Positions 1 to 64,000 of a DNA stretch of 64,000 nt are shown here, one piece after another. The position numbers and the translations under genes were made by a program. The stretch is from a virus. How positions within the stretch are numbered: position 1 is the first letter of the stretch; the number at the start of each line of letters is the position of its first letter. The notes under the pieces are model-generated. The model was not told where the DNA came from and searched no databases. It worked only from the letters and a program-made list of their open reading frames with translations. The stretch covers positions 1 to 64,000 of IMG/VR virus record IMGVR_UViG_3300042924_008490; one strand, given 5' to 3'.

Positions 1-171
1 CTTAACAACCTTATCATCCTCGTATTCAAAAACAAAACTATATTTACCGTAACCAATCATCTTACCTATTTTATAATTAAACTTCTTATTAATATCATCA
101 ATAGTCCCAATTCCATCTTTATCAACTTCCCTTAGAAGTTTATATTGTTCTTCAGTTATTAATATTTTCAT
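1..171 (-). CDS. Protein kinase-like protein, N-terminus only (runs off left edge)
   Basis: Fifty-seven codons are open to the window edge. The first 17 residues begin MKILITEEQYKLL, a tag-like helix with [LI]xE sites that recurs in this genome. Residues about 38-57 then read IGKMIGYGKYSFVFEYEDD followed by VVK, which fits a protein-kinase glycine-rich loop (GxGxxSxVF) and the following beta-3 strand with its ATP-binding lysine. The start ATG overlaps the stop of the upstream LamG-like gene (ATGA), so the two are translationally coupled in one late unit. The catalytic loop (HRD, DFG) lies outside the window, so activity cannot be judged. It could also be an inactive kinase-fold protein. Confidence 0.6.
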   Translation of the reverse strand, partial: MKILITEEQYKLLREVDKDGIGTIDDINKKFNYKIGKMIGYGKYSFVFEYEDDKVVK

Positions 172-1958
172 ATTTCGCATTCTATTCTGTCTCTATTACG
201 ATTATATTTTGCTTTTTCTAATTCAAAGTTACATCTAATTTCTTGCAAACAAAGAGGTCTATCATGCAGTCTAAACTCACCAATTCCTCCAATAAATGTC
301 CCTGCAAAGTTATCTTCCAAATAGCCACATCTACCATTAAAAGGAGGCACATCTATACAATTAGTTTGAACTATACAAGAAACTCCTTTTTCTAATAATA
401 TATAGTCTAATTTATCGATAACTGCATTGAATGTTATTTTTATAGAATCCCTATCACCCATATAATAAGGTTCTATTTCAATTTCACCCATACTTTTGAC
501 ATGCATTTCTAACCAAGCTTTTATTAAATCAGCCTCATGAACTGTGAATTTTGGGCTTACAATCCTTTCACCGTTTATTACAATCCCATTAAAAGTACAT
601 GGTGCAATTACCTTTGAAATATAATTACATAAAGTATATCCTGTTAAATCAAAAGATTCAGTAAGACCTGAAAAAGTATAACTTTCCAAAAGACCCTGTG
701 TTCCACCTCCAAGACTTATATTAAATGGAACTCCCAATTGCTTCTCAGGAATTTCATTTAATTCATAAGGAATAAATTCAGGAAATCCATCGATTTTCAA
801 TTTCAAAAATCCATCTACAAAAACTGAAAGGATACCTGCACTAACTCTATAACCTATACAGTGATGTCTTTCATATGGCTCAAATCTATATGTAACATGA
901 TACCATTTGTCTTTTTTAACAAGATTCTTTTTAGAATAAAATTCTTCAACAACAGGACTTCCTGAGAACATTATTGAATCCCCAACTAACATACATTCAC
1001 CTGTAGTTGTCATCAATCTCAATCCAATTTCTCCATCATCTGTAACTCTGAAAGCTAAAGCATTATTAATAATACCATCACAGCAATCAATCAATTCTGC
1101 AGTTGAATTAGGCTCATCTGTACAATAAGCAGTTCTTCTTGTATAATATAAAAACGGATTGACATCAGGTTCAAAAGGAATTTCTGTTATCTTTGGAGCA
1201 AGACTTAATCCTTCACAAGTTGTCAATTCTGAAAAAGGTGAAAAGGCACAAAACTTATTTTCAGCTCTCAATCCCCAAAAATAAAATATCCCTTTGTTAT
1301 CAGGATAAACTTCATTCAATTGAAATTTATCTGTACAAGTACCTCCTGATATGACATCTGTTTGCCAAATTTCAATGGTTTCAATAACATTTAATTCGGT
1401 TTCTTCATAAGTAATTGTTTCACCTGTAATAGTTACAGTTTCTCCTGAAGGGCAATCGGTTCTTTTGAGCCAAAATTCTTTTGTCCAACCTTTATAATAC
1501 ATATTCGGAAGAACATCATAATCATACCCATGAAGCCTGTAAAATCCTTGGAAAAAACCACCACAGAATTGAATATGTTCAGGTTCTACTCCATAAGCAG
1601 GCATATGATTCATTTCATAACAGTATGTATCTCCTGAAACTCTTTTTACACAGAAAGTTGTATCACCTGAAGGATTAAAAGTTTCCCCTGTGTACCAATC
1701 TACAAAACGATTATCATAACCTGTTAATCCAATATCACAAAGGTCTTTATTGAAAGAAGTTGCATTTTCCCATGTTACAGTACTACACAACCCTGAAATA
1801 TTATCAAAATCAAAAGTAGCTACTACATCTCCTGTAATTAAATTATCACAAACAAAACAATCACTTGATGCATCCATTGAGAGGTAAAAATCCCAATAGT
1901 TGCAATTGTTTAATTTTATATCAAATATTTTGTTTGTATTTTTTTTAATATTACTCAC
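168..1958 (-). CDS. Virion structural protein with LamG/concanavalin-like domain
   Basis: 596 residues, about 25 of them cysteines, rich in Tyr and in short SGET/TGD turns. Residues about 350-390 (WYHVTYRFEP, then LSVFVDGFLKLKIDG) follow the pattern of a laminin-G/concanavalin-like jelly roll, often used for glycan binding in phage tail proteins. The start is GTG at 1956-1958; no nearby ATG fits. A TATTTATC late-type element lies 15-25 bases upstream. It is divergent from the gene at 1991 and coupled to the kinase-like gene downstream. It resembles in style the Cys-rich protein at 23456-24895. A role as baseplate or fibre-associated protein is inferred from composition only. Confidence 0.6.
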   Translation of the reverse strand: MSNIKKNTNKIFDIKLNNCNYWDFYLSMDASSDCFVCDNLITGDVVATFDFDNISGLCSTVTWENATSFNKDLCDIGLTGYDNRFVDWYTGETFNPSGDTTFCVKRVSGDTYCYEMNHMPAYGVEPEHIQFCGGFFQGFYRLHGYDYDVLPNMYYKGWTKEFWLKRTDCPSGETVTITGETITYEETELNVIETIEIWQTDVISGGTCTDKFQLNEVYPDNKGIFYFWGLRAENKFCAFSPFSELTTCEGLSLAPKITEIPFEPDVNPFLYYTRRTAYCTDEPNSTAELIDCCDGIINNALAFRVTDDGEIGLRLMTTTGECMLVGDSIMFSGSPVVEEFYSKKNLVKKDKWYHVTYRFEPYERHHCIGYRVSAGILSVFVDGFLKLKIDGFPEFIPYELNEIPEKQLGVPFNISLGGGTQGLLESYTFSGLTESFDLTGYTLCNYISKVIAPCTFNGIVINGERIVSPKFTVHEADLIKAWLEMHVKSMGEIEIEPYYMGDRDSIKITFNAVIDKLDYILLEKGVSCIVQTNCIDVPPFNGRCGYLEDNFAGTFIGGIGEFRLHDRPLCLQEIRCNFELEKAKYNRNRDRIECEI

Positions 1959-1990
1959 TATGTATATATTTATAGATAAATATTTATGTT

Positions 1991-2545
1991 ATGCGTAAAA
2001 AAATGAAAAGATTGAAAATAACTGAAGAAATGATGAATGAAATCATCAATTCTGATGGTGGAATTATTAGTGGGGGTATGGTCGAATACCCAGGCTCTTC
2101 TCGAATCAAAACCACTACCTACGATGATAAAATAGATGGAACGAATTGGGACACTGATAAACAAAGATGGTCTGCCAATCAAGATGGTAAATTCTACTAC
2201 TATTTCAGAGGTTATGGTTATTCTTCAGGAAGCGTTTCTGAATCCTATATAATTGAAGATGATTTAAGAGAAGATACTATTTTAGATAGATTTAAAAATT
2301 CTAAAGAAGAAGAACTTATCAGCAAAGATACAACTTCTATTCCTGATATTGATGAACTTAGCAAAAGTTATGATATGGATGATGTGCAAGATAATGTTAA
2401 AAATTTAATAGACAATGTTGATGATTTTTCAAATGATGAAAATTATGAAGATATTGTTTCAATAATAGTTAAAAACGTTATTGAAAAGCTAAATACTAAG
2501 AATTTAAGTCCTAAAAAAAGAAAAGAATTAAAAAATTCAATATAA
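1991..2545 (+). CDS. Hypothetical late protein with N-terminal ITEE tag
   Basis: 184 residues, family not recognised. The N-terminus MRKKMKRLKITEEMMNEII has the basic start and ITE/MNE sites seen in other gene products here and expected for prohead-protease cleavage. A Tyr/Gly-rich segment follows (residues 55-80), then a strongly acidic helical half (residues 85-184) ending in a Lys-rich tail. It is the first gene of the leftmost plus-strand unit, with a TATTTATA element 24 bases upstream, and its stop overlaps the next start (TAATG). Packaging into the head is an inference from the tag. The internal ATG at codon 5 is an alternative start. Confidence 0.6.
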   Translation: MRKKMKRLKITEEMMNEIINSDGGIISGGMVEYPGSSRIKTTTYDDKIDGTNWDTDKQRWSANQDGKFYYYFRGYGYSSGSVSESYIIEDDLREDTILDRFKNSKEEELISKDTTSIPDIDELSKSYDMDDVQDNVKNLIDNVDDFSNDENYEDIVSIIVKNVIEKLNTKNLSPKKRKELKNSI

Positions 2546-3030
2546 TGGCAAATCAAGAACTCCAAGGGAATTATTACAATCTTCCAAAAAATGTTTTAGA
2601 TGAATTAAAGAAAAAATTTAGTTCATATGAAAATAATAATGGGGATAAAAGTTTAGAAGGTTACACAAGGTTAAAAAATCTTGTTGAGACAGGAAGATTG
2701 ACTTATGAAAATTTAAAAAATATAAAACATATTTTAGAAACAAATAGAGAAAATACAGTTCTTTATGAATTGAACGGTGGAAATGTCTTAGAAACTTGGA
2801 TTAACGAAACTTTAAAAACTGCAAGAACTACTTCTGAATTAAAAAAAGATTTAAAGGATAAAGCAGGCATTGAAAACGCTTATAAAAAAACACATTATAA
2901 AGATTCAACAGTAAATTCAACTGTAACAACAAAACCTGCAAAATTATCTGTTCACAGTGAAAATAAGAAAATAAAAAAAATAATAGTTACTGAAGAACAA
3001 TTCAGATTTATTCAAAAAAATAAAATTTAA
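2545..3030 (+). CDS. Hypothetical protein with C-terminal VTEEQ tag
   Basis: 161 residues, mostly helical and charged, family not recognised. It starts at the last base of the preceding stop (TAATG), so it is translationally coupled. The C-terminus IKKIIVTEEQFRFIQ closely resembles the N-terminal tag of the kinase-like protein at the left edge (MKILITEEQYKLL), but is placed at the other end of the protein. The middle (residues 105-145) is Lys/Thr-rich and probably disordered. The mirrored tag suggests a short targeting or processing element rather than part of a fold. Confidence 0.6.
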   Translation: MANQELQGNYYNLPKNVLDELKKKFSSYENNNGDKSLEGYTRLKNLVETGRLTYENLKNIKHILETNRENTVLYELNGGNVLETWINETLKTARTTSELKKDLKDKAGIENAYKKTHYKDSTVNSTVTTKPAKLSVHSENKKIKKIIVTEEQFRFIQKNKI

Positions 3031-3053
3031 GATATTTAAAAGAAAATATAACT

Positions 3054-3416
3054 ATGGCAATTAACGACAATAATAACAGACTTGGCAGAAGTTGTACTCG
3101 TTTAGAGGACATCGCCAATCAAGCAAGACAAGAGCTTCTTATAAGAAATGTCTATCAAAATCAAACAGGTAGAATTTATAATGAAACTCACCCTAATGCT
3201 CTTCAAGCACAAGGAGGTTCTGATGACCGTTTGAACATCAAAGGTAAAGGAACTTCAGGTTACTTGGATACATTGAACGGTGGCGGATATTATGACATCA
3301 ATGGAAGACCTGATGTTGATGGCTCAGGAAGAAACAGATTGCTTCAAAAGAATATTTATAGAAGAGAAAATCCTTACGATTGTTTTCCTTCAATACCTTT
3401 TTCTTTTAATATGTAA
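3054..3416 (+). CDS. Hypothetical Gly/Asn-rich late protein
   Basis: 120 residues, no family recognised. The N-terminal third is helical (residues 14-32). From residue 45 the chain is Gly-, Asn- and Asp-rich with repeated GGG/GSG turns, and it ends in an aromatic tail. There are no membrane segments. It lies 23 bases after the previous gene and one base before the next start, in a run of small late genes. Composition suggests a small structural protein, but nothing decides this. Confidence 0.55.
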   Translation: MAINDNNNRLGRSCTRLEDIANQARQELLIRNVYQNQTGRIYNETHPNALQAQGGSDDRLNIKGKGTSGYLDTLNGGGYYDINGRPDVDGSGRNRLLQKNIYRRENPYDCFPSIPFSFNM

Positions 3417-3417
3417 T

Positions 3418-3789
3418 ATGAAGAGTCTTTTTGAAACATATAACTTAGTTCTCAATGAGGCTATTGCTAATTCTCAAATCATAAACCCTATTGAAAAGAA
3501 ACTTCTTGTGAAGTTTAAATACGATAATGAAAATGATTGGAGAGAAGGAGAGATGTATGTATTTGGAAAGAATCATTTAGGGAATGAATTGATAAGAGTT
3601 TTTCAATTGAAGGGCCCTTCAAAAAGAGGCAACAATCAATGGAAAACTTTCCGTAAAGATAAAATAAAAGATTTGAAAGTGGTTAAAACTTTATTCTTTT
3701 GGGATAAGAAATTTGATAAACCAAGAGATAAATATAACAAGTCAGGGGACAAATCTATGGCACAAATTTATAATAGTGCCAAATTTTAG
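3418..3789 (+). CDS. Small protein with tag MKSLFETYNLVLNEA and a WYL/SH3-like core
   Basis: 123 residues from the ATG at 3418; an upstream in-frame ATG at 3280 lies wholly inside the previous gene and is rejected. The first 15 residues end in LNEA, very like a T4 capsid-targeting sequence that is cut after an [LI]xE site. Residues about 35-90 (LIRVFQLKGPS, then WKTFRKDKIKDLKV) resemble the small beta-barrel of WYL-type phage proteins. No enzyme motif is visible. I infer a packaged nucleic-acid-binding protein; the WYL likeness is by pattern only. Confidence 0.6.
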   Translation: MKSLFETYNLVLNEAIANSQIINPIEKKLLVKFKYDNENDWREGEMYVFGKNHLGNELIRVFQLKGPSKRGNNQWKTFRKDKIKDLKVVKTLFFWDKKFDKPRDKYNKSGDKSMAQIYNSAKF

Positions 3790-3806
3790 TTTTATTTTTT
3801 ATAATC

Positions 3807-3813
3807 TATATTA
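3807..3813 (+). promoter_or_regulatory. TATATTA promoter-like element
   Basis: CTATATTA stands 18 bases before the ATG at 3832. The same heptamer stands 10-15 bases before the first genes at 5398, 9673 and 14773. It may be a variant of the TATTTATA late element. In such AT-rich DNA chance occurrence is possible. Confidence 0.3.
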
Positions 3814-3831
3814 GTTGTAAATTATATAACT

Positions 3832-4224
3832 ATGAACAATCTAAAAGAAAATCCTGAATTTGAAACTGAATATGATACAGATTTCTTAGGAGCTATAACT
3901 GAATTGGAAAAAAATGAAGAAACAATAGAGCTTGTTAATCATGAGCAACTATTTCAAAAAATAGATTCCAATAAAATTTTTAAAATCTTTGAAGAAACTG
4001 AAAGACGTGCAAAAACAAATAGTATTCCTACTCATTCAAACAAGAAAAACGGATTGATAAATGAAGACTATTTAAGAAACTTAATAAATTCTGAAGTGAA
4101 TTCTGTTATAAGTGAAGCAATCGATACTATTGTAGAAAATGTTTCATATCAAATAGAAAAAGCAATTTCTATTGCAATGAATGCTTCAAATTATAATAAA
4201 ACCGAAAACGATGAACAACAATAA
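3832..4224 (+). CDS. Acidic helical hypothetical protein
   Basis: 130 residues, almost entirely predicted helix and acidic, with no recognised domain. An internal segment at residues 68-88 reads NGLINEDYLRNLINSEV, which resembles the LNELRNLVKNILKE tag of the protein at 61176, so it may carry a prohead-protease site (INE). It begins a small unit after a 42-base gap containing a TATATTA element, and its last 14 bases overlap the next gene. Function unknown; scaffold- or core-type behaviour is a guess. Confidence 0.55.
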   Translation: MNNLKENPEFETEYDTDFLGAITELEKNEETIELVNHEQLFQKIDSNKIFKIFEETERRAKTNSIPTHSNKKNGLINEDYLRNLINSEVNSVISEAIDTIVENVSYQIEKAISIAMNASNYNKTENDEQQ

Positions 4225-4504
4225 TATCGAAAGACCTGACCCGAAACTTGATAGATTTCTAAATAATATTGCAGGCAAAATATCAATGAATGAGGATTCA
4301 CTTATAAATGAAAGTGAATATCGCCCAAAGAATAATGCAGTTAATTCAGAAATTGAAGAGTTAAAACAACAGATTGCATATCTTACTGAAATAGTTGAAA
4401 ATCTATCTCAAAAGACTATTATTACAGAAGGAAGTGCTGATACTGTGGATATTGTTATTGGAGGTCATCACTTCAGAGGAAAAATGTCACCTGTCAAAAG
4501 ATAA
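4211..4504 (+). CDS. Small coiled-coil hypothetical protein
   Basis: 97 residues starting at the ATG at 4211; an earlier in-frame ATG at 4181 would overlap the previous gene by 44 bases, so the shorter form is preferred. Residues 22-37 contain SMNEDSLINESEY with MNE and INE sites. Residues 45-70 form a short coiled coil (EIEELKQQIAYLTEIVENL). The C-terminal 25 residues are Gly/His-rich and basic. The stop overlaps the next start (TAATG). No family recognised. Confidence 0.55.
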   Translation: MNNNNIERPDPKLDRFLNNIAGKISMNEDSLINESEYRPKNNAVNSEIEELKQQIAYLTEIVENLSQKTIITEGSADTVDIVIGGHHFRGKMSPVKR

Positions 4505-4773
4505 TGATACAAAGCCGAACATATAACAATGGAACAGTATTAGAATACTTTTACAAAATTTCCCCTAAAAATGGGAAACCATATACTAATTCTGTTTTCA
4601 TTAATATAGATTCAGGAAAACAAGTTGACCCTAAAAAAGTTAAATTAGTTATGGATTTTGCTTCAGAAAATAAATTCTTAGGTGTCTGCTGTAGTATTGA
4701 TTGTTTAGATTCATTTATTACAAATGATGATATATGTTGGGCTACTGTTGATGGATTTACTTGGGGAGTTTGA
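4504..4773 (+). CDS. Hypothetical protein
   Basis: 89 residues, mixed alpha/beta by inspection, with a clustered Cys segment (GVCCSIDCLDS, residues 58-68). No known family. It is coupled to the preceding gene by a one-base overlap and ends convergently with the nuclease gene on the other strand, overlapping it by 17 bases. I see no terminator between them. Confidence 0.5.
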   Translation: MIQSRTYNNGTVLEYFYKISPKNGKPYTNSVFINIDSGKQVDPKKVKLVMDFASENKFLGVCCSIDCLDSFITNDDICWATVDGFTWGV

Positions 4774-5335
4774 TTTTTTCATAAAATCTTTCAATAGTAA
4801 CTAAATCATTTTCATTTAAATCAAACCATTCGCCATTTATTTTTTTTAAACTGTAAGCACCATGAAGAAATTTCTCAAAAAGCTTATAATCCTTCAAACA
4901 AAATATTTTTGCAAACTCCCATTGAAATGGCAGTTTCACATTAAAAATTTTGTTTCTTTTGTGAATTTCTTTTGAATAACCTATTTTATATCCTAACTTG
5001 GATTTAATAATGTAAACGAAACCTAAATTTTCTATATCATTTGCTGATGTTAACTTTATAAGTTCATCAGCATTTTTTATTTTGATAACTTCGTTTTCTA
5101 TCAATGCCAAAAATTCGGTTTTTCCGAATTTCAGTTTCGCTTTAAATATTTTTATAGTTTTTGTTATATATCCATCAAATTCAAAAGAATACTCTTCTAT
5201 TTCTTTATGATAATATTTCTCTTCAATAGAAATAATTTTTGTTTCATTTGAGTATTTTCTAAGCTTCTCTAAATAAAATTTATGGTCGCAATTTGCGACC
5301 TCAAATCTACATTTTAAAATAATACTCTCATTCAT
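4757..5335 (-). CDS. GIY-YIG family nuclease, T5orf172/MUG113 type
   Basis: 192 residues. The C-terminal half (about 105-180) matches the T5orf172 form of the GIY-YIG fold: FVYIIKSKLGYKIGYSKEIHKR gives the two short strands and the following helix with Arg, KLFEKFLHG supplies the helix with the metal-binding Glu, and NGEWFDL is the usual closing strand of this subfamily. The N-terminal half (1-100) is unassigned and may bind DNA. The gene stands alone on the minus strand between two plus-strand units, an arrangement typical of free-standing homing endonucleases. A restriction or repair role is equally possible. Confidence 0.7.
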   Translation of the reverse strand: MNESIILKCRFEVANCDHKFYLEKLRKYSNETKIISIEEKYYHKEIEEYSFEFDGYITKTIKIFKAKLKFGKTEFLALIENEVIKIKNADELIKLTSANDIENLGFVYIIKSKLGYKIGYSKEIHKRNKIFNVKLPFQWEFAKIFCLKDYKLFEKFLHGAYSLKKINGEWFDLNENDLVTIERFYEKIKLPK

Positions 5336-5378
5336 AATCTTAATATAGGTATATAGATTTATTTTCTAAATTTGAAGA

Positions 5379-5386
5379 CTATATTA
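5379..5386 (+). promoter_or_regulatory. CTATATTA promoter-like element
   Basis: CTATATTA followed by an A-rich tract ends 11 bases before the ATG at 5398 and starts the plus-strand unit after the divergent nuclease gene. A TAAATTTG at 5367-5374 resembles a host -7 box but has no TTG at the right distance. Confidence 0.35.
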
Positions 5387-5397
5387 AAATAAAAAAG

Positions 5398-6558
5398 ATG
5401 AAGAAGATAAGAATATTGGTATTAGAAGTTAATAATGCAGGTGTAGGAAAATATAGATTTACAGACCCACACACTGCTTTACAATCTAACCATAAAGAAG
5501 ATTTTTTAATTGATATCATGCAAAATCCGCCTCTACATGAAAAAGATTTTGCTTCAAATTATGATGCCATTGTAGGTCAAGGCACTTTGGTTATGAATGA
5601 TTCAGTTTTTTCATTACTTGAGAACTTGAAAAAGGATGGGATGAAAATCATTTTAGATTTAGATGATTATTGGAGACTTCCTCCAAGTCATGCTTTATAC
5701 AAAAAGTTAGAAGACCAATGGAAAACTTTGACTTCAAGGTTAAAAATTGCAGACCTTATAACTACTACAACTTTAACTCTTGCAAAAGAAATTGTAAAAT
5801 ACAATAAGAATGTTACAATTATTTCTAATGCAATCAATCCCGAAGAAGAACAATTTATTCCTAAGCCAATTGAATCTGAAAGAACAAGAATTGGATGGAT
5901 TGGTGGCTCAAGCCATTTGGAAGATTTGAAACTTTTGAGCGGTATGGTTAATAAGTTATATGGGAATAACAAAAATGAAGTTCAAATGGTTATGGCAGGA
6001 TTCAATAATTTGATTAGAAATTCTGATACAGGTGAAATTACTGAATCCAAAAAACCTAAAGTTTGGATGGAATGTGAACTAATTTTTACAAATAGATACA
6101 TGTTGCATGACAATGATTACACCCATTATCTATTAAATCCAAGACAAGAAGAATATCCTAATATTGAAAATCAATTCTATAGAAGAATATGGACTAAACC
6201 TATTCAAAGCTATGCAGATTCTTACAATTATATAGATATAGCACTTGCGCCATTGAAAGATATTCATTTCAATACAATGAAATCTCAATTGAAACTTATT
6301 GAAGCAGGATTTCACAAAAAGCCTTTAATTGCAAGCAAAATATCTCCATATGAAATTGATGGGATTCATGGGAAAAATTGCTTCTTAGTGGAAGAAAAGA
6401 AATCTCATAAGGATTTTTATGATTTTGCAAAAAAATTGCTAAGAAATCCGCAGATGAGAATTGATATGGGAGAAGCTCTTTATGAAACAGTAAAAGATAA
6501 GTATGATATCAATAACGTAAGCAAAAAAAGAGCACAGGCATATAAATCTTTATTCTAA
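5398..6558 (+). CDS. Glycosyltransferase, GT4/GT-B type
   Basis: 386 residues. N-terminal Rossmann-like half: VLEVNNAGVGKYRFTDP (residues 7-23) and the strand-loop KIILDLDDYWRLP (82-94), which resembles phage GT-B enzymes. C-terminal half: RIGWIGGSSHLEDL (163-176) and the donor-site helix SQLKLIEAGFHKKPLIAS (300-317), an E-containing stretch in place of the usual EX7E. It should transfer a sugar from a nucleotide donor, acting in the cytoplasm. It heads a unit that continues with nucleotide-metabolism genes, and five more glycosyltransferases follow from 9.7 kb. Substrate is unknown; DNA bases or virion proteins are both possible. Confidence 0.75.
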   Translation: MKKIRILVLEVNNAGVGKYRFTDPHTALQSNHKEDFLIDIMQNPPLHEKDFASNYDAIVGQGTLVMNDSVFSLLENLKKDGMKIILDLDDYWRLPPSHALYKKLEDQWKTLTSRLKIADLITTTTLTLAKEIVKYNKNVTIISNAINPEEEQFIPKPIESERTRIGWIGGSSHLEDLKLLSGMVNKLYGNNKNEVQMVMAGFNNLIRNSDTGEITESKKPKVWMECELIFTNRYMLHDNDYTHYLLNPRQEEYPNIENQFYRRIWTKPIQSYADSYNYIDIALAPLKDIHFNTMKSQLKLIEAGFHKKPLIASKISPYEIDGIHGKNCFLVEEKKSHKDFYDFAKKLLRNPQMRIDMGEALYETVKDKYDINNVSKKRAQAYKSLF

Positions 6559-6845
6559 TGATAAGACCAATTCTCATTTTTTATATTAATGTCAGTAACG
6601 TTCCACCTTCAGAAATGGAAACGATGATAAAATCTTTTTCAGAAAATTTAGATTTTATTCCAAAAGATGAATATATTTCAATTTTATTTCCTAACTTTGA
6701 GCGACATGAAGTTGTTTGTTTGAATCCTAATATTATTTCAGAGCAAACTTATCTATCTATATTGGGAGATATCGAAGAATTTCAAGAAAAATTTAATCTT
6801 ATTAAAAATCAAATTTCAAATGAATCAGAACGAAAAGAATCTTGA
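6558..6845 (+). CDS. Hypothetical protein
   Basis: 95 residues, alpha/beta. It begins with a hydrophobic strand (PILIFYINVSN) followed by a helix and a second strand (YISILFPNF), a ferredoxin-like pattern, but no family is recognised. It overlaps the glycosyltransferase stop by one base and the dUTPase start by 26 bases, so it belongs to the same tightly packed operon. Confidence 0.55.
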   Translation: MIRPILIFYINVSNVPPSEMETMIKSFSENLDFIPKDEYISILFPNFERHEVVCLNPNIISEQTYLSILGDIEEFQEKFNLIKNQISNESERKES

Positions 6846-7386
6846 GGAAATGCTCAATGCAGCAAATGAAGAAATTAGAAATGCAAAAAAATCATATGAA
6901 AGTTATATGACTTCTTATTTTTCTAATTCAACTTTAGATTATGGTAAAAAAACTGTGAAGATTTATTCAAGAAGTGGAGTTATGCCTGAATATAAAACAA
7001 AAGGTTCTTCAGGATTAGATTTATGTGCTTTAATAGATGTTCCTATGACATTGAACCCTATGGAAATTGCATTGATTCCTACAGGAATTTATGTTGATAT
7101 TCCTGATGATTATGAATTTCAAATCAGAGCAAGAAGTGGTACTGCATTTAAAAAAGGAATTACCTTGATTAATTGTATCGGTACTATTGATGATGATTAT
7201 ACAGATGAAATCAAAATTGCAGTTATCAATCTTTCAGGTAAAGAACAAGTTATTGAACCTAAAGAAAGAATCGCTCAAATGGTTCTTATGAAAGTTGAAA
7301 AACTGATTTGGGAACAAGTTGATTCCCCTGAAGAATTTGATTCTAAAGACCGTACAGGTGGATTTGGTTCTACAGGTACAAAATAA
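6820..7386 (+). CDS. dut: dUTP diphosphatase (trimeric type) with N-terminal extension
   Basis: 188 residues. It hydrolyses dUTP to dUMP and pyrophosphate, keeping uracil out of phage DNA. All five motifs of the trimeric family are present: GSSGLDLCA (62-70), RARSGTAF (103-110), GTIDDDYTDE (121-130) containing the catalytic Asp, ERIAQMVL (149-156), and the P-loop-like DRTGGFGSTG (177-186). Motif 2 has Thr where Leu is usual. The first 42 residues are a charged helical extension not needed for the fold; it overlaps the previous gene by 26 bases, so a later start cannot be excluded, but no in-frame ATG precedes motif 1 without cutting the extension in half. Confidence 0.93.
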   Translation: MNQNEKNLEEMLNAANEEIRNAKKSYESYMTSYFSNSTLDYGKKTVKIYSRSGVMPEYKTKGSSGLDLCALIDVPMTLNPMEIALIPTGIYVDIPDDYEFQIRARSGTAFKKGITLINCIGTIDDDYTDEIKIAVINLSGKEQVIEPKERIAQMVLMKVEKLIWEQVDSPEEFDSKDRTGGFGSTGTK

Positions 7387-7394
7387 TACTCCTC

Positions 7395-7538
7395 ATGGAA
7401 GAATATAAATTTCAAACAAAATATAATTGGATAATAATAACAATATGGTTAGTTATCTGCTGTATTTATATAGATTCTAAAAAATATGATAGAAAGAATA
7501 CAAATAAACCAACTGTGGAAACCCATACAAGAAAGTGA
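7395..7538 (+). CDS. Possible small single-pass membrane protein
   Basis: A 47-codon frame begins with an ATG nine bases after the dUTPase stop. It encodes a charged N-terminus, one hydrophobic span (WIIITIWLVICCIYI, residues 12-26) and a basic tail. The arrangement suits a small phage membrane protein. Its last 53 bases overlap the start of the next gene, more than is usual here, so it may be spurious. Confidence 0.35.
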   Translation: MEEYKFQTKYNWIIITIWLVICCIYIDSKKYDRKNTNKPTVETHTRK

Positions 7539-8073
7539 TTTCCTGATAGCAGGAAGTCCTAAAGGTGTTGGCTTTTCAAGCTTTATCGCAGAATGGGCTG
7601 CCGAAAAAATGTTTCTAAATGACAGTTATTCCATTTTGATATTAACTGAAAATAAAGAAGCTCAAGAAAAAATCATTTCAGATATTTTGAAAGCTCATAA
7701 ATATTATCATTTTGATGGTATTGGCAGAGATAAGGATATTGTTTTTTCCAAAAGAGAAAAAGGTTCTGTTACAGGGGTTTTTTGTTACAATGAAATCGAT
7801 TTAGAAGCTATTGATGAATTTTACGATGTAATCATTGTTGATTCAGATGATTTCTCTAATAGCCTTTACAGTGCAGTTTATACTTTAATGTCTAATACCG
7901 CCAAATTAATTTTTAATACATATGATTTACCTCAAAGCATATATTATAATTTCCCTGAAGTAAAAAAGGTAATTTTATTCTCAGAATATAATAAAAAGCT
8001 TAGAAAAGAATTATCAAATACTTATTCTTCAACAATAAATTTCGATAGAATATTAGATGGAAAATTTGAATAA
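7486..8073 (+). CDS. P-loop NTPase-like protein with degenerate Walker motifs
   Basis: 195 residues. The layout resembles the N-terminal ATPase core of terminases and SF2 helicases: a strand-loop-helix FLIAGSPKGVGFSSFIAEWAA (residues 19-39) where a Walker A would be, a strand SILILTENK (47-55), and DVIIVDSDDF (about 114-123) where Walker B would be. The Lys-Ser/Thr pair of a true Walker A is absent (KGVGFSS) and DExx is replaced by DSDD, so ATP hydrolysis is doubtful. It overlaps the IMPDH-like gene by 17 bases. It may be a regulatory or pseudoenzyme derivative; RecA-like ancestry is inferred by pattern. Confidence 0.5.
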   Translation: MIERIQINQLWKPIQESDFLIAGSPKGVGFSSFIAEWAAEKMFLNDSYSILILTENKEAQEKIISDILKAHKYYHFDGIGRDKDIVFSKREKGSVTGVFCYNEIDLEAIDEFYDVIIVDSDDFSNSLYSAVYTLMSNTAKLIFNTYDLPQSIYYNFPEVKKVILFSEYNKKLRKELSNTYSSTINFDRILDGKFE

Positions 8074-9106
8074 CTCAAAAATAAAATTGAACTTAGGAGA
8101 TTTGAGCATCGTTCCTGCTCCTTTATCAAAAGTTAGAAGCCGTAAAGAATGTCTACCATATTACAAAAATGGTCAGAAACCTTATTTTGTAGCTCCTATG
8201 GACACAGTTCTTGATGCAAATAACACTCAATTGTTTTTAGATGAAGGATTGAATGTTTGCCTCCCAAGAGGAATCAAAGCTTCAGGGTATAAAGTTCTTG
8301 AAAATCAAAAGCTATTTGAAAGTGTTTCTTTAGAAGAGTTTGTCAGTGTCTATTGTAAGCAAAATAGCACTATAACTCATTGGAATATTTTGATAGATAT
8401 TGCTAATGGACATATGTATGACTTATGGGAAGCTTGTAAGATTGCTAAAAGTATTTGGGGAGACCAATTGACATTGATGGTTGGCAATATAGCAAATCCA
8501 AAAGCTTTTCATGAATTTACAGAAATTGGTGTAGATTATATACGTTTAGGCGTAGGGGGAGGTTTTGTATGCACCACCACAACTCACACAGGTGTTCATT
8601 ATCCAATGGCATCACTAATAATGGAATGTAGAAAAATTGCAAATCGTTATGAAAATCCTTGTAAAATTATTGCAGATGGGGGTATTTCTAATACAGCAGA
8701 TATTAACATTGCATTAGCATGCGGAGCTGATTTTGTTATGATGGGGAGTATTTTCAACAAAACAAATGAAGCTTGTGGACAACCATATGTATTTAAATAT
8801 TTTCCTATTGCAAATGGACTTATTCCTGTGTTTAAATTCTTAGGAATTGAAGTAAAAAGAGCTTATAGAGGTATGAGTACAGTAGAAGTTCAAAAAGCTT
8901 GGAATAAAATCAATTTAAGACCAAGCGAAGGAATGTACAAATATCAAAAGGTAGAATTTGCCTTATCAGAATTAATGAAAAATATTGACCATAGATTACA
9001 AACTGCTATGAGTTATACAGGAGATTTTGATTTGGAAGCATTTGTTTCAGGGGAAACTGAATTAATACAAAAGACAAATGACACGTACAATAGAGTGAAT
9101 AAATAG
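8057..9106 (+). CDS. IMP dehydrogenase/GMP reductase family protein
   Basis: 349 residues, a single TIM barrel without the CBS pair of cellular IMPDH. Visible family marks: YFVAPMDTVLD (43-53), IDIANGHM (113-120), VGNIANPKAF (142-151), the catalytic loop VGGGFVCTTTTHTGV with Cys172, IIADGGISNTADI (204-216), GADFVMMGSIF (223-233) and the flap-region YRGMSTVE. The Cys loop has TTTTHTG where cellular enzymes have TTR-xTG, so the usual Arg is missing. It should interconvert IMP, XMP or GMP with NAD(P). Together with the dUTPase it suggests nucleotide-pool remodelling, here perhaps of guanine nucleotides. Which of the two reactions it performs cannot be told. Confidence 0.82.
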   Translation: MENLNNSKIKLNLGDLSIVPAPLSKVRSRKECLPYYKNGQKPYFVAPMDTVLDANNTQLFLDEGLNVCLPRGIKASGYKVLENQKLFESVSLEEFVSVYCKQNSTITHWNILIDIANGHMYDLWEACKIAKSIWGDQLTLMVGNIANPKAFHEFTEIGVDYIRLGVGGGFVCTTTTHTGVHYPMASLIMECRKIANRYENPCKIIADGGISNTADINIALACGADFVMMGSIFNKTNEACGQPYVFKYFPIANGLIPVFKFLGIEVKRAYRGMSTVEVQKAWNKINLRPSEGMYKYQKVEFALSELMKNIDHRLQTAMSYTGDFDLEAFVSGETELIQKTNDTYNRVNK

Positions 9107-9619
9107 ATGGAAATCAGTGGGGATGTTTTTAACAGTTTAAATTTAGATAAGAAAGAAGTACAATTTTTCGATTATATCTTAAATGCAGCAAAGGAACATA
9201 AATCATATATGTTCATCACAGAATCATTTGAAGAATATTATTTTATTTTGAAAGAATCAATATCTTTTTATGAAAAGTTGGAAATGTATGAAAATTGTGG
9301 GATTTTGAAAAAATATTTAGATTATTATTTAAATTTAATACCAAACAGTCTTAATGAAGCTTTAGATTATCTTGTAACTCTAACTCCTGAGAAATTAAAA
9401 AATCTTGAGAATGTTTTACAAATAGATGATTTTTCAATAGCAATTGATTTACATCATTCAGTAGGTCGTACAGTTATCGATTGGTGGTTATTAAGACTTG
9501 ATGTCAGCCCCCTTGTCCAATATTATGAAAAAGAGTATGACTTGAAAAATGAAGATAGAATATGTCATGATATTTTGCTAAAGTATGTCAAAATTATAAA
9601 ATCAAAATTGAAACCGTGA
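9107..9619 (+). CDS. DUF6794-like protein
   Basis: 170 residues, starting directly after the previous stop. The N-terminal half is helical and unassigned. The C-terminal half (about 78-165) has the order of the DUF6794 family: NSLNEALDYLVTLTPE, then a central LHHSVGRTVIDWW helix, then EDRICHDILLKY. The function of that family is unknown to me. The gene closes its operon: the stop codon lies inside the stem of a rho-independent terminator. Confidence 0.6.
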   Translation: MEISGDVFNSLNLDKKEVQFFDYILNAAKEHKSYMFITESFEEYYFILKESISFYEKLEMYENCGILKKYLDYYLNLIPNSLNEALDYLVTLTPEKLKNLENVLQIDDFSIAIDLHHSVGRTVIDWWLLRLDVSPLVQYYEKEYDLKNEDRICHDILLKYVKIIKSKLKP

Positions 9620-9640
9620 CACACAATCACGGTTTTATTA
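9611..9640 (+). terminator. Rho-independent terminator
   Basis: Nine-base perfect stem AAACCGTGA / TCACGGTTT with a seven-base loop, followed by a T-rich tail. It ends the 5.4-9.6 kb unit and includes the stop codon of the last gene. Confidence 0.85.
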
Positions 9641-9655
9641 TTTCAATAAAATCCT

Positions 9656-9662
9656 TATATTA
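9656..9662 (+). promoter_or_regulatory. TATATTA promoter-like element
   Basis: TTATATTA followed by an A-rich tract ends 10 bases before the ATG at 9673, directly after the preceding terminator. It is therefore the best candidate start for the glycosyltransferase cluster. Confidence 0.4.
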
Positions 9663-9672
9663 ACAAAAAAAG

Positions 9673-11166
9673 ATGATTTCAATATTCTATTCCACTAAAA
9701 AAGATTCAAAAGAACACTCAGATTATCTAAAGCAAACTTGTGTTTTAAATGATGTTGAAATAATTCATTTTGTCAATAAAAAAACTCATTCTCTTGCGGA
9801 AGCATATAATATTGCTTTAAAAGAATCTAAATACGAAATATTAGTTTGCGTTCATGACGATGTTCATCTTGAAAAAGGTTGGGATAAAAGAATCTATGAT
9901 TATTTCCAAAAATCAGATTATGGTATCTTAGGCTTTGCAGGGACTACAGATTTAGACAATACAGGAATGTGGTGGAGAAATAATACCATGATGGTAGGAA
10001 TCGTTCAACACAAGTCAAAAGAAGGCAAATGGTATGAATCAAAATATAGTCAGCTTGTTCCAAATGAAATTTGTCAAACTGTTTGTGTAGATGGATTATT
10101 CATAGGAATCCATAAGGAAAGAATAAAGGCAGACTTTGATGAAACTTTCAAAGGATTTCATTTTTATGATATTCCTTTCTGTTTGAGAAATCATCTTCAA
10201 GGGGTGAAAATTGGAGTTATAACAGATGTAAAAATCAAACATGATTCTGTAGGAATGATAAGTGAAGAATGGAATCAGAATAGACTTGTTTTTGCAGAAA
10301 ATTATAAAGAATTTTTGCCTGCATCAGTAATTCCAACTCCATTTGTAAATTATCGTGAAATCAAGATAAAACAATCCCCTTCTTTAGCAATAATAATCCC
10401 TTCTAAAGACAATTTTGAATACCTTAGCAAATGCTTAGATAGTTTGAAAAAAACAGCTTATACTAACTATAAAATCTATATTGCAGACACAGGTTCAAAT
10501 GAAACAACAATTTCTTCAATTGAAGATTATATTGGTTCTGATGAGAGGTTTGTTTTGATAAAATATGATTATTATAATTTTGCCAAAATAAACAATGATG
10601 TAGTCAAAAACCATATAGATAAGAAGACTGAACTTTTACTATTCTGTAATGACGATATTGAAATGGTAAATGATGCAATTTCATTGATGGTTGAAGAATA
10701 TTTGAATAATAAAAAAGGTATTGGCACTATTGGCTGCAGATTGTATTATGGAAATAATAGAATTCAGCATGGAGGAATTTTAATTTATCAAAATAAAGAA
10801 AATCAAATTGGATTATCTCATAAAGGGATAAGAACCTATTATAATGTAGCATTTAACAAAAAGTCTGATGTGTTGGGTTCTACAGGTGCATTTTTGATGA
10901 TTAAAAAAGTTTTATTTGATGGTATTGGTGGATTTAATGAAGGTACAAAAGAATGTTTTGAAGATGTGCTATTGAATCTTGATTGCATTATTCGAAATTA
11001 TAAAAATATTTATTTAGGTGAAGCAGTATGTTATCATTATGAATCGATTACAAGGGTGAAAAATCCTGATAAGGTTGAAAATGAGAAAAAAGATATGGTG
11101 GAACATGTTTTACCTAAATTCACCAAGAATTACGCTAAACTGAAAAATTATATAACTTTTGTTTAA
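9673..11166 (+). CDS. Two-domain glycosyltransferase (GT2-type, GT-A fold)
   Basis: 497 residues with two nucleotide-sugar transferase modules. Module 1 (1-225): AEAYNIALKESKYEILVCVHDDVHLEKGW carries the HDD equivalent of the DxD motif. Module 2 (235-480): SLAIIIPSKDNFEYLSKCLDSL, the metal-site strand LLLFCNDDIEM, and the acceptor-side segment GSTGAFLMIKK then GGFNEG. Both modules keep acidic metal-binding residues, so both may be active, giving a processive or bifunctional enzyme. It heads the cluster just after a terminator. Substrate is not deducible. Confidence 0.82.
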   Translation: MISIFYSTKKDSKEHSDYLKQTCVLNDVEIIHFVNKKTHSLAEAYNIALKESKYEILVCVHDDVHLEKGWDKRIYDYFQKSDYGILGFAGTTDLDNTGMWWRNNTMMVGIVQHKSKEGKWYESKYSQLVPNEICQTVCVDGLFIGIHKERIKADFDETFKGFHFYDIPFCLRNHLQGVKIGVITDVKIKHDSVGMISEEWNQNRLVFAENYKEFLPASVIPTPFVNYREIKIKQSPSLAIIIPSKDNFEYLSKCLDSLKKTAYTNYKIYIADTGSNETTISSIEDYIGSDERFVLIKYDYYNFAKINNDVVKNHIDKKTELLLFCNDDIEMVNDAISLMVEEYLNNKKGIGTIGCRLYYGNNRIQHGGILIYQNKENQIGLSHKGIRTYYNVAFNKKSDVLGSTGAFLMIKKVLFDGIGGFNEGTKECFEDVLLNLDCIIRNYKNIYLGEAVCYHYESITRVKNPDKVENEKKDMVEHVLPKFTKNYAKLKNYITFV

Positions 11167-11168
11167 AT

Positions 11169-12767
11169 ATGAGGCATATAAAAAAACTTGCCACAAGAAT
11201 AGGTAATAAAGGAACTCAAGTGACAACTACTGAAATTATCAAAAAAGGAAGTCCTAAAATTACTATTCAGAAAACTGTTGTAGTTACTGAAAGAATTGAG
11301 TCCCCAACTCCACTTATTAACATTCTTACAAGAACTTCAAATAGACCTAATGGCTTCAAAAGATGTAGAGAGTCTATAGAAAATCAAACTTATAAAAATA
11401 TAAGACATATTGTTTCTATTGATAATTTAAATGATGAAGGATATGTAAAAAGCCACAATGTTGATTACTTCTTTATGGACAAAGAAGCAATTTCCAAAGA
11501 AAATGATATTCCTGACCCTAAGACAGGAAATCGTTTCATTTATAATTTATATTTAAATCATTTAATAAATGAGGTCAAAGAAGGATGGGTTCTATTTTTA
11601 GATGATGATGATTATCTTGCAGATAACAATACTGTTCAAAAGATGGTTAATGCTATCAAAAATACAACCGATTTGATTCTTTGGCAAATGAAATATCCTA
11701 ACGGTCAAGTATTACCTTCAATTCAAGAATTAGGAACTCCTCCAAGATTAGCAAGAATTGGTGCGCCATGTTTTATGGTTCATTCAGGTATTGCTAAAAC
11801 AATTCGTTGGGATGGGTGGAAATGTGGAGATTTTAGATTCATTCAAAAAGCCTATGCTAAAACAGGGGAGAAAAGAGTTATAAGAGAAGTTTTGATAAGC
11901 TTAGGTGGTGCAGGATTGGGAATGAAAAAAGATATTAGTACAGTTCAAAGTAATCTTATGGGTAATAAAGTATATAATAATAATGAACACGGTAGTGCAA
12001 TTGATATTTTTAAAAAGAAGTTTAATGTTTCAAATGACCAATCTAATAATGATATAAATAATAAAAAAGAATACCATGACTTTATTATAACATTTTCAAC
12101 ATATAAAAGAAATGAAATGATTAAAACAATCATACAAAAAATATATTCACAAGATACAGAATATACTTTTAAAATAATTCTTTTGAACGATGGAAATGAT
12201 ATTGAAAATTTTAAATTACTATTTTCAGAATTTGAAAATATAAAAATTTTGCATAATCCTCAAAATAATGGCAAAAAAAAATATTGGGAAAGTATTAATA
12301 AATTATTACAAGAAGTTAAAAGATATAATTATCAATATCTATTACAATTAGATGATGACCATGACCCCATAGATGATTTTTTAAATTCATTAATGGGTAA
12401 TTTAAAACAACATTCAGATGAAACTATTTTTAAATTAGCAGTAAATCAAAATTATTTAAATGAAAAAATGGAATCTCAACCAAGATGGGGGTTGAAAGAT
12501 TGGGTTGATGGAGGAACTGCCTACCCTAAAATAGTTTTTGATAAAATAGGATATTATATGAAAGAAATTCCTAAAAGTAGATGGCATAAAAATGAATTTT
12601 TAGGAAGTGGCGTATGGGAACAAGTAAGTAGAAGGTTAAATAAATATAATTTTAAAACTCATACACCATTAGAATCATACGTAAATCATTTAGGATATAA
12701 AGATTCAATAATGAACACTGAATTAAGAAAAAAACAACATTTAAAAACTATAAATTTAAAAAAATAA
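11169..12767 (+). CDS. Two-domain glycosyltransferase, probable fusion
   Basis: 532 residues. Module 1 (about 45-270) starts PLINILTRTSNRP and has WVLFLDDDDYL as metal site. A linker (about 270-300, Asn/Lys-rich) joins module 2 (about 305-520), which starts FIITFSTYKRNEMIKTII and has LLQLDDDHDPIDDF. Codon use changes at the linker: upstream Leu codons are mixed, downstream nearly all are TTA, and that pattern continues through the next three genes. The protein therefore looks like a resident transferase fused to an incoming one. Both modules keep acidic DDD clusters. Its stop overlaps the next start (TAATG). Confidence 0.8.
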   Translation: MRHIKKLATRIGNKGTQVTTTEIIKKGSPKITIQKTVVVTERIESPTPLINILTRTSNRPNGFKRCRESIENQTYKNIRHIVSIDNLNDEGYVKSHNVDYFFMDKEAISKENDIPDPKTGNRFIYNLYLNHLINEVKEGWVLFLDDDDYLADNNTVQKMVNAIKNTTDLILWQMKYPNGQVLPSIQELGTPPRLARIGAPCFMVHSGIAKTIRWDGWKCGDFRFIQKAYAKTGEKRVIREVLISLGGAGLGMKKDISTVQSNLMGNKVYNNNEHGSAIDIFKKKFNVSNDQSNNDINNKKEYHDFIITFSTYKRNEMIKTIIQKIYSQDTEYTFKIILLNDGNDIENFKLLFSEFENIKILHNPQNNGKKKYWESINKLLQEVKRYNYQYLLQLDDDHDPIDDFLNSLMGNLKQHSDETIFKLAVNQNYLNEKMESQPRWGLKDWVDGGTAYPKIVFDKIGYYMKEIPKSRWHKNEFLGSGVWEQVSRRLNKYNFKTHTPLESYVNHLGYKDSIMNTELRKKQHLKTINLKK

Positions 12768-13453
12768 TGGAAAAGGTAGTAATAATAATGTGTATTTGGA
12801 AAAGAGTTAATAATTTAGACAAAATATTAACATGTTTATCAAATCAAACTTATAAAAATTTTAAATTAGTAATATGGGATAACAGTGAACAAAAAAAAGA
12901 AGTTGAGAATATTATATCTAAATATAAATTAGATATTGATGTAATTAAATCTGAAAAAAATATTGGTGGTATCGGAAGATTTTATGCAGCAAAAAAATAT
13001 CAAAATGAATATAAAACTGTAATATTTTTTGATGATGACCAATTCCCTCAAGAAAATTTTGTGGAAATTATGGTAAAAAATTATGAACCTCACACTATTA
13101 AATCAAGACACTGTTATAAAATAGTAAGTAAAACTGATTATTGGAATAGAAGAAAAATAATGCCAAACAATACTAATATTAATTATTGCGGTACATGTGG
13201 AATGGTTCTCGATTCAGAAATATTTAAATTCGATGATTTATTTAATTTTCCTGAAGAATATTTATTTATTGAAGATTTATGGATATCTTTTTATGCTCAA
13301 CATAAGCTACATTGGAAATTACAATCTATAGATGTTCCATTAACACTTGTAGATGATGGAAAAGACCAATTTAGAGGATTGATAAATAAAAAGTCAGACT
13401 TTTTAAAATACTTAGTAGAAAAACAAAAATGGAATTTAGATAAAACATATTAA
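12767..13453 (+). CDS. Family 2 glycosyltransferase
   Basis: 228 residues, a single GT-A domain: VVIIMCIWKRVNNLDKIL (4-21), LSNQTYKNFKLVIWDNS (28-44), and the metal-site strand VIFFDDDQFPQENF (about 84-97). The acceptor half contains GTCGMVLD and FIEDLWISF. Very AT-rich, with Leu almost always TTA, like its neighbours at 12.0-14.7 kb. It overlaps the preceding gene by one base. Confidence 0.8.
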   Translation: MEKVVIIMCIWKRVNNLDKILTCLSNQTYKNFKLVIWDNSEQKKEVENIISKYKLDIDVIKSEKNIGGIGRFYAAKKYQNEYKTVIFFDDDQFPQENFVEIMVKNYEPHTIKSRHCYKIVSKTDYWNRRKIMPNNTNINYCGTCGMVLDSEIFKFDDLFNFPEEYLFIEDLWISFYAQHKLHWKLQSIDVPLTLVDDGKDQFRGLINKKSDFLKYLVEKQKWNLDKTY

Positions 13454-13464
13454 AAAAAATAATA

Positions 13465-14091
13465 ATGAAAACAATTTTTAGTTATAATAATAAATCTGTA
13501 ATAATTAATCATCATAATGACCATATAGGTAAATGTATCAATAAAGATAAAGTTTTTTATGAACAGAGGTTGTTAAACCATATAAAAGATAATATTAAAG
13601 GAGGATTATTCATTGATGTTGGAGCAAATGTAGGAAACCATACATGTTTTTTTTCGATGTTTTGTGCAGATAGAGTTATAGCAATTGAACCTGTATCTGA
13701 AAATTTTAAATTATTAATTGAAAACATAAATGAAAATAATTTAAAAAATGTAACACCTCTTAATAAAGTATTAAGTGATAAATTAAAAAAATATAAATAT
13801 GATATAATTCCTGAAAATATGGGGATGTGTGATATGATTGAATCTAATGAAGGAATTGAATCTATTACTCCTGAAAATTTAGATACTCATGATTTAAAAT
13901 TATTAAAAATAGATTGCGAAAAAATGTCTAATACTGTTTTTAATAGTTTTATTCCAACGATTCTAAAAACAAAATGTGATATAGTTATAGAAGCAAACGA
14001 TTTTGAAATAAAAAACATATTAGCAAAAATACCATATAAAATAGTAGGCAAATTTAATTCAACACCGACATATCACATAAAACATAAATAA
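13465..14091 (+). CDS. FkbM-family SAM-dependent methyltransferase
   Basis: 208 residues. SAM-binding motif I is FIDVGANVGNHTCFF (49-63), followed by the acidic strand end VIAIEPVSENF (71-81) and NENNLKNVTPLNKVLSD (91-107), all typical of FkbM enzymes, which O-methylate sugars. The later LKLLKIDCEK strand also fits. Placed among glycosyltransferases, it probably methylates a transferred sugar. Same AT-rich codon style as neighbours, consistent with joint acquisition. Confidence 0.82.
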   Translation: MKTIFSYNNKSVIINHHNDHIGKCINKDKVFYEQRLLNHIKDNIKGGLFIDVGANVGNHTCFFSMFCADRVIAIEPVSENFKLLIENINENNLKNVTPLNKVLSDKLKKYKYDIIPENMGMCDMIESNEGIESITPENLDTHDLKLLKIDCEKMSNTVFNSFIPTILKTKCDIVIEANDFEIKNILAKIPYKIVGKFNSTPTYHIKHK

Positions 14092-14112
14092 ACTTAAATA
14101 AAAAAAATATTA

Positions 14113-14661
14113 ATGAAACACTTTTATCAAAATTTAGGAGAAAATTGGTTTACATATCCCAATTTATATAAAAATATGGTTGAAAAATTCCCATCAGGAA
14201 GTCATTTTGTAGAAGTAGGTACTTGGAAAGGAAGAAGTGCTGCGTTTATGGCAGTAGAAATCATAAATTCTGAGAAAAATATAAAATTTGATTGTGTTGA
14301 TGATTGGTTGGAAGTAAAAAAAGAAGAATCTCATCCCAAAAGACCTTATCAATTATGGGAAACATTTTTAAATAATATAGAACCTGTAAAAAATATTATT
14401 AATCCTATTAGAATGAAGTCAATAGAAGCATGTAAATTATATAAAAATGAAACTTTAGATTTTATTTTTATAGATGCTGCACATGATTATAATAATGTAA
14501 TTTCAGATATAAAATCTTGGTATCCAAAATTAAAAAAGGGGGGGATTATTGCAGGACACGATTACGGAAATGGGCATGTTGGCGTAGAAAAAGCTGTAGA
14601 TGAATTTTTTAAAGGTAAAAATCTTTCCTTTAGTGAAGTATGTTGGCTTCATGAAAAATAA
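14113..14661 (+). CDS. Class I methyltransferase (Methyltransf_24 type)
   Basis: 182 residues. Motif I FVEVGTWKGRSAAFM (32-46), acidic CVDDW (about 60-64), motif FIFIDAAHDYNNV (116-128) and GGIIAGHDYG (142-151) are characteristic of the Methyltransf_24 family, whose members often modify glycans or cephalosporin-like acceptors; His and Asp in AHDY are the usual metal/acceptor residues. It closes the AT-rich sub-cluster and is followed by a strong terminator. Confidence 0.8.
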   Translation: MKHFYQNLGENWFTYPNLYKNMVEKFPSGSHFVEVGTWKGRSAAFMAVEIINSEKNIKFDCVDDWLEVKKEESHPKRPYQLWETFLNNIEPVKNIINPIRMKSIEACKLYKNETLDFIFIDAAHDYNNVISDIKSWYPKLKKGGIIAGHDYGNGHVGVEKAVDEFFKGKNLSFSEVCWLHEK

Positions 14662-14695
14662 TTTTTTAAATATCCTAATAATAACTTAATACATT

Positions 14696-14732
14696 GCGAA
14701 AAATACAAAACACAGTATTTTTCGCTTTTTTA
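14696..14732 (+). terminator. Rho-independent terminator
   Basis: Eleven-base perfect stem GCGAAAAATAC / GTATTTTTCGC with an eight-base loop and a run of T. It separates the glycosyltransferase/methyltransferase unit from the next. Confidence 0.87.
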
Positions 14733-14750
14733 TTTTTTATCATTCTCAAC

Positions 14751-14757
14751 TATATTA
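14751..14757 (+). promoter_or_regulatory. TATATTA promoter-like element
   Basis: CTATATTA-type heptamer ends 15 bases before the ATG at 14773 and directly follows a terminator, so a new transcript probably starts here. Confidence 0.38.
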
Positions 14758-14772
14758 TTAATAAAACTAATA

Positions 14773-15585
14773 ATGAGAATAGGTATTACTCTAAATGAAG
14801 TTGTTAGAAGCCATTATAATACAGTGGAAGATGCATACGAAATGTATGTAAGAGAAATCAATCAAACAGTTTCAAAAGAATTTTATGATGAACTCAGTGG
14901 GGCTGACCAAGAGGAACTTTCTAAAAGGAAAAAAGAAATTATCAATATTGACGCTGTAAACGAAGAAACACTTGTTTCTCTTGAAGAAAAAGCAGAAATA
15001 GAATTAACTCCTCTTAAAGTTTATGATTTAACTGAAAATAGTCTCAATACTTCAGAAAATTTTGTTACAACAGAACTTGATTTAAATGTAGAAAGGTCTT
15101 TAATTGATATAAAGGAATCAAATGACCCTATGAATATTTCTAAGCTTCATATGTTCCAAAATGAAGAAGATTTTGAAAATTTCCTATACCATGAGCAATC
15201 ATTTGAAATTTTCTCAAGAACTCCATTGACTTATCCTCAAGTCATGTTGGATTTAGACCTTCTATATAACTTCCTATCAAGAAATAATAATACAATCACA
15301 ATTGTAAGCCAAGAAAGAGAAAATAGCAAATCAGCTACACTACTTTTCCTTGCACAAAATCAATTCAAAGGAAATAATATTAAATTTCTTTATGATTATT
15401 CTAAGATATGGGAGCTTTATGATTTAATTATTACAGCAGACCCATATATTATAAAGACAAAACCTGATAATAAAGTTTGTTTGAAAGTTATTACTGAACA
15501 AAACAAAGATATCGAAGGAACTAAAATATTTTCTTTTGAATCTTTAAAAGAAATTTACAATCACTTTAAAGCTAATTTGCGATGA
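14773..15585 (+). CDS. HAD-like protein, probably catalytically altered
   Basis: 270 residues. The start MRIGITLNEVVRS resembles the first strand of phage HAD nucleotidase-like proteins (usually with D in the LD position), but here the nucleophile Asp is replaced by Asn. The C-terminal part (about 125-270) follows the HAD core: a long helix, TITIVSQERENSKSATLLFL with the motif-2 Ser, YDLIITADP in the motif-4 position, and a final FSFESLKEIYNHF. An acidic insertion (30-120) interrupts the fold. It may be a pseudophosphatase or substrate-binding partner. It is coupled (ATGA) to the small gene that follows. The family call is by pattern and uncertain. Confidence 0.5.
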   Translation: MRIGITLNEVVRSHYNTVEDAYEMYVREINQTVSKEFYDELSGADQEELSKRKKEIINIDAVNEETLVSLEEKAEIELTPLKVYDLTENSLNTSENFVTTELDLNVERSLIDIKESNDPMNISKLHMFQNEEDFENFLYHEQSFEIFSRTPLTYPQVMLDLDLLYNFLSRNNNTITIVSQERENSKSATLLFLAQNQFKGNNIKFLYDYSKIWELYDLIITADPYIIKTKPDNKVCLKVITEQNKDIEGTKIFSFESLKEIYNHFKANLR

Positions 15586-15665
15586 AAAACGAACCTGCAA
15601 ATACCCCTAAGAAAGCAAAAATTTCTAAAGAACCAAAAAAATCAACACAAAATTTAAATAAATAA
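15582..15665 (+). CDS. Possible 27-residue Lys-rich peptide
   Basis: An ATG overlapping the preceding stop (ATGA) opens 27 codons that end immediately before the ATG of the next gene, with no gap. The product is basic (9 Lys) with no hydrophobic stretch. The exact fit between two coupled genes is typical of this genome and suggests it is translated, at least as a coupling peptide. Confidence 0.5.
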   Translation: MKNEPANTPKKAKISKEPKKSTQNLNK

Positions 15666-16721
15666 ATGGAAAATCAAAAATTAACTTTTGAAGATTTTAT
15701 AAATCAACTGAAAGAAAATCAAGGTTCATATTATTTTTATGTGCCCAACACTAAAGGTAATACAAGCGGTGCTGTTGCCTATATCTATGATATGGTAGCA
15801 GTTCTCAGAGAAAAGGGCTACAATGCCTATATTCTCCACGATAAGGAATATATGACCCCAATGTGGATGGGTAATAACTATGATAAATTACCTCATACTC
15901 CTTTTGAGAAAATCCTTGTAAAACCATCTGACTTTTTATTCTTACCTGAAGCATGGGTTCAATCATTCTATGCTGATATGCGTGAGAACAATATTAAACT
16001 CCCTTGGGAAGTTGTGGTTATTTCTCAGGTACAGGATTTAATCTTCTATAATCTGAATGCAGGTATCAGATGGTCACAATTTGGTATCAATACTGTAATT
16101 ACCACTTCAGAAGTCCAAAAAGAACGTATTGAAAGGTTCATGAGAAATATGGATATAAGTGTAATCAATCCTTATATTCATGATGATTTCAAACCAAGTG
16201 ATAAACCACAAAATCCTAAAATCTTCTTATTCACAAGAGATAAATCAAGAGGAGAAAAGATTCAAAAAGAATTTTATTTGACTTATCCTCAGTATTCTTG
16301 GATTCCATTTGTAGTAACCTCTAATATGGATAGAAGTGAATTTGCAAGCAATTTGAGAGAATGTTGTTTGGCTATTTGGGTAGATGAGATTTCTTCTTTT
16401 GGAACATTCCCTCTTGAATGTATGAAATCAGGTGTGCCTGTTATCGGTAAAGTTCCTGATATGATTCCTGAATGGATTAATGCTGAAACAGATAATGGTA
16501 TTTGGGTATCGAATTATACAACAATGGTTGATTATATTGCTCAATATATGGATGAGTGGTTTGTAGATACTTTGGATAACAAAGCCTATGACATTATGGC
16601 ACAAACTGCAGCAAAATATTCAAAAGAAAATTTTGTAAAAGCTACAGTTGAAACATTTGAAACTCTTTTGAAAAATAGAATCCAAAAATTAGAAGAAATA
16701 AAATCAACAATCAATGAATAA
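15666..16721 (+). CDS. Glycosyltransferase, GT4 (GT-B) type
   Basis: 351 residues. N-terminal domain: SGAVAYIYDMVAVLREKGY (35-53), the usual acceptor-domain helix. C-terminal domain: KIFLFTRDKSRG (183-194) and the donor-binding EISSFGTFPLECMKSGVPVIG (about 240-260), in which the two Glu are spaced as in the EX7E motif of GT4 retaining enzymes. It follows the small Lys-rich frame directly and overlaps the next transferase by eight bases. Codon use is mixed, unlike the AT-rich block at 12-14.7 kb. Confidence 0.8.
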   Translation: MENQKLTFEDFINQLKENQGSYYFYVPNTKGNTSGAVAYIYDMVAVLREKGYNAYILHDKEYMTPMWMGNNYDKLPHTPFEKILVKPSDFLFLPEAWVQSFYADMRENNIKLPWEVVVISQVQDLIFYNLNAGIRWSQFGINTVITTSEVQKERIERFMRNMDISVINPYIHDDFKPSDKPQNPKIFLFTRDKSRGEKIQKEFYLTYPQYSWIPFVVTSNMDRSEFASNLRECCLAIWVDEISSFGTFPLECMKSGVPVIGKVPDMIPEWINAETDNGIWVSNYTTMVDYIAQYMDEWFVDTLDNKAYDIMAQTAAKYSKENFVKATVETFETLLKNRIQKLEEIKSTINE

Positions 16722-17481
16722 TACAACTTTAATTATACCTGTTTTTGAAATCACTAAAGCTAATAAGGAATATTTTATTGGATGTTTAGAATCCATCAAA
16801 AACCAAAACGATAAAAATTTTAAAGTGGCTGTTGTAGCCCCTAAATTTAATAAGGAACTTGAGTCTTTGTTGAAAGATTTTGACTATCAACAAATAGTTA
16901 ATGACAGTGGAAAAACTGATTTTGCCTCTCAAGTGAATTTTGCTGCATCTAAAATCGAAACTGAATATTTATCAGTAGTTCAATTTGATGATGTGATTTT
17001 CCCGAATCATGTTCAAAATATTAATAAGTATATCAGTGCTTATACCAATATAGATTGTTTTATTCCTTTAGTATATGAAGTAGATTTTGAAGATAAGCCT
17101 ATTGGCTTTTCAAATGAAACAGTATGGTCTGCAGGAACTATGGAAAAATTCGGTTATTTTGATTTAGCTAAAACAAAAGAAAAAGCTTTTTATAACTTTA
17201 ATGTAAATTGTTTTACAATCAAAAAATCTGCATTTGAAGCTGTCGGTAAATTGAAATCATCCATTCTTAAATTCGGAGACTTTGAATTCCTATTGAGATT
17301 GTTAAATTTCGGAAAAATGGTATATGTAATACCTAAGATGACATATAAACATTTCAACGGTATTTCGGGTTCAATTCATGATATGCAAAAAAACATGGAT
17401 GAAATGGAGAAGAAATTTTGGTACAACATGTCAAGGAAAGAATACTTCTTTGATTATGACCGTGAAATATCTTACCCATAA
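16714..17481 (+). CDS. Family 2 glycosyltransferase
   Basis: 255 residues, GT-A fold: TLIIPVFEITKANKEYFIGCL (5-25), SVVQFDDVIFPNH (about 89-101) with FDD as metal site, and FTIKKSAFEAVGKL then FGDFEFLLRLLNFG (about 168-205) as the acceptor half. It overlaps the GT4 enzyme and probably acts with it. It is the last transferase of the cluster and precedes the late sigma factor by six bases, so glycosylation genes and the late regulator may share a transcript. Confidence 0.8.
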   Translation: MNNTTLIIPVFEITKANKEYFIGCLESIKNQNDKNFKVAVVAPKFNKELESLLKDFDYQQIVNDSGKTDFASQVNFAASKIETEYLSVVQFDDVIFPNHVQNINKYISAYTNIDCFIPLVYEVDFEDKPIGFSNETVWSAGTMEKFGYFDLAKTKEKAFYNFNVNCFTIKKSAFEAVGKLKSSILKFGDFEFLLRLLNFGKMVYVIPKMTYKHFNGISGSIHDMQKNMDEMEKKFWYNMSRKEYFFDYDREISYP

Positions 17482-17487
17482 ATTACC

Positions 17488-18285
17488 ATGAACAAAAGAG
17501 GTAGAAAAAGAAAACATAAAAGATATTTTGATGTAGAACAAGAAGAAGCAACTTTACTTTATTTAAGTTCATTTGATGAAAGTGAAAAAAATAAGATTTA
17601 TGAGGAATTCTTAAAAGAACCGCTATATAAAATGGTTGAGAGTATCATCAACCGATATAATTTATATAGCAAGGAAATGACTTTTGAGGAATTGCTAAAT
17701 GATACACTTAGTTTTTTACATACCAAAATAGATAAATTTGACCCTTCACAAGGAACAAAAGCATATTCTTATTATGGTACAATAATAAAACATAGACTTT
17801 TAGGTAAAAGAATCAAAGAACAAGATGAAATTACCAAAAGAGAAAATTATGATGCGGTTTTAGTAAACATTGAAGAAGATGAAAAATATTCATATCAGAT
17901 AGATGAAGAAGACAGTTTTACTTCAGAGTTTTTCAACGAATTTGTTAAAATATTGGAAGAGTTGATATCAATGAATACAGCTCTTCCAAAGGAAGAAAAG
18001 TTCCTGAAGAAAAATGAAGAAAGAGTTGGATTGGCAATTCTTGAAGTTATGAAAAATTGGGAATCTTTCTTTGAAGATGGTGGTAGAAAATATAATAAAA
18101 ATCAAATTTTAGAATGTCTTAGAAATATGACTGATTTAAGTACTAAAGATATTAGAGATAATTTGAAAAGATTTAGAATCTTATACTATCAGAAAAAGGA
18201 AGAACGTTTAAAAAGAAACCATCGCAACGAAGATACACCTATTCAGAATATTTCTTTAAATTTGAATAAAAAAAAGAATTCATAA
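17488..18285 (+). CDS. RNA polymerase sigma factor for late transcription (T4 gp55-like)
   Basis: 265 residues. Residues about 45-115 resemble sigma region 2: IINRYNLYSKEMTFEELL, then HTKIDKFDPSQGTKAYSYYG and IIKHRLLGKRIKEQ, the FDPSxGxxxxxY pattern seen in sigma-70-family and gp55-type proteins. The first 15 residues are Arg/Lys-rich. The C-terminal part (140-265) is helical and acidic and lacks a clear region 4, as in gp55, which needs a clamp-bound coactivator. It probably directs host RNA polymerase to the TATTTATA-type elements found throughout this window. It is longer than T4 gp55 (about 185 residues). Confidence 0.78.
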   Translation: MNKRGRKRKHKRYFDVEQEEATLLYLSSFDESEKNKIYEEFLKEPLYKMVESIINRYNLYSKEMTFEELLNDTLSFLHTKIDKFDPSQGTKAYSYYGTIIKHRLLGKRIKEQDEITKRENYDAVLVNIEEDEKYSYQIDEEDSFTSEFFNEFVKILEELISMNTALPKEEKFLKKNEERVGLAILEVMKNWESFFEDGGRKYNKNQILECLRNMTDLSTKDIRDNLKRFRILYYQKKEERLKRNHRNEDTPIQNISLNLNKKKNS

Positions 18286-18293
18286 TATTTATA
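18286..18293 (+). promoter_or_regulatory. Late-promoter-like element TATTTATA
   Basis: TATTTATATAAAAAAA starts 21 bases before the ATG at 18307. It is one of 19 similarly placed copies in the window. Confidence 0.6.
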
Positions 18294-18306
18294 TAAAAAA
18301 ATATAT

Positions 18307-18693
18307 ATGGCAAAGAGAAATATAAAATTAGATGTAGACAGCCTTTTTGATGCAATGCGTGAAGCTTATCGTGATTGCGATGAACAAAAGAAAGCTATCT
18401 TGGAAAAAATAAGTGAAAGGGCTTCAAAATCAAAACCTGAAGACTTTCAAGATGAATTGGAATTGGCAAGATATTTCAATGAGAGTCGAAAAGTTCTCAA
18501 TGATGTTATTGACAAAAAAATCAAACTTATTCAAATCCATGCTAAAGTAATCGGAACAAGCAAAATCAATAGCGATAAAGAAGAACAAGAAGTGCATGAA
18601 ATGCCAACTCTTTCTCAAGAGGATATTGCTAAACTTCGTGAGAATATTTTAAAAGACATGGAACAAGATAATACTTACGATTTAAGTCTATAA
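18307..18693 (+). CDS. Helical hypothetical late protein
   Basis: 128 residues, predicted all helix with coiled-coil character at 15-45 and 50-85 and an acidic tail. Not recognised. It has its own TATTTATA element and couples to the following tail-type gene by a one-base overlap (TAATG). Being next to the sigma factor it might be a coactivator of the gp33 kind, but the sequence gives no direct support; a small structural or chaperone role is as likely. Confidence 0.55.
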   Translation: MAKRNIKLDVDSLFDAMREAYRDCDEQKKAILEKISERASKSKPEDFQDELELARYFNESRKVLNDVIDKKIKLIQIHAKVIGTSKINSDKEEQEVHEMPTLSQEDIAKLRENILKDMEQDNTYDLSL

Positions 18694-20096
18694 TGGGTAC
18701 ATTTGAAAAAAAGTTTGATGTTTTAAATCAAATTGCTGCTTTAAAAAGTATCAATAGTGGATTTCCTAAATTAAAAAAAAATAAAAAATTAGAATCTTTA
18801 ATTGCTAAAAAAAATAAAACAGTTAAATTTATAAAGGATTTAATTGATATTTTGATAGGAATAGAAGAATTTAAAAAAGAATTAGTAACATTTTTAACTT
18901 ATCAGAGTGTTGCAACAGAAGGTTATATTAAATTAGGATTAAAAAATATTTTAAAAAATAAATTTTCATGCAGTGTTGATGCAATTATTCCTGATTTTTT
19001 AGTTGATGGTACAGGTACAGGATTTAATGTAGCTGTAAAACAAGTTGACTTTTGTAGCATTCTTAAAGTAGACCCTAATTCTATAGGAGGTAAACTAATT
19101 TATGGTTCAATCTCTCAAGACTTAAATGCTTACCTTTATGATGTATTACAAGGTAACGTTGGAAGTTGGAAAAACTTAATCACTGTTACATATCAGCAAC
19201 AAGGAATTGTAGATGGCAAAATGAAAACAAATATCTTCAATGTGAAGATAGATTCCTCTTGGAGCGGAAGAACTGTAAATGATTTTATCAATGCTTTTTT
19301 AGATGGAATTATTATATTTAATTTACCAACTTTTGTAAATAAGGTATTTGATATGACATATGGTTCAGTTTCCAATCTATTAAAATTTAACAAGAATACT
19401 GTTTCTGCAGAAGTAGAACTTGATATATTAATAGATAAAATTATTGACTTCACAGAAATTACTGAAATAGATAACAGTTATTTTGATTTCACAAAGGATG
19501 AAATTGATTTATTCAATGAAAAAGTTGAAGAAAGAGTTACAGGGGAAAAAATTCTAAAAGAATGTGATTTTGTTTCAAGCTCTATAGATATAAATGACTT
19601 AATTGATTTAAATGACCAATTAAATGCAACATCTACTTTAATTGAGATAAAGGATATTCTTACAAATAAATTTGATACGCTCTCAAATCAAGCAACAAAC
19701 AATATAAGTGAAGAAAATAGGGATTTTGGAAAAAATAATTTCTTTGGCAATTTTCTATTAGGAATAGTAAAAGCTCTTGCAAATTTACTTTTTGCGCCTA
19801 AAGTAATGATGATGATTGTAAGCTATTTTAAAATAGTAAATAATTCTATAGGATTCAAAACATTTGGAGAATTTTTGAAAGAAAATAAACAACTAATTAT
19901 AGATTTAGTTAAAAAAGTTTTGTTACCGATAGTAATCAAATTTCTTATGAAAATTCTCATCAAACATTTAACTAAATTAGTTACTCAAGAGACAATAGAA
20001 AAAAATAAAGAAAAAATTAAAAATCAGATAAGTATTATTAAGTCTTTACTTGGAGTAAATAATGAAATTATTGGATTAGTAGCAAATTTTATATAA
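18693..20096 (+). CDS. Tail/baseplate-type structural protein with hydrophobic C-terminus
   Basis: 467 residues, Lys/Ile/Asn-rich. The middle (95-260) is beta-rich with several Gly turns. The C-terminal third (about 345-467) has long hydrophobic helices (FLLGIVKALANLLFAP and LVKKVLLPIVIKFLMKILI) without typical loop spacing for a membrane protein. Family not recognised. It stands directly before a Gly/Pro-rich small protein and the gp5-like spike gene, so a baseplate or tail-tip role is inferred from position. A membrane-penetrating role of the hydrophobic end is possible. Confidence 0.5.
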   Translation: MGTFEKKFDVLNQIAALKSINSGFPKLKKNKKLESLIAKKNKTVKFIKDLIDILIGIEEFKKELVTFLTYQSVATEGYIKLGLKNILKNKFSCSVDAIIPDFLVDGTGTGFNVAVKQVDFCSILKVDPNSIGGKLIYGSISQDLNAYLYDVLQGNVGSWKNLITVTYQQQGIVDGKMKTNIFNVKIDSSWSGRTVNDFINAFLDGIIIFNLPTFVNKVFDMTYGSVSNLLKFNKNTVSAEVELDILIDKIIDFTEITEIDNSYFDFTKDEIDLFNEKVEERVTGEKILKECDFVSSSIDINDLIDLNDQLNATSTLIEIKDILTNKFDTLSNQATNNISEENRDFGKNNFFGNFLLGIVKALANLLFAPKVMMMIVSYFKIVNNSIGFKTFGEFLKENKQLIIDLVKKVLLPIVIKFLMKILIKHLTKLVTQETIEKNKEKIKNQISIIKSLLGVNNEIIGLVANFI

Positions 20097-20097
20097 C

Positions 20098-20496
20098 ATG
20101 GAAGAAATCTCAATCGATAAAATTATAGAAATAATAATGGGGGTAATTAAATCAGGTAAAACACCTGCTTTACCTATCCCTGCACCTTTAGTCTTGACAG
20201 GAGGATTTACACGAACAGGAATGTCTGCAAGAGATATGGCAAAGGAAGTTATTATTCGTCAACAAGAAGCAGGTGCTCCAATAGGTAATTTACCTTCAGG
20301 AGCAGAAAATGTTTCAGAGAAAATGGAAAGAATAAGAATGGAAGTAATAGTTGAACATTTATTAGAAAACGCTAAATTCACAGTAGTTCTCCCTGCAGGG
20401 ATACCTGTCACTGCAGTAGGTGCATCACCTTTAGGCCCTGTCGTAGTACAAGGAGTTACTACAGGTTTAGGTATAGGAACATCAGTAATATCATGA
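20098..20496 (+). CDS. Gly/Pro/Val-rich baseplate-region protein
   Basis: 132 residues. It begins with an amphipathic helix, followed by a Gly/Pro/Ala-rich extended region (ALPIPAPLVLTGGFTRTGMS, about 21-40), a central helix, and a hydrophobic Gly-rich C-terminus (VVLPAGIPVTAVGASPLGPV). It overlaps the spike gene by four bases (ATGA). Not recognised; position between a large tail-type protein and the spike suggests a baseplate component. Confidence 0.5.
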   Translation: MEEISIDKIIEIIMGVIKSGKTPALPIPAPLVLTGGFTRTGMSARDMAKEVIIRQQEAGAPIGNLPSGAENVSEKMERIRMEVIVEHLLENAKFTVVLPAGIPVTAVGASPLGPVVVQGVTTGLGIGTSVIS

Positions 20497-21785
20497 GGCA
20501 CAAATACGATGATTTATCAGATGTACCCTTAACCTCCAAAATTGCATATTGGGGGAAGGTAGTCAGCATAACCGATAAATATGAATCAAGAACAATAAAA
20601 GTATATATTCCTGAAGTAGATTCGAAATCAGCAGATTTTGAAAAATTTTCACTTAGTAGTAAAAAGAAAAATAATTTTTCTACTGCTTTATCAGATTCTT
20701 TTATAGATAATCTTCCTGAATGCTACCCTTTAACTCCTGCATATTTTCATTATGTGCCTCAATTAGGTGAAAGAGTTATGGTTATTATGGATAGATACCA
20801 TAATACTTTAAAAAGTGCTCAAAAGGAAAAAAGATATTATTTTACAACATCTATTTCCAAGCCACAAAATATAGAAAATGACCCTTATGACACAACGGCA
20901 TCTTCTCGTGAATCTGATGGTACTTTAGAAGCAGGTAAAGCTATATCTGAAATACCTGCAGCAAAAGGCGCATATGCTACAAAAACAGATATAGGACTTG
21001 TTGGAAGAAAGAATACTGATGTTCTCTTGAGAGATGGTGAAGTTCTTTTGAGAGCAGGTAAACATGAAAAAAATGATAATACAATTTTCAATAAAAAAGA
21101 CCCTGCTTATATTCAAATAAGACATGGATTAAACAATGCTTCAAAAGAAGTTAAGAAAAAAAGGGTATTTATTGAAAAAATTACACCTCCTACACATATC
21201 ATAAATGTATTCGTTAGAGAAGATAAACAATTAGAAATAAAAATATTTTCTTTTACTACCAATACATTAGTTGAGGAATTTAATCAAGCCTATGATAATA
21301 GGGAACAACTATTACTTGCAGCTAAAGAACAAATTTCAGATTACCAAAACACTTATTCTAAATGGAAACTTATTACAGTTGACCCTGAACTTTCAAAATT
21401 AGATAAAGATTTCCCTCTTTCTAAAACAATCATTCAAAAGGAAGAAATTGTAAAAGACCAAAATGAATTTGACCAATTTGCAGGGAGTGTTGTAAATATT
21501 GTTGCTGAAAAAATAAATCTTTTGTCACATAAAGGTTCTAACAATTTTCAATTGACAGACCCTGAAAAAATGATTACTGAAGATGCTCAATTGGAAATAA
21601 ATACCAATAGTCATCCAATGGTTCATGGGGATAAACTTATTGACTTTTTGAAATTGGTTAAAACTTTTATAGAAACACATGTACATCCTTATTCAGGATT
21701 ACCAACTGACCCTGATACAAATGTACAAAATATTAGTAATTTTAATTTGGAAGATTTAGTAGATAAAAATATAAGAATTGGTTAA
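20493..21785 (+). CDS. Baseplate central spike/hub protein, gp5/VgrG-like OB fold
   Basis: 430 residues. Residues about 15-110 look like the OB fold of T4 gp5/VgrG: AYWGKVVSITDKYESRTIKVYIP gives two strands, and PLTPAYFHYVPQLGERVMVIMD the closing strands with the usual LGERV-type turn. A Gly/Ala/Thr-rich linker follows, then KNTDVLLRDGEVLLRAG (about 172-188), which resembles the start of the gp5 C-terminal beta-structure. The C-terminal DKLIDFLKLVKTFIETHVHPYSG (about 383-405) is seen in other phage spike proteins and may bind metal through HVH. No lysozyme domain is present; muramidase activity may come from the protein at 59432. Confidence 0.72.
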   Translation: MRHKYDDLSDVPLTSKIAYWGKVVSITDKYESRTIKVYIPEVDSKSADFEKFSLSSKKKNNFSTALSDSFIDNLPECYPLTPAYFHYVPQLGERVMVIMDRYHNTLKSAQKEKRYYFTTSISKPQNIENDPYDTTASSRESDGTLEAGKAISEIPAAKGAYATKTDIGLVGRKNTDVLLRDGEVLLRAGKHEKNDNTIFNKKDPAYIQIRHGLNNASKEVKKKRVFIEKITPPTHIINVFVREDKQLEIKIFSFTTNTLVEEFNQAYDNREQLLLAAKEQISDYQNTYSKWKLITVDPELSKLDKDFPLSKTIIQKEEIVKDQNEFDQFAGSVVNIVAEKINLLSHKGSNNFQLTDPEKMITEDAQLEINTNSHPMVHGDKLIDFLKLVKTFIETHVHPYSGLPTDPDTNVQNISNFNLEDLVDKNIRIG

Positions 21786-21871
21786 TAGACATAACGTTCA
21801 GCATTATAATCGTCTGCTAATTGAAATATTTTATCAACCTCTTCTTTACTTTTTGATTTACTATTTTTCAC
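21782..21871 (-). CDS. Possible small ORF or remnant after the metalloprotease gene
   Basis: A 29-codon frame (VKNSKSKSKEEVDKIFQLAD...) starts with GTG and ends four bases inside the convergent spike gene. It looks like a normal acidic-helical C-terminus. It is in the +1 frame relative to the end of the metalloprotease gene and is open back to just before that gene's stop, so it could be a separated tail of that protein or a tiny gene. No slippery sequence is visible. Confidence 0.3.
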   Translation of the reverse strand: MKNSKSKSKEEVDKIFQLADDYNAERYVY

Positions 21872-21893
21872 CAATTTACTAAAATTAATTAAA

Positions 21894-23462
21894 TTATAGA
21901 TAAACTAATATAATTCCATTATCTTTTTTCGAATATACTTCTTTATATTTGGAGTATTCCATTAATTTATCTTTAACATCTGCAGGAACATTATCCCAAT
22001 TTATTTGAGAGCCTTTATTCCAATCTTTATCCCAATTAATCCCAAGAGTTTTTGCAGTTTTTTTATATTCTTTAATATCAACATTGTTATCAATATAAAA
22101 CATATCCTCTTCACCTTTTCTATTAGGTCTCATTTCAATGTCAAATTTTTTGTCTTTATTTACATCATATGCTTTTACACTATTCGGAGATTCTTTATAT
22201 AATTTTTTCCAAACACCAAATTTTGTAAATGGGGAATGAGAAGTGTCTGAATAAATTGGAGTATTTAATTTTTGTTTTAATGCTTTATATATTCTAAGAG
22301 CTAATCCTCGACCTCTGACATTTGGGACAGACCTTGTATTAATAAGTTTAATCCCATCTCTATACAATTCATAACGAGTCATATATACAATATCTTCCAT
22401 ATTTTCATTAGAATATAAAACTATTGCAAAAACTTTTCCATAAAGATTTATAATTTCATTAGGGAAATCAATACTATCTAAATCATATTTTACCCCATTT
22501 AAAGGATTTTGAGCCCTCAAACGGTCAATTGATAGTTTCATTTGTTTTATCCAATATTCATTCCCTTCTTCATCACTTCCTTCATTTGGAACATATATAA
22601 CTTCATTTAAATCATCTTCAGTTATAGCCCTATAAGTTTCCAATAAAGAGTTTATTTTATTTTCGTAAATTATTTTTATTTTTTTTGAACAATCAATATC
22701 ATAACTTTTAATAAGCTCTGAAAAATAAGTATATGCTCTTGAAAGAAGTCTTTTTTCTAAATTAGGGTTTAATTTATAATGGAAAAAATTAAATATTTCC
22801 TCTTTAAATAAATCTACTAAATAATTTATATTACAAACATATTCTGAAGAATTAACTAATACAAGATTCAATTTTTCTTCTTCTGATAACCCTTCAAAAT
22901 CAAATTCATTTTCAAATTTTTTTCTATTTAAAACATAATCTTTTTTTATAGAAGCTATTTCTTTGTCTATATATTTTTCTTTTACTGCAGAAGCAATCTG
23001 ATGAAATCTTGCATTTACTTCTCTATTCAGTTTTTCATATCTTTTTTGACCGCCTTCCTTATTAGTAGGTTCTTTAATAATTTTCCCATCACTTCTTATA
23101 TCATCTAACATGTGAATGAATTCATGAATAAAAGTCGATTTTTTATCAATTATGATTCTAATTAAATTATCAACCATATCATTATACTTATCATAACCAA
23201 CAACAGTTAAAACAATCAATTTATCATCTTTAGATGGTGAATAAAAAGAAGATGCAAATTTATTGATAACTTTCAATGAAAATACACCTTCAAATGAATC
23301 TAATTTAATCCCATCAGGAGTATTAAAACCTATTATACCCCAATTTTTAAATTCTTCTTGTATCTCCCTTTGCTTATGAAAAACTATTTCATTAAAAACA
23401 GTTTCAGCTAACTTTGTAGCTTCAACATCTTGCAATCTTTCAAAAATATATTTTTTTAACAT
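21894..23462 (-). CDS. Zincin metalloprotease-like protein with GNAT-like C-terminal domain
   Basis: 522 residues. The N-terminal domain has the zinc motif HEFIHMLDD (HExxH, residues 113-117), and EVNARFHQIA about 30 residues later could give the third ligand. Residues 165-300 are helical. Residues about 335-425 resemble an acetyltransferase: VFAIVLYSNE, then RSVPNVRGRGLALRIYKALKQKL with the Q/RxxGxG/A acetyl-CoA loop as RGRGLA. The N-terminus has FNE and LAE sites. It overlaps the next gene upstream by seven bases. Protease plus acyltransferase in one chain suggests an effector acting on host proteins; this is inference. The GNAT call is by pattern only. Confidence 0.6.
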   Translation of the reverse strand: MLKKYIFERLQDVEATKLAETVFNEIVFHKQREIQEEFKNWGIIGFNTPDGIKLDSFEGVFSLKVINKFASSFYSPSKDDKLIVLTVVGYDKYNDMVDNLIRIIIDKKSTFIHEFIHMLDDIRSDGKIIKEPTNKEGGQKRYEKLNREVNARFHQIASAVKEKYIDKEIASIKKDYVLNRKKFENEFDFEGLSEEEKLNLVLVNSSEYVCNINYLVDLFKEEIFNFFHYKLNPNLEKRLLSRAYTYFSELIKSYDIDCSKKIKIIYENKINSLLETYRAITEDDLNEVIYVPNEGSDEEGNEYWIKQMKLSIDRLRAQNPLNGVKYDLDSIDFPNEIINLYGKVFAIVLYSNENMEDIVYMTRYELYRDGIKLINTRSVPNVRGRGLALRIYKALKQKLNTPIYSDTSHSPFTKFGVWKKLYKESPNSVKAYDVNKDKKFDIEMRPNRKGEEDMFYIDNNVDIKEYKKTAKTLGINWDKDWNKGSQINWDNVPADVKDKLMEYSKYKEVYSKKDNGIILVYL

Positions 23463-24895
23463 TTTACATTATCGTCTAATATATAAAATTTGATTTCTTC
23501 AGGATAAGTTCTTTCCTCTTGATTAGATATAGATTTAAAATCTAAATAATAAATCTGAGGAAGCATCCATTCGGTATAAAGATAAATAAAATTTTCACAA
23601 GAACCAATATTTACAGGAGTCCAAGGTATAATATCCAATTGTTCAACTCCTTCTTTTACATATAGCCTATAAAAAATGTTATCAACAACTACTCTCTTAT
23701 TAGGCTCAAATGCTTCATAAGTATCAATAGTTATCTTTCTTACATCACCAACTCTTATATTTTCATTTCTTTGAATCCCTTTGAATTTGAAACCATATTT
23801 TTTAGGACTTCCTGTACTTATTCCTATTTGATAATAATCATCATTAGGTTTCAATTGGAATTCTTGTTCAGCATTCCTTAACAATCTGCCATTGATTTTA
23901 ACATTTGACCACACATCTCTCCAAACGACACAACTGTTTATATCAGATTGAGCAGAATCAACTTCAAAAGAAACTCCATAAATTCCTTTTGAGACACATT
24001 CTCCTGTTAGGATAGTATAAACATCGTCAAACTCATTATATATCGTTACAATTGGATTTTCATCCAAATTCGCAGGTTCTCCTTTGACATTTACATATAG
24101 ATATAAAGTATTTTCCTTATCAGTGTAAAAACTTTGCCTATCATCTATAATTGGATTGATATATTCAGTTTCAATATAGGGTTTGAAAAAGTTAGGAGTT
24201 TCACTGCTATAAAATCCAAGATATTTTGTAACTCCTTCGGGATTTATTTCATAGTTACTATTGAAAGCCAATCCAAATCCATAATTGGGGGTGTCTCCCG
24301 AAATCAAATCATTTACAAGAGAAGTCATATCCATTTCAAAAAGACAATCATCACAGGCTTGAGCTTTGCATTGAAGATATATAGGTTCTCCTGAGAAATA
24401 AGTATCTCCTGTGATAATCATTGTTTCTGCAGAAAATGCATCGTATATCCCTTGAGTTTGCCAAGGTTCATTTGGTTTTGCATAGAACCAATTGGATTCT
24501 GCTAAAGAAGTATTACAATTTGGACTGATATAACCATCACATCTTTCAGCGCAGTCAAAATCATATCCACATCCTTCAACCCAATCTTGTCTTGTCCTGA
24601 AAAGACACAAATCATATGCAGTTGCCAAACATGCAGTTGTCATATCCAAACCGTTTCCGAAATATCTTGTAGGTTTCAAAACGAGCTTATGTTTGACATT
24701 GGTTAAATCACCAAGCATGCAATCGTCATAAAGTTGTTTCAATTTTTCAATTGGAAAATGAAAGATATATCTTGAATATGTAGAACTTCCATAAGTACCA
24801 CCGTAATAAAGCGATACAATTGGATTCTTCCCAAGATTAACAGTTGAATCCTTTATTATAACATTGTCCTTGTCAAAGTATGTTCTCCAATACAT
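23456..24895 (-). CDS. Cys-rich virion structural protein
   Basis: 479 residues, about 20 Cys and many aromatic residues, predicted mostly beta. The N-terminus (IIKDSTVNLGKNPIVSLYYGG, then SRYIFHFPIEKL) resembles the first strands of DNRLRE/carbohydrate-binding-type domains. Residues 90-180 hold most cysteines (CGYDFDCAERCDGYISPNC). A TATTTATA element lies 8-15 bases upstream of the ATG. It is divergent from the fibre genes and shares style with the LamG-like protein at 168-1958. Probably a baseplate or fibre-network protein; disulfides would have to form after release. Confidence 0.55.
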   Translation of the reverse strand: MYWRTYFDKDNVIIKDSTVNLGKNPIVSLYYGGTYGSSTYSRYIFHFPIEKLKQLYDDCMLGDLTNVKHKLVLKPTRYFGNGLDMTTACLATAYDLCLFRTRQDWVEGCGYDFDCAERCDGYISPNCNTSLAESNWFYAKPNEPWQTQGIYDAFSAETMIITGDTYFSGEPIYLQCKAQACDDCLFEMDMTSLVNDLISGDTPNYGFGLAFNSNYEINPEGVTKYLGFYSSETPNFFKPYIETEYINPIIDDRQSFYTDKENTLYLYVNVKGEPANLDENPIVTIYNEFDDVYTILTGECVSKGIYGVSFEVDSAQSDINSCVVWRDVWSNVKINGRLLRNAEQEFQLKPNDDYYQIGISTGSPKKYGFKFKGIQRNENIRVGDVRKITIDTYEAFEPNKRVVVDNIFYRLYVKEGVEQLDIIPWTPVNIGSCENFIYLYTEWMLPQIYYLDFKSISNQEERTYPEEIKFYILDDNVKC

Positions 24896-24902
24896 TTTTT
24901 AT

Positions 24903-24910
24903 TATAAATA
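24903..24910 (-). promoter_or_regulatory. Late-promoter-like element TATTTATA
   Basis: GATATTTATAATAAAAAATG on the minus strand, running straight into the start codon region of the Cys-rich protein gene; divergent from the copy at 24947. Confidence 0.6.
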
Positions 24911-24946
24911 TCTTTTACTTAGTTAAAATTTTAAAGGGGATTTATA

Positions 24947-24954
24947 TATTTATA
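24947..24954 (+). promoter_or_regulatory. Late-promoter-like element TATTTATA
   Basis: TATATTTATAATAAAAATC, 19 bases before the ATG of the first fibre gene. Confidence 0.6.
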
Positions 24955-24965
24955 ATAAAAATCAA

Positions 24966-27053
24966 ATGAAACCCAATAATTTCCCAATAAGACCAAGTTT
25001 GAATGGTACTGAAGAATTATACACACAAACAAATAATATTCCACAAAAATTTATTTTAGATTCTGCTAAAGAATTTATACTTAATCCTACTGATATCATT
25101 TATTCTGAACTTTACGATAAAATTGTAAATGGTGAATTGGTTGCAGGTCAATGGTATAGGCTGACTGACTATAGGTCGGTCAACTTTTTAAATGGAGCAG
25201 ACATTGCTTATAATAATCCAACTCCAAATGACCCTAATTTTATTCCAAGAGAAGTTTATGAAGGTGAAACTGAAGTTTTACTTCTTCAAGCTATTTCTTC
25301 TTATGAAATTTCTCCAATAGGATATTCAGAAACTTTTCAAGGGGATATTGTTCAATATGAACCTTATACTGATAAAATAGGTGTACCGTTTACAATTTAT
25401 AATGGAAATAATCTTCCTGATTTAACTGCAATTTCAGGATTTGACCTTCAATGGGATGGAACAGATGTTTATTTTACTATGCCTACAAACTACCCTGCGC
25501 TTTTTGGGCATTATTTTTATGTATATGCAGAATTCAGCGGTTCAACCTATTATCAAGATGGTGCATTTGAACCTTTAACTCCTAATATTTCAACAGCTCA
25601 ATATCCTTACACATCCGATGACCCTGATTTTGCATATCCAAAAGCAATGTCAAGAATAAGAATCGAAGAAGATGGATTTAAAGTAGTTCTTATAGATTTA
25701 GATTATAATGATTTTCTTAATTATGATGCAGATACATTATCTGTTGAGACAATATATGAAATAGAAAATGCTTATGGTTGGATAACAAGAAGAATTGACA
25801 CCTATAGAAATATCGATGCCCCCTTTGATTTTCGTGGAAGAAAATATAGAAGATTTGAAGTTGATTTGAGTGGTATTACTGCTTCTTTGGGAACAGGTTA
25901 TTGGGGGATTGGAGATAATTATTTAGGTCAAGGTACAACAGGAAACTATAAGGACTTTAAATGCTTTGGCAACGATGGATATGATGCTTTTAATATAAAA
26001 TGGAATGATACAGGTGGAGCAGAATTGATTGGAAATAGAGGTTTTAGTGATAATGTAGTCTTTTTAGGAGATTTTTATTTTAATCAATTAAATGGTTTTT
26101 TTTCATATAGTACAATAGGTACGGATTTTTTCGATAATGTTATAGGTGGTGTCTGCTTTTTTAACACTATTGGAAACAATGTTAATAGTAATAATATAGG
26201 TTCAGAATTTGCATTTAATACTATTGGCAGTGATTTTTCATACAATACTATTGAAAATGGTTTTAGTGATAATAATATTTTAACTCAATTTTTATATAAT
26301 AATATTTCAAAAGATTTTAACTCTAATGAAATAGGAGCTAATTTTACTAAGAATAACATTCAAAAAGATTTTGGTTCGAATAATATTGCAGATGATTTTC
26401 AAGACAATAATATTGGTAATGAATTCAATAGTAATACAATAGGAGATAATTTTAATAATAACACAATTGCTAATAATTTTTCAGCTAATAATATTGGAGA
26501 TAATTTCAGAGACAACACAATTGCTAATGAATTTGATAACAATGATATTCAAAATGGTTTTAATAATAACACAATTGGTAACAGTTTTGTAAATAACACT
26601 ATTGATATCAATTGTAATAATAATACAATTGGTAATAGCTCCCAAGGTAATACAATTGGTTCTCTTTTTAGTGATAATGCAATTGGTAATGGTTTCCAAA
26701 ATAACACAATTGGAATTAATTTTTTATTGAACACAATTGGTAATACTTTTGCTACTAATACAATAGGACTTTTTTTTCAATCAAACATTATTGGTGATAG
26801 TTTCAGTTCAAATGCTATAGGCAATAATTTCTTTGCTAACAATATTCGTAATATCAGTACATTTAACAACAATACAATTGGCAATTTATTCCAAAGAAAC
26901 CTAATAGATTATTCAATAGGTAGTACAAATTTCTCAGCAGCAACTCATGTTTATGCAGATTACACTTGTAGAATATTTAAATCAAATGATACAAATTTAT
27001 ACTTAGAATATTTTTCAGGCACAACTGCAACTTATGTTTCTCCAACAGCTTAA
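24966..27053 (+). CDS. Tail fibre-type protein with nine-residue solenoid repeats (paralogue 1)
   Basis: 695 residues. The N-terminus MKPNNFPIRPSLNGTEELYT and the C-terminal domain (about 655-695, FSAATHVYADYTC ... YLEYFSGTT) are shared with the fibre proteins at 27348 and 29605. Residues 60-370 are beta-rich and unique. Residues about 375-640 consist of nearly 30 consecutive nine-residue units of the form NTIGNxFxx, with Ile and Phe in fixed positions. This should build a parallel beta-solenoid rod, probably two units per turn. The conserved ends suggest a common attachment site and a common tip or trimerisation/capping domain, with variable binding modules between. Host-receptor or surface-glycan binding is inferred. 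Confidence 0.7.
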   Translation: MKPNNFPIRPSLNGTEELYTQTNNIPQKFILDSAKEFILNPTDIIYSELYDKIVNGELVAGQWYRLTDYRSVNFLNGADIAYNNPTPNDPNFIPREVYEGETEVLLLQAISSYEISPIGYSETFQGDIVQYEPYTDKIGVPFTIYNGNNLPDLTAISGFDLQWDGTDVYFTMPTNYPALFGHYFYVYAEFSGSTYYQDGAFEPLTPNISTAQYPYTSDDPDFAYPKAMSRIRIEEDGFKVVLIDLDYNDFLNYDADTLSVETIYEIENAYGWITRRIDTYRNIDAPFDFRGRKYRRFEVDLSGITASLGTGYWGIGDNYLGQGTTGNYKDFKCFGNDGYDAFNIKWNDTGGAELIGNRGFSDNVVFLGDFYFNQLNGFFSYSTIGTDFFDNVIGGVCFFNTIGNNVNSNNIGSEFAFNTIGSDFSYNTIENGFSDNNILTQFLYNNISKDFNSNEIGANFTKNNIQKDFGSNNIADDFQDNNIGNEFNSNTIGDNFNNNTIANNFSANNIGDNFRDNTIANEFDNNDIQNGFNNNTIGNSFVNNTIDINCNNNTIGNSSQGNTIGSLFSDNAIGNGFQNNTIGINFLLNTIGNTFATNTIGLFFQSNIIGDSFSSNAIGNNFFANNIRNISTFNNNTIGNLFQRNLIDYSIGSTNFSAATHVYADYTCRIFKSNDTNLYLEYFSGTTATYVSPTA
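26090..26890 (+). repeat. 27-bp coding repeat array (NTIGNxFxx)
   Basis: About 29 units of 27 bases encode the nine-residue repeats of the first fibre protein. Units differ but keep AATACAATTGGTAAT-like cores, so the array is prone to copy-number change by slippage or recombination. Confidence 0.8.
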
Positions 27054-27069
27054 AAATTAAACAAATAAA

Positions 27070-27342
27070 ATGAAAACCTTAATAGAAAAATCAATAGAAA
27101 TATATGGGATGGGACATCCTCAAACAAAAACTGTCTTCAATATTGAAAAAGAAATAGAAAGAAAGGATTTGAGATTCAAATCTTTGACAACTATTTCAGG
27201 AAGAAAATTGACCGTTTGGTTCAAATATACTGAAAATGATATTGAATCAAATGATAAGCTTCCAATGACTGTTATCAAATCAGATAACGAAACTGAAATC
27301 AAAGATTTTATCCTAACACAAATAAACAATTATTTAAACTAA
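27070..27342 (+). CDS. Small protein between fibre genes
   Basis: 90 residues, alpha/beta, not recognised. An amphipathic N-terminal helix is followed by beta strands (SLTTISGRKLTVWFKY) and an acidic C-terminal helix. It lies 16 bases after fibre gene 1 and five bases before fibre gene 2 and has no promoter of its own, so it is made with the fibres. Fibre-assembly chaperones often sit beside fibre genes, but nothing in the sequence proves this role. Confidence 0.55.
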   Translation: MKTLIEKSIEIYGMGHPQTKTVFNIEKEIERKDLRFKSLTTISGRKLTVWFKYTENDIESNDKLPMTVIKSDNETEIKDFILTQINNYLN

Positions 27343-27347
27343 AAAAA

Positions 27348-29258
27348 ATGAAACCAAATAATTTTCCTTTAAGACCAAGTTTGGATGGAACTGAAGAACT
27401 TTATACGCAAACAGCCAACGTATCTCAAAAGTTTACTTTAGAAGAAGCTAAAAAATATGCAAATGCAATTGAAGTTACTTATGCTGAATTAAAAGATGAT
27501 TTAATTCCAAATCAAGCTTTAATAGCAGGCTCACATTACATTATAAATAATTTTAGAACATGTTACAATAGACCCGACTATGACCAAAATAAAAACAGCA
27601 TTATTGTTTCAGGTTCTACATATATTCAAGCAGCTATTGAACCAATAATAGTAATGGCTACAAGTTTTAATACATTTGCTATTGATGCATATCAACTGAA
27701 ATATCCTAATGATAGAATAAAATATGATATCAACTATTCTACAACTGAATCAGGAGATGTTGCATTTGGAAGAATAACTGAAAGAATCGATGAGTGGAAC
27801 AATCGTACAGATTATGACCATAGAACTATTGAATTCAAAAGATATAGATTTTATTACTTCAGTAGAGAAACTCCTGAAACAGGTACAATGGAATTATTAA
27901 ATGATGGAACTGTTAATGGTTTCGGTACGTTTTTTACAGCTCTTACTATAGGAGATGTTATTGCATATCCTAATTCAGATGAAGTATTTTTTATAATTGA
28001 TTCTATTTCATCAGATACGCTTATGTTAGTAAGCGGATTATCTATTAATTCCTTTGGTGGAAGCGGTGAATTTTATACTACTAACGCAGGAAGTTATGAC
28101 AGTTACTATAGAAGTAATGTTGATGACCCAACAGATTTTAATTTATATACCACATTCGGTGATGCAATTGGTGATGGCGTAATAAATAATTATATTGGAG
28201 ATTACAGTAATTTACACCTTGAAGATAATGAAGGTGATTTTCTTCTTGCAAATAATGTTTTCAAAGATGGGGAGTACAACAACAATAACATTGGTAATGG
28301 TTTTTATAACAATACTTTTAATGACGATTGTAACAATAATACAATAGGAAATTATTGTTATAACAATATTACTAATAATGATTTTGATGGAAATGTTATC
28401 GGAAATGGATTCACTAATAATCTAATTACAGCAGACTTTCAATATAACCATGTTGGTGAGGACTTTGCGAATAATACCATTATTAATACTGATTTTGATT
28501 TTAGAAATAACCGAATTGGCAACGATTTTACCAACAATTGGATAGATAGTAGTTCGACATATGATTTTGACCGTAATCAAATCGGTGATTCATTTGAAAA
28601 TAATACCATCTTTAGAAATTTTGAGGATAATACTATTGGCAATGGTTTCAATAACAATGAAATTTATCAAGATTTTTATGATAATAAAATTTCTAATGAT
28701 TTTAATAATAACACTATTGGTGATATTGAAGATATTGGTGCAGGAATTTTTGAAGATAACGTAATTGGAAATAATTTTAAAGGTAATTCAACATTAGGAC
28801 AATTTACACATAATCAAATAGGAAATGACTTTGTTTCAAATGGAACTGAAGATAGTTTTACTTATAATGTCATTGGAAATAACACTTTTTCTAATAACAT
28901 AGGAGAAAACTTTGGTTATAATCAAATTGCTAATATATTTAATAATAATACTATCGGAAATAATTTCGGTTATGGCGGAGCAAGTGGAAAAGGTAATAAA
29001 ATTGGAAATAACTTCCAAGGTAATACCATAGGTCAAGATTTCTATGATAATGTTATTACTAATAATTTTATAAATAATATAATAGTAGATGATTTTCAAT
29101 TTAATAATGTTACTGTTGTAATGAATGCAATAAACTTTTCAGGTGCAACACATGTTTATGGAAGTTATAACTGTACATTATTAAGAGGTAATGATAACAA
29201 TGATTATTTAGAATATTTTGATGGAACTACAAATCAATATGTTGCAGTAGATGCTTAA
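27348..29258 (+). CDS. Tail fibre-type protein with solenoid repeats (paralogue 2)
   Basis: 636 residues. N-terminus MKPNNFPLRPSLDGTEELYT and C-terminus (FSGATHVYGSYNC ... YLEYFDGTT) match paralogue 1. Residues 30-170 match paralogue 3 closely (AGSHYIINNFRTCYNRPDY and RITERIDEWNNRTDYDHRTI), while 170-280 are specific. Residues about 300-600 contain NxIGNxF repeats alternating in pairs, less regular than in paralogue 1. Seemingly shuffled from shared modules. Structural role in the fibre is inferred from repeats and end domains. Confidence 0.7.
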   Translation: MKPNNFPLRPSLDGTEELYTQTANVSQKFTLEEAKKYANAIEVTYAELKDDLIPNQALIAGSHYIINNFRTCYNRPDYDQNKNSIIVSGSTYIQAAIEPIIVMATSFNTFAIDAYQLKYPNDRIKYDINYSTTESGDVAFGRITERIDEWNNRTDYDHRTIEFKRYRFYYFSRETPETGTMELLNDGTVNGFGTFFTALTIGDVIAYPNSDEVFFIIDSISSDTLMLVSGLSINSFGGSGEFYTTNAGSYDSYYRSNVDDPTDFNLYTTFGDAIGDGVINNYIGDYSNLHLEDNEGDFLLANNVFKDGEYNNNNIGNGFYNNTFNDDCNNNTIGNYCYNNITNNDFDGNVIGNGFTNNLITADFQYNHVGEDFANNTIINTDFDFRNNRIGNDFTNNWIDSSSTYDFDRNQIGDSFENNTIFRNFEDNTIGNGFNNNEIYQDFYDNKISNDFNNNTIGDIEDIGAGIFEDNVIGNNFKGNSTLGQFTHNQIGNDFVSNGTEDSFTYNVIGNNTFSNNIGENFGYNQIANIFNNNTIGNNFGYGGASGKGNKIGNNFQGNTIGQDFYDNVITNNFINNIIVDDFQFNNVTVVMNAINFSGATHVYGSYNCTLLRGNDNNDYLEYFDGTTNQYVAVDA

Positions 29259-29285
29259 CAATTATAAAAATAAAAATCTAATAAA

Positions 29286-29531
29286 ATGAGAATATGTATT
29301 TTATGTGATGCTTCACGCATTGAAGAAGCAAGACAAAAAGAAGATAATAATAAAATTTTAACAATTGAGTTGTCACAATCAGGTGAAAAACCTGCAACAC
29401 ATTACTTCTGTACAATGGTTGTAGACCAAAAGAAAGCTGATAAACTTATGGCGAAAAGAGAATTTACTACTATGGAAATTTCTGAGCCTAAAGACTTTCT
29501 TGAAAAACACAATCTAAAAATGATTAAATAA
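29286..29531 (+). CDS. Small hypothetical protein after fibre 2
   Basis: 81 residues. MRICILCDASRIEEARQK at the start and HYFCTMVVDQKKADKLMA in the middle give a small alpha/beta protein with two spaced Cys. Not recognised. It lies 27 bases after fibre gene 2 and is closed by a terminator. It has no similarity I can see to the small gene after fibre 1. Confidence 0.55.
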   Translation: MRICILCDASRIEEARQKEDNNKILTIELSQSGEKPATHYFCTMVVDQKKADKLMAKREFTTMEISEPKDFLEKHNLKMIK

Positions 29532-29540
29532 AAATAACAA

Positions 29541-29576
29541 CAAAACCTCTGAAGAAATTCAGAGGTTTTGTTTTAT
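29541..29576 (+). terminator. Rho-independent terminator
   Basis: Twelve-base perfect stem CAAAACCTCTGA / TCAGAGGTTTTG with loop AGAAAT and a T-rich tail. Nearly the same hairpin recurs at 32289 and, with another loop, at 58545. Confidence 0.9.
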
Positions 29577-29581
29577 ACATA

Positions 29582-29589
29582 TATTTATA
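29582..29589 (+). promoter_or_regulatory. Late-promoter-like element TATTTATA
   Basis: ATATATTTATATAAAAAAAA, 23 bases before the ATG of fibre gene 3, directly after a terminator. Confidence 0.65.
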
Positions 29590-29604
29590 TAAAAAAAACA
29601 CACT

Positions 29605-32277
29605 ATGAAACCAAATAATTTTCCTACAAGACCAACTTTAAATGGTGCTGAAGAGATTTATACCCAAACAGGCGGTATATCTCAAAAGTTCACTTTGAAT
29701 TCGGCAAAAGCATTTGCAAATGCAATTGAAGTTACTTATGAAACATTAACAAAATTAATTGATAATTCAGCTTTAATTACAGGTTCACATTACATCATAA
29801 CAGATTTTAGAACTTGTTATGACCAACCTGATTATAATGCTAATGGAAATAGTACTAATGGTACTTATAAAGAAGCAGATATAGAGCCAATAATTGTTAT
29901 GGCTACATCAGAAAACACTCTTGCTCCTGATGCATATCAACCTAAATATCCTAATGATAAAATCAAATATGATGTTTTCTTTGATACAACTGAATCTACA
30001 AGTGGTGATGCCTATGGTAGAATTACTGAAAGAATTGATGAGTGGAACAATCGTACAGATTACGACCACAGAACAATTCTTTTCAAACGTTATAAAACTT
30101 ATTTTCATAATTTTGATAGTCCATTAACAGGTACTACAAGTACAACAGTATCAACTCCTACAACAGGAGGTTATGAAATTACTGTAGTAGGAATTGATAC
30201 AGACTTTATAAATGAGTTGATTGAAGGAGATGTTATTTATGTTGATAAATATTGGTACAAAGTTTTAACAATCAATTCAGCAACTGATATGGTAGTAACT
30301 TCTGTTGAAAATAAGAGTTTTAGCGGAGAAAAATATTATAAAGCAACCTCGCAAACTGAAGGTTCACTATCACAGATTCCTTATACTCACACTCAAATGA
30401 CTGACCCTCCTGTTGTTTATGATGAAGAAGCTTTAATTGGAGATTTTATTATGGATGGGCAAGTTAAAAGTGGTGTAAATTATTTTTGCGGAAGTATTGG
30501 TACTTCAGAATATTTTACAAACCTCTACGCAGGACTTTTCGTAATGGCTGCTAAAGACATCGAAATTGATTTCTTCCGAATCGATGGTAATATTGGAGCA
30601 GATGGAGATGGAACTGCAGACATTAATCAGTACACAACAAATGTAAATGGAAATGATTATACTGCTTTTATTAAAAGAGTGTATGATGCAGATGACCCTT
30701 CTATCAATCAAATATTTATTGTAAATGGTGATGGTACAGGTATTTCACAAACTTATGATTCTTCAACTACTGATGACTTTCATGAAATAAGTAACTTGGC
30801 AACAACAGGCGTAACTGAAATACATTACCTACTTACTTCAAGAGGAACAGGTGATAAACTTGAGGATGCAGATTTTGAAGCCTTAGTTGATGCTTACCTT
30901 AATTTAGTTGAAGGTGCAAATATTGCAAATACTTTAAATATACTTAATACTAACTATTCAACTTTAACAGCACTTGTACCTGACATTTATCTATTCAATG
31001 ATGTTGCAGATATAAATGATGAGGGAGAAAACACTATTGATGATGGCGGTGATGACATCTATGATGGAGCTAACTTTATTTATACAGATTTTTCTGTAAG
31101 ATATAGAAGTTACGAATATAAAAATAACAACATTATTGATGACGTATACAGAGAAATGACTACTTTCCGTTCTCAAGAAGAATTACAGTTAAATGACGAG
31201 GTAACTTCCACTAATAATTGGATTGGAGACTACTCTACTTTTTACATTCAAGGTAATTTAAGTAATAGTGACTTCCTTCTTGCAAACAATGTATTTGGTT
31301 TCAATTCTTATTCTAATAAATTAGGTGACAGATGTTTCAATAACTCTACTTACAATTGGTTCAACAGAAACCAAATCAGTGGTACTTTCCAAAACAATTC
31401 TTTAAGAAGAGGTTTTTATGCAAATGTAGTTGGAGAATATTTTACGGATAACGTATTTAATGGTGAAACTTGGAGAAATAAAATTGGAGAAAACTTTGAA
31501 AATAATGTTACAGGTACTGACGATTTTCAAAATAATGTAATTAATAATGGTTTTAATGATAATTATATCGCTCTTCGTGACGATTTCTATAAAAACTTCA
31601 TAGGCAATGGTTTTAATAACAATTGGATTTGGGATGAGTTCTATGGAAATCATATCGGTAATGCGTATAATGATAATGTAATCTATAATGTATTTGCCGA
31701 CAACCAAATTTTAGATTATTTTGACAATAATACAATTGGTAATTCGGATTTCATTGGAAGTTATGATTTTACTGATAATATTATTGGAAATGATTTTAAA
31801 AATAATCTTGCAGAAGGTAATTTTTTCAAAAACCATATTGGACATGACTTTGTTTCAAATGAAAGTGAAACAGAATTTAGAAACAATGTAATTGGAAATA
31901 ATTTTCTTGATAATAATGTTGGAGAAGATTTTGCTTATAATATAATTGGCGATAATTTCGGAAATAATACAATTGGAAATTCTTTTGGTTATGGTGGAAG
32001 TGTTCTAAGAGGAAATAAAATTGGTAATAGCTTTGCAAATAATACTATAGGTGTGGACTGTTATGATAATGTTATTGGTAATAATTTTTTTAATAATACT
32101 ATAGTTGATTATTTCAAATATAATCAAATTCTATATCCAATATCAGCAACTAACTTTTCAACAGCCACTCATGTTTATGCAGAGTATAATTGTACAGTAA
32201 TAAGAAGTAGTGATACTAATTATTATTTACAGTATTTTGATGGAACAGTTACCCAAACAGTTTCAATAACAGCTTAA
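29605..32277 (+). CDS. Tail fibre-type protein with solenoid repeats (paralogue 3)
   Basis: 890 residues, the longest of the three. N-terminus MKPNNFPTRPTLNGAEEIYT; residues 40-165 resemble paralogue 2; residues about 175-520 form a unique insert with a Ser/Thr/Gly-rich beta region and a globular part (GDGTGISQTYDSS; EIHYLLTSRGTGDKLED) that could be the binding head. Residues about 545-845 hold imperfect IGNxFxNN repeats; the last 40 residues (FSTATHVYAEYNC ... YLQYFDGT) match the other two. It has its own promoter element and terminator. Enzyme activity in the insert is not evident. Confidence 0.7.
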   Translation: MKPNNFPTRPTLNGAEEIYTQTGGISQKFTLNSAKAFANAIEVTYETLTKLIDNSALITGSHYIITDFRTCYDQPDYNANGNSTNGTYKEADIEPIIVMATSENTLAPDAYQPKYPNDKIKYDVFFDTTESTSGDAYGRITERIDEWNNRTDYDHRTILFKRYKTYFHNFDSPLTGTTSTTVSTPTTGGYEITVVGIDTDFINELIEGDVIYVDKYWYKVLTINSATDMVVTSVENKSFSGEKYYKATSQTEGSLSQIPYTHTQMTDPPVVYDEEALIGDFIMDGQVKSGVNYFCGSIGTSEYFTNLYAGLFVMAAKDIEIDFFRIDGNIGADGDGTADINQYTTNVNGNDYTAFIKRVYDADDPSINQIFIVNGDGTGISQTYDSSTTDDFHEISNLATTGVTEIHYLLTSRGTGDKLEDADFEALVDAYLNLVEGANIANTLNILNTNYSTLTALVPDIYLFNDVADINDEGENTIDDGGDDIYDGANFIYTDFSVRYRSYEYKNNNIIDDVYREMTTFRSQEELQLNDEVTSTNNWIGDYSTFYIQGNLSNSDFLLANNVFGFNSYSNKLGDRCFNNSTYNWFNRNQISGTFQNNSLRRGFYANVVGEYFTDNVFNGETWRNKIGENFENNVTGTDDFQNNVINNGFNDNYIALRDDFYKNFIGNGFNNNWIWDEFYGNHIGNAYNDNVIYNVFADNQILDYFDNNTIGNSDFIGSYDFTDNIIGNDFKNNLAEGNFFKNHIGHDFVSNESETEFRNNVIGNNFLDNNVGEDFAYNIIGDNFGNNTIGNSFGYGGSVLRGNKIGNSFANNTIGVDCYDNVIGNNFFNNTIVDYFKYNQILYPISATNFSTATHVYAEYNCTVIRSSDTNYYLQYFDGTVTQTVSITA

Positions 32278-32288
32278 CAACTAAAAAC

Positions 32289-32320
32289 AAAAGCCTCTGA
32301 AGAAATTCAGAGGCTTTTTT
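32289..32320. terminator. Bidirectional terminator between convergent genes
   Basis: Stem AAAAGCCTCTGA / TCAGAGGCTTTT, loop AGAAAT, flanked by A and T runs, so it can act on both the fibre unit (plus) and the phosphatase unit (minus). Confidence 0.88.
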
Positions 32321-32321
32321 A

Positions 32322-32675
32322 TTATGCTTTAAAAACTACTTTTTTAGTATTTTCGTGTTCATCAAGAACAAACACACCATACAATTTTGTTCCATCATTT
32401 TTTACTTCAAGAAGAAACGGTGCATCCAAAGGAACATCTTCTCCTTCATACAAACCATATTCACCTGCATCTGAATCAATGATTTCCTGCTCCTCTTCAT
32501 TCAACATAATCAATCCATCCTCATGTAATTCTCTTACTTCATTTATCAAATCACACCAAGAATCTGAACCGATTCTGAAAACTGATTCGTGTATAGTTAT
32601 TCTATTTTTCAAATGATATTTCAAATTCTCACTGAGAAGAGTCTTTTTAGTATTTTCGTTAAGTATAAGTTTCAT
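32322..32675 (-). CDS. Small tagged hypothetical protein
   Basis: 117 residues. The N-terminus MKLILNENTKKTLLSENL contains LNE and LSE sites like the end tags of other proteins here. The rest is acidic: residues 55-85 are Glu/Asp-rich, and residues 86-115 form beta strands (LYGVFVLDEHE). Not recognised. It ends the 35.0-32.3 kb minus-strand unit, five bases after the PAP2-cupin gene, and shares the bidirectional terminator. Confidence 0.55.
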   Translation of the reverse strand: MKLILNENTKKTLLSENLKYHLKNRITIHESVFRIGSDSWCDLINEVRELHEDGLIMLNEEEQEIIDSDAGEYGLYEGEDVPLDAPFLLEVKNDGTKLYGVFVLDEHENTKKVVFKA

Positions 32676-32680
32676 ATTGT

Positions 32681-33550
32681 TTATTTTATTACTTTAATAT
32701 GTAAATCTGTAGTTCCTTTGATAACTCTATGATATTTTCCTTCAGGAATAAATATTTTTCCTTTGATAGGTTTTGGAAGCTCATTATCCAATTGTATCAT
32801 CCAATCATTCTCATTCAAAGGAATTATTGTTCTATGCTCCCCATCTGTGTGCCATTTTAGCTCATCTGAGGCAATATCTTTCGAAAAAGACCTGATAACA
32901 TATCCTTTGTATTTTTCTTCGTCAAATGGCAATTTTTCAGCATCTAAATCTACTTTGTTATCTATAAGAAAATTTGCCATATCTTGACCTATAACTCTTC
33001 CAAAAGCAATATCACTTGGATAATGCGCTTTAGCTGCCAATCTTGAAACTGAAATCTTATTAGCTAACTCTAATAAATCTTTTTTAAGGTCGGGATAAAT
33101 TCCCCCAAAATAATAAGCTATGATATAAGATTGAGCAGAATGTCCCGATGGAAAACTTGGATTTACCATTGTATCAAGCAAAAGATTATCAATTTCAATA
33201 TTATATTTTTTAGCCAATTGGTAAGGTCTTATTCTATTATAATACCATTTTATTATTGAAATTATTATACGAGAATCATCTATAATACTTTCAATAGATT
33301 CACGAACATCGTCTTGAAAAGAAAAATATTCTGAAAATATTGTAGCAATATCATCATACTCTCTAACAAAATCTTCATCCAAAGGAAATTCTTTTTTTAT
33401 ATATTGCAATTCCTTTAAACTTTCTTGAATATCAGGACAAGTTTCATTCAAAAATTTTTGATAGGAATATCCATCAAAGATTCCTTTATCTTTTTTGACT
33501 AATTTAAGTATTTCTACAGGGATATATTCTGAATAAACTAATTTTTCCAT
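32681..33550 (-). CDS. PAP2-type acid phosphatase fused to a cupin-like domain
   Basis: 289 residues. The three phosphatase motifs are intact: KWYYNRIRP (101-109, KX6RP), PSGH (134-137) and SRLAAKAHYPSD (169-180, SRX5HX3D). This family removes phosphate through a His nucleophile and includes vanadium-dependent haloperoxidases. Unlike membrane PAP2 lipid phosphatases it shows no clear transmembrane helices. Residues about 210-289 (WHTDGEHRTIIPL, then GKIFIPEGKYHRVIKG) look like a small cupin/double-stranded beta-helix with His and Glu candidates for metal binding. The gene sits directly downstream of the zincin gene in a late unit near the capsid gene. Substrate unknown. Confidence 0.72.
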   Translation of the reverse strand: MEKLVYSEYIPVEILKLVKKDKGIFDGYSYQKFLNETCPDIQESLKELQYIKKEFPLDEDFVREYDDIATIFSEYFSFQDDVRESIESIIDDSRIIISIIKWYYNRIRPYQLAKKYNIEIDNLLLDTMVNPSFPSGHSAQSYIIAYYFGGIYPDLKKDLLELANKISVSRLAAKAHYPSDIAFGRVIGQDMANFLIDNKVDLDAEKLPFDEEKYKGYVIRSFSKDIASDELKWHTDGEHRTIIPLNENDWMIQLDNELPKPIKGKIFIPEGKYHRVIKGTTDLHIKVIK

Positions 33551-33551
33551 A

Positions 33552-34991
33552 TTACCATTTTCTTGAGGATGCCAATTTTAAACTTGAATATAAATGTGCT
33601 CTGCAAGCCCAATATCCTGCCTTTGTTCTATCTTTCTTTTCAGAGCATTTATGTCTCTTTTGAAAATTACTTGCTGCACCTTTGTTCGCATTTCTAACAC
33701 GATAACCTTGAGCTCCAAATCTAATTCTCTTTACATTCCCTGAAGGAGCTTTGACATATACTGCAAACTTTTTACCTGCAGCAGCCTGTCTAAACGGTCT
33801 ATTAAGGGTAACTTTTTTTCCTTTGTATGTTGCTTCCTGAAGAACCCATTGATATGATTCATTTAGAACTCTATCATTTATCAAATCAAGTTTTAAATCT
33901 TCAAAGGATTCTTTAATTCTTTTTGGTTTACCTTTTTTCTTTTGGTATCCTGATGCAACAGATTTTTTTCCATCGAGACCTTTTACCTGTCCTTTGCAGA
34001 CTTTAACTGCAAAAGAATTAGCATAGATACTTGGATACACATCAAACTTCTCTTTTGCAGCATCCTTTCCTCTTGCACACAATTCTGTTTCGTTTATATT
34101 CATTTCTTCAGATTCTTTATAAGTTGTATAATGAGGAGTTTTACCTTGTCTTGGTTTTTTTTCTGCAGCCCTCTTTTTTCTTACCATTGATTGTTTTTCT
34201 TTTTTTGAAAATGATGAAGCTATCTTTGGAGTTTTACTGTTTACTTTTTTTGAAGGTCTGCATTTAGGATAAGCACCTTTATCAGCATCACTTCTTCCAC
34301 ATTCAGGATGTTTACCATCTACTTTTCTTGAGACATCTACCCATTTTTCTTTGAACCATCTTCTTAACCCTGTGAGATTTTTTGATTCATTTAAATTTAA
34401 TTTTCTCAATTGAGGTATATACTCTTTTGCCATGTCTAAAAAATATGGAAGGATTTTTTCAGCTATTATTCCTTCAGCAGTAGCAAAAGCTTCCTCATCA
34501 ATAATATTTTTTCCTTTTTTGTCACTTATAACTAAATCTTTAGTATACCACTCTTCATCTTTTTCAAAGACATGTTTTGATAATATTAAACGAGTCAAAT
34601 GAACACATTCATGAGAAATTTGCTCTATAATCGCTTCTAATACACCTGATTTTTTAGCAGCTCCTGAAAGGCGAGTACCGTTAGTCCAAAAGAATATATC
34701 TTTACCTCCATTCATAACATTACATAATCCATAGACATACGCATCATCAGGAGTTTCTTTAGATTTTTCTGCATCTTTTAAAGTTAAGCCTGAAAATTTT
34801 TCAATATCTTTTCCGAGTTTAAATAAACCAATACTATCTTTAGACATAGCTAAAGTAATTTCTTGTTTAACTTTACCTATGTCTTTATTCCAATCAATTT
34901 CAAATTCAATTACTATTTTTTTCTTTTGAATTTTATCTTCTTTTGATTGGATTTCATTTATAGCTTCTTTTATGAAAGATTCAAAATCCAT
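33552..34991 (-). CDS. Zincin-containing polyprotein-like virion protein with phage capsid-associated modules
   Basis: 479 residues in modules. 1-20: tag MDFESFIKEAINEI. 25-195: metalloprotease domain with HECVHLTR (HExxH, 127-131) and EEAFATAEG (166-174) as likely third ligand. 203-285: DUF5872-like module (LRRWFKEKWVDVSRK, HPECGRSDADKGAYPKC). 302-345: ELCARGK ... FDVYPSIYANSFAVKVCKG, found in phage virion proteins. 387-479: KVTLNRPFR ... KRHKCSEKKDRTKAGYWACRAH, a basic Cys module also common in phages. [LI]xE sites (LNE202, INE301, IKE361, LNE378, LQE386) lie at the module boundaries. I infer that the prohead protease cuts it into several packaged proteins. A TATTTATA element precedes it. 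Confidence 0.7.
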   Translation of the reverse strand: MDFESFIKEAINEIQSKEDKIQKKKIVIEFEIDWNKDIGKVKQEITLAMSKDSIGLFKLGKDIEKFSGLTLKDAEKSKETPDDAYVYGLCNVMNGGKDIFFWTNGTRLSGAAKKSGVLEAIIEQISHECVHLTRLILSKHVFEKDEEWYTKDLVISDKKGKNIIDEEAFATAEGIIAEKILPYFLDMAKEYIPQLRKLNLNESKNLTGLRRWFKEKWVDVSRKVDGKHPECGRSDADKGAYPKCRPSKKVNSKTPKIASSFSKKEKQSMVRKKRAAEKKPRQGKTPHYTTYKESEEMNINETELCARGKDAAKEKFDVYPSIYANSFAVKVCKGQVKGLDGKKSVASGYQKKKGKPKRIKESFEDLKLDLINDRVLNESYQWVLQEATYKGKKVTLNRPFRQAAAGKKFAVYVKAPSGNVKRIRFGAQGYRVRNANKGAASNFQKRHKCSEKKDRTKAGYWACRAHLYSSLKLASSRKW

Positions 34992-35002
34992 TTATTTTTA
35001 TA

Positions 35003-35010
35003 TATAAATA
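35003..35010 (-). promoter_or_regulatory. Late-promoter-like element TATTTATA
   Basis: GATATTTATATATAAAAATAA on the minus strand, 12-19 bases before the zincin gene start. A second partial copy lies at 35023-35036. Confidence 0.6.
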
Positions 35011-35046
35011 TCTACTTTTTTATATATAAATATAAATAAACAAAAA

Positions 35047-35078
35047 AAAAGACCCCTAAATTTCTTTAGAGGTCTTTT
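35047..35078 (-). terminator. Terminator after the major capsid gene
   Basis: On the minus strand the stem AAAAGACCTCTAAA / TTTAGGGGTCTTTT closes on a GAAA tetraloop with one G-U wobble and is followed by a T run. In the plus direction the wobble becomes an A-C mismatch, so it is directional. Confidence 0.82.
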
Positions 35079-35099
35079 AAATTTCAAATGAAATTTTGA

Positions 35100-36923
35100 C
35101 TATCTCAATTCACGAGTGTCGAATGTAGGAATGTTATCTACAACAACTCTTGCAAAATAATGATTGTTAATGTAAGCAGTAGCGTAGCGAGTAGTGATAC
35201 CTTTTACATTTGTGAAAGTATGAGGGTCAGTCAAAGTTGGAGTTAATTGAAGTGGTACATAAGGAGCATAGATGTATCCTGTGTCAAGGATAGAGCTACC
35301 TTTGTGACCAATCAAAATGTCACCTGCTTTTGCATATGGGTCAACATATACAGTGTAACGACCACTCAAAGTACCGATTCTACGCATACCCAAGTTGTAT
35401 TTGTCATCATCCACGTTACCGTTAGAAACCATGAAGTTTTCAAGGTCATCGAACAATGCAGAAACCTCAGTAGAAACTACGATAAAGTTAGCACCGCCAC
35501 GAAGAGTAGATTTGTGGATTTGAGCAGAAAGTTGGTTGATACGAGTGATAAGAGTTTGTTTCCACTCTTTCTCAGTGTATTTTTGAGAACCTTGATATTT
35601 CCATCCCAAGAAGTCCCAACGAAGAGTCCAAGCAGCACCACGCTTCAATTCACGAAGAATTTCACGGTCGATTTCCATAGCGATTTGCTCAGAAAGAAGA
35701 GCAGTAAGTTCTGCTTCAGCATCAATGTTATGATAAGCATTAACGTCTTGAGCAAGTTCAGGACTCCAACGAGCACGAAGTTTGCGAGGTTTAACAGTTA
35801 CGTTGATTTTCTCAATTGTAAATGTTACTTCACCCATTTCTGTTTCGTATTCAAGGTCATCATAACGTCTCCAAACGAAAGCGATATCTTCTGCAGCAAA
35901 AGTAGTACCTGATGCAGCACCGATGTAACCATCAAATGTAGGACAACCAACACAGTCAGGATTAGGTTGAGTCAAATCCAATTCAATGTAGAATGTACCA
36001 TTAGGGTCACACCAATCAGACCAATGTACAAGTCTTTGACCATATTTTTGAGCCACTGAACGGAAAGGAATAACATCACCTTCGTTGAAGATAACATTTC
36101 CGTTAGGGTCAAGAAGTGGAGCAACATTTGCCCAAATAACAGTGAAAGAAGCAAGGAATTCTTGGTTATCAATTTCAAGACCTTTTCCACCACGACCACC
36201 CAAACGAGCAGTGTGACCTTTAGAAGAAGAAAGATTGCTATTATCAAAACCTGTAACACCAAATTTAACGTGACGAAGTGAACCATCAGTTGCAATTGCA
36301 GGAGTGTAAGTTGTCCAACAACCGTTTACATCCAAAGAAACTGCTTCACCTGTAGCTGTAACAACAGTGAATTTACCTTTAGAGAAATCATATGTACCAT
36401 CATCATAGAAACGGTCATACAATGATTTGCAACCTGTGAAAGTGGTATCAGAACAGTTGTGACCGCTGATACATGCAGGAAGGTTAGCAATTTGTGAAGT
36501 ATGGCTTTGAACTTCATAACCTGTAATAGGGTCAACAGTTACAACTCTATCAGAAATCTGAGGATAGTAGAAGAACAATGTTCCTGAAGGATGTGTCATC
36601 GCTTGTACAGATACGATATCGTTAGCAAGCAATTTAGAGAAAATTCTGCGAATCATAGGAAACGCAACTGTTTCAAAAGAACCGCTTGAAGATGAATCAG
36701 TTTGCTCATTAAGAATCTTAGCTTGATTTTCGAAAAGCAAAGCGATATTGTCTTTTACGTGACCTTTAAGTCCACCAAGCCAATTCACACCTTCTTTAAG
36801 GACTTGACCTCTTTCGTTGATAACTCGACCAACGTTTTCATAACGCTCCGTAATTTCTTGACGAAGTGAGCGTTCTCTATTGGTAGTAATATTACCAAGT
36901 TTGTTAGAAGAAATAATACTCAT
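35100..36923 (-). CDS. Major capsid protein, T4 gp23-like (HK97 fold)
   Basis: 607 residues. Gp23-type signatures are FETVAFPMIRRIFSKLLAND (about 82-101) with VQAMTHPSGTLFFY after it, the spine-helix region QIAMEIDREILRELK, NFIVVSTEVSALF, and the C-terminal GDILIGHKGSS and YIYAPYVPLQLTPT. The N-terminal 70 residues are charged helix, with a likely prohead-protease site ILNE before QTDSSSSG (about residue 72), equivalent to the T4 propeptide cut. Codon use is the most GC-tolerant of the window (many GTA, CGA, ATC), as expected for the most expressed gene. No promoter element lies directly upstream, so it is probably transcribed from the scaffold promoter. Confidence 0.93.
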   Translation of the reverse strand: MSIISSNKLGNITTNRERSLRQEITERYENVGRVINERGQVLKEGVNWLGGLKGHVKDNIALLFENQAKILNEQTDSSSSGSFETVAFPMIRRIFSKLLANDIVSVQAMTHPSGTLFFYYPQISDRVVTVDPITGYEVQSHTSQIANLPACISGHNCSDTTFTGCKSLYDRFYDDGTYDFSKGKFTVVTATGEAVSLDVNGCWTTYTPAIATDGSLRHVKFGVTGFDNSNLSSSKGHTARLGGRGGKGLEIDNQEFLASFTVIWANVAPLLDPNGNVIFNEGDVIPFRSVAQKYGQRLVHWSDWCDPNGTFYIELDLTQPNPDCVGCPTFDGYIGAASGTTFAAEDIAFVWRRYDDLEYETEMGEVTFTIEKINVTVKPRKLRARWSPELAQDVNAYHNIDAEAELTALLSEQIAMEIDREILRELKRGAAWTLRWDFLGWKYQGSQKYTEKEWKQTLITRINQLSAQIHKSTLRGGANFIVVSTEVSALFDDLENFMVSNGNVDDDKYNLGMRRIGTLSGRYTVYVDPYAKAGDILIGHKGSSILDTGYIYAPYVPLQLTPTLTDPHTFTNVKGITTRYATAYINNHYFARVVVDNIPTFDTRELR

Positions 36924-36959
36924 TTTTGATTATTTTAATTTTTTGTTTACGTGTTTTTT

Positions 36960-38336
36960 TTAAAGGGTAGATTTATAATTCATCAATCGTAAAATCTGCG
37001 CTTGCTCAGGGTCATTGACATAAGCTTTTTCTTCTTTTACAACTTTCTGTTTGTTAAAATCTACAGCTTCATTAATGTTTACATTTAAAGTTTTCTTTTG
37101 AGTTCTTTTACCCAAAGATTCAGTCAGTATTTTGAAAGTCATTTCAGATTCTTTTAAAGTTTTAGCAGAATCAAATTCTTTCAAAATGGCAATTTTTTCT
37201 TGTTTTGTAGTTGAATGTTCAGTGAAAAGTCTTGAAACATATGCAAGATTACTGTTTACTAAAGCAACTTGTTTGGTTTGTTCAATCATTGATTTTAATG
37301 CTGCAATTGATTTTGTTTCATTAATTTTCAATTTTTTGTTCTCAGCAATCAATTGGTTTAGTCGGTTTTTAAGTCTACGATTTTCGGCAACAGCTTTTAA
37401 TTCGTATGTTTTACCTGTTTTAGGGTCTGTCATTTGACTCGGTTCTAATTCCATCTCATCTAAACCTTCCATACCTTCCATTTCATCTAATTCGATTTCA
37501 AGAGTAATATCTTCATCTTCATATATATCCTTAATTTCCTCTTGCTTCATGCCTCTTCCATGTTTCATAGGATTTTTACCTCTCATTTCAGCTTTCAACC
37601 CTTTCATCATTTCCATAAGTACAGTTTCGTCAATTTCAAGTTCTACATCTTCATCTTCCATAGATGAACCCATGCCTTTTGACATTCCTTTTGAGCCACC
37701 TGAAACCTTAACATTGTATGTTGGGTGTTTTACCACCTGAATAACCACATCTTCAGCCGAATTCTCAATGAACTCCATTACATCATTGATTTCTGCATTA
37801 GTCATATCCGTGACTTCTTCTTCATCTTCATCCGCTGTGTATTCACTACCATACATATCTTCATCTTCTTCAGAATAATCTTCATCTTCTTCATCTTCAT
37901 CCGCTGTGTATTCACTACCATACATATCTTCATCTTCTTCAGAATAATCTTCATCTTCCTCATCTTCATCCGAATAGTCTTCTTCCTCATCTTCATCCGA
38001 ATAGTCTTCTTCCTCTTCTTCTTCCTCTTCGTCTTCCTCATCAGAAGCTAAAGGTTCACCTGTTTCAGCATCGACTTCTTCTTCAGAATAAAGTTTTTCC
38101 ATTTCTTTCATCAATTTAGCAGCTTCAGCAGCTTCTTTAGGACTCATTCCTTGCTCTTGCGGATTAACTGCAGTATTAATTTCCTCTTCTCCTACCGCTT
38201 CTTGAATAAAGTTACGAACAGCAGAAGCCATAGTATTTTCGATTACTATTTTTTGATTATTATTAACACGTTTTTCAGTTACCTCATTTAACGTGCTTGC
38301 TTGAATTAGCAATTCTTCTAATAAATTTTTTGACAT
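36960..38336 (-). CDS. Prohead core/scaffold protein, gp22-like, very acidic
   Basis: 458 residues. Position before the capsid gene and after the protease matches T4 gp22. It has a tag-like N-terminus (LLEELLIQASTLNEV), a long Glu/Asp tract (about 95-175) with a perfect duplication of a 23-residue unit, a Met/Gly-rich middle, and C-terminal coiled-coil segments (ENRRLKNRLNQLIAENKKL, about 330-350) followed by LTESLGKR and NINEAV. The many [LIM]xE sites fit complete degradation by the prohead protease after assembly, as happens to gp22. Longer than T4 gp22 (269 residues) mainly because of the acidic tract. Confidence 0.8.
   Translation of the reverse strand: MSKNLLEELLIQASTLNEVTEKRVNNNQKIVIENTMASAVRNFIQEAVGEEEINTAVNPQEQGMSPKEAAEAAKLMKEMEKLYSEEEVDAETGEPLASDEEDEEEEEEEEDYSDEDEEEDYSDEDEEDEDYSEEDEDMYGSEYTADEDEEDEDYSEEDEDMYGSEYTADEDEEEVTDMTNAEINDVMEFIENSAEDVVIQVVKHPTYNVKVSGGSKGMSKGMGSSMEDEDVELEIDETVLMEMMKGLKAEMRGKNPMKHGRGMKQEEIKDIYEDEDITLEIELDEMEGMEGLDEMELEPSQMTDPKTGKTYELKAVAENRRLKNRLNQLIAENKKLKINETKSIAALKSMIEQTKQVALVNSNLAYVSRLFTEHSTTKQEKIAILKEFDSAKTLKESEMTFKILTESLGKRTQKKTLNVNINEAVDFNKQKVVKEEKAYVNDPEQAQILRLMNYKSTL
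37819..37957 (-). repeat. Perfect 69-bp tandem duplication in scaffold gene
   Basis: Two copies of a 69-base unit encode the 23-residue acidic segment containing EDMYGSEYTADEDE. Near-identity at DNA level points to a recent duplication. Confidence 0.85.
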
Positions 38337-38352
38337 TGCTTTTTGTTTTATT

Positions 38353-38360
38353 TATAAATA
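38353..38360 (-). promoter_or_regulatory. Late-promoter-like element TATTTATA
   Basis: AAATATTTATAAATAAAACA on the minus strand, 17-24 bases before the scaffold gene; probably also serves the major capsid gene. Confidence 0.6.
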
Positions 38361-38389
38361 TTTTGTTATTTTGAAAAAATCCTAATTTT

Positions 38390-40246
38390 CTAAAATTTAT
38401 CAAGAAAACTATTGAATACATTGTTTATTTTATCGACTTTTTGTGGACTTCTACCCTTTAACATATAATCCCACATATCTCCATTCTTTTTATGTTTATT
38501 AAAATCTGCTTCAACATCATAACCTTTTACATCTAAACTTTCTTTAAAAGGTTCTGCTTTACTTTTATCTGAGAATACCCAAGAACCATTTGTACTTGGA
38601 GTGGTAACAAAGTCCCAACAAATCAATTCAAAATCATCTTGAACAATATTCTTTCCTCCTTTTGATTCTAAACTGCCTACACCACGACTTGAAACTCCAT
38701 ATTGGAAACCATGCATAATGTCATGAGCAACTTTATCCGCAGGATGAGAAATCACACCTGTTTCGATATATCCTTTGGTTATTGGCAAATAAATTTCACC
38801 CATCAAGTTTCTTCCTTCCCACCAAAGATTTGTTACTCTCATTGAAACCTCTTTAATTGAAATAATTGCACTATTTCCTGACCAATGAGTTTTTCCATTT
38901 TGTCTTGCAAAAAAAGTATGATTTGGAACATTTACACAATAAACATTACCTTCATAATCGAATTCTTCAACGTTTAGAAAATCTTTGTTTAGAAAAATGC
39001 CATTACAGTTAGATATATTTAAATTATAAATATCATTTGAATTACATGCTTTAATTACACGCACATTACCATTCTCATTAATTAATCTATCTTTTTCAGT
39101 TCTTTTATCTATAGTAATATTACCTGATTTTCCAATTTTCAATAAGACTTCTTGAAAATCTTCCATTAATCTTTTTGAAGTTGAAAAAATAGATTTTTGT
39201 TTACCATTTCTTATTCTACCATCACCCAAATGAAACCATTCAAATAAAGCATTTAAAGCTTCAAAAGACATATTTTTTATTTCTTCAGGAATATATTTAT
39301 TTTTTGCAACACCTAAAGGTTTTAAAAAATTATATAATCTTGCATCAATAATTTCAAAAACAAAACCTCCAATTTTTCTTTCACGTTTATGATAGTGAAA
39401 ATTTAAAGATTTTAATAGATTATCTATTTTTTCTACATTATCAAGTTTATTTTGATATATAGATATTTTATACGAATTTTTTGATGTTGAACAACAACCT
39501 TCAGCTAAATAAATACCCATAAACGAAGCAAATAAAACCTCGTCTAAAACTAAATCTTTAAATTGCTTTTTATAAAATACTTTAGAAACTCTCGAATGAA
39601 AATTTTTAATTTTAGAAATTGTAAAGACTCCATTTTTACCTAATTCAAAATTTCTTGCCCTTTTAGGTATAAAATGTTTAGACATATCAGTTATTGTTCC
39701 ATCAAAAATTTCTTGTGCAGTGATAAATTTTTGATTTCTTTTTCTATCGTATACAGGAAATTTATGATTAGGTGTAACTTCACAATCAATATTCAACCCC
39801 TTTAGACGAATCATTTTTCCTTTATAAGGTTGAACTATTTTTTTATTAATTTTTTCAACAGAAATCGAACCATCTAATTTTAACGTATAAACAGATTCAT
39901 TTCCTTTTAAATCTTTAAAAAATTTCCAACCTTCAGTTGTTAAAATTTCAGCTCCTTCACTATAGCAATCAGGATGGTCAGTATGACCTGCTGATGCACC
40001 CATTTCAACTAATTTCATATAATTATCAGCTTCCCTTTTAAGCAATGCTTCAGGATAAATACGACCGTTTTTATTTTCAACTCCGTATTTTTGCATAACT
40101 CCATATAACTTAGTGCGAACAATTCCTTTTTCAGAACCTTCTTTCATTTCCCTAAGAAAATGAGTATTATCACTTGGGCTAATAAAGCCTGCATCATATT
40201 CAATTAAAAGACCATAACCTGTCTTACCTTTAGAAAGTGGTTTCAT
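38390..40246 (-). CDS. Prohead protease (T4 gp21-like) interrupted by an intein
   Basis: 618 residues as encoded; 253 after splicing. Extein parts: residues 1-93, with KNGRIYPEALLKREADNY and GHTDHPD, and residues 459-618, starting SAIISIKEVSMRVTNLWWEG and containing the catalytic-Ser region YGVSSRGVGSL (about 518-528). Joined, GHTDHPD-SAI restores the conserved catalytic-His motif of this serine protease family (S77-like), which matures the head by cutting after [LI]xE. The intein occupies residues 94-458 (separate entry). Without splicing the active site is split by 365 residues, so head maturation should depend on splicing. It lies upstream of the scaffold and capsid genes as in T4. Confidence 0.9.
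   Translation of the reverse strand: MKPLSKGKTGYGLLIEYDAGFISPSDNTHFLREMKEGSEKGIVRTKLYGVMQKYGVENKNGRIYPEALLKREADNYMKLVEMGASAGHTDHPDCYSEGAEILTTEGWKFFKDLKGNESVYTLKLDGSISVEKINKKIVQPYKGKMIRLKGLNIDCEVTPNHKFPVYDRKRNQKFITAQEIFDGTITDMSKHFIPKRARNFELGKNGVFTISKIKNFHSRVSKVFYKKQFKDLVLDEVLFASFMGIYLAEGCCSTSKNSYKISIYQNKLDNVEKIDNLLKSLNFHYHKRERKIGGFVFEIIDARLYNFLKPLGVAKNKYIPEEIKNMSFEALNALFEWFHLGDGRIRNGKQKSIFSTSKRLMEDFQEVLLKIGKSGNITIDKRTEKDRLINENGNVRVIKACNSNDIYNLNISNCNGIFLNKDFLNVEEFDYEGNVYCVNVPNHTFFARQNGKTHWSGNSAIISIKEVSMRVTNLWWEGRNLMGEIYLPITKGYIETGVISHPADKVAHDIMHGFQYGVSSRGVGSLESKGGKNIVQDDFELICWDFVTTPSTNGSWVFSDKSKAEPFKESLDVKGYDVEADFNKHKKNGDMWDYMLKGRSPQKVDKINNVFNSFLDKF
38873..39967 (-). other. Intein with LAGLIDADG homing endonuclease in the prohead protease
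   Basis: 365 residues. Cys1 begins CYSEGAEILTTEGWKFFKDL (block A); GLNIDCEVTPNHKFPVY is block B with TxxH; NVYCVNVPNHTFFARQNGK is block F; the end is THWSGN before Ser+1. Penultimate Gly replaces the usual His, as in several phage inteins of the W-S/T-G-N type. The central region has two LAGLIDADG motifs, FMGIYLAEGCC and FEWFHLGDGRI, both with their acidic residue, so the homing endonuclease may be active. Insertion is between Asp93 and Ser of the catalytic HPDS motif. Confidence 0.9.
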
Positions 40247-40259
40247 TAACTATTTTAAT

Positions 40260-40267
40260 AATAAATA
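40260..40267 (-). promoter_or_regulatory. Late-promoter-like element, variant TATTTATT
   Basis: GATATTTATTATTAAAATAG on the minus strand, 14-21 bases before the protease gene start; one base differs from the common form. Confidence 0.45.
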
Positions 40268-40285
40268 TCTAATAAAATAAAAAAA

Positions 40286-40316
40286 CAATAAATATTACAA
40301 GTTGTAATACTTATTG
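40286..40316 (-). terminator. Rho-independent terminator
   Basis: On the minus strand, stem CAATAAGTATTACAA / TTGTAATATTTATTG with one G-U pair and a minimal loop, followed by seven T. It ends the 40679 gene just before the protease promoter. Confidence 0.8.
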
Positions 40317-40325
40317 CTCCTTTAT

Positions 40326-40679
40326 TTACCGTTTATCCTGAGACATTTCAAAAATCTCATTTGAATCAAAATAGTTATTTAAATAATTTAAATATGATTC
40401 AGTATCAATATCTTTTTCTTTTTTCATTAAAGTTATGTAACATTTCATATAAGATTTTTTGCCATAACTTATTCCTGATACTCTCAAATCTAAATCTATA
40501 ATGTATTCATCAATACTTAATCCCGATTTCAATTGAAAAGTCAATTGTTTTAAATCTTTTTCAATCCGTTTAACAATTGACTTATAATCTCTTTCTAAAT
40601 TATCTTTTGGAGTTAACCAAGCTTCTAATTTTAAATTGTAACAATCTTCTGATATTTCGGTAATATTTCTGAATAACAT
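40326..40679 (-). CDS. Hypothetical protein in the head module
   Basis: 117 residues, alpha/beta: strand-helix-strand with SIVKRIEKDLKQLTFQL (about 33-49) and long beta strands (YIIDLDLRVSGISYG, KCYITLMKKE). Not recognised. It occupies a place between portal and protease where T4 has the core genes 67 and 68, but composition is not core-like. A TATATTAATAAAA element precedes it and a terminator follows, so it is a single-gene unit. Confidence 0.5.
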   Translation of the reverse strand: MLFRNITEISEDCYNLKLEAWLTPKDNLERDYKSIVKRIEKDLKQLTFQLKSGLSIDEYIIDLDLRVSGISYGKKSYMKCYITLMKKEKDIDTESYLNYLNNYFDSNEIFEMSQDKR

Positions 40680-40720
40680 TTTTTTTTATTAATATATAAT
40701 AAAATTTGTATTATCCAAAA

Positions 40721-41563
40721 TTATTTTGTATATTCAATCATTGATTCAGCCATTTTAATTAATTTAGGCTGAGGACTTACATCACTTTTATCTGAACGAT
40801 ATGAATTATGAGTGAATACTCCTTTCTGACCTGAAAGAGCTTTTTTGCTCACTTTGAAGAAATCATCATAACTGTAATCTACAGGTATTTGAAATCTTAA
40901 AGCATTTAATAAAGTCCAATATTTCAAAGCTTTAATTTCAGCATCAGTATAGGTTTCGTAAAATTTGACATATTTGTAATTTAATTCAATAGCCTTTTCT
41001 GCAGGAACAACTGCATTTGCCCATGAATAATATTTGCCATCTTTGAATGTTAAAGAACCCCAATTACAAACTTCAACTGCAACTGCAGCTTGGTCTAATT
41101 CAACATTGTTTGCAACTCTTCCATTTACATATTTTAAAGGAACTCCATTCTTGATAAAAATATCAGATGTACAACCAATAGAAGCTGCCCAAAAAGATTC
41201 ATCAAATCCTTTTGAAACTGTACCATCGTCTGAAATTCCAATTGCAGTGGCAACATGAAAAACTTTATCATTCATCCACCACTGAAACATTCCTCTTGCA
41301 TTGTCCCACCCTGCACTATGATGCCAAATAATTTGGTTTTTAGGATGTACTGTTTTAATATAATGTCCTTCAAAATTAATATTTTCAACTTTCAAAAGAA
41401 TACTATAAAGTTTATTATAAGACATCATCCCAAATAATCCATCAGCAGTCAATCCATTTCTCTTTTGAAAATCCACAATATCTACATAACCTAATTCAGT
41501 CAAAAGATTAAATAAAATATTCTTATGAAATCCACTTGTACTGCTTGTAATTACACCTACCAT
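40721..41563 (-). CDS. N-acetylmuramoyl-L-alanine amidase with peptidoglycan-binding domain (endolysin)
   Basis: 280 residues. N-terminal peptidoglycan-binding_1-like helix pattern: IVDFQKRNGLTADGLFG (29-45). Amidase_2-type core from about residue 70: IIWHHSAGWDN (78-88) supplies the first zinc His, EVCNWG the central strand, and THNSYRSDKSDVSP (about 254-267) the second His and the catalytic Lys/Asp pair. It cleaves the amide bond between MurNAc and the stem peptide. No signal peptide, so it is probably released through a holin or acts in the virion. Finding it between portal and protease is unusual for T4-like gene order. TATAAATA lies 9-16 bases upstream. Confidence 0.85.
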   Translation of the reverse strand: MVGVITSSTSGFHKNILFNLLTELGYVDIVDFQKRNGLTADGLFGMMSYNKLYSILLKVENINFEGHYIKTVHPKNQIIWHHSAGWDNARGMFQWWMNDKVFHVATAIGISDDGTVSKGFDESFWAASIGCTSDIFIKNGVPLKYVNGRVANNVELDQAAVAVEVCNWGSLTFKDGKYYSWANAVVPAEKAIELNYKYVKFYETYTDAEIKALKYWTLLNALRFQIPVDYSYDDFFKVSKKALSGQKGVFTHNSYRSDKSDVSPQPKLIKMAESMIEYTK

Positions 41564-41574
41564 TTTTTTTATAT

Positions 41575-42267
41575 TTATACTAACTGTTTGTTGAAATCAT
41601 GAAGTCTTATCATATCATTGATAAAATTATTTTCATTATAATTCATTGAAAAAACAACATCTTTCGTTTCATACATTTTTATCTTTGAACTATCATCTTC
41701 ACAGTTTGAAATATGTTTATTAATCAAAGTAATGCAAGTGCTTTTTGCAGTTTCAAATAACATACTTCTTTCATTTTTTGGAGTAGATACAAATCCTTCT
41801 ACAAGAATCTTATCAGCATCCTCTAAAACCTCAAAACTTTCACTTAATTTTTGAACAGTTTCTTTGAGATTTTTTAGACTGATATTGGATTCTAAAAGAT
41901 TATTACGGACATTAGCATACGCTTCGTTATATTCCATTAAATTGAAAGGATTTTTTTCTTCAAATAAAATCTTTCCAATACTATTGTAAATTTCTTCATC
42001 AGATTTAATAGGATTATTGAAAGGGAATTTTATTTTAGAATAATTTATTTCCTTTGCAAATTCAATATTTTCATTTATGAAATTATCAACATTTTCTTCT
42101 GTAACTTTACCCCTTTTCAAATTATCTACAATAGCATAAAGCGTATACAATTCTTTATTGGATTTTATTTCATTAAGAATAGTTGAAGTGGTTTTTTTGT
42201 CATTTTTTTCATATGACTCTTTCAAAATTGATTCAAACCCTTGAACTATGAGTGCGTAATTTTTCAT
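41575..42267 (-). CDS. Helical protein downstream of portal, possible prohead core component
   Basis: 230 residues, nearly all helix, charged. The N-terminus ALIVQGFESILKESYEKN looks like a T4 capsid-targeting sequence with an LKE site; FEEKNPFNLMEYNEAY, NLLESN and LVEGF give more. Position after the portal gene matches T4 genes 67/68, which make small prohead core proteins degraded by the protease. No sequence family recognised, so this is a positional assignment. A TATTTATA element lies upstream, so it is expressed separately from the portal. Confidence 0.5.
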   Translation of the reverse strand: MKNYALIVQGFESILKESYEKNDKKTTSTILNEIKSNKELYTLYAIVDNLKRGKVTEENVDNFINENIEFAKEINYSKIKFPFNNPIKSDEEIYNSIGKILFEEKNPFNLMEYNEAYANVRNNLLESNISLKNLKETVQKLSESFEVLEDADKILVEGFVSTPKNERSMLFETAKSTCITLINKHISNCEDDSSKIKMYETKDVVFSMNYNENNFINDMIRLHDFNKQLV

Positions 42268-42279
42268 CTTATTTTTTAT

Positions 42280-42287
42280 TATAAATA
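42280..42287 (-). promoter_or_regulatory. Late-promoter-like element TATTTATA
   Basis: GATATTTATAATAAAAAATA on the minus strand, 13-20 bases before the start at 42267. Confidence 0.6.
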
Positions 42288-42293
42288 TCTGTT

Positions 42294-44813
42294 TTATTTC
42301 ATTTTTTTCATTATTTCTAAAATTCTTTCCAATTCATCATCACTCTCCATGATTAATTTGTCTTTCTTATTGTTTATAAAAGATTCTGCTGTAGGTTCAG
42401 GTGTAGCTTCTTCCGCAGGGGGTGCTTCAGGTGCTGTTGCTTCAGGTGCTGTTGCTTCAGGTGCTGTTGCTTCAGGTGCTGTTGCTTCAGCTCCTCCGCC
42501 CATATCAGCTCCTCCACCACCCATCTCCAAAGCTCCTGTTGGAGTGAAGTTGCCTCCACCACCACCACCGCCCATGTCAGAGCTTACAGTTTCTCCTGTT
42601 GGAGCAGCAGGGGCATCGCCTGTAGCTTCTATTCCATATAATTTTAATATGCCATCAAAAAGGGTTGAAGATTTGACCTTTGTTGCAGCAGTTTTCATTT
42701 CTTCAGCTGCTACAGATTCCATAAATTGCTGTTCAAGATTCAATTTAATTTCATCATCAGTCATACCTAATATTCTTTTCATAGCCATAGTTACAGATAA
42801 AGCAGAAATACCTTTTCCTGCATCTGCAACTGCATCTTTGAAAGAATTTATTTTGGCTGCAAATTGCTCGGTTCTCATCACCTCAGCTTGAACTGAAGGA
42901 TTATTCAAAGACAATTCAAAATTATGCAATTCATCATCTAACCCTAAAAGTGTCAAATGAACCATTGCTATTTTATTTAATTCTTGAAGAGCTGCTTGCT
43001 GAATACGATTTATTTTTCTTGCGAAACGAACATCCGCCATAGCTAAATTCTTTCCTTCACCTGCAGCAGCATCATATTGCAAAAATGGTTTAGGAATACC
43101 AAGAGCAGCAAATAATTGATTCAAATCGTATTCAATATCCGCAATTTGGTCAATATTGGATGCACCTGCCAACGTATCAATTTTTGTACCTTCATTTGCA
43201 TCTCTTATAGGAATGAAATAATCTTGGTCATACCCCATTACGTTATATTTCAAATCCTCTTGACCTGTATATTCATCAATATGTCTTTTACGCTTAAATC
43301 TACTTGCAATATCCTCAATATAAGCTTGAACATCATTAGGGTCAATATTACCTACATTTATATAATAAACTCTTCTATCAATTGCTCTCAAAAGTCTTAT
43401 AGTTCTCATAGCATCTTCCACAAGAAGCAAGTTTTTCCATATTCTTCTTGCCTTTTCTAAAACAGAAACTCCATAAGGAAGTCTTCTATCATCTATAAGA
43501 AGCCTGAAATGTGCAATCTGCCAATATTTGAACTCAGCAATATCTGTTGATTTCCAACGGAAAATTACTTCATCCTCATGATTTTTTAATGTAGCTTTAT
43601 TTCTTGCATTTGTAGTCCCTTCAACTCTTTCAACTTCAATATTAGCCAATTGTCTTGTTCCTACAATGCCCATTTCATCGTCAATCTGCAAATAAACAAA
43701 ATTATCACCATACTTACAATTTGCCACGAAAACCCCATTCCTACTATAATTTCCATGCTCATCTCTTGAACAAATAGCGAAATTATGCCTATCATGCTCA
43801 CCGTTAGGGCCAAGCACTTCCATGCAATATACATCATCTAATTCATCTAATTCAACAACAGAAACTACTTTGTGATTTACTAATTTTCCGTTTGAAATAG
43901 ATAAACTACCTTTTCTCAATTTAATTAATCCACTATTTAAGAGATTTTCTGAAAGAATTCTATGTGTCAACTTATAATCATTAGTTTTAGGATTATATAC
44001 TCTTTCAGCTTTATTTACTAATCGACTTTTATTACTTCCTTCCTTAGTGTAAAAAGGCATTAAGCTATCACCAACATTTAAATTTTCTGCAGCTTTATAC
44101 GAACCATTCCTCATCATATATTGATGGTCAGGTGTGGTATCAGTATACGTACCATCATCAAAAGTAACTCTATAAATTTTAGAATTCTTTCTTGTTAAGT
44201 CGCACCAAACAATTTTACTTGGAACAATGTCATTTGTACCTTCTTGTACAGAATATGTCCATATCTCTTCGCCTGACTTCACTTTTTGTGAAAGTTCTTC
44301 GATAGAAATTGTTGAACCATCTAACAAGGGTATCATACTGTTTTTTCGGACAGGCAGATTTCGTATCCACATTGGAAGTACGGTATGAATATTTAACCTA
44401 TTGTAAAACAACTCTTTAAGTTCATCTTGAACTCTTTTACTTTCAGAATAAATATTTAAAATCTTACCTTCTGCATTTACAGTTGTACATTCTTCCATCA
44501 AAATATCTAAAGCTTGACCTATAATTGGATAATATTCCATTAAGTCATAATCTAAGTACGCAGGATATCTCTGAGTTTCATATAACAAAGATTTCTCTTG
44601 AATATGAGTTTTAACTTTCTGCCATTGCCCACTTAAAAATTTAGTCTGTTGCTTTTCAAGCTTCTTTGTTTCATAATCCTTTTTATCCTTAGTAGTATAA
44701 ATAGTTTTATTAGGATTCTGTGCTGTTGCTTTATCATCAACATAAGGATTATCCTTCAAAAAGCTTTGGGTTAACTTTTTATATTTTGTTATTATAGGCT
44801 GATTCCCTTCCAT
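42294..44813 (-). CDS. Portal protein (T4 gp20-like) interrupted by a mini-intein
   Basis: 839 residues as encoded; 627 after removal of residues 154-365. Portal features: RYPAYLDYDLMEYYPIIGQALDIL (82-105), ELFYNRLNIHTVLPMWIRNL (134-153) joining CKYGDNFVYLQIDD (366-379), VLEKARRIWKNLLLVEDAM, the RRVYYINVGNI strand, and PKPFLQYDAAAGEGKNLA. The dodecameric portal is the DNA gate and the nucleus for head assembly. The C-terminus has a low-complexity EATAP repeat, then AESFINNKKDKLIMESDDELERIL, again with [IL]xE sites. It lies 27 bases after the terminase gene, as in T4. Confidence 0.92.
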   Translation of the reverse strand: MEGNQPIITKYKKLTQSFLKDNPYVDDKATAQNPNKTIYTTKDKKDYETKKLEKQQTKFLSGQWQKVKTHIQEKSLLYETQRYPAYLDYDLMEYYPIIGQALDILMEECTTVNAEGKILNIYSESKRVQDELKELFYNRLNIHTVLPMWIRNLPVRKNSMIPLLDGSTISIEELSQKVKSGEEIWTYSVQEGTNDIVPSKIVWCDLTRKNSKIYRVTFDDGTYTDTTPDHQYMMRNGSYKAAENLNVGDSLMPFYTKEGSNKSRLVNKAERVYNPKTNDYKLTHRILSENLLNSGLIKLRKGSLSISNGKLVNHKVVSVVELDELDDVYCMEVLGPNGEHDRHNFAICSRDEHGNYSRNGVFVANCKYGDNFVYLQIDDEMGIVGTRQLANIEVERVEGTTNARNKATLKNHEDEVIFRWKSTDIAEFKYWQIAHFRLLIDDRRLPYGVSVLEKARRIWKNLLLVEDAMRTIRLLRAIDRRVYYINVGNIDPNDVQAYIEDIASRFKRKRHIDEYTGQEDLKYNVMGYDQDYFIPIRDANEGTKIDTLAGASNIDQIADIEYDLNQLFAALGIPKPFLQYDAAAGEGKNLAMADVRFARKINRIQQAALQELNKIAMVHLTLLGLDDELHNFELSLNNPSVQAEVMRTEQFAAKINSFKDAVADAGKGISALSVTMAMKRILGMTDDEIKLNLEQQFMESVAAEEMKTAATKVKSSTLFDGILKLYGIEATGDAPAAPTGETVSSDMGGGGGGGNFTPTGALEMGGGGADMGGGAEATAPEATAPEATAPEATAPEAPPAEEATPEPTAESFINNKKDKLIMESDDELERILEIMKKMK
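42424..42492 (-). repeat. 15-bp repeat encoding EATAP in the portal C-terminus
   Basis: Four exact 15-base copies plus a partial one encode Ala-Pro-Glu-Ala-Thr units in a probably disordered tail. Confidence 0.85.
43719..44354 (-). other. Mini-intein in the portal protein, position 1 probably Pro
   Basis: 212 residues between Leu153 and Cys366. Block A is PVRKNSMIPLLDGSTISIEEL with DG at positions 12-13, the normal spacing from residue 1; block B is VTFDDGTYTDTTPDHQYMM with TxxH; VGDSLMPFY follows; block F is DDVYCMEVLGPNGEHDRHNF; block G is RNGVFVAN before Cys+1. No homing endonuclease. Position 1 is Pro rather than Cys or Ser, while block F has Cys in VYC. This resembles class 3 inteins, which use a block F Cys, but the class 3 Trp and Thr partners are not evident. 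Penultimate Ala replaces His. Start at Ser159 is a less likely alternative. Confidence 0.82.
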
Positions 44814-44840
44814 TATTTGTTTTATATTAATATATTATTT

Positions 44841-46619
44841 TTATCTGAAAAGCCAACTATGTTCACCTGTAGGGTCTTGTTCAGATTTATAAATAAAATT
44901 ACCATCTTTTCTATTTTTTACATCTGAAGGAGTGATAATTGGTTTATTACCATTTACAATTTCTCTTTTAACTCTTACTCCGCCATTACCAAGTACATTC
45001 AAAATACTTTTTCTTGATTGAGTTGCTTTTTCTAAACTCTTGAAATCTGTTTCCAATACCCAAAGTGCAAGTGCTGCAGCAAATATTAAGTCATCATTAA
45101 ACCCTGATGTATGGTCAGGTCTTCCATTTACCCAAATGAAAGTTTCTAATTCTGCAGTAAATCTTTTAGACCTTATTTTGAATTCATTAGATTCAATTAC
45201 ATTTGTCAATTTTCCTATAATTTGAGGTCTTTTTGAACTTATTTTATAACCTGCAACTAATTTATTATCATTATAAGTCAATACAGGTTTTTTCTTCATA
45301 AATTCAACAGTTCCCTTGGAATAATATAAATGCTTATATTCAAATTCTTGTAATTTTAAAATACAGTTATCACCGTACCCCCCTGTAGTATCTATAATTG
45401 TCAATGCGGAAAACATATTACCCCATTTGAAAACAATTTCTGCAAGATGTTCAGGTCTTACTTTACCTTTGAATTCTAAAGCTTGATTTCCTGTAACAGT
45501 ATCAATAATAACAATAGCAGAATAGTCATCAGCATTACCACTACTAACATCCACTCCCATCATATATTCATGTCCTTCTATTGGATATTCAAACAACCAT
45601 AGTCTATCTTCCATCTCATGTTTTTCAATAGGTTCTTGAACATTAAACCTTTCATGATATTCAATCCATTCTTGTTCAACTACAGTACCTGCAGAACCTT
45701 CAAATTTAACATCTAATTCTCGTGCAATAGATAACTTATCATTGTTCAACATTGCACACATTTCCTTATACCAAGGAGCATAAGCTTTATACCCTGCTTT
45801 CTCCATTTTTTCAAATGAAGCAAATGTATATTCAGTTTCTTTTACAATTTCCGTTTTACCATTTTCATCATCCTTTTGCCATTCCAAGTTCTTATTATAT
45901 CTTGGGTCTTCGTACCATTTCAATTGAACTATATTAAATCCATTTTCACCTGATTTGGCACTCATATATGTTTTATAATATAATTCATCTTTACCATTAG
46001 GAGTCGAAATGATTATCATTTTACCCCCTGTAATAAGAGCTGCCATTGAAGCAGTATATAACTCCTTTGCAAAAGTTTCTACATATGCAGCCTCATCTAT
46101 AACTAAGTATGTAGGAGTCCAACCCCTCAGAGCATCGGGAGATGTAGCTACTGCTTTTATAATAGTTCCATTCATTAACTCTAAAGTTTCTGTAGAACCT
46201 TTACCTTTTATATGACCTTCTGTTTCTTTTGAATCGTCATAATTAGCACCCCAAACCCATCTTGGCAATTGAGATAAAAAAAGTCTGATACCTGCTATAA
46301 ATTTTTTAGCTGAAGAAAATTTATTTGCAATAATCATTATAATTTCAGGTTTCTTTGTATCAGCATATGCAGCTTTAACTGCTAAAAATGCTTGAGTAGT
46401 AGTAGAAATACCTGTCTGTCGAGGTTTTGTAACAATGTTATGTCGGTACTTATCGTAACAGCCTACAAGTTCTTTTTGACGAGGAAACAATTTAAAAGGC
46501 ACAAAACCACCTCTTGTTAAATCCACAGTCTTCATATATTTTTCAATAAGAAACGCAGGATTCAACATTCCAATCATATATTCCTTTTGAATATCTGCCT
46601 TTGTCATCTGTTGATTCAT
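44841..46619 (-). CDS. Terminase large subunit (T4 gp17-like)
   Basis: 592 residues. ATPase: TKPRQTGISTTT (64-75) as Walker A variant, TPTYLVIDEAAYV (168-180) as Walker B with catalytic Glu, and IIISTPNGK (202-210) as coupling motif. Nuclease: EYMMGVDVSSGNADDYSAI (351-369) with the first metal Asp, LTIIDTTGGYGDNC (about 408-421), and GFNDDLIFAAALA (about 545-557) with the late acidic pair. It pumps DNA into the prohead through the portal and cuts it at the end. Length matches T4 gp17 (610). Own TATTTATA element; the portal gene follows. Confidence 0.95.
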   Translation of the reverse strand: MNQQMTKADIQKEYMIGMLNPAFLIEKYMKTVDLTRGGFVPFKLFPRQKELVGCYDKYRHNIVTKPRQTGISTTTQAFLAVKAAYADTKKPEIIMIIANKFSSAKKFIAGIRLFLSQLPRWVWGANYDDSKETEGHIKGKGSTETLELMNGTIIKAVATSPDALRGWTPTYLVIDEAAYVETFAKELYTASMAALITGGKMIIISTPNGKDELYYKTYMSAKSGENGFNIVQLKWYEDPRYNKNLEWQKDDENGKTEIVKETEYTFASFEKMEKAGYKAYAPWYKEMCAMLNNDKLSIARELDVKFEGSAGTVVEQEWIEYHERFNVQEPIEKHEMEDRLWLFEYPIEGHEYMMGVDVSSGNADDYSAIVIIDTVTGNQALEFKGKVRPEHLAEIVFKWGNMFSALTIIDTTGGYGDNCILKLQEFEYKHLYYSKGTVEFMKKKPVLTYNDNKLVAGYKISSKRPQIIGKLTNVIESNEFKIRSKRFTAELETFIWVNGRPDHTSGFNDDLIFAAALALWVLETDFKSLEKATQSRKSILNVLGNGGVRVKREIVNGNKPIITPSDVKNRKDGNFIYKSEQDPTGEHSWLFR

Positions 46620-46631
46620 ATCAATATTTCT

Positions 46632-46639
46632 TATAAATA
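46632..46639 (-). promoter_or_regulatory. Late-promoter-like element TATTTATA
   Basis: GATATTTATAAGAAATATTG on the minus strand, 13-20 bases before the terminase start. Confidence 0.6.
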
Positions 46640-46653
46640 TCTTAAAAACAAAA

Positions 46654-46680
46654 AAGGAGATTTATTTTCAAAATCTCCTT
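46654..46680 (-). terminator. Terminator before the terminase promoter
   Basis: On the minus strand AAGGAGATTT / AAATCTCCTT-type stem with a short A-rich loop and a following T run; ends the 49.9-46.7 kb unit. Confidence 0.75.
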
Positions 46681-46701
46681 ATCATTATTATCTTATTTTT
46701 A

Positions 46702-47049
46702 TTAATCTACTCTGTAATAACGTTTTTTGTTTTTAGATTCCTTTACCATTGCATTAGCAGCTTCTTGAGTATTCATTTCTACATATTCTTTAAGATTTGC
46801 GTTGGATGGTTTAAAATTAGAAATAACATTATACATTTCTCGAACATCTTTCATTGGTGGAGAATCTTTCTTGATTTTCATTTTCTTTAAAATTTCTTGT
46901 AATTTCATTAAATCTTTTGAAATCTTATCAACCATTTCATCACATTCCATATGAGGTTCTTTTGGAGCTTTTGAAGATTTTTCTTCATTCTCCTTCAAAT
47001 AAGCTTTTTTAATCGCTTGTTCTATCAGTAGATTGTTTTTCTTTTCCAT
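46702..47049 (-). CDS. Small tagged helical protein
   Basis: 115 residues. The N-terminus KNNLLIEQAIKKAYLKENEE contains LIE and LKE sites in an amphipathic helix. A long helix (DKISKDLMKLQEILKKMKI, about 41-59) follows; the tail is basic and aromatic (KNKKRYYRVD). Not recognised. It overlaps the preceding gene by 41 bases; a start at Met34 would remove the overlap but also the tag. Position next to the large terminase invites comparison with a small terminase, but no DNA-binding motif is visible. Confidence 0.5.
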   Translation of the reverse strand: MEKKNNLLIEQAIKKAYLKENEEKSSKAPKEPHMECDEMVDKISKDLMKLQEILKKMKIKKDSPPMKDVREMYNVISNFKPSNANLKEYVEMNTQEAANAMVKESKNKKRYYRVD

Positions 47050-47425
47050 ATATTTTTTCTATAAATAAATCTTTTTCGTATAATTTTGATTTCACGCTAT
47101 CTAAAGTTTCACCGAATTTAAAAAATAATCTTTTATCAAAAATAGATTCGTCTTTTTCAGCTTCCCATGCTATTGCAATGATTCCTTGTTTACAATCGCT
47201 CATATCAAATGAAACATGATTCTGTATTAATTCAAATTCATTTTCAGTTTCTAATTTATATGCCTGCTCTACAAAATCAATAGGAGGTCTTGGATTTCCA
47301 TTTGCAGGATAAGAATCCCAATCTTCACCTGTAACATTACTTAAATCTTCAGAAGAAAATAAAAATTCATATAAATTATCACCTCTAAAATTGCTTCCTA
47401 CAAAATTTACAAAAACTAATTTCAT
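47009..47425 (-). CDS. Conserved T4-like phage protein of unknown function
   Basis: 138 residues. The sequence KLVFVNFVGSNFRGDNLYEFLFS (2-24), then DWDSYPANGNPRPP (35-48) and GIIAIAWEAEKDE with LFFKFGETLDSVKSKLYEKD, matches my memory of a small protein conserved in T4-like phages and without known function. Compact alpha/beta protein. Its ATG overlaps the stop of the -1-frame extension of the upstream gene (ATGA), which supports that extension being translated. Confidence 0.65.
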   Translation of the reverse strand: MKLVFVNFVGSNFRGDNLYEFLFSSEDLSNVTGEDWDSYPANGNPRPPIDFVEQAYKLETENEFELIQNHVSFDMSDCKQGIIAIAWEAEKDESIFDKRLFFKFGETLDSVKSKLYEKDLFIEKIYGKEKQSTDRTSD

Positions 47426-47601
47426 GTGTTAAACATTTTGAACTTATTAGGACTGACCTTCAAATAATAATCATCATCTCCATACTCTCTCCCAATTATT
47501 GTCCCATCAGGAGCTCTTGTCAAACTTTTTTTATTCTTAGGAACAGGAACTTTTTCAGTGAAAACTCCATCATATTTCGGAGGAACTACTTTTTTTTTTG
47601 A
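47422..47601 (-). CDS. C-terminal extension in the -1 frame, reached through an A10 run
   Basis: Immediately downstream of the 532-residue gene, the -1 frame is open from 47601 to a TGA at 47424-47422. It encodes VVPPKYDGVFTEKVPVPK through YYLKVSPNKFKMFNT, with normal codon use. It has no ATG or GTG near its start; its only ATG is four codons from the end. The two frames meet at ten A residues (T run at 47590-47599). A single -1 slip gives a 587-residue protein whose stop overlaps the next ATG, the coupling used throughout this genome. Confidence 0.6.
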   Translation of the reverse strand, partial: SKKKVVPPKYDGVFTEKVPVPKNKKSLTRAPDGTIIGREYGDDDYYLKVSPNKFKMFNT

Positions 47602-49184
47602 CTATAATCCATTTCAAAAGTAAAATCATCTTCCATCAAATCTTCATCTTCATTCATCATATATTCATCTTCATTCATCATATATTCATCTTCATTCATC
47701 ATATATTCTTCTTCAGACATCATATATTCATCTTCATTCATCATATATTCTTCTTCAGACATCATATATTCTTCTTCAGACATCATATAAGCTTCATATA
47801 CATCTTCTTCAGACATATATTCTTTATCCAAAAGAAGTTTATCTTTCTTTTTCCCTTCATCAAATTTAAAATTATCTTCAGCCATATAATCTGCTTCCAT
47901 AGGCATTCCATAATCGCTACCTTCTTTCAAAGATTTTTTACCTTTAGATTTTTTTCCTTTCACATAGGTAACAGAACTATCTTTCCCTTGACTTCTTTCA
48001 TGTTCAAGAAATGCAGCGATAGCCATTTCTCTTCTTTTCTTTTTAGATTTCCCTTTGAATTTAGGATTTTTTGAATCCATAAAATCTTTAATCCAAGCAC
48101 TGATAGGTTTTCCTTTCAAACCTTCATTCATAGGCATTTCTACAGATTCTTCCTTTTTGCCTTTACGCAACATTTTCAAATCTATTGGAGTGATTTTGTT
48201 ATCACCATTTTTATCAAAATGTATTTTTTGCGACTTAGATAATCCTGCTTTAGCTTTTTTGATTCTTTTCAAAGCTTCAGCCAAAGTTTTTTCCATTCCT
48301 TCTTCAGGCATTGGTTCAGCACCTTCTTCATCTGCAGGCATTTCTTCACTTTCTTCAGGCATTTCCTCAGTTTCATCTTCAGGAAGTGTATCTTCCTCAT
48401 CAACTGTCAAGCTTTTTTCGACTTTATTCTTGATAGCCTTTTTATCCTTTTCAGTAATTTTATCCGCATCTGCAGCAGATATAACCATTGAAGTTGCAAA
48501 TTTATATATATCGCTATAATCTTCGTCTTCACCTTCAAATTCTCTTAATTCATAAGCCAACTTACCTGCGAGTTTTTGAATAGATTTCTTAGGGTCTACA
48601 CCCGATTCTTCATCTTCATCACCTTCTTCAGGCATTGGTTCAGCACCTTCTTCACCTGCAGGCATCGGAGGCATATCTGTTGGCATCTCTTCAGCAGGAG
48701 CATCCATAGGAGCATCCATAGGAGCAGTTGCATCAGGCGCAGGAGCTGCCATATCCATAGGAGGCATATCCATTGCAGGTGCAGCACTTTTTTTAGCAGG
48801 AACTTTTAATACAGTCTTTTTTGTAGGCTCTTCATCTTCAGGCATTTCTTCTTGCTCTTTAATCAAAGAAGTGCCATAAACACGACTGAATTCAATATTC
48901 CAAAGATTCAAAGTTCTTTCTGCTTCCAACAAAGTATTTTTTGAATATTTTGATTTGTTTTGAACTCCATCAATATATGCAAAATCATTCGGATTTTTAG
49001 CATTCTTAACAACTGCTTCTTTGATAATATATTTTGTTCCTTCTTTTACGATGCCATAACGTTTTCCATTATATGCAGAAAAAGTTTTTTCTACATTAGA
49101 AAAAGAATCCACTTTCTGTGAAACATTAAGAGATTCCATCATTTTGTTAGCTTTTTCTAAAGCATCATTTCCTTTTAATATCAT
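47586..49184 (-). CDS. Acidic multi-module virion protein with EF-hand-like motif, ending at an A10 run
   Basis: 532 residues in the zero frame. N-terminal domain (1-110): YGIVKEGTKYIIKEAVVKN and RTLNLWNIEFSRVYGTSLIKE. A Pro/Met/Ala/Asp-rich acidic region follows (115-300). HFDKNGDNKITPIDLKML (about 325-342) fits an EF-hand/dockerin calcium loop. KGKPISAWIKDFMDSKNPKF with KKKRREMAIAAFLEHERSQG (about 360-400) is a basic module common in phage virion proteins. The end has seven units of YMM(S/N)E(E/D)E. [LIM]xE sites (MNE, LKE, MAE) separate the parts, so proteolytic processing is likely. The unit starts at 49863. Confidence 0.65.
   Translation of the reverse strand: MILKGNDALEKANKMMESLNVSQKVDSFSNVEKTFSAYNGKRYGIVKEGTKYIIKEAVVKNAKNPNDFAYIDGVQNKSKYSKNTLLEAERTLNLWNIEFSRVYGTSLIKEQEEMPEDEEPTKKTVLKVPAKKSAAPAMDMPPMDMAAPAPDATAPMDAPMDAPAEEMPTDMPPMPAGEEGAEPMPEEGDEDEESGVDPKKSIQKLAGKLAYELREFEGEDEDYSDIYKFATSMVISAADADKITEKDKKAIKNKVEKSLTVDEEDTLPEDETEEMPEESEEMPADEEGAEPMPEEGMEKTLAEALKRIKKAKAGLSKSQKIHFDKNGDNKITPIDLKMLRKGKKEESVEMPMNEGLKGKPISAWIKDFMDSKNPKFKGKSKKKRREMAIAAFLEHERSQGKDSSVTYVKGKKSKGKKSLKEGSDYGMPMEADYMAEDNFKFDEGKKKDKLLLDKEYMSEEDVYEAYMMSEEEYMMSEEEYMMNEDEYMMSEEEYMMNEDEYMMNEDEYMMNEDEDLMEDDFTFEMDYSQKKK
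47590..47599 (-). other. A10 slippery homopolymer (candidate -1 frameshift or slippage site)
   Basis: On the coding strand C-A10-G: reading CAA AAA AAA AAG TAG in frame 0, or AAA GTA GTT after a -1 slip. Ribosomal -1 slippage, polymerase slippage on the A run, or a one-base assembly error would each join the frames. Confidence 0.6.
47641..47793 (-). repeat. 21-bp repeat encoding acidic heptads
   Basis: Seven in-frame units of 21 bases encode YMMSEEE or YMMNEDE. The two variants are interspersed, which points to repeated duplication and conversion. Confidence 0.85.
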
Positions 49185-49193
49185 ATTTTTAAA

Positions 49194-49622
49194 TTATTTT
49201 ATAAAGCAATAAGTATTTGATATATTGTTACTTTCAACTCCTGAATTATCTCTAACATCCAATTGCATGCAAAACTTTGTTCCTACAGGGACTTGAGTTG
49301 ATGGTAAAGATTCAAAAAAAGTTATTATGTCTTGATTTTGAAATCCTAAATCTAATTGACCGTAAGTAGAACCGTTCCCTAAACTCAAAACAATATCTGT
49401 AACATTGTTCCACCCAAAATCATAAAAAAAATAATCGCCTACAAAAACCTTCCAACGAATTTCTCTCAAAGAAATAAGATTGGCATCATAATAAGTAGAA
49501 TCATCCACAAGAACATAATCATTAAACAAAAATTTTGCTAAAGGATTATCATTAAATTGTTGATAACACACTTTAGCACAAATTATAGTATCAGTTACGG
49601 TTGGTTGTGTACATCTACTCAT
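49194..49622 (-). CDS. Small structural-type protein
   Basis: 142 residues, predicted beta-sandwich: alternating strands with IRWKVFVGDYFFYDFGW and TKFCMQLDVRDNSGVESN, an Ig/fibronectin-like pattern, and six Cys. Not recognised. It sits one base from the next small structural-type gene upstream and nine bases from the acidic protein downstream, all in the 49.9 kb unit. Confidence 0.5.
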   Translation of the reverse strand: MSRCTQPTVTDTIICAKVCYQQFNDNPLAKFLFNDYVLVDDSTYYDANLISLREIRWKVFVGDYFFYDFGWNNVTDIVLSLGNGSTYGQLDLGFQNQDIITFFESLPSTQVPVGTKFCMQLDVRDNSGVESNNISNTYCFIK

Positions 49623-49623
49623 T

Positions 49624-49863
49624 TTAAGTTGTTGTAATACTTATCACATTGTTATTTCCATCATATGCAAATGTTTGAGTGAAAATCGTAACACCGTTAG
49701 TTTTATATTCTGCAGTTTCAACATTGTTGCCAATGTATGTATAATCTATTGAATTACCACTAACATTAGTCCATGAACCACTATCAGCAACCGCACTAAT
49801 ATTTTCACATGTACAATTTATAGGATATCCTCCGTATATATTCCAAGGTTCTTTAATAGCCAT
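49624..49863 (-). CDS. Small beta-rich structural-type protein
   Basis: 79 residues, Asn/Thr/Tyr/Gly-rich beta strands (SIDYTYIGNNVETAEYKTN, then TFAYDGNNNVISITTT), like head- or tail-decoration proteins. Not recognised. First gene of the unit that includes the frameshift gene, with a TATTTATA element upstream. Confidence 0.5.
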   Translation of the reverse strand: MAIKEPWNIYGGYPINCTCENISAVADSGSWTNVSGNSIDYTYIGNNVETAEYKTNGVTIFTQTFAYDGNNNVISITTT

Positions 49864-49875
49864 ACTATTTTTTAT

Positions 49876-49883
49876 TATAAATA
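49876..49883 (-). promoter_or_regulatory. Late-promoter-like element TATTTATA
   Basis: ATATATTTATAATAAAAAATAG on the minus strand, 13-20 bases before the start at 49863. Confidence 0.6.
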
Positions 49884-49912
49884 TATTAATTTATTGAAAT
49901 ATTTAATTTTTA

Positions 49913-50917
49913 TTATATTGGAAGCTCTTTATATTGAGAAAATTCAGGAGAATCTGATTTTACTCTATATTGAAGCGTAGATTTTGGTATTCCAAGTTTA
50001 CGTTCTGCCTGTCTTAAAGAAGTAAATCTTCTTCCAAAAATAGAATATCTTCCTGCACCTTGTTGAATCCTTTTATCTTCTTTAGGTTCATTTATTGGTT
50101 CAAATGCAGGTTTATTTGATTGAACAGGTTGAACTTTTTCTTTTTCACCGTAAGACATCTCTTTGTCATAAGCATCCGCTTTCATATCTCCCAATTTTTC
50201 CAAAAGACCCATTCTTCTCAAACTTTTGAATGCAATATTTCCCGAAGAAAATTCTCCTTTCTCATTCAATCCTTTTTGCCTCATATCAGCTATTGCTTTT
50301 TTGATGGCATCAATTTCATCCAATAAACCATTCAAATTTCCCATTGTATATTTTTTATACAAACCATCAATTTTATCTTGAAAGAAATTTATTAACTTTT
50401 GAATCAATGCTTCATCAAAACGTAAAGTAGTTCTTTCAGGTTTTTTTATCCATTTATCATATAGAACCGAATAAATTCCACCTGCAACCAAAGTCCCTTC
50501 AGAATCTTGTGCATATAATTCCACAGGGAAATTTTTTATATTGATATCATGTCTATCATTCCAAAGCTCCTTTTGAGCATAGGCATAATTATCAGCTAAT
50601 TCTTTATTTTTTGTTATTTCTTCAAATGGAAGAATTACATGTAAATCTAAATCAGATAAATTAGACCAATTGTAATTAGCCAAAGAACCTGTAAGGATTA
50701 TGTCTTCATACTTCACCCACTCAACCGCTAAATATTTATAAAAATCTTCAGCTATTTTTAAAAGATTTTTTCTTACTTCAGGAATCATTTTTTCGTTAGC
50801 ATCAAAGATATCAGGACATAATGTATCTTTCATCTGAAATACAGATAAATCGTAATCCTCTTCAAGCCTTTTTCTTCTTAAAGCTTTAAAAGTATCTTCG
50901 TTGACTTTTATTTTCAT
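49913..50917 (-). CDS. Nucleotidyltransferase-fold protein with C-terminal NUMOD1-like HTH
   Basis: 334 residues. N-terminus MKIKVNEDTFKALRRKRLEE contains VNE and LEE tag-like sites. ILTGSLANYNWSNLSDLDLHV (74-94) is the polymerase-beta/MNT motif (GS, then DxD), and FPVELYA about 40 residues later gives the third acidic position. Residues 160-235 are helical. The C-terminal 45 residues (FTSLRQAERKLGIPKSTLQYRV) form a helix-turn-helix resembling NUMOD1 repeats. It could nucleotidylate a protein or RNA and bind nucleic acid through its tail. Tag and late promoter suggest it is packaged. Target unknown. Confidence 0.68.
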   Translation of the reverse strand: MKIKVNEDTFKALRRKRLEEDYDLSVFQMKDTLCPDIFDANEKMIPEVRKNLLKIAEDFYKYLAVEWVKYEDIILTGSLANYNWSNLSDLDLHVILPFEEITKNKELADNYAYAQKELWNDRHDINIKNFPVELYAQDSEGTLVAGGIYSVLYDKWIKKPERTTLRFDEALIQKLINFFQDKIDGLYKKYTMGNLNGLLDEIDAIKKAIADMRQKGLNEKGEFSSGNIAFKSLRRMGLLEKLGDMKADAYDKEMSYGEKEKVQPVQSNKPAFEPINEPKEDKRIQQGAGRYSIFGRRFTSLRQAERKLGIPKSTLQYRVKSDSPEFSQYKELPI

Positions 50918-50926
50918 TATTTTTAA

Positions 50927-50934
50927 TATAAATA
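50927..50934 (-). promoter_or_regulatory. Late-promoter-like element TATTTATA
   Basis: GATATTTATATTAAAAATAA on the minus strand, 10-17 bases before the nucleotidyltransferase start. It overlaps the 3' end of the LRR gene region. Confidence 0.6.
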
Positions 50935-50936
50935 TC

Positions 50937-51581
50937 TTAAAAAATGACTTTAATTGATTTAAATATCTTCTTTATTCGCTTTTGTTCTTCTTTTGAAAAA
51001 TTATTTCCTCTTAAATCTAATAAAGATAATCCTTTTAACATATCGATATTATTAGGTAAGGATTCTAAATCATTATTGGATAAATCTAAATAACTCAAAT
51101 TTAAAATTTTTACTATTGAAGATGGAATTTGTTTTATTTGATTATTAGCCAAAGAAAGCTTTTCTAATTTCGACAATTTGCTTATATTCTCAGGAAGCTT
51201 TTTAATTTTATTGTTATCCAAATTCAAAGATTTCATTTTTTTCAATTTAGAAATCTCATTAGGAATTGAAGTGATTCTTTTGGAATCCAAACGAACTATA
51301 TCAGAATTTAAAATTTTTATTAAAGATTTTAAATTTATTTCACTTTCATTAAAAAAATCAAAAAGATTTTCATAACTTTGATTCAACAATTTTTGAATAT
51401 CAATATTCTCCTTTTTGACAAAAAATTCAATAACATCAATTAAATCTTCATTTGCAGAATCTATTAATTTCAAAAGAAAATGAGTGCTGTCATTGGAATT
51501 TTTAGCTTCCATTAAATTTGCCTTAAAGAAACCTTTTTCAGATAAATTCAACATTCTATCATTTAATTTATTTATATCCAT
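50937..51581 (-). CDS. Leucine-rich repeat protein
   Basis: 214 residues. The N-terminal 95 residues are helical with LSE and LME sites near the start (RMLNLSEKGFFKANLMEAK). Residues about 100-200 contain five to six LRRs of about 23 residues: LKKMKSLNLDNNKIKKLPEN, LSKLEKLSLANNQIKQIPSS and LNLSYLDLSNNDLESLP. The fold mediates protein binding. It overlaps the KTSC gene by one base. In a late phage unit beside possible injected enzymes it may be an adaptor or effector, but this is inference. Origin from a host LRR gene is possible. Confidence 0.82.
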   Translation of the reverse strand: MDINKLNDRMLNLSEKGFFKANLMEAKNSNDSTHFLLKLIDSANEDLIDVIEFFVKKENIDIQKLLNQSYENLFDFFNESEINLKSLIKILNSDIVRLDSKRITSIPNEISKLKKMKSLNLDNNKIKKLPENISKLSKLEKLSLANNQIKQIPSSIVKILNLSYLDLSNNDLESLPNNIDMLKGLSLLDLRGNNFSKEEQKRIKKIFKSIKVIF

Positions 51582-51886
51582 TATTTAGATTGTTTTTTCT
51601 TTAACTGTTCAATCAAAGTTAAAATATTTTCCATATCAACTTTACCTTCAACTTTTGCAAATTTGAATTTATCTTTTATGTAACCTCTAAAGTGTTTTCC
51701 TTGACTTTCGGCAACTTTTAACCTTTGAAAGTTATAATTTGTTATATTTTCGTAAACATATTGTATTCCACCCTTAAAAATTATTGCAAGCTGATTAGTA
51801 TCATTATTATACTTACATGCATGAATATTAGAGGAATCGAAATAACATACGCTTCCATTGTCTACTTTTTCTTCTAATAATAACAT
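51581..51886 (-). CDS. KTSC-domain protein
   Basis: 101 residues. Residues about 18-75 match the KTSC pattern: SSNIHACKYNNDTNQLAIIFKGG, then QYVYENIT, then VAESQGKHFRGYIKDKF with the conserved S-x-G and Lys. In the literature KTSC domains occur next to lysyl-tRNA synthetase or in phage and restriction contexts; biochemical function is not established. An LLLEE start gives an LxE site. First gene of a two-gene unit with the LRR protein. Confidence 0.75.
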   Translation of the reverse strand: MLLLEEKVDNGSVCYFDSSNIHACKYNNDTNQLAIIFKGGIQYVYENITNYNFQRLKVAESQGKHFRGYIKDKFKFAKVEGKVDMENILTLIEQLKKKQSK

Positions 51887-51895
51887 ATTTTTTAT

Positions 51896-51903
51896 TATAA
51901 ATA
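51896..51903 (-). promoter_or_regulatory. Late-promoter-like element TATTTATA
   Basis: ATATATTTATAATAAAAAATATG on the minus strand, running up to the KTSC start; divergent from the copy at 51929. Confidence 0.6.
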
Positions 51904-51928
51904 TATCAAATAATATTCAGAAAACAAC

Positions 51929-51936
51929 TATTTATA
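51929..51936 (+). promoter_or_regulatory. Late-promoter-like element TATTTATA
   Basis: ACTATTTATATAAAAAGAGG, 21 bases before the Clp ATPase start. Confidence 0.62.
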
Positions 51937-51949
51937 TAAAAAGAGGCTT

Positions 51950-54385
51950 ATGAAAAAATTTGATGACGTAGCGGATAGTTGTCTAAAGAAAGCTGAGAAC
52001 TATGCAAGGGTAAAAGATAAAGATAAAGAGATAAGAGTCTCACATTTAATTTTCGCAATTTTAAATGATAGAAGATATAATATTGTCACAGGAGTTTTAG
52101 AAGAATTGAATATTGATATCGATTTACTTACGGATAGCGTTGAAATTATAAGAAGTGAAAATGTTGTTCCTCAAGAAACTAAACCTAAATCAATAAAGAA
52201 TAGTAAAGAATTACAGGAAATTTTAGATTTTTCTTTAGAAAATCCGACTGCTATAGAAGGAAAAGACGAAGTTACTATTATAGACATTTTCCTCTCTTGT
52301 TTACAAATTGATAATGAATTGACTGAAATTTTTAAAGATTATCATATTGAACATACAAAATTTGAAGAAATCTCAATTGAATTAGAATCAGATTATTATA
52401 ACAGTGATATTGATGATGAATTAGAATATGCAGAAGTATATTCTATCAGAGTTGGTAAACCATCTACTCAAAATAATAAAAATCAAAATTTAGAAAAATA
52501 TTGTATCAATTTTACTACTTTGGCAAGTCAAAATAAAATTGATACTTGCTTTGGTCGAGAAGATAAACTAAATGAATTATACAGAATTCTCACAAGAACC
52601 AAAAAAAGAAATGCGATATTAATTGGTAGAGAAGGTGTTGGTAAAACAAATCTTGTTGAAGGGCTTGCTGTGAGCATTGTAAGAGGGAATGCTCCTAAAA
52701 ATCTTTTGAATAAAATAATTTATTCTTTGGATATAAATTCATTGGTAGCAGGTACAAAATACAGGGGGATGTTTGAAGAACGTATTCAAGCTATATTGGA
52801 AGAACTTGCTGAAAATGAAAATGCAATACTTTTTATAGATGAAATTCATAATATTGTTGGAGCAGGAGCTTCAGAAAGTTCAGGTGACCTATCAAATATA
52901 CTCAAACCTTATCTTGCAAGAAAAGGCTTTCAAATCATTGGAGCAACCACTACTTCAGAATACAAAAAGTATATTGAAAAAGATAAAGCTTTAGTAAGAA
53001 GATTTTCAGAAATTACTATTGAAGAACCAAGTGTTGAGGATGCAATCAGAATTCTTAATAATATAAAAGCTTCTTATGAATCTGCTCACAATGTTGAATT
53101 TACAAATGAAGCTATTATTGCCTGTGTAGAACTAAGCCATAAGTACATGCCTTATAGGACACTTCCTGATAAAGCTATTGATATTTTGGATGATGTGGCA
53201 GCTAAAAAAAGATTATCAAAATATGGTGTTTCAAATATAATAAAACTTCAAGAGGAATATAAAAAAATTGAAGATAAAAAAATTGATATTATAAAATATA
53301 GAAGTTACCATTTGGCTGAAGATATCAAAAAAGAATCCAATAAGATTCTATCAAAAATAAAAGCTGAAAGAGAAATTCAAAATAAAGAAAAAAATGAGCA
53401 AGTCGTTATTGATGTTGCAGATGTAAAATCAATCATCCAAGAAATAACTAAAATTCCTATAACTGATAAAGGATTAGATGTAAAAGGATTGAAACAACAT
53501 CTTGAGAAAAAAATTATTGGTCAAGAGAATGCTGTAAATTCTATAGTGAAAACTGTAATGCTTAACAAACTTGAACTCGATGATAATGAAAAGCCTATCG
53601 GCTCATTCTTGTTTATTGGGTATTCAGGGGTAGGTAAAACAGAACTTACAAAAGAAGTTTCAAGATTTCTTTCAGGAAATGAAAGTAGTCTTATAAGAAT
53701 TGATTGCAGTGAATACAGCCAATCGCATGAGGTCTCTAAACTCATTGGAGCACCTGCAGGTTACATTGGATATGAAGAAGGCGGACAATTGACTGAAAAG
53801 GTCAAAAGAAACCCATTCTCGGTCATTTTGTTTGATGAGATAGAAAAAGCTCATGAGAAACTATTTGATATCCTTTTGCAGGTATTAGGTGAAGGCAGAT
53901 TAACAGATAATAAAGGTGAAACTATTAGCTTCAAAAATAGTATTATAATAATGACATCCAATGTAGGCACAAAAAATGCCATAAAAAATATGTCATCTAT
54001 TGGGTATTCTAAACAAAATGCGGAATATGAACAATCTATTGTTGAAAAAGAAGTTAAAAAGCAATTTAAACCCGAATTTATCAATAGGATAGATAATATC
54101 ATTCACTTTAATATTCTTTCTAAGGAAGCAATTATGACCCTTTTAGATATGGAATTGAATAAACTCAAAAACCAAGTCAAAAAACATGATGTAGAGCTTG
54201 TTATTTCCAATGAAGTGAAAGAATTCCTTTTAGATGAAAATTATTCAATAGAATACGGATTTAGACCTTTCAAAAGAAAAATCAATGATGAAATCAAATT
54301 GATAATTGCTGAAGTCCTTTTGGAGGATAAACCTAAAGAAATAAAAGTTACTATTGAGGATAAAAAAATAAAAGCGGTCTTTTGA
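51950..54385 (+). CDS. ClpA/ClpC-type AAA+ unfoldase
   Basis: 811 residues with the full class I Clp layout: an N-domain (1-150) with CLKKAENYARVKDKDKEIRVSH-like repeats, D1 (Walker A GREGVGKTN 226-234, Walker B AILFIDEIHN 292-301, sensor IIGATTTSEY), a short linker without a ClpB middle domain, and D2 (Walker A GYSGVGKTEL about 556-565, Walker B VILFDEIEKAH about 624-634, sensor-2 GFRPFKR). In D2 the segment SSIGYSK (about 683-689) lies where ClpA/ClpC have the IGF/VGF loop that docks ClpP. It should unfold proteins in the cytoplasm, perhaps feeding host ClpP, or help virion assembly. Rare in phages at full length. Confidence 0.88.
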   Translation: MKKFDDVADSCLKKAENYARVKDKDKEIRVSHLIFAILNDRRYNIVTGVLEELNIDIDLLTDSVEIIRSENVVPQETKPKSIKNSKELQEILDFSLENPTAIEGKDEVTIIDIFLSCLQIDNELTEIFKDYHIEHTKFEEISIELESDYYNSDIDDELEYAEVYSIRVGKPSTQNNKNQNLEKYCINFTTLASQNKIDTCFGREDKLNELYRILTRTKKRNAILIGREGVGKTNLVEGLAVSIVRGNAPKNLLNKIIYSLDINSLVAGTKYRGMFEERIQAILEELAENENAILFIDEIHNIVGAGASESSGDLSNILKPYLARKGFQIIGATTTSEYKKYIEKDKALVRRFSEITIEEPSVEDAIRILNNIKASYESAHNVEFTNEAIIACVELSHKYMPYRTLPDKAIDILDDVAAKKRLSKYGVSNIIKLQEEYKKIEDKKIDIIKYRSYHLAEDIKKESNKILSKIKAEREIQNKEKNEQVVIDVADVKSIIQEITKIPITDKGLDVKGLKQHLEKKIIGQENAVNSIVKTVMLNKLELDDNEKPIGSFLFIGYSGVGKTELTKEVSRFLSGNESSLIRIDCSEYSQSHEVSKLIGAPAGYIGYEEGGQLTEKVKRNPFSVILFDEIEKAHEKLFDILLQVLGEGRLTDNKGETISFKNSIIIMTSNVGTKNAIKNMSSIGYSKQNAEYEQSIVEKEVKKQFKPEFINRIDNIIHFNILSKEAIMTLLDMELNKLKNQVKKHDVELVISNEVKEFLLDENYSIEYGFRPFKRKINDEIKLIIAEVLLEDKPKEIKVTIEDKKIKAVF

Positions 54386-54401
54386 ACCGCTTTTATTTTT
54401 T
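54363..54401. terminator. Bidirectional terminator
   Basis: Sixteen-base perfect stem AAAAAATAAAAGCGGT / ACCGCTTTTATTTTTT with loop CTTTTGA, which contains the stop of the Clp gene. It separates convergent units. Confidence 0.9.
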
Positions 54402-54415
54402 AGTTGTATCAGATT

Positions 54416-57400
54416 TTAATCTAAAGTCAATCCGAACATTCTTTTGTAGTTTTCAGAAAAAGTTTCTTCTGTTACAGTGCTTGTTCTATTAAACATTGTA
54501 TTAACCAAATCAGTAACACTACTTTTCTTTTCAGTTGAAGCACTTGCAGTTCCACTTACTTGACTCATAGTATTCCATATATTTTGCATTTGAGTAAACA
54601 TGTCTGCTTTAGGGGTATTACTGTTCAGTAATTTTTCAACTTGTGCTTTAATTGTAGCATCTTTTATTCCATTTTTAGCTAATGTTTTTGCTTCAGCTTT
54701 TTTATCAGCTTTTATTAGGGCTAAAATAATATTTACTACTGTTTTTACTGTAATAGTACCTGTTGTTGGTTCTGCTTCAATACCTTCTTCTGCACTATTT
54801 ATGGCAGCTTTAGTTGCAGGCCCGTACTTTCCATCTACACCTGCACCTCCAAGGTCTTTACCTAATGATTGCAATGCTGTTTGAACTGCGGTAACTTCAT
54901 CTTTTACTGTATATTCACCTGATTCGCCTTCGTAGCCTGCAAGTTCAACGTCTAAATTTATACCTGCAAGTGCTTCTGCTAAATTAGGATAAGCTTCTGC
55001 AGGAAGTTTAGACATATCAAAAGAAGCACTACCATCTGCTCCAAATGCAAAAGCTTGTAAAAACATTGAACCATGCTTATAAGCGGAAGGTTGAGCTAAT
55101 ATTTTCATTACATAAGATTTCATCCAAGGAGCTTTCATAGCAGTATTTACAAAATCTAATGTATTAATTTGTTGTGCTCCATTTTTAGTAAGTATATGTA
55201 CATAATCATTTCCTATTGCCTTTACAGTAGCCTTTTCACCATTAATCATTACTTTAGTTCCTACTTTAACTTTTAATGCTTTTAATAATGCTTGTTCAGA
55301 ACCTGAAACAATTCTTAATACATTTTTACCCGAAGCAATATTTATAACAGACTCAAAAAACCCTGTAAAACCTTTTTTTGCAACTAAAATTTCAGCTTTA
55401 GTACCCAATTTAACCGCATTCATACCAAGTTTTTCAGTAACTTTTGCACTCGCTGCACCTGCTCTTGTCACAATTCCTTGTAACCATTTTTTAACCATTT
55501 CATATGCAGCTCTTATACCTGTAGTAATAGCAGTCCATCTTTTTGCACCCAAAATCCATTTAACCCATCCGTATGATACAAATTTAAGTATACTTTTAAC
55601 TATATATCCTCCATATGTAACAAGAGCTTGTAAAGCTTCACTCACCAATCTGAAAGTAGTAGAACTCACTTTTGCAGCAGTAGTAGCAGTTTTTGCTGCT
55701 GCTATTGCACCCCTCCATGTAGCTGCAACTATACCAATTACTTGAGGTAAAAGTGCAGATGCGATGTCTAAAATACCATTCCAATACCTTTCAGCTTTCA
55801 TTGCATCACCGCCTTCAGTAAAATAAGACCTAAGAAAATACACCATACCATTTAAGAAAAGCGGGCCGTTTCCTATTCCTGGAAAAATAATCGAAACAAC
55901 ACTCACGCCTGCTTGAAGATAATCAATCCAATTCCAACCTTCTACTATTAAATTTTCAACTAATACTCTATTTTTTACTTTTTTCCCTGTATTAACATAA
56001 TATATCTCATTTTCAATCATCATATATTTCTTGCAATAAGATATTTTAAATCCTTTTCTACCAAAAACACTTTCATAAAGTCCTTTATCAATACCTTGAG
56101 TACTCTCTTCACCTTCTAAGGAACTAATTTTTTTTTTTCCATAAGGAATTTCACTCAATCCTGTGTCAAATTTATATTTCTTATAAGGGTTTGATGAATA
56201 ATCCATAGGAACTTCATACATATTTTCATCATCCATTGAAGGTCTTTTCATTCCCATTGAATAACCTTTCATTCCCATTGAAGGTCTTTCCATAGGCATA
56301 GAACCTTTTCCAAGCATACGAAGTAAAGCAAAATCTTTAGGAGAACTTAACTCCACTTCGATATATGAATCCTCATCAGTATCACCACATTCCATGCATG
56401 ATTCTTCTTCTAATGGATTGTATCTTTCTTCATCTTCATAATCTCTTTTATATGCATCATATTGACGTGCCTCATAATCTTCTTGACTCTCTTCATCTCC
56501 TTCATCTGAATCAAAACCTTCATAACCTTTTTCACCTTTCAAAGAACCATAAGGAGGTTCTTCAGGGTCTTCTTTAGGATTCATCATTTCTTTCAATTCC
56601 TCATAAACAGGTTTCATGTTTCCTTCAGACATATTCTGATAAGCTTCATAAACTTGACACATTTTTTCAGTGATATCCATTGATTGACCACCTTCCATTT
56701 GAGTTTCATAAGCTTCCTTTTGGATTTCAACCATCTTTTGAACCATTTCCATAGGAACATCCAAAGCTTCTGCAGTCATTGCAACAGCTTCATTTGTGGT
56801 TTTTTTCATTGATTTCATTTCATTGAAAGTTTTTTTGATTTCATTAACCATCATTTCACTTTCATGCATCAATCCGCTATAACCTTCATAAATTTCTGAC
56901 ATTTCTTCAGCGACATTTTCTGTAAGATATTTGCGAAGTTTCAATTGATATGGAGTTCTATCATTTTTGATAATATTTTTGATATTTTTGGCATGGCTTT
57001 CAAACAAACCTTTTTCATTTGCAATTCTATCTACAAATTTCAAATTGTGATATTCAGTTTTGCCTTTCATGTTTTCAACAATGTTAGCGATGAAATCAAC
57101 CATTTCTTCCTCATTCAATTGAGTAAAACCATCTCCGAGACCGAATCCTCCATTTTTATCAAGTTTGCGATTGTATATAGAATTGGTATTAACGTTAGAT
57201 TTGAATCTCGTTTCACTGCCAAATCCTTGACCGAGAGTAAATCCACCTTTTGATTCATTCAATCTTCTTTTGAGGTTTCCAACTGTTGTTTGTTTTAATA
57301 TTTTCATTTCTTTTTTATTTTCATATAACTGTCCTTTGAATGATTTTAATCCTTCAGAAAATTGCTCATAAAAATTCTCAAAAAAATCTAAAAATTCAAC

Positions 57401-57715
57401 AAGGTTTTCTCGATTTTCTTCTCTCCATCGCTCATGCCAATAATTATTCTTGGTATAAAGAAGTTCATTTTCAGCATTTCTAATAATAGATTGAAAAACA
57501 TCCTTTCTTTCGGATTTGGTTTTTTTTGCAAGTGTATCATAGTATTGTAAAGAAGATTGATAATCATAAAATGACCTCTTATCTAATTTAAAATTTTTTT
57601 TGAATCTTTGATATCTATTAATATTGTCATTAAGCAATCTTATAGTATCTTTATCCAATCCATTAAGAAAACTATCCGCTTCTTTAATTAATTTGTCAAA
57701 ATAAGATAAATCCAT
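54416..57715 (-). CDS. Giant multi-module virion protein with hydrophobic core and peptidoglycan-binding domain
   Basis: 1099 residues. The tag-like start is MDLSYFDKLIKEADSFL. Residues 1-150: helical. 150-200: two FGLGDGF-type Gly motifs flanked by LNE sites. 205-390: acidic/Met-rich helices. 390-520: Asp/Glu/Tyr-rich with CMECGD. About 600-790: strongly hydrophobic Ala/Ile-rich helices (AGVSVVSIIFPGIGNGPLFL, ASALLPQVIGIVAATWRGAI). About 945-990: peptidoglycan-binding repeat VQTALQSLGKDLG with VDGKYGPATKAAI. The mix of cleavage sites, membrane-active stretch and wall-binding domain suits a protein ejected with DNA to cross the envelope, or a tape-measure-like part; both are inference. An A11 run at 56128-56138 is read in frame. 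Confidence 0.6.
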   Translation of the reverse strand: MDLSYFDKLIKEADSFLNGLDKDTIRLLNDNINRYQRFKKNFKLDKRSFYDYQSSLQYYDTLAKKTKSERKDVFQSIIRNAENELLYTKNNYWHERWREENRENLVEFLDFFENFYEQFSEGLKSFKGQLYENKKEMKILKQTTVGNLKRRLNESKGGFTLGQGFGSETRFKSNVNTNSIYNRKLDKNGGFGLGDGFTQLNEEEMVDFIANIVENMKGKTEYHNLKFVDRIANEKGLFESHAKNIKNIIKNDRTPYQLKLRKYLTENVAEEMSEIYEGYSGLMHESEMMVNEIKKTFNEMKSMKKTTNEAVAMTAEALDVPMEMVQKMVEIQKEAYETQMEGGQSMDITEKMCQVYEAYQNMSEGNMKPVYEELKEMMNPKEDPEEPPYGSLKGEKGYEGFDSDEGDEESQEDYEARQYDAYKRDYEDEERYNPLEEESCMECGDTDEDSYIEVELSSPKDFALLRMLGKGSMPMERPSMGMKGYSMGMKRPSMDDENMYEVPMDYSSNPYKKYKFDTGLSEIPYGKKKISSLEGEESTQGIDKGLYESVFGRKGFKISYCKKYMMIENEIYYVNTGKKVKNRVLVENLIVEGWNWIDYLQAGVSVVSIIFPGIGNGPLFLNGMVYFLRSYFTEGGDAMKAERYWNGILDIASALLPQVIGIVAATWRGAIAAAKTATTAAKVSSTTFRLVSEALQALVTYGGYIVKSILKFVSYGWVKWILGAKRWTAITTGIRAAYEMVKKWLQGIVTRAGAASAKVTEKLGMNAVKLGTKAEILVAKKGFTGFFESVINIASGKNVLRIVSGSEQALLKALKVKVGTKVMINGEKATVKAIGNDYVHILTKNGAQQINTLDFVNTAMKAPWMKSYVMKILAQPSAYKHGSMFLQAFAFGADGSASFDMSKLPAEAYPNLAEALAGINLDVELAGYEGESGEYTVKDEVTAVQTALQSLGKDLGGAGVDGKYGPATKAAINSAEEGIEAEPTTGTITVKTVVNIILALIKADKKAEAKTLAKNGIKDATIKAQVEKLLNSNTPKADMFTQMQNIWNTMSQVSGTASASTEKKSSVTDLVNTMFNRTSTVTEETFSENYKRMFGLTLD

Positions 57716-57743
57716 ATTTTATATTTTATATTTTATATTTTCT

Positions 57744-57751
57744 TATAAATA
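57744..57751 (-). promoter_or_regulatory. Late-promoter-like element TATTTATA
   Basis: GATATTTATAAGAAAATATA on the minus strand, 29-36 bases before the giant protein start. Confidence 0.58.
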
Positions 57752-57791
57752 TCCTCAAAAAAGATAATAATCTATACTTTTTTAATAAATA

Positions 57792-58505
57792 TCATTTCTT
57801 TGAGCGAAAAGTGATTATAGGCTTAAAAATCCCCACTTGAATAGCAGGTCTTACTTTTACTTGATTGTTATCATAAATCAATGAAGCACCTATACCTGCT
57901 CCAATACTTACAATTTCTCTTGGAGCTTTTACGTTGAATGTTTTAGCATTTATAGTATTGGAACTATCGTCAGCAACAATTTTCAAACGAAGCTCAGGAG
58001 CTTTAAAAAGATTTTTCTTGTATTCATAAGAAAATAATTTATAATTTGCAGAATATGAATATTCATAATCCAACATATTACTTTTGGTATTAACTTTACC
58101 TTTTAATTTCAAATGTTTCCCTGTAGAATCCGAAAAAGTATAAGTATCCAAAGTATCATTTAGTCTGACTATTTGAATTTGCCCTTTTCCAATTGCTTCT
58201 GTTTGCAAATCGATAGCTGATTTCAAATCTTTGACTTTTATATTCATATTTTTTAATTCCTCTCTCAATTTGACCATTTCAGCATCATCTGATTTTTGAA
58301 TGACAGTTGTATTGTATTCTCTGTTAGTATGGTCAATTATTAGTCTACCCTGTTTATCAAAGCTTGTGGAAATTATAGAGTCCCTTTGATTTAATTGGCT
58401 GATAACATCATTAGGTGTCAATTGATTCTTTTGATAGAAAAATAAGAAGTATAACACTATATAAATAGGTAATGTAGCCAATAACATTTTTAAAAAATTA
58501 TTCAT
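57792..58505 (-). CDS. Membrane-anchored coiled-coil protein, spanin-like or DUF6808-like
   Basis: 237 residues. One N-terminal transmembrane helix (MLLATLPIYIVLYFLFFY, residues 7-24), then a periplasmic part: a coiled coil (EMVKLREELKNMNIKVKDLKS, about 76-96) and a beta-rich C-terminal domain (LKLKGKVNTKSN; SIGAGIGASLIYDNNQV). The topology fits an inner-membrane spanin and also the DUF6808-type proteins of Bacteroidota phages, whose role is not established. The C-terminal beta strands resemble an outer-membrane or pilot-type ending. Own TATTTATA element. Confidence 0.55.
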   Translation of the reverse strand: MNNFLKMLLATLPIYIVLYFLFFYQKNQLTPNDVISQLNQRDSIISTSFDKQGRLIIDHTNREYNTTVIQKSDDAEMVKLREELKNMNIKVKDLKSAIDLQTEAIGKGQIQIVRLNDTLDTYTFSDSTGKHLKLKGKVNTKSNMLDYEYSYSANYKLFSYEYKKNLFKAPELRLKIVADDSSNTINAKTFNVKAPREIVSIGAGIGASLIYDNNQVKVRPAIQVGIFKPIITFRSKK

Positions 58506-58517
58506 AATGGGTTTTTA

Positions 58518-58525
58518 TATAAATA
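58518..58525 (-). promoter_or_regulatory. Late-promoter-like element TATTTATA
   Basis: ATATATTTATATAAAAACCC on the minus strand, 13-20 bases before the start at 58505. Confidence 0.6.
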
Positions 58526-58544
58526 TATATCAAATATTAAAATC

Positions 58545-58576
58545 AAAAAAGCCTCTGAAAAATCAGAGGCTTTTTT
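58545..58576 (-). terminator. Rho-independent terminator
   Basis: Stem AAAAAAGCCTCTGA / TCAGAGGCTTTTTT with loop AAAA (TTTT on the minus strand). It ends the 59.3-58.6 kb minus unit and contains the stop codon of its last gene; symmetric, so it may act both ways. The stem is nearly that of 29541 and 32289. Confidence 0.88.
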
Positions 58577-58865
58577 TTATTTCGCAAAGAAGGATTCTCA
58601 CAATTTCACCTTCTTCCAAACTTTTTTGTCTTATGATTGCTTCAACTTGCCCTTGCCATAAAATATCTTCATCAGTTATAGCAACTATATCTTTTATATA
58701 AGGTATTTCAAATGTTTCACCTTCTTCAATATAATTTATCCGATTAAAATAATCCATATCAAGAGGAAGCCTGAATTTCTTTTTGAACCAATCAAATGTC
58801 AATAGAGCATTGCCTGCTTTATTCTTAACACCTTCTTTTGGGAAGTAATAATAGATTGTTTTCAT
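58563..58865 (-). CDS. Small hypothetical protein of the 59.3 kb minus unit
   Basis: 100 residues, alpha/beta. KTIYYYFPKEGVKNKAG and IVAITDEDILWQGQVEAIIRQ give strand-helix elements; an acidic C-terminal helix (SLEEGEIVRILLCEI) ends inside a terminator. Not recognised. Its ATG overlaps the stop of the 35-codon gene (ATGA). The unit has a host-type promoter rather than the late element, so it is probably expressed early. Confidence 0.6.
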   Translation of the reverse strand: MKTIYYYFPKEGVKNKAGNALLTFDWFKKKFRLPLDMDYFNRINYIEEGETFEIPYIKDIVAITDEDILWQGQVEAIIRQKSLEEGEIVRILLCEIKKSL

Positions 58866-58969
58866 ATTTCTTTATAGTTGAAACCAAATAATTTTGCAAT
58901 AATAATTCCTTTGGAAACTAATGTTGCAAAATCACAAATATTTTTTCTTGAAATTTTAATTGGTCTCAT
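58862..58969 (-). CDS. 35-residue peptide gene
   Basis: ATG at 58969-58967 overlaps the stop of the upstream gene by one base (TAATG), and the TGA at 58864-58862 overlaps the next ATG (ATGA). The product MRPIKISRKNICDFATLVSK... is basic at the start with a short hydrophobic middle (GIIIAKLFGF), possibly membrane-associated. Perfect coupling at both ends argues that it is real despite its size. Confidence 0.72.
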   Translation of the reverse strand: MRPIKISRKNICDFATLVSKGIIIAKLFGFNYKEI

Positions 58970-59316
58970 TATAGTAAATTATCATAATATGACTTTTCAT
59001 TTATTTTTCTCATGGAAATAAACATGCTTAAATTGTTATCAGCTATTATCCTTTGTAACAATTGTAGCTTTCTTATATAATAAGCTCTTTTCTTTAAATA
59101 TATTTGACTTTGTTCAAATATTTTCTTTATTTCCATTTGATGGTCTTCTACCATAGGAACGTATTCACAATTATGTATAGCATATTCATAATCTAATGAC
59201 AATTTTGCAAAAAATAAAAATTTCTTCTCATTTTCTTCAACCTGTCTTTCAACTTTATCGCAAACATTTTTTATGCGACTAACTTTATTCCATAAAATTT
59301 TTGACTTTTTTAACAT
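58969..59316 (-). CDS. Helical hypothetical protein, first gene of an early-type unit
   Basis: 115 residues, nearly all helix and basic (KKSKILWNKVSRIKNVCDKV; IYLKKRAYYIRKLQLLQRII). Not recognised. It is transcribed from a Bacteroidota-type promoter (TTTG-N19-TACCTTTG) about 50-80 bases upstream and leads two coupled small genes. Small basic proteins from host-type promoters are often early host-takeover factors, but no activity can be read from the sequence. Confidence 0.6.
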   Translation of the reverse strand: MLKKSKILWNKVSRIKNVCDKVERQVEENEKKFLFFAKLSLDYEYAIHNCEYVPMVEDHQMEIKKIFEQSQIYLKKRAYYIRKLQLLQRIIADNNLSMFISMRKINEKSYYDNLL

Positions 59317-59321
59317 AATTG

Positions 59322-59352
59322 TTGTTTTTTAGGAAATTAAACTTTATATTTG
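59322..59352 (+). promoter_or_regulatory. Bacteroidota-type promoter (TTG-N20-TATATTTG), plus strand
   Basis: TTG at 59322-59324 and TATATTTG at 59345-59352 are 20 bases apart, fitting the -33/-7 consensus TTG and TAnnTTTG of Bacteroidota sigma-A. It faces the muramidase-like gene, which also has a TATTTATA element nearer its start. Confidence 0.5.
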
Positions 59353-59363
59353 CTATCGAAAGA

Positions 59364-59394
59364 CAAAGGTATAAATAATTTTCAAATTATCAAA
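59364..59394 (-). promoter_or_regulatory. Bacteroidota-type promoter (TTTG-N19-TACCTTTG), minus strand
   Basis: On the minus strand TTTG (59394-59391), 19 bases, then TACCTTTG (59371-59364). It drives the 59.3-58.6 kb unit and is a close match to the -33/-7 consensus. Confidence 0.75.
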
Positions 59395-59412
59395 CTTTAT
59401 TTGAAAAAAAAA

Positions 59413-59420
59413 TATTTATA
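59413..59420 (+). promoter_or_regulatory. Late-promoter-like element TATTTATA
   Basis: AATATTTATATAAAAATCG, 19 bases before the ATG at 59432. Confidence 0.62.
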
Positions 59421-59431
59421 TAAAAATCGTA

Positions 59432-60706
59432 ATGAGAAAAATATTAACTTTAGAACAAATATATAAATTAGTTGAAAGAAATCGTAAAAATTTATTTGAG
59501 GAAGCTTCTAAAATTGAACAAAAGAAAGATTTTCAATCAGTAGGTGAAAATGGAGTAAATAAACCTGAAGATGTAAAACATGTTTTGGACTTGTTTTCCC
59601 ATGAAAAAGTAGGTATGGCTAAAGAAGTTCAAGATGTAATAGCTAAATGTGGCTCTAAAGGGTCAACTTCAACTGCAACAACTCCTGCTAAAACTGATAC
59701 AAAAAGTACTACTGATACAAAAAGTACTACTGATACAAAAAGTACTGCTGATACAAAAAGTACTGCTGATACAAAAAGTCCAAGTCAATTATTAGATGCA
59801 ATTACTTCAAGTTCTTCAAGCTCTACAAAATCAACAACTTCTACATCTACATCTTCAGATGGAGCAAGTAAAGCTTCCTCAGAAGATGCAGACATAGATT
59901 ATGCAGCAGTTGGTAAATGCGCAGCTTTTTATGATTTAATTGGAAAATACCAAAGAGAAAAAGTTTTCCCTTCAGGGTTTAGTGATTCAACAATTGACCC
60001 TAATATGGATACTATTAGTAAACTATATAATGTAGTTTTAGGAATCACATTAAAGGCAGCAGGACATGATTTTACATTTGATGGTACGGCTGATTTCGAA
60101 AGTATAGGGCAATTTGTTATTGATAATCTTGAAGGAGGATTTTATCATCCCGACATGTTAAAAACAGGAGTAATAAAAGACCAAAGATATGCTTCTTCAG
60201 GGGAAACTATGTTTGGATTAGATAGATTAGCAGGTAAAGGTATGGCTGAATCAGGTGCAGGAAAAATATTTTGGACTGAGATAGATAAAAATAGTGGTTG
60301 GAATCCACCATCATTAGGCAGTAAACCAAAATGGGGTTACAATCATATGGCAAAAGAACTTGGCTCTGATATAAGGATAAAAGCTTTAAATGTTATTAAG
60401 CCTTATTTTCAACAATATATGAAAAGTTACTTTCCAACAGAAGAATTACAAAATGCTATCAAAAATAGCAAAAGATTGATGATTCACTTTATATACGCTG
60501 TGTGGAACGGCCCTTGGTGGTTTCAAGAATTTGCAAAAGATATAAAAAACTATATCGCAAAAAATCCTAATCACACTGAAGAAGATTTAGCTCAAGTAGC
60601 TTTAGATTCAAGAAATAATTATAGACCTAATATATCAGCAGCTTCAAATAGCCTTATGCAACAAGGAGGTCAAACATTTAAAAAGATTTTCAGCTCTATC
60701 AAATAA
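59432..60706 (+). CDS. Tagged muramidase/transglycosylase-like protein
   Basis: 424 residues. N-terminus MRKILTLEQIYKLVERNRKN then LFEEASK: a tag-like helix with [LI]xE sites. Residues 80-150 are Ser/Thr/Lys/Asp-rich with five TDTKST repeats. Residues about 205-390 form a lysozyme-like domain: FVIDNLEGGFYHPDMLKTG with the likely catalytic Glu, SGETMFGLDRLAG, GKIFWTEIDKNSGW, and HFIYAVWNGPWWFQEFAKDI. I recall this arrangement from peptidoglycan hydrolases of Bacteroidota phages. It should cut the glycan backbone. The tag suggests a virion-packaged enzyme acting at DNA entry, in place of a gp5 lysozyme domain, which is absent at 20493. Confidence 0.72.
   Translation: MRKILTLEQIYKLVERNRKNLFEEASKIEQKKDFQSVGENGVNKPEDVKHVLDLFSHEKVGMAKEVQDVIAKCGSKGSTSTATTPAKTDTKSTTDTKSTTDTKSTADTKSTADTKSPSQLLDAITSSSSSSTKSTTSTSTSSDGASKASSEDADIDYAAVGKCAAFYDLIGKYQREKVFPSGFSDSTIDPNMDTISKLYNVVLGITLKAAGHDFTFDGTADFESIGQFVIDNLEGGFYHPDMLKTGVIKDQRYASSGETMFGLDRLAGKGMAESGAGKIFWTEIDKNSGWNPPSLGSKPKWGYNHMAKELGSDIRIKALNVIKPYFQQYMKSYFPTEELQNAIKNSKRLMIHFIYAVWNGPWWFQEFAKDIKNYIAKNPNHTEEDLAQVALDSRNNYRPNISAASNSLMQQGGQTFKKIFSSIK
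59693..59782 (+). repeat. 18-bp repeat encoding TDTKST
   Basis: Five tandem 18-base units (ACTGATACAAAAAGTACT and the GCT variant) encode a Thr/Ser/Lys/Asp linker between tag and enzyme domain. Confidence 0.9.
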
Positions 60707-60735
60707 TTTTTTTAACTCTATTAAATATTTTATTT

Positions 60736-61086
60736 ATGAATTTTGAATTAACAGGTAAATTGGTGCAAATCGGTGAAACTTCCACTGTAGGAGCAAGCAA
60801 TTTCAAAAAACGTGAATTCGTTATCGAAACCGAAGAAACTTATCCTCAAAAGATAAAAATGGAATTGATACAGGAAAAATGTAATCTTCTTGACAGCAAA
60901 AGAATAGGAGATACCATAAAAACATTTTTCAATCTCAGAGGAAGTGAATGGCAAAACAAATACTTTGTCAACCTTCAAGCATGGAGAATTGAGAATGCAT
61001 CTTATACTCCTCCATCGAAACATGATTCTGATGATGAATCAGATTTTTCTTTTGATGATGAAGATAATGGTGAATTACCATTTTAA
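60736..61086 (+). CDS. DUF3127 protein (SSB-like OB fold)
   Basis: 116 residues. It follows the DUF3127 pattern closely: MNFELTGKLVQIGETSTVG, NFKKREFVIETEETYPQKIK, GDTIKTFFNLRGSEWQNKYF and VNLQAWRIE. The family is nearly confined to Bacteroidota and has an OB fold; function is unproven. The C-terminus is a long acidic tail ending DDEDNGELPF, like the partner-binding tip of single-stranded DNA-binding proteins. I infer a role in phage DNA replication or repair. No late element is visible upstream; a strong terminator follows. Confidence 0.88.
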   Translation: MNFELTGKLVQIGETSTVGASNFKKREFVIETEETYPQKIKMELIQEKCNLLDSKRIGDTIKTFFNLRGSEWQNKYFVNLQAWRIENASYTPPSKHDSDDESDFSFDDEDNGELPF

Positions 61087-61093
61087 ATGATAC

Positions 61094-61128
61094 AAAAAGA
61101 GCCTTATTTTTTTAAGGCTCTTTTTTTA
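61094..61128 (+). terminator. Rho-independent terminator
   Basis: Thirteen-base perfect stem AAAAAGAGCCTTA / TAAGGCTCTTTTT with a T6 loop and T tail, eight bases after the DUF3127 stop. Confidence 0.88.
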
Positions 61129-61137
61129 TTTTCTATA

Positions 61138-61145
61138 TATTTATA
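61138..61145 (+). promoter_or_regulatory. Late-promoter-like element TATTTATA
   Basis: ATATATTTATATATAAATTA, 38 bases before the ATG at 61176, farther than the other copies. Confidence 0.5.
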
Positions 61146-61175
61146 TATAAATTACAAGTATAAATAATATATATC

Positions 61176-62051
61176 ATGAGAATTACATTGAACGAACTTA
61201 GAAATCTCGTTAAAAATATTTTGAAAGAAAATATACAGTTTCCAAGCACTGAAAATACTGATAAAAATATAAGAGAAGTGTTTATGAGTTTTAGCTCAGA
61301 GGCAAAACAATACTTAAAAGATAATATAAAATTTTATGATAGTAAAAAAGAAGAGTTTACACCGCTTAATAACGTTGAGTTTAGCTTAGGAAATTTTAAT
61401 AATGATTCTATCCCTGAAGGTACATATTTAAAATTAGAAGGCACAGATTTTCGGGATTTGAGTATATGGCTTTATACAAATGAATGGGCAAAAAGTAGAG
61501 GATTAGGTAATGCAGGTATTCAACCTTACGTTTCAGGAGACATTACTTTAGAATCAATGGATAAAGTAAACATTCTTGCAGAATTTATATCAAACGTATT
61601 TTCAACATTTATGAAAAAAAATGTTAATACACAAAATATAATTAGTACCATATTACCATATATAAAAATTAAAAAATCTGCAGAAACCCCTGATTATATT
61701 AAAGGTGCAACAGATGCTACGAGTTCTTCAGAATTTAGAAGAGGTGGCGGTAGAAATCAAGGAAAATTAGGTGGTGATTATAAATCAAAATTTGGAAATG
61801 AGCCTGCAGAAGAACCTGTAACATCATCAGGAGGAAAAACTTATGCCAATTATAATGAATGGATTGGTAATGAAAGTGCAGAAAATCAAAAAGCAATAGC
61901 GGTTCTTTATAGAATGGTGGAAAAAGGGAGAATGGAAGAAGATGAATTTGATTCGGAAATACAAGAATTACTAAATACTCCATTAAATGAAATTAGGAAA
62001 CTTATTAAAAATGTTCTAAAAGAAACGAAGAAAAATAAATTTAAAAGATAA
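61176..62051 (+). CDS. Packaged-type protein with the same tag at both ends
   Basis: 291 residues. The N-terminus MRITLNELRNLVKNILKE and the C-terminal segment LNEIRKLIKNVLKE (about 271-284) are copies of one another, each with LNE and LKE sites, the form expected for prohead-protease cleavage. The centre (25-175) is a globular alpha/beta domain (EGTYLKLEGTDFRDLSIWLY); 175-215 is a Gly/Ser/Arg linker. No enzyme family recognised. If both tags are removed, a core of about 250 residues is left in the head. Preceded by a TATTTATA element and closed by a terminator. Confidence 0.65.
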   Translation: MRITLNELRNLVKNILKENIQFPSTENTDKNIREVFMSFSSEAKQYLKDNIKFYDSKKEEFTPLNNVEFSLGNFNNDSIPEGTYLKLEGTDFRDLSIWLYTNEWAKSRGLGNAGIQPYVSGDITLESMDKVNILAEFISNVFSTFMKKNVNTQNIISTILPYIKIKKSAETPDYIKGATDATSSSEFRRGGGRNQGKLGGDYKSKFGNEPAEEPVTSSGGKTYANYNEWIGNESAENQKAIAVLYRMVEKGRMEEDEFDSEIQELLNTPLNEIRKLIKNVLKETKKNKFKR

Positions 62052-62067
62052 AAAATATAAATCTTAC

Positions 62068-62100
62068 AAAAGAGCTTTAAAATTTAAAGCTCTTTTTTTT
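62068..62100 (+). terminator. Rho-independent terminator
   Basis: Palindromic stem AAAAGAGCTTTA / TAAAGCTCTTTT with a short A/T loop and a T run. Its tail overlaps the -33 box of the next promoter. Confidence 0.82.
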
Positions 62101-62130
62101 TGTTCATATGAAAACTTTTCATTACCTTTG
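62099..62130 (+). promoter_or_regulatory. Bacteroidota-type promoter (TTTG-N20-TACCTTTG)
   Basis: TTTG at 62099-62102 and TACCTTTG at 62123-62130, 20 bases apart, 19 bases before the helicase ATG. The same TACCTTTG octamer is used by the minus-strand promoter at 59364. Confidence 0.75.
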
Positions 62131-62148
62131 AAAAAAAATATTTCTCAT

Positions 62149-64000
62149 ATGAAACTCATTCCTTCTTTTGAACCTTTCTTATTTCAAAGTGATACCATAG
62201 CTAAACTATTAGAGATTGTAAAGTTTAATAATGGTGCTTGTATTTTTGATGAAACAGGTTTAGGTAAAACTATCACAGCTTCAACTACAGCCATCAATAT
62301 CACTGAAGGAAAAATCAATGTGATTTCCCCAAAATCCAATCAAAAGAGTTGGAGAGATGTCCTATCAAAAACTCCAAATTTCTATGAGATTTCCACCTAT
62401 GCAAAACCTTCACCTGAAAAATGTGAAGTGCTTATCATAGATGAAGCTCATAATTTAAGAAATGAAAAATCTAAATCTTTTGTAAAGGTTTTTGAATTTA
62501 TTAAAAGGCATAATCCTGTAGTCCTCTTGTTAACAGCAACCCCTTTTCAAAATAATATAAGAGAATTTAGAAATGTTATCTCATTGATAAATTTCAAATC
62601 AGATACACCTGCATTGATAATGCTGCCTTCATTATTTCAAAAGGTAATAGAAGCTGAAAAGAAAATAAAAACTATCGAAAGATATTCAGATGATTCTTTT
62701 GAAGCAATCACTGAAACTTCTAAAATAAATTCAGTTCAAGATAAACATATAGATACTATTTCAAAAGTAGTAAATACTTTCTCCGTTAGGAATACAAGAA
62801 ATTCTATTAATGAAAAATATCAATCTGATGTGAAATTGATGGGACATTTCCCAACTATTACCAAATCGAATATTGAAGCCTTTTTTAATCCTGATGAAAT
62901 AATCAAAATTGGAAACATTATAGATATCTTAACCAAGATGAAATTTGCAATGCAAAACATCATCTATTATAGCAATCATCCAAGATATAAAAACCAAAAC
63001 TTCTTTGGAGGATTGATGAAAACTTTCTTACTAAAACGCCTTGATAGTTCTTTGAATGCTTTCAAAAAATCAATAGAGAAAATGTTGGTCAATGTTGAAA
63101 CAGAATTACTCAAAGGAAACTATACAATTGATATAGAAGGCTCTACTTACCCTTTAAATGACCACTATGAGCTTGATTTACTAAAGGATAAAGAATACCT
63201 CCAAAAGATAAAAATTCTTTCTGAGGAGCTAAATGACAATAAAAAAGTAGAATTGTTATTTGAAATAATAAAGAATAAAAAGGCAGTTATTTTTACAGAG
63301 TATAAAGATACCCTTGAAGTAATCAATCAATATTTGGCAAAAATTTATAATAATTATATATGTTATTCATCAGAAAGCAATGAATCTACTTTAGATTTAA
63401 TAAATGAAAACTTTGATGCTAATAATGTAACCAAAAATAATATCCAAATTGTCGCTACAACAGATGTTCTTTCTGAAGGGGTAAATCTACATCAAGCAGA
63501 TATACTTATTCATTTTGACCAAAAATGGAATCCAAGCAAGATTATACAACGTGAGGGTAGGGTCAATAGGATTATAAAAAATGGTGTCCATAGAGAAATT
63601 TCTATCTATCATTTTCAAGTAGATAATCTGATTGAAAGCATTATAGAATTGGATAAGAAGATTGTCACCAAACAGAATTTGGGATATAAGTTTTTAAGAG
63701 AAGAAAAACTTGAACTCAAATGGATGAAAGATTTTAAAGCCAATGCAACCATTTTTTATCCAAATGAAAATGAAAAGGGTAAATTCTATCAAGTATATGA
63801 AAGCTACATGGGGCATATATTTGCGGAAGAAATTGGATTGATAACAGAAAATCTTGAATTTGCAATAGATTCCTTTGAAATTCCTGATAGTTATTTTATG
63901 GAGGAGAAATATTATTCTCATTTCAATAGAAGCAATTATGTGTTAGGCAAAAGACATGAAGAATTTAATGCACTTTATAAAGATGCTTGGTATGAAGTAG
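62149..64000 (+). CDS. SNF2/DEAH-type SF2 helicase, C-terminus outside window
   Basis: 617 codons are open to the right edge. Motif I CIFDETGLGKTITAS (residues about 33-47), Ia INVISPKSNQKSW, motif II VLIIDEAHNLRNE (DEAH, about 97-109), motif III LLTATPFQN (about 126-134). C-terminal RecA domain: AVIFTEYKDTLEVI, motif V IVATTDVLSEGVNLHQAD (about 440-457) and motif VI IIQREGRVNRI (about 467-477). This is a complete helicase core of the SNF2/RapA-like kind, which translocates on double-stranded DNA with ATP. An insert of about 200 residues lies between the two halves. Transcribed from a host-type promoter, so probably early; a role in replication, recombination or displacing host proteins is possible. 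Confidence 0.88.
   Translation, partial: MKLIPSFEPFLFQSDTIAKLLEIVKFNNGACIFDETGLGKTITASTTAINITEGKINVISPKSNQKSWRDVLSKTPNFYEISTYAKPSPEKCEVLIIDEAHNLRNEKSKSFVKVFEFIKRHNPVVLLLTATPFQNNIREFRNVISLINFKSDTPALIMLPSLFQKVIEAEKKIKTIERYSDDSFEAITETSKINSVQDKHIDTISKVVNTFSVRNTRNSINEKYQSDVKLMGHFPTITKSNIEAFFNPDEIIKIGNIIDILTKMKFAMQNIIYYSNHPRYKNQNFFGGLMKTFLLKRLDSSLNAFKKSIEKMLVNVETELLKGNYTIDIEGSTYPLNDHYELDLLKDKEYLQKIKILSEELNDNKKVELLFEIIKNKKAVIFTEYKDTLEVINQYLAKIYNNYICYSSESNESTLDLINENFDANNVTKNNIQIVATTDVLSEGVNLHQADILIHFDQKWNPSKIIQREGRVNRIIKNGVHREISIYHFQVDNLIESIIELDKKIVTKQNLGYKFLREEKLELKWMKDFKANATIFYPNENEKGKFYQVYESYMGHIFAEEIGLITENLEFAIDSFEIPDSYFMEEKYYSHFNRSNYVLGKRHEEFNALYKDAWYEV

Follow-up and report, generated by a model that had tools for sequence, protein, structure and literature searches.

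The interrupted portal gene and its splice junctions

The stretch of DNA analysed here (the window, 64,000 nucleotides) belongs to the record of an uncultured virus that is 125,583 bases long (IMGVR_UViG_3300042924_008490). On its minus strand lies a T4-like portal protein gene, which encodes an 839-aa product interrupted by a mini-intein and is adjoined by a terminase large subunit gene at 44841-46619 (Table 1). The intein was recognized by its motifs (Pfam Intein_splicing, 3.4e-13), a HINT fold, and an exact in-frame insertion; it spans portal residues Pro154-Asn365, exactly as predicted in a first-pass annotation made from the sequence alone. The C-terminus of the portal (42294-42570, minus strand) carries tandem Ala-Pro-Glu-Ala-Thr repeats and Gly runs.

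Table 1. Features of the intein-interrupted portal gene, in window coordinates; intein residues are numbered from Pro1, and letters with numbers denote positions in splicing blocks.
Feature	Position	Strand	Basis
Portal protein gene (T4-like gp20), intein-interrupted	42294..44813	-	Pfam PF07230 (Portal_T4) 1.4e-62; PHROG 213
N-extein, residues 1-153, ending ...PMWIRNL	44355..44813	-	Intein-less allele L213; isolate portals
Mini-intein, 212 aa, Pro1 to Asn212, endonuclease-free	43719..44354	-	PF14890; HINT fold; exact empty site
C-extein, CKYGDN... to stop	42294..43718	-	Intein-less allele L213
+1 codon (Cys+1, C-extein start)	43716..43718	-	Found in intein-less portals as well
Pro1 codon, in place of Cys1/Ser1	44352..44354	-	Pro1 in 79/84 family representatives
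Trp50-Cys51 (WC[DG]), ahead of block B	44202..44207	-	83/84 representatives
His77 (B:10)	44124..44126	-	Invariant in family
Tyr79 (B:12), Trp in class 3	44118..44120	-	
Cys177 (F:4), proposed first nucleophile	43824..43826	-	84/84 representatives
DRHNF, block F, Arg-His-Asn-Phe invariant	43779..43793	-	Alignment
Extra F-G segment, missing in canonical cousins	43737..43778	-	Alignment with GyrB inteins
Ala211, penultimate (G:6), His in most inteins	43722..43724	-	His in 0/84 representatives
Asn212 (G:7), cyclising residue	43719..43721	-	Invariant

The splice sites were fixed by alignment with uninterrupted portals, a check that the annotation had proposed. An intein-less allele (L213), recovered by a scan with the joined flanks, reads ...MWIRNL-CKYGDN... 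(the hyphen marks the junction) with nothing replacing the 636 bp; it is identical to the window portal at 202 of the 202 extein residues queried and shares ∼97% DNA identity with it around the site. In two isolates, Flavobacterium phage immuto and Microcystis phage Mel-JY01, the portal sequence at this site is WIRNM-CKYGD and WIRNL-CKYGD, respectively. Because of these empty sites, the window intein is known to start at Pro, end at Asn, and be followed by Cys at +1. The Pro start, which had been suspected from the sequence, was also recovered with the TIGR01445 intein N-terminal model, in which intein residue 5 aligned to model position 5, and with an AlphaFold model, whose Pro-to-Asn span aligned on the first to last residues of solved inteins. 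The empty site of L213 rules out that the intein begins at Ser159 or elsewhere, and the 79 representatives, which use all four Pro codons, rule out a sequencing error at Pro1. Portals carrying the PVRKNS segment without an intein, which the annotation had set against a Pro1 junction, were not found. Since the extein protein is the same in both alleles, a mature, working portal very probably needs the insert removed.

The AlphaFold model of the intein (pLDDT 82, pTM 0.81), likewise proposed as a check, adopted a HINT fold whose best structural matches were class 1 inteins, namely NrdJ-1 (Z 20.8) and Ssp DnaB (Z 20.0); class 3 structures scored lower (6bs8, Z 16.5; 6rix, Z 16.1; 6zgq, Z 16.6). 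Sequence profiles of the family described below matched solved class 1 chains only, and no solved class 3 chain was matched at E values up to 10.

A portal intein family with Pro at residue 1

Scans of IMG/VR recovered 105 distinct relatives, which were reduced to 84 representatives at <90% identity. No close relative was found among 50,697 records of isolate phages. The Pro1 portal inteins make up a large family in uncultured phages that had not been characterised before, and what the annotation had called a possible distinct variant is one member of it. Residue 1 is Pro in 79 representatives and Cys in four members at the same site as the window intein and in the more distant L155. The Pro1 members occupy three portal sites, WxRNx-CKYGD, YNxx-[S/C/T]xxDYF, and LPGGQF-TGDIDD, with Cys at +1 in the first, Ser, Cys, or Thr in the second, and Thr in the third; Ser or Thr stands at +1 in most relatives at site b and in all of those at site e.

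All 79 Pro1 members share Trp-Cys before block B, His at B:10, Cys at F:4, and Asn at G:7, and the block F Cys first noticed in the window intein (VYC) is present in every one of the 84 representatives. Position B:12 is more variable (Phe in 44, Tyr in 29, Ile in 5, Trp in 2, others in 4). Neither a penultimate His, correctly read as replaced by Ala in the window intein, nor Thr at G:5 occurs in any of the 84, the penultimate residue being mostly Ser (46) or Lys (16). Further marks had been overlooked in the annotation, specifically a second invariant Cys (in WC[DG]), the Arg of DRHNF, the F-G insertion, and the same-site Cys1 alleles; the Arg before HNF and the added F-G segment are common to family members. 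The second Cys, Cys51 (codon 44202-44204), is as conserved as Cys177, with Cys in all Pro1 and same-site Cys1 members and Ala in the site c and L155 relatives. Same-site Cys1 members carry both the WC Cys and Cys F:4, and neither a tie between Pro1 and the WC Cys nor the use of Cys F:4 as a mark of Pro1 alone could be upheld.

Both Pro1 (CCA 35, CCT 27, CCG 9, CCC 8 in the 79 members) and Cys F:4 (TGT 66, TGC 18 in the 84 representatives) are kept as amino acids, since all four Pro codons and both Cys codons occur. The splicing domain is under purifying selection, with a median dN/dS of 0.21 (671 pairs) as against 0.28 (412 pairs) in the neighbouring extein; these pairwise Nei-Gojobori values are approximate owing to high divergence. 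Many members have a central HNH-like endonuclease region (HHxDFNKxNN pattern, judged by eye), and others are endonuclease-free minis, down to 157 aa, with the key residues unchanged; because these minis keep the same residues, homing alone fails to explain the conservation. The lack of both a nucleophile at residue 1 and a penultimate His would suit a degenerate intein that does not splice or only cleaves, but the portal is a structural protein required for the virion, purifying selection is evident, the terminal Asn and the +1 nucleophile are invariant, and the family extends over dozens of lineages with minis retained, all of which make degeneration a very remote prospect. If active, the Pro1 minis of 157-173 aa, with Ser or Cys at +1, would be new splicing tools.

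The T4-like portal gene is an intein hot spot (L063, L119, L070, L179, and others), with many distinct sites among these phages and, in a single gene, several of them filled. At L158, on a contig that was binned as Candidatus Wolfebacteria and looks like phage, the portal reading frame (1879 aa) contains four inteins, of which those at sites a and b are Pro1. Where these portal genes carry inteins at further sites, F:4 is Asp, Asn, or Thr and a penultimate His is often present, as judged only from clear block F/G reads in a noisy regex-based control on other inteins.

Class assignment and the proposed splicing route

Pro1 separates the window intein from class 1, in which residue 1 is Cys, Ser, or Thr. 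Class 3 inteins are marked by a first attack from Cys F:4, by Trp B:12 and Thr G:5, and by a +1 residue that is mostly Ser or Thr (PMC5222942). The window intein has no Ser, Thr, or Cys at residue 1 and has Cys at F:4, but it carries Tyr at B:12, Val at G:5, and Cys at +1; the loss of the class 3 Trp and Thr had been noted correctly from the sequence, and in the family Trp is found at B:12 in only 2 of the 84 representatives and Thr at G:5 in none. Under a looser definition of class 3 (no N-end Cys, Cys at C2:4; PMC7891396) the window intein belongs to it. Published class 3 inteins (n = 1701) deviate from Trp B:12 in 6.1% and from Thr G:5 in 4.6% of cases (PMC7891396). Thr G:5 has been put forward as a member of the catalytic triad of class 3 (PMC7664689), and in class 3 mutants its replacement can have minimal effect, that of Trp B:12 has more, and that of Cys F:4 is fatal (PMC5222942).

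Two alternatives to an attack led by Cys177 concern the other available nucleophiles. In a class 2-like route, Cys+1 would strike the Leu-Pro bond directly and Cys177 would only assist. Like the KlbA inteins of class 2, the window intein combines a non-nucleophilic residue 1 (Pro; Ala1 in KlbA) with Cys+1, and at its site Cys+1 is without exception and Ser predominates at the penultimate place, as in KlbA inteins. KlbA, however, requires Asp F:4 for its N-junction chemistry (PMC4031507), whereas F:4 is Cys in the window intein and in the family without any variation, and Ser or Thr stands at +1 in Pro1 relatives inserted elsewhere in the portal, at two further sites; class 2 is thus disfavoured, and we consider such a route unlikely. 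The second alternative lies outside the three classes and would make Cys51 of the WC pair the nucleophile, or let it share that role with Cys177 through a relay or redox control. Cys51 is invariant in all Pro1 and same-site Cys1 members, and Trp50-Cys51 aligns with Trp-His of DnaE inteins (alignment with 7qil), placing Cys51 at the His, but the established place of the class 3 nucleophile is F:4. We know of no nucleophile role for the Cys51 position in solved inteins, and this route seems highly improbable.

A class 3-like route through Cys177 is favoured because Asp F:4 is absent and because Pro1 relatives have Ser or Thr at +1, which among known routes lacking a residue-1 nucleophile is a class 3 trait (PMC5222942). 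On these sequence features the window intein likely works like class 3, with three counterpoints. Val occupies G:5; Cys, the second commonest F:4 residue among inteins, class 1 included (PMC4031507), is also found at F:4 in the same-site Cys1 siblings and hence is not diagnostic alone; and Cys51 equals Cys177 in conservation. The class 3-like reading put forward in the first-pass annotation accordingly stands as the best mechanistic fit, while the WCT signature failed and the block F Cys that prompted it is insufficient by itself.

It is probable that the window intein is an active mini-intein that excises itself from the portal without a residue-1 nucleophile, and from its conserved residues we infer the following order. 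Cys177, together with His77, would attack the Leu-Pro peptide bond and take up the N-extein as a thioester, forming a block F branched intermediate, and Cys+1 would then take over the N-extein from Cys177. Asn212 would cyclise and release the intein despite the lack of a penultimate His, a step in which the Arg-His of DRHNF, both invariant, might assist, and a final S-to-N shift would yield WIRNLCKYGDN.

The class 3 inteins of mycobacteriophage Bethlehem DnaB, Msm DnaB-1, and Dra Snf2 resemble the window intein in lacking a residue-1 nucleophile and in their Cys F:4, HINT fold, and phage setting, but the window intein has no Trp B:12, Thr G:5, or penultimate His, has Cys at +1, and contains the extra F-G segment. 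The split AceL NrdHF intein shows that a class 3 intein can do without Trp B:12 and without either the block F or the block G His (PMC7891396). It likewise comes from an environmental phage, has a variant triplet, and lacks the block G His; however, its triplet is MCT, with Thr kept, and its +1 residue is Ser, whereas the window intein has a YCV triplet, retains the block F His with an invariant Arg, and is continuous.

Relation of the Pro1 and Cys1 forms

The nearest curated family is the intein in RtcB proteins, with which canonical cousins in Patescibacteria GyrB were found. All seven of the GyrB inteins read (L293, L304, L306-L308, L310, and L315, used as a tree root) have Cys1, Asp F:4, His G:6, and Ser+1. 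These class 1 inteins share with the window intein the block layout, an NHK motif before block F, and a long linker, but have neither the F-G insertion nor DRHNF. The layout common to GyrB and phage portal inteins may point to phage-Patescibacteria exchange.

The Pro1 and Cys1 forms, roughly 50-60% identical, share one insertion codon in the portal gene, and both have Cys F:4. In a first tree, rooted with site c/d inteins, the Cys1 members formed a basal grade and the Pro1 members one clade (100/95), whereas in a second, rooted with the GyrB inteins and built with residue 1, F:4, and G:6 omitted, Cys1 fell inside Pro1 (84/98). A Pro1 clade was not rejected in the latter (AU test, p 0.23). Because the two trees disagree and in view of the AU result, no direction between Cys1 and Pro1 is claimed; it is safe to say that at least one change between Cys and Pro took place at residue 1 with Cys F:4 unchanged. 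The Cys F:4 portal family, Cys1 and Pro1 members together, lay on one side of a branch separating it from GyrB and other portal inteins, with support that is not strong (83/97).

Class 3 inteins have been described as monophyletic and derived from a single event (PMC3196547, PMC4031507), and it has been argued that they are unlikely to have evolved directly from class 1, since grafting of the triad failed (PMC7664689). We tentatively raise the possibility, for which the chances seem nearly balanced, of a second, independent origin of splicing initiated by Cys F:4, in a portal lineage derived from class 1 in which residue 1 switched between Cys and Pro when Cys F:4 was already present. If true, this would conflict with the published positions that class 3 has a single origin and cannot have come directly from class 1. 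The natural Cys1/Pro1 siblings make this debated change of first nucleophile testable by a single-residue swap.

Cys F:4 was also observed in two other settings. The Cys1 intein L155, at portal site b, has it in a TGC context (TGT in the site c relatives), which may reflect another route to Cys F:4. Within the window, the prohead protease gene (Peptidase_S77; 38390-40246, minus strand) is split by an intein that has Cys1 and contains LAGLIDADG domains. Its block F is likewise VYC, with Gly at the penultimate position and Ser at +1, so that Cys F:4 coexists there with Cys1.

Follow-up and report, generated by a model that had tools for sequence, protein, structure and literature searches.

A poly-A run as a probable transcriptional slippage site in a gene of a T4-like phage and its relatives

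Close to the packaging genes of a T4-like phage, an ORF of 532 codons ends directly after a run of ten A's (A10), and a -1 frame without a conserved start codon stays open from the run to the next gene. Is one protein made here in two lengths, and is the run the site of recoding? The locus lies in a 64,000-nucleotide stretch of DNA (the window) from a T4-like phage contig of 29% GC, whose virus record has 125,583 bases. Its features are as follows.

49184..47586, minus strand: zero-frame ORF (short form, 532 aa), ending AGT CAA AAA AAA AAG TAG
48867..49169, minus strand: N-terminal domain (GKxYGIVKEGTKYIIK...DFxYIxG), AF2 pLDDT 84
48788..48794, minus strand: A7 run just after VLKVPA, likely the remnant of an inner slip site; the relative L008 has an in-frame A10 near here
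48399..48611, minus strand: mid domain (DPKKxIQKLAGKLAYELR...), three helices predicted with low confidence
47590-47599, minus strand: A10, the putative slip run (T10 on the plus strand)
47595-47589, minus strand: A_AAA_AAG heptamer overlapping the end of A10, read directly; a possible ribosomal -1 site
47586..47588, minus strand: zero-frame stop codon TAG, directly after A10 and its G
47422..47589, minus strand: -1 frame extension, 55 codons and TGA, no conserved start, dN/dS about 0.15
47009..47425, minus strand: next gene, 138 aa; its ATG at 47425 overlaps the TGA of the extension
35103-36923: major capsid protein, PF07068 (Gp23-type), a gene separate from the slip gene

The 532-residue protein is acidic and rich in Met and Pro, and repeats of the MMSEEEY/MMNEDEY type precede A10. 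An earlier note on this DNA had described the gene and its -1 extension, and both were located on the minus strand; the zero frame ends C-A10-G-TAG, as had been claimed. The extension (VVPPKYDG...KMFNT) runs from GTA at 47589 to TGA at 47424-47422, where the overlap with the ATG at 47425 was confirmed. It has 55 sense codons instead of the 54 first counted, while the total of 587 residues (532+55) stands. The claim that it lacks a usable start also holds, the sole start-like codon before the last few residues being a TTG at codon 23. Runs of nine or more A or T occur eight times in the 64-kb window. A first-order Markov model puts the chance of a 55-codon open stretch at P about 0.03; since this is weak evidence alone, conservation in relatives decides.

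The earlier note had also proposed an alignment with homologues, and these too are split at an A run. A contig from another metagenome (L001) is identical to the window except for 1 of 5,305 nt and has the same A10. A divergent IMG/VR contig (L002), 65% identical in the best protein segment, also has A10. In a sister group (L005, L006, and L009), whose terminase is 75% identical, there is an A9 in different flanks. The zero frame stops two or three codons past this A9, and the extension is present, 65% identical, in the -1 frame, with its TGA again overlapping an ATG. The main alternative had been that sequencing or assembly had miscounted the homopolymer by one base and that the gene is in truth continuous. 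Homopolymers are indeed error-prone and a one-base change would join the frames. However, the same break is found in L001 and L002, and in the sister group at a run with different flanks. At an inner position of the gene, described below, five contigs of different metagenomes, identical over 9 kb, carry the same A10, and the run with its break recurs in 37 rough clusters. The homologues with the same break lead me to reject an error, which is exceedingly improbable.

How has the extension been maintained? Between the window and L002 it shows 10 synonymous and 5 non-synonymous codon differences, a dN/dS of 0.148, and 2/2/13 differences by codon position. Between the window and L005 the dN/dS is 0.145, with 12/10/30 differences. 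Third codon positions change most, and the extension is under purifying selection in the -1 frame. In two outgroups, L010 and L008, a counterpart of the extension is in frame (...SPKNK...VGRIDGDDD and ...IGRYDGDD, respectively). Against shuffles, the L010 counterpart gave P 0.001 from the window and <0.0005 from L005, and the L008 counterpart 0.02 and <0.0005. A start codon common to the window group and the L005 group was not found, and a search for the extension in genome contigs gave no match. Taken together, the conservation, the selection, and the in-frame counterparts indicate that the extension is probably a genuine translated C-terminus.

Two other explanations meet the same data. In one, the -1 ORF is a small gene in its own right, translated either from a non-AUG start or by ribosomes that re-initiate past the TAG, an arrangement that would suit the tight gene packing with overlapping stops and starts and might use the TTG at codon 23. 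This TTG is absent from the sister group and, like the GTG that L005 has close to the run, is not common to both groups. Moreover, conservation sets in immediately behind the run, and L008 and L010 have the counterpart as an in-frame part of the gene; I give a separate gene almost no credence. In the other, the locus is a decaying frameshift mutation, or replication slippage toggles the tail by phase variation. Long A runs are mutable, and the length is A9 or A10 depending on the lineage. However, the extension stays under purifying selection, length variants are absent among near-identical contigs, and no in-frame member was found in the group with the C-terminal A10 or A9. Decay or phase variation is therefore very unlikely, and the homologues support recoding that would give 532- and 587-residue forms, as the earlier note had suggested.

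The phenomenon extends beyond what that note had covered, to a second position and to a wider gene family. Relatives of the N-terminal domain occur in at least 383 IMG/VR stretches. A terminase search followed by a search for the N-terminal domain yielded 113 loci with the domain, some of them duplicates. The mid domain (DPKKxIQxLxGKL in relatives) lies beyond an inner slip junction. At 24 distinct loci the N-terminal and mid domains are in different frames, always -1; the sequence between them has A9 or A10 at 22 of the 24, A7 at one (L175), and no run at one (L176, which has its own ATG). A conserved motif, S-L-(S/T/N)-E-...-(V/Y)-L-K-V, begins directly after the run, and before any ATG in most loci. 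Eight further loci with A10 (L048, L067, L072, L080, L081, L082, L144, and L154) have the +1 frame open; they form one separate clade of only three rough clusters. Contigs with A9 that are related to this clade are in the -1 frame and share its flanks (AIDNAIAEAFxRL before the run and PTKLxIPNSDP after it). Continuous genes with an in-frame A9 or A10 near the same place were found in L078, L124 (four near-copies), L114, L094, and L008, where the run is slightly further downstream; all five have early stops in both other frames. Across the junction loci the downstream frame is -1 in most and +1 in eight. When near relatives are collapsed, 52 junction loci fall into 37 clusters, a rough count from metagenomic contigs, and 36 of these have A9 or A10, L175 being the exception. 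The remaining continuous members, 34 of 63 tabulated loci including the group of the window, lack a run of nine in the stretch that joins the domains.

Some loci stand apart. L175 has, around position 7500, an A7 with a -1 ORF of 208 codons and is a possible ribosomal-shift member. An A9 at a third, C-terminal position was seen in L169 (around 5068, with a -1 extension of 235 codons) and, in frame, in L107 (around 2711) and L147 (around 6053). L150, L161, and L168 were discarded as slip loci, having A runs at a stop codon but no downstream ORF. Antisense T-run shifts in the first pipeline output mirror the same runs and were ignored.

Which mechanism accounts for these loci? I consider it probable that A10 is a programmed transcriptional slippage site producing two forms of one protein, and that this is a family-wide trait. 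RNA polymerase at A10 would produce mRNAs with A10 and A11, or other lengths. The unslipped mRNA would give the 532-residue protein, while one extra A, or two fewer, would give a form of about 587 residues with a 55-residue C-terminal tail, whose stop codon would overlap the next gene's start. Two forms in a set ratio would be a trait of the wider family. In most split relatives the slip site would separate the N-terminal domain from the mid domain and a variable C-terminal part; in the lineage of the window the inner site would be degenerate and the C-terminal site used. I infer the slippage in the RNA, the product ratio, and the function from sequence. Bacterial RNA polymerase slips efficiently at about nine A's, though the polymerase of the host may differ, and the resulting mRNAs have several lengths (PMC5009743, PMC1088944). 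With several mRNA lengths, any frame downstream of the run can be read. Three sequence features expected of slippage are found here: at least about nine A/T at the break, conserved coding in the shifted frame, and homologues in any frame.

The earlier note had left -1 ribosomal frameshifting beside polymerase slippage. In such a case the long form would arise by a shift of the ribosome at A_AAA_AAG just ahead of the TAG, as happens in E. coli dnaX, and the long run would be incidental. The heptamer is present and the zero-frame stop follows at once. The frame is -1 in most relatives, with A_AAA_AAA or A_AAA_AAG inside their runs. The A7 of L175 is short for slippage, and the shift of the window itself is -1. 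However, eight relatives require +1, several in-frame relatives still keep A9 or A10, and seven A's would be sufficient, yet nine or ten are kept; a conserved -1 direction is thus not seen across the family. As for a stimulator, no downstream RNA structure was found above shuffles (z 0.72, -0.97, 0.53, and 0.31; folded without pseudoknots). A Shine-Dalgarno (SD) stimulator is not expected, SD-like motifs being present at 1 of 50 starts. The near-constant run length, the free frame (-1, +1, or 0 behind A9 or A10), and the lack of a stimulatory structure in these folds favor slippage, and a ribosomal mechanism is unlikely, while a ribosomal contribution at the window's own site is possible.

When did the C-terminal site arise? 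In the terminase tree, one supported group comprises the window, L002, L005, L006, L007, L009, L008, and L010, and the lineages around it have the inner slip site. Its outermost member is L010, followed by L008, and the inner order is not fully resolved in this tree, which was made with a quick method and has some long branches. At the inner position the window has A7 where L008 has A10, which is most simply read as loss of the inner site in the lineage of the window and gain of the C-terminal one.

Known instances of programmed transcriptional slippage come from RNA viruses, IS elements, and a small number of bacterial genes. Thermus thermophilus dnaX (A9) likewise has nine or ten A's and two protein lengths, and its logic, a long standard product and a short slipped one, fits the in-frame relatives L078 and L124. 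In contrast, the standard reading in the window gives the short form, the gene belongs to a phage, and the frame after the run varies among relatives. Short and C-terminally extended forms of a phage gene are also made from the capsid genes of phages T7 (10A/10B) and T3, and the extension of T7 gene 10 is about 50 residues. However, those result from a ribosomal -1 shift in the major capsid gene, whereas the capsid is here encoded by another gene. Split dnaX genes of Chlorobi and others have A7-A10, mostly A10 (GeneTack study, PMC3711429); there too the zero-frame stop follows the poly-A and the longer form needs slippage, while the gene is a non-homologous, cellular replication gene. In the slippage of Shigella spa13/mxiE, the end of the C-terminal extension of spa13 overlaps the start of the next gene, spa32 (PMC5009743), as in the window, although these are type III secretion genes with unrelated proteins. 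In the literature searched, I found no conserved slippage in a tailed-phage gene. The nearest case is the methyltransferase of Campylobacter phage CPt10, broken at a poly-A, for which slippage was suggested (PMC2853527); it differs in being a single case, with conservation not shown.

This unnamed phage gene family may serve as a natural experiment: frames of -1, +1, and 0 behind a near-constant run separate polymerase slippage from ribosomal shifting without bench work. Gene callers that expect single ORFs would miss the tail of the long form or report this form as two hypothetical proteins with no relation to each other. The slip site would also offer a testable handle on an uncharacterised gene beside the packaging genes.

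What might the protein do? Pfam and PHROGs gave no convincing match for the slip protein or the 138-aa protein; the N-terminal domain belongs to no Pfam family and has only weak PHROGs matches. Its model has no relative in the PDB, and all its BFVD matches are uncharacterised proteins of viruses (best A0A8S5L9J2, 542 aa, E 1.2e-6); the poor model of the mid domain had no matches in a structure search. Among cultured phages, tblastn of the slip protein, of the N-domain ORFs of four relatives, and of the next gene found no match. ORF2 of L014 matched cultured phages only partially, in modules common to cyano-, pelagi-, and Methylophilales phages. No homologue upstream of the terminase was detected in the Flavobacterium phage immuto. 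The nearest terminase is that of Flavobacterium phages (29%), which together with the rare SD-like motifs hints at a host in Bacteroidota.

Two small genes, the large terminase, and a Gp20-type portal (PF07230) lie directly downstream of the slip gene; farther along are a Peptidase_S77 prohead protease and the Gp23-type capsid gene. Many relatives have kept the 138-aa gene, a short distance ahead of the terminase. The repeats of the slip protein recall an acidic 458-aa protein encoded beside the capsid gene. Most likely the protein functions in the head or in head assembly, in two lengths, and the "acidic virion protein" of the earlier note is plausible from the sequence and its neighbors. After the inner site, (L/I/V)xE occurs in 30 of 32 representatives against a background of 14%, a contrast whose P value is inflated by their shared descent. 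The cleavage site of T4 gp21 and its relatives lies behind a Glu within a short motif; LIE agrees with the logo for T4 (PMC9026906). The phage encodes an S77-family protease (PF03420, E 1e-13), which together with the motif tentatively suggests head proteins that undergo processing in the prohead. In the 55-residue tail of the window no such motif is apparent. By analogy with Shigella spa13/spa32, the expression of the 138-aa gene could also be coupled to slippage via the TGA/ATG overlap. A broader scheme is offered tentatively, with a modest chance of being right: in a widespread family of T4-like phages, a head-assembly gene would hold a dedicated poly-A slippage module that is indifferent to frame, slippage would dose a fusion of an N-terminal head-targeting domain with cargo domains, the prohead protease would cut at (L/I/V)xE just past the junction, and the module would be mobile within the gene, as in the lineage of the window.

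Other features of the window were noted. The portal protein (42294-44813) and the prohead protease (38390-40246) contain inteins, that of the protease with a LAGLIDADG domain. Three paralogous genes at 24966-32277 have dense repeats of the NNTIGNNF type and are perhaps tail-fibre-like. The in-frame A11 that had been reported at 56128-56138 is present, at codon 525 of a 1099-aa gene (57715..54416, minus strand), and both alternative frames stop within a few codons. Since the homologues in the L005, L008, and L010 contigs match residues 1-465 only, slippage at A11 could possibly yield a truncated product of this gene as well.
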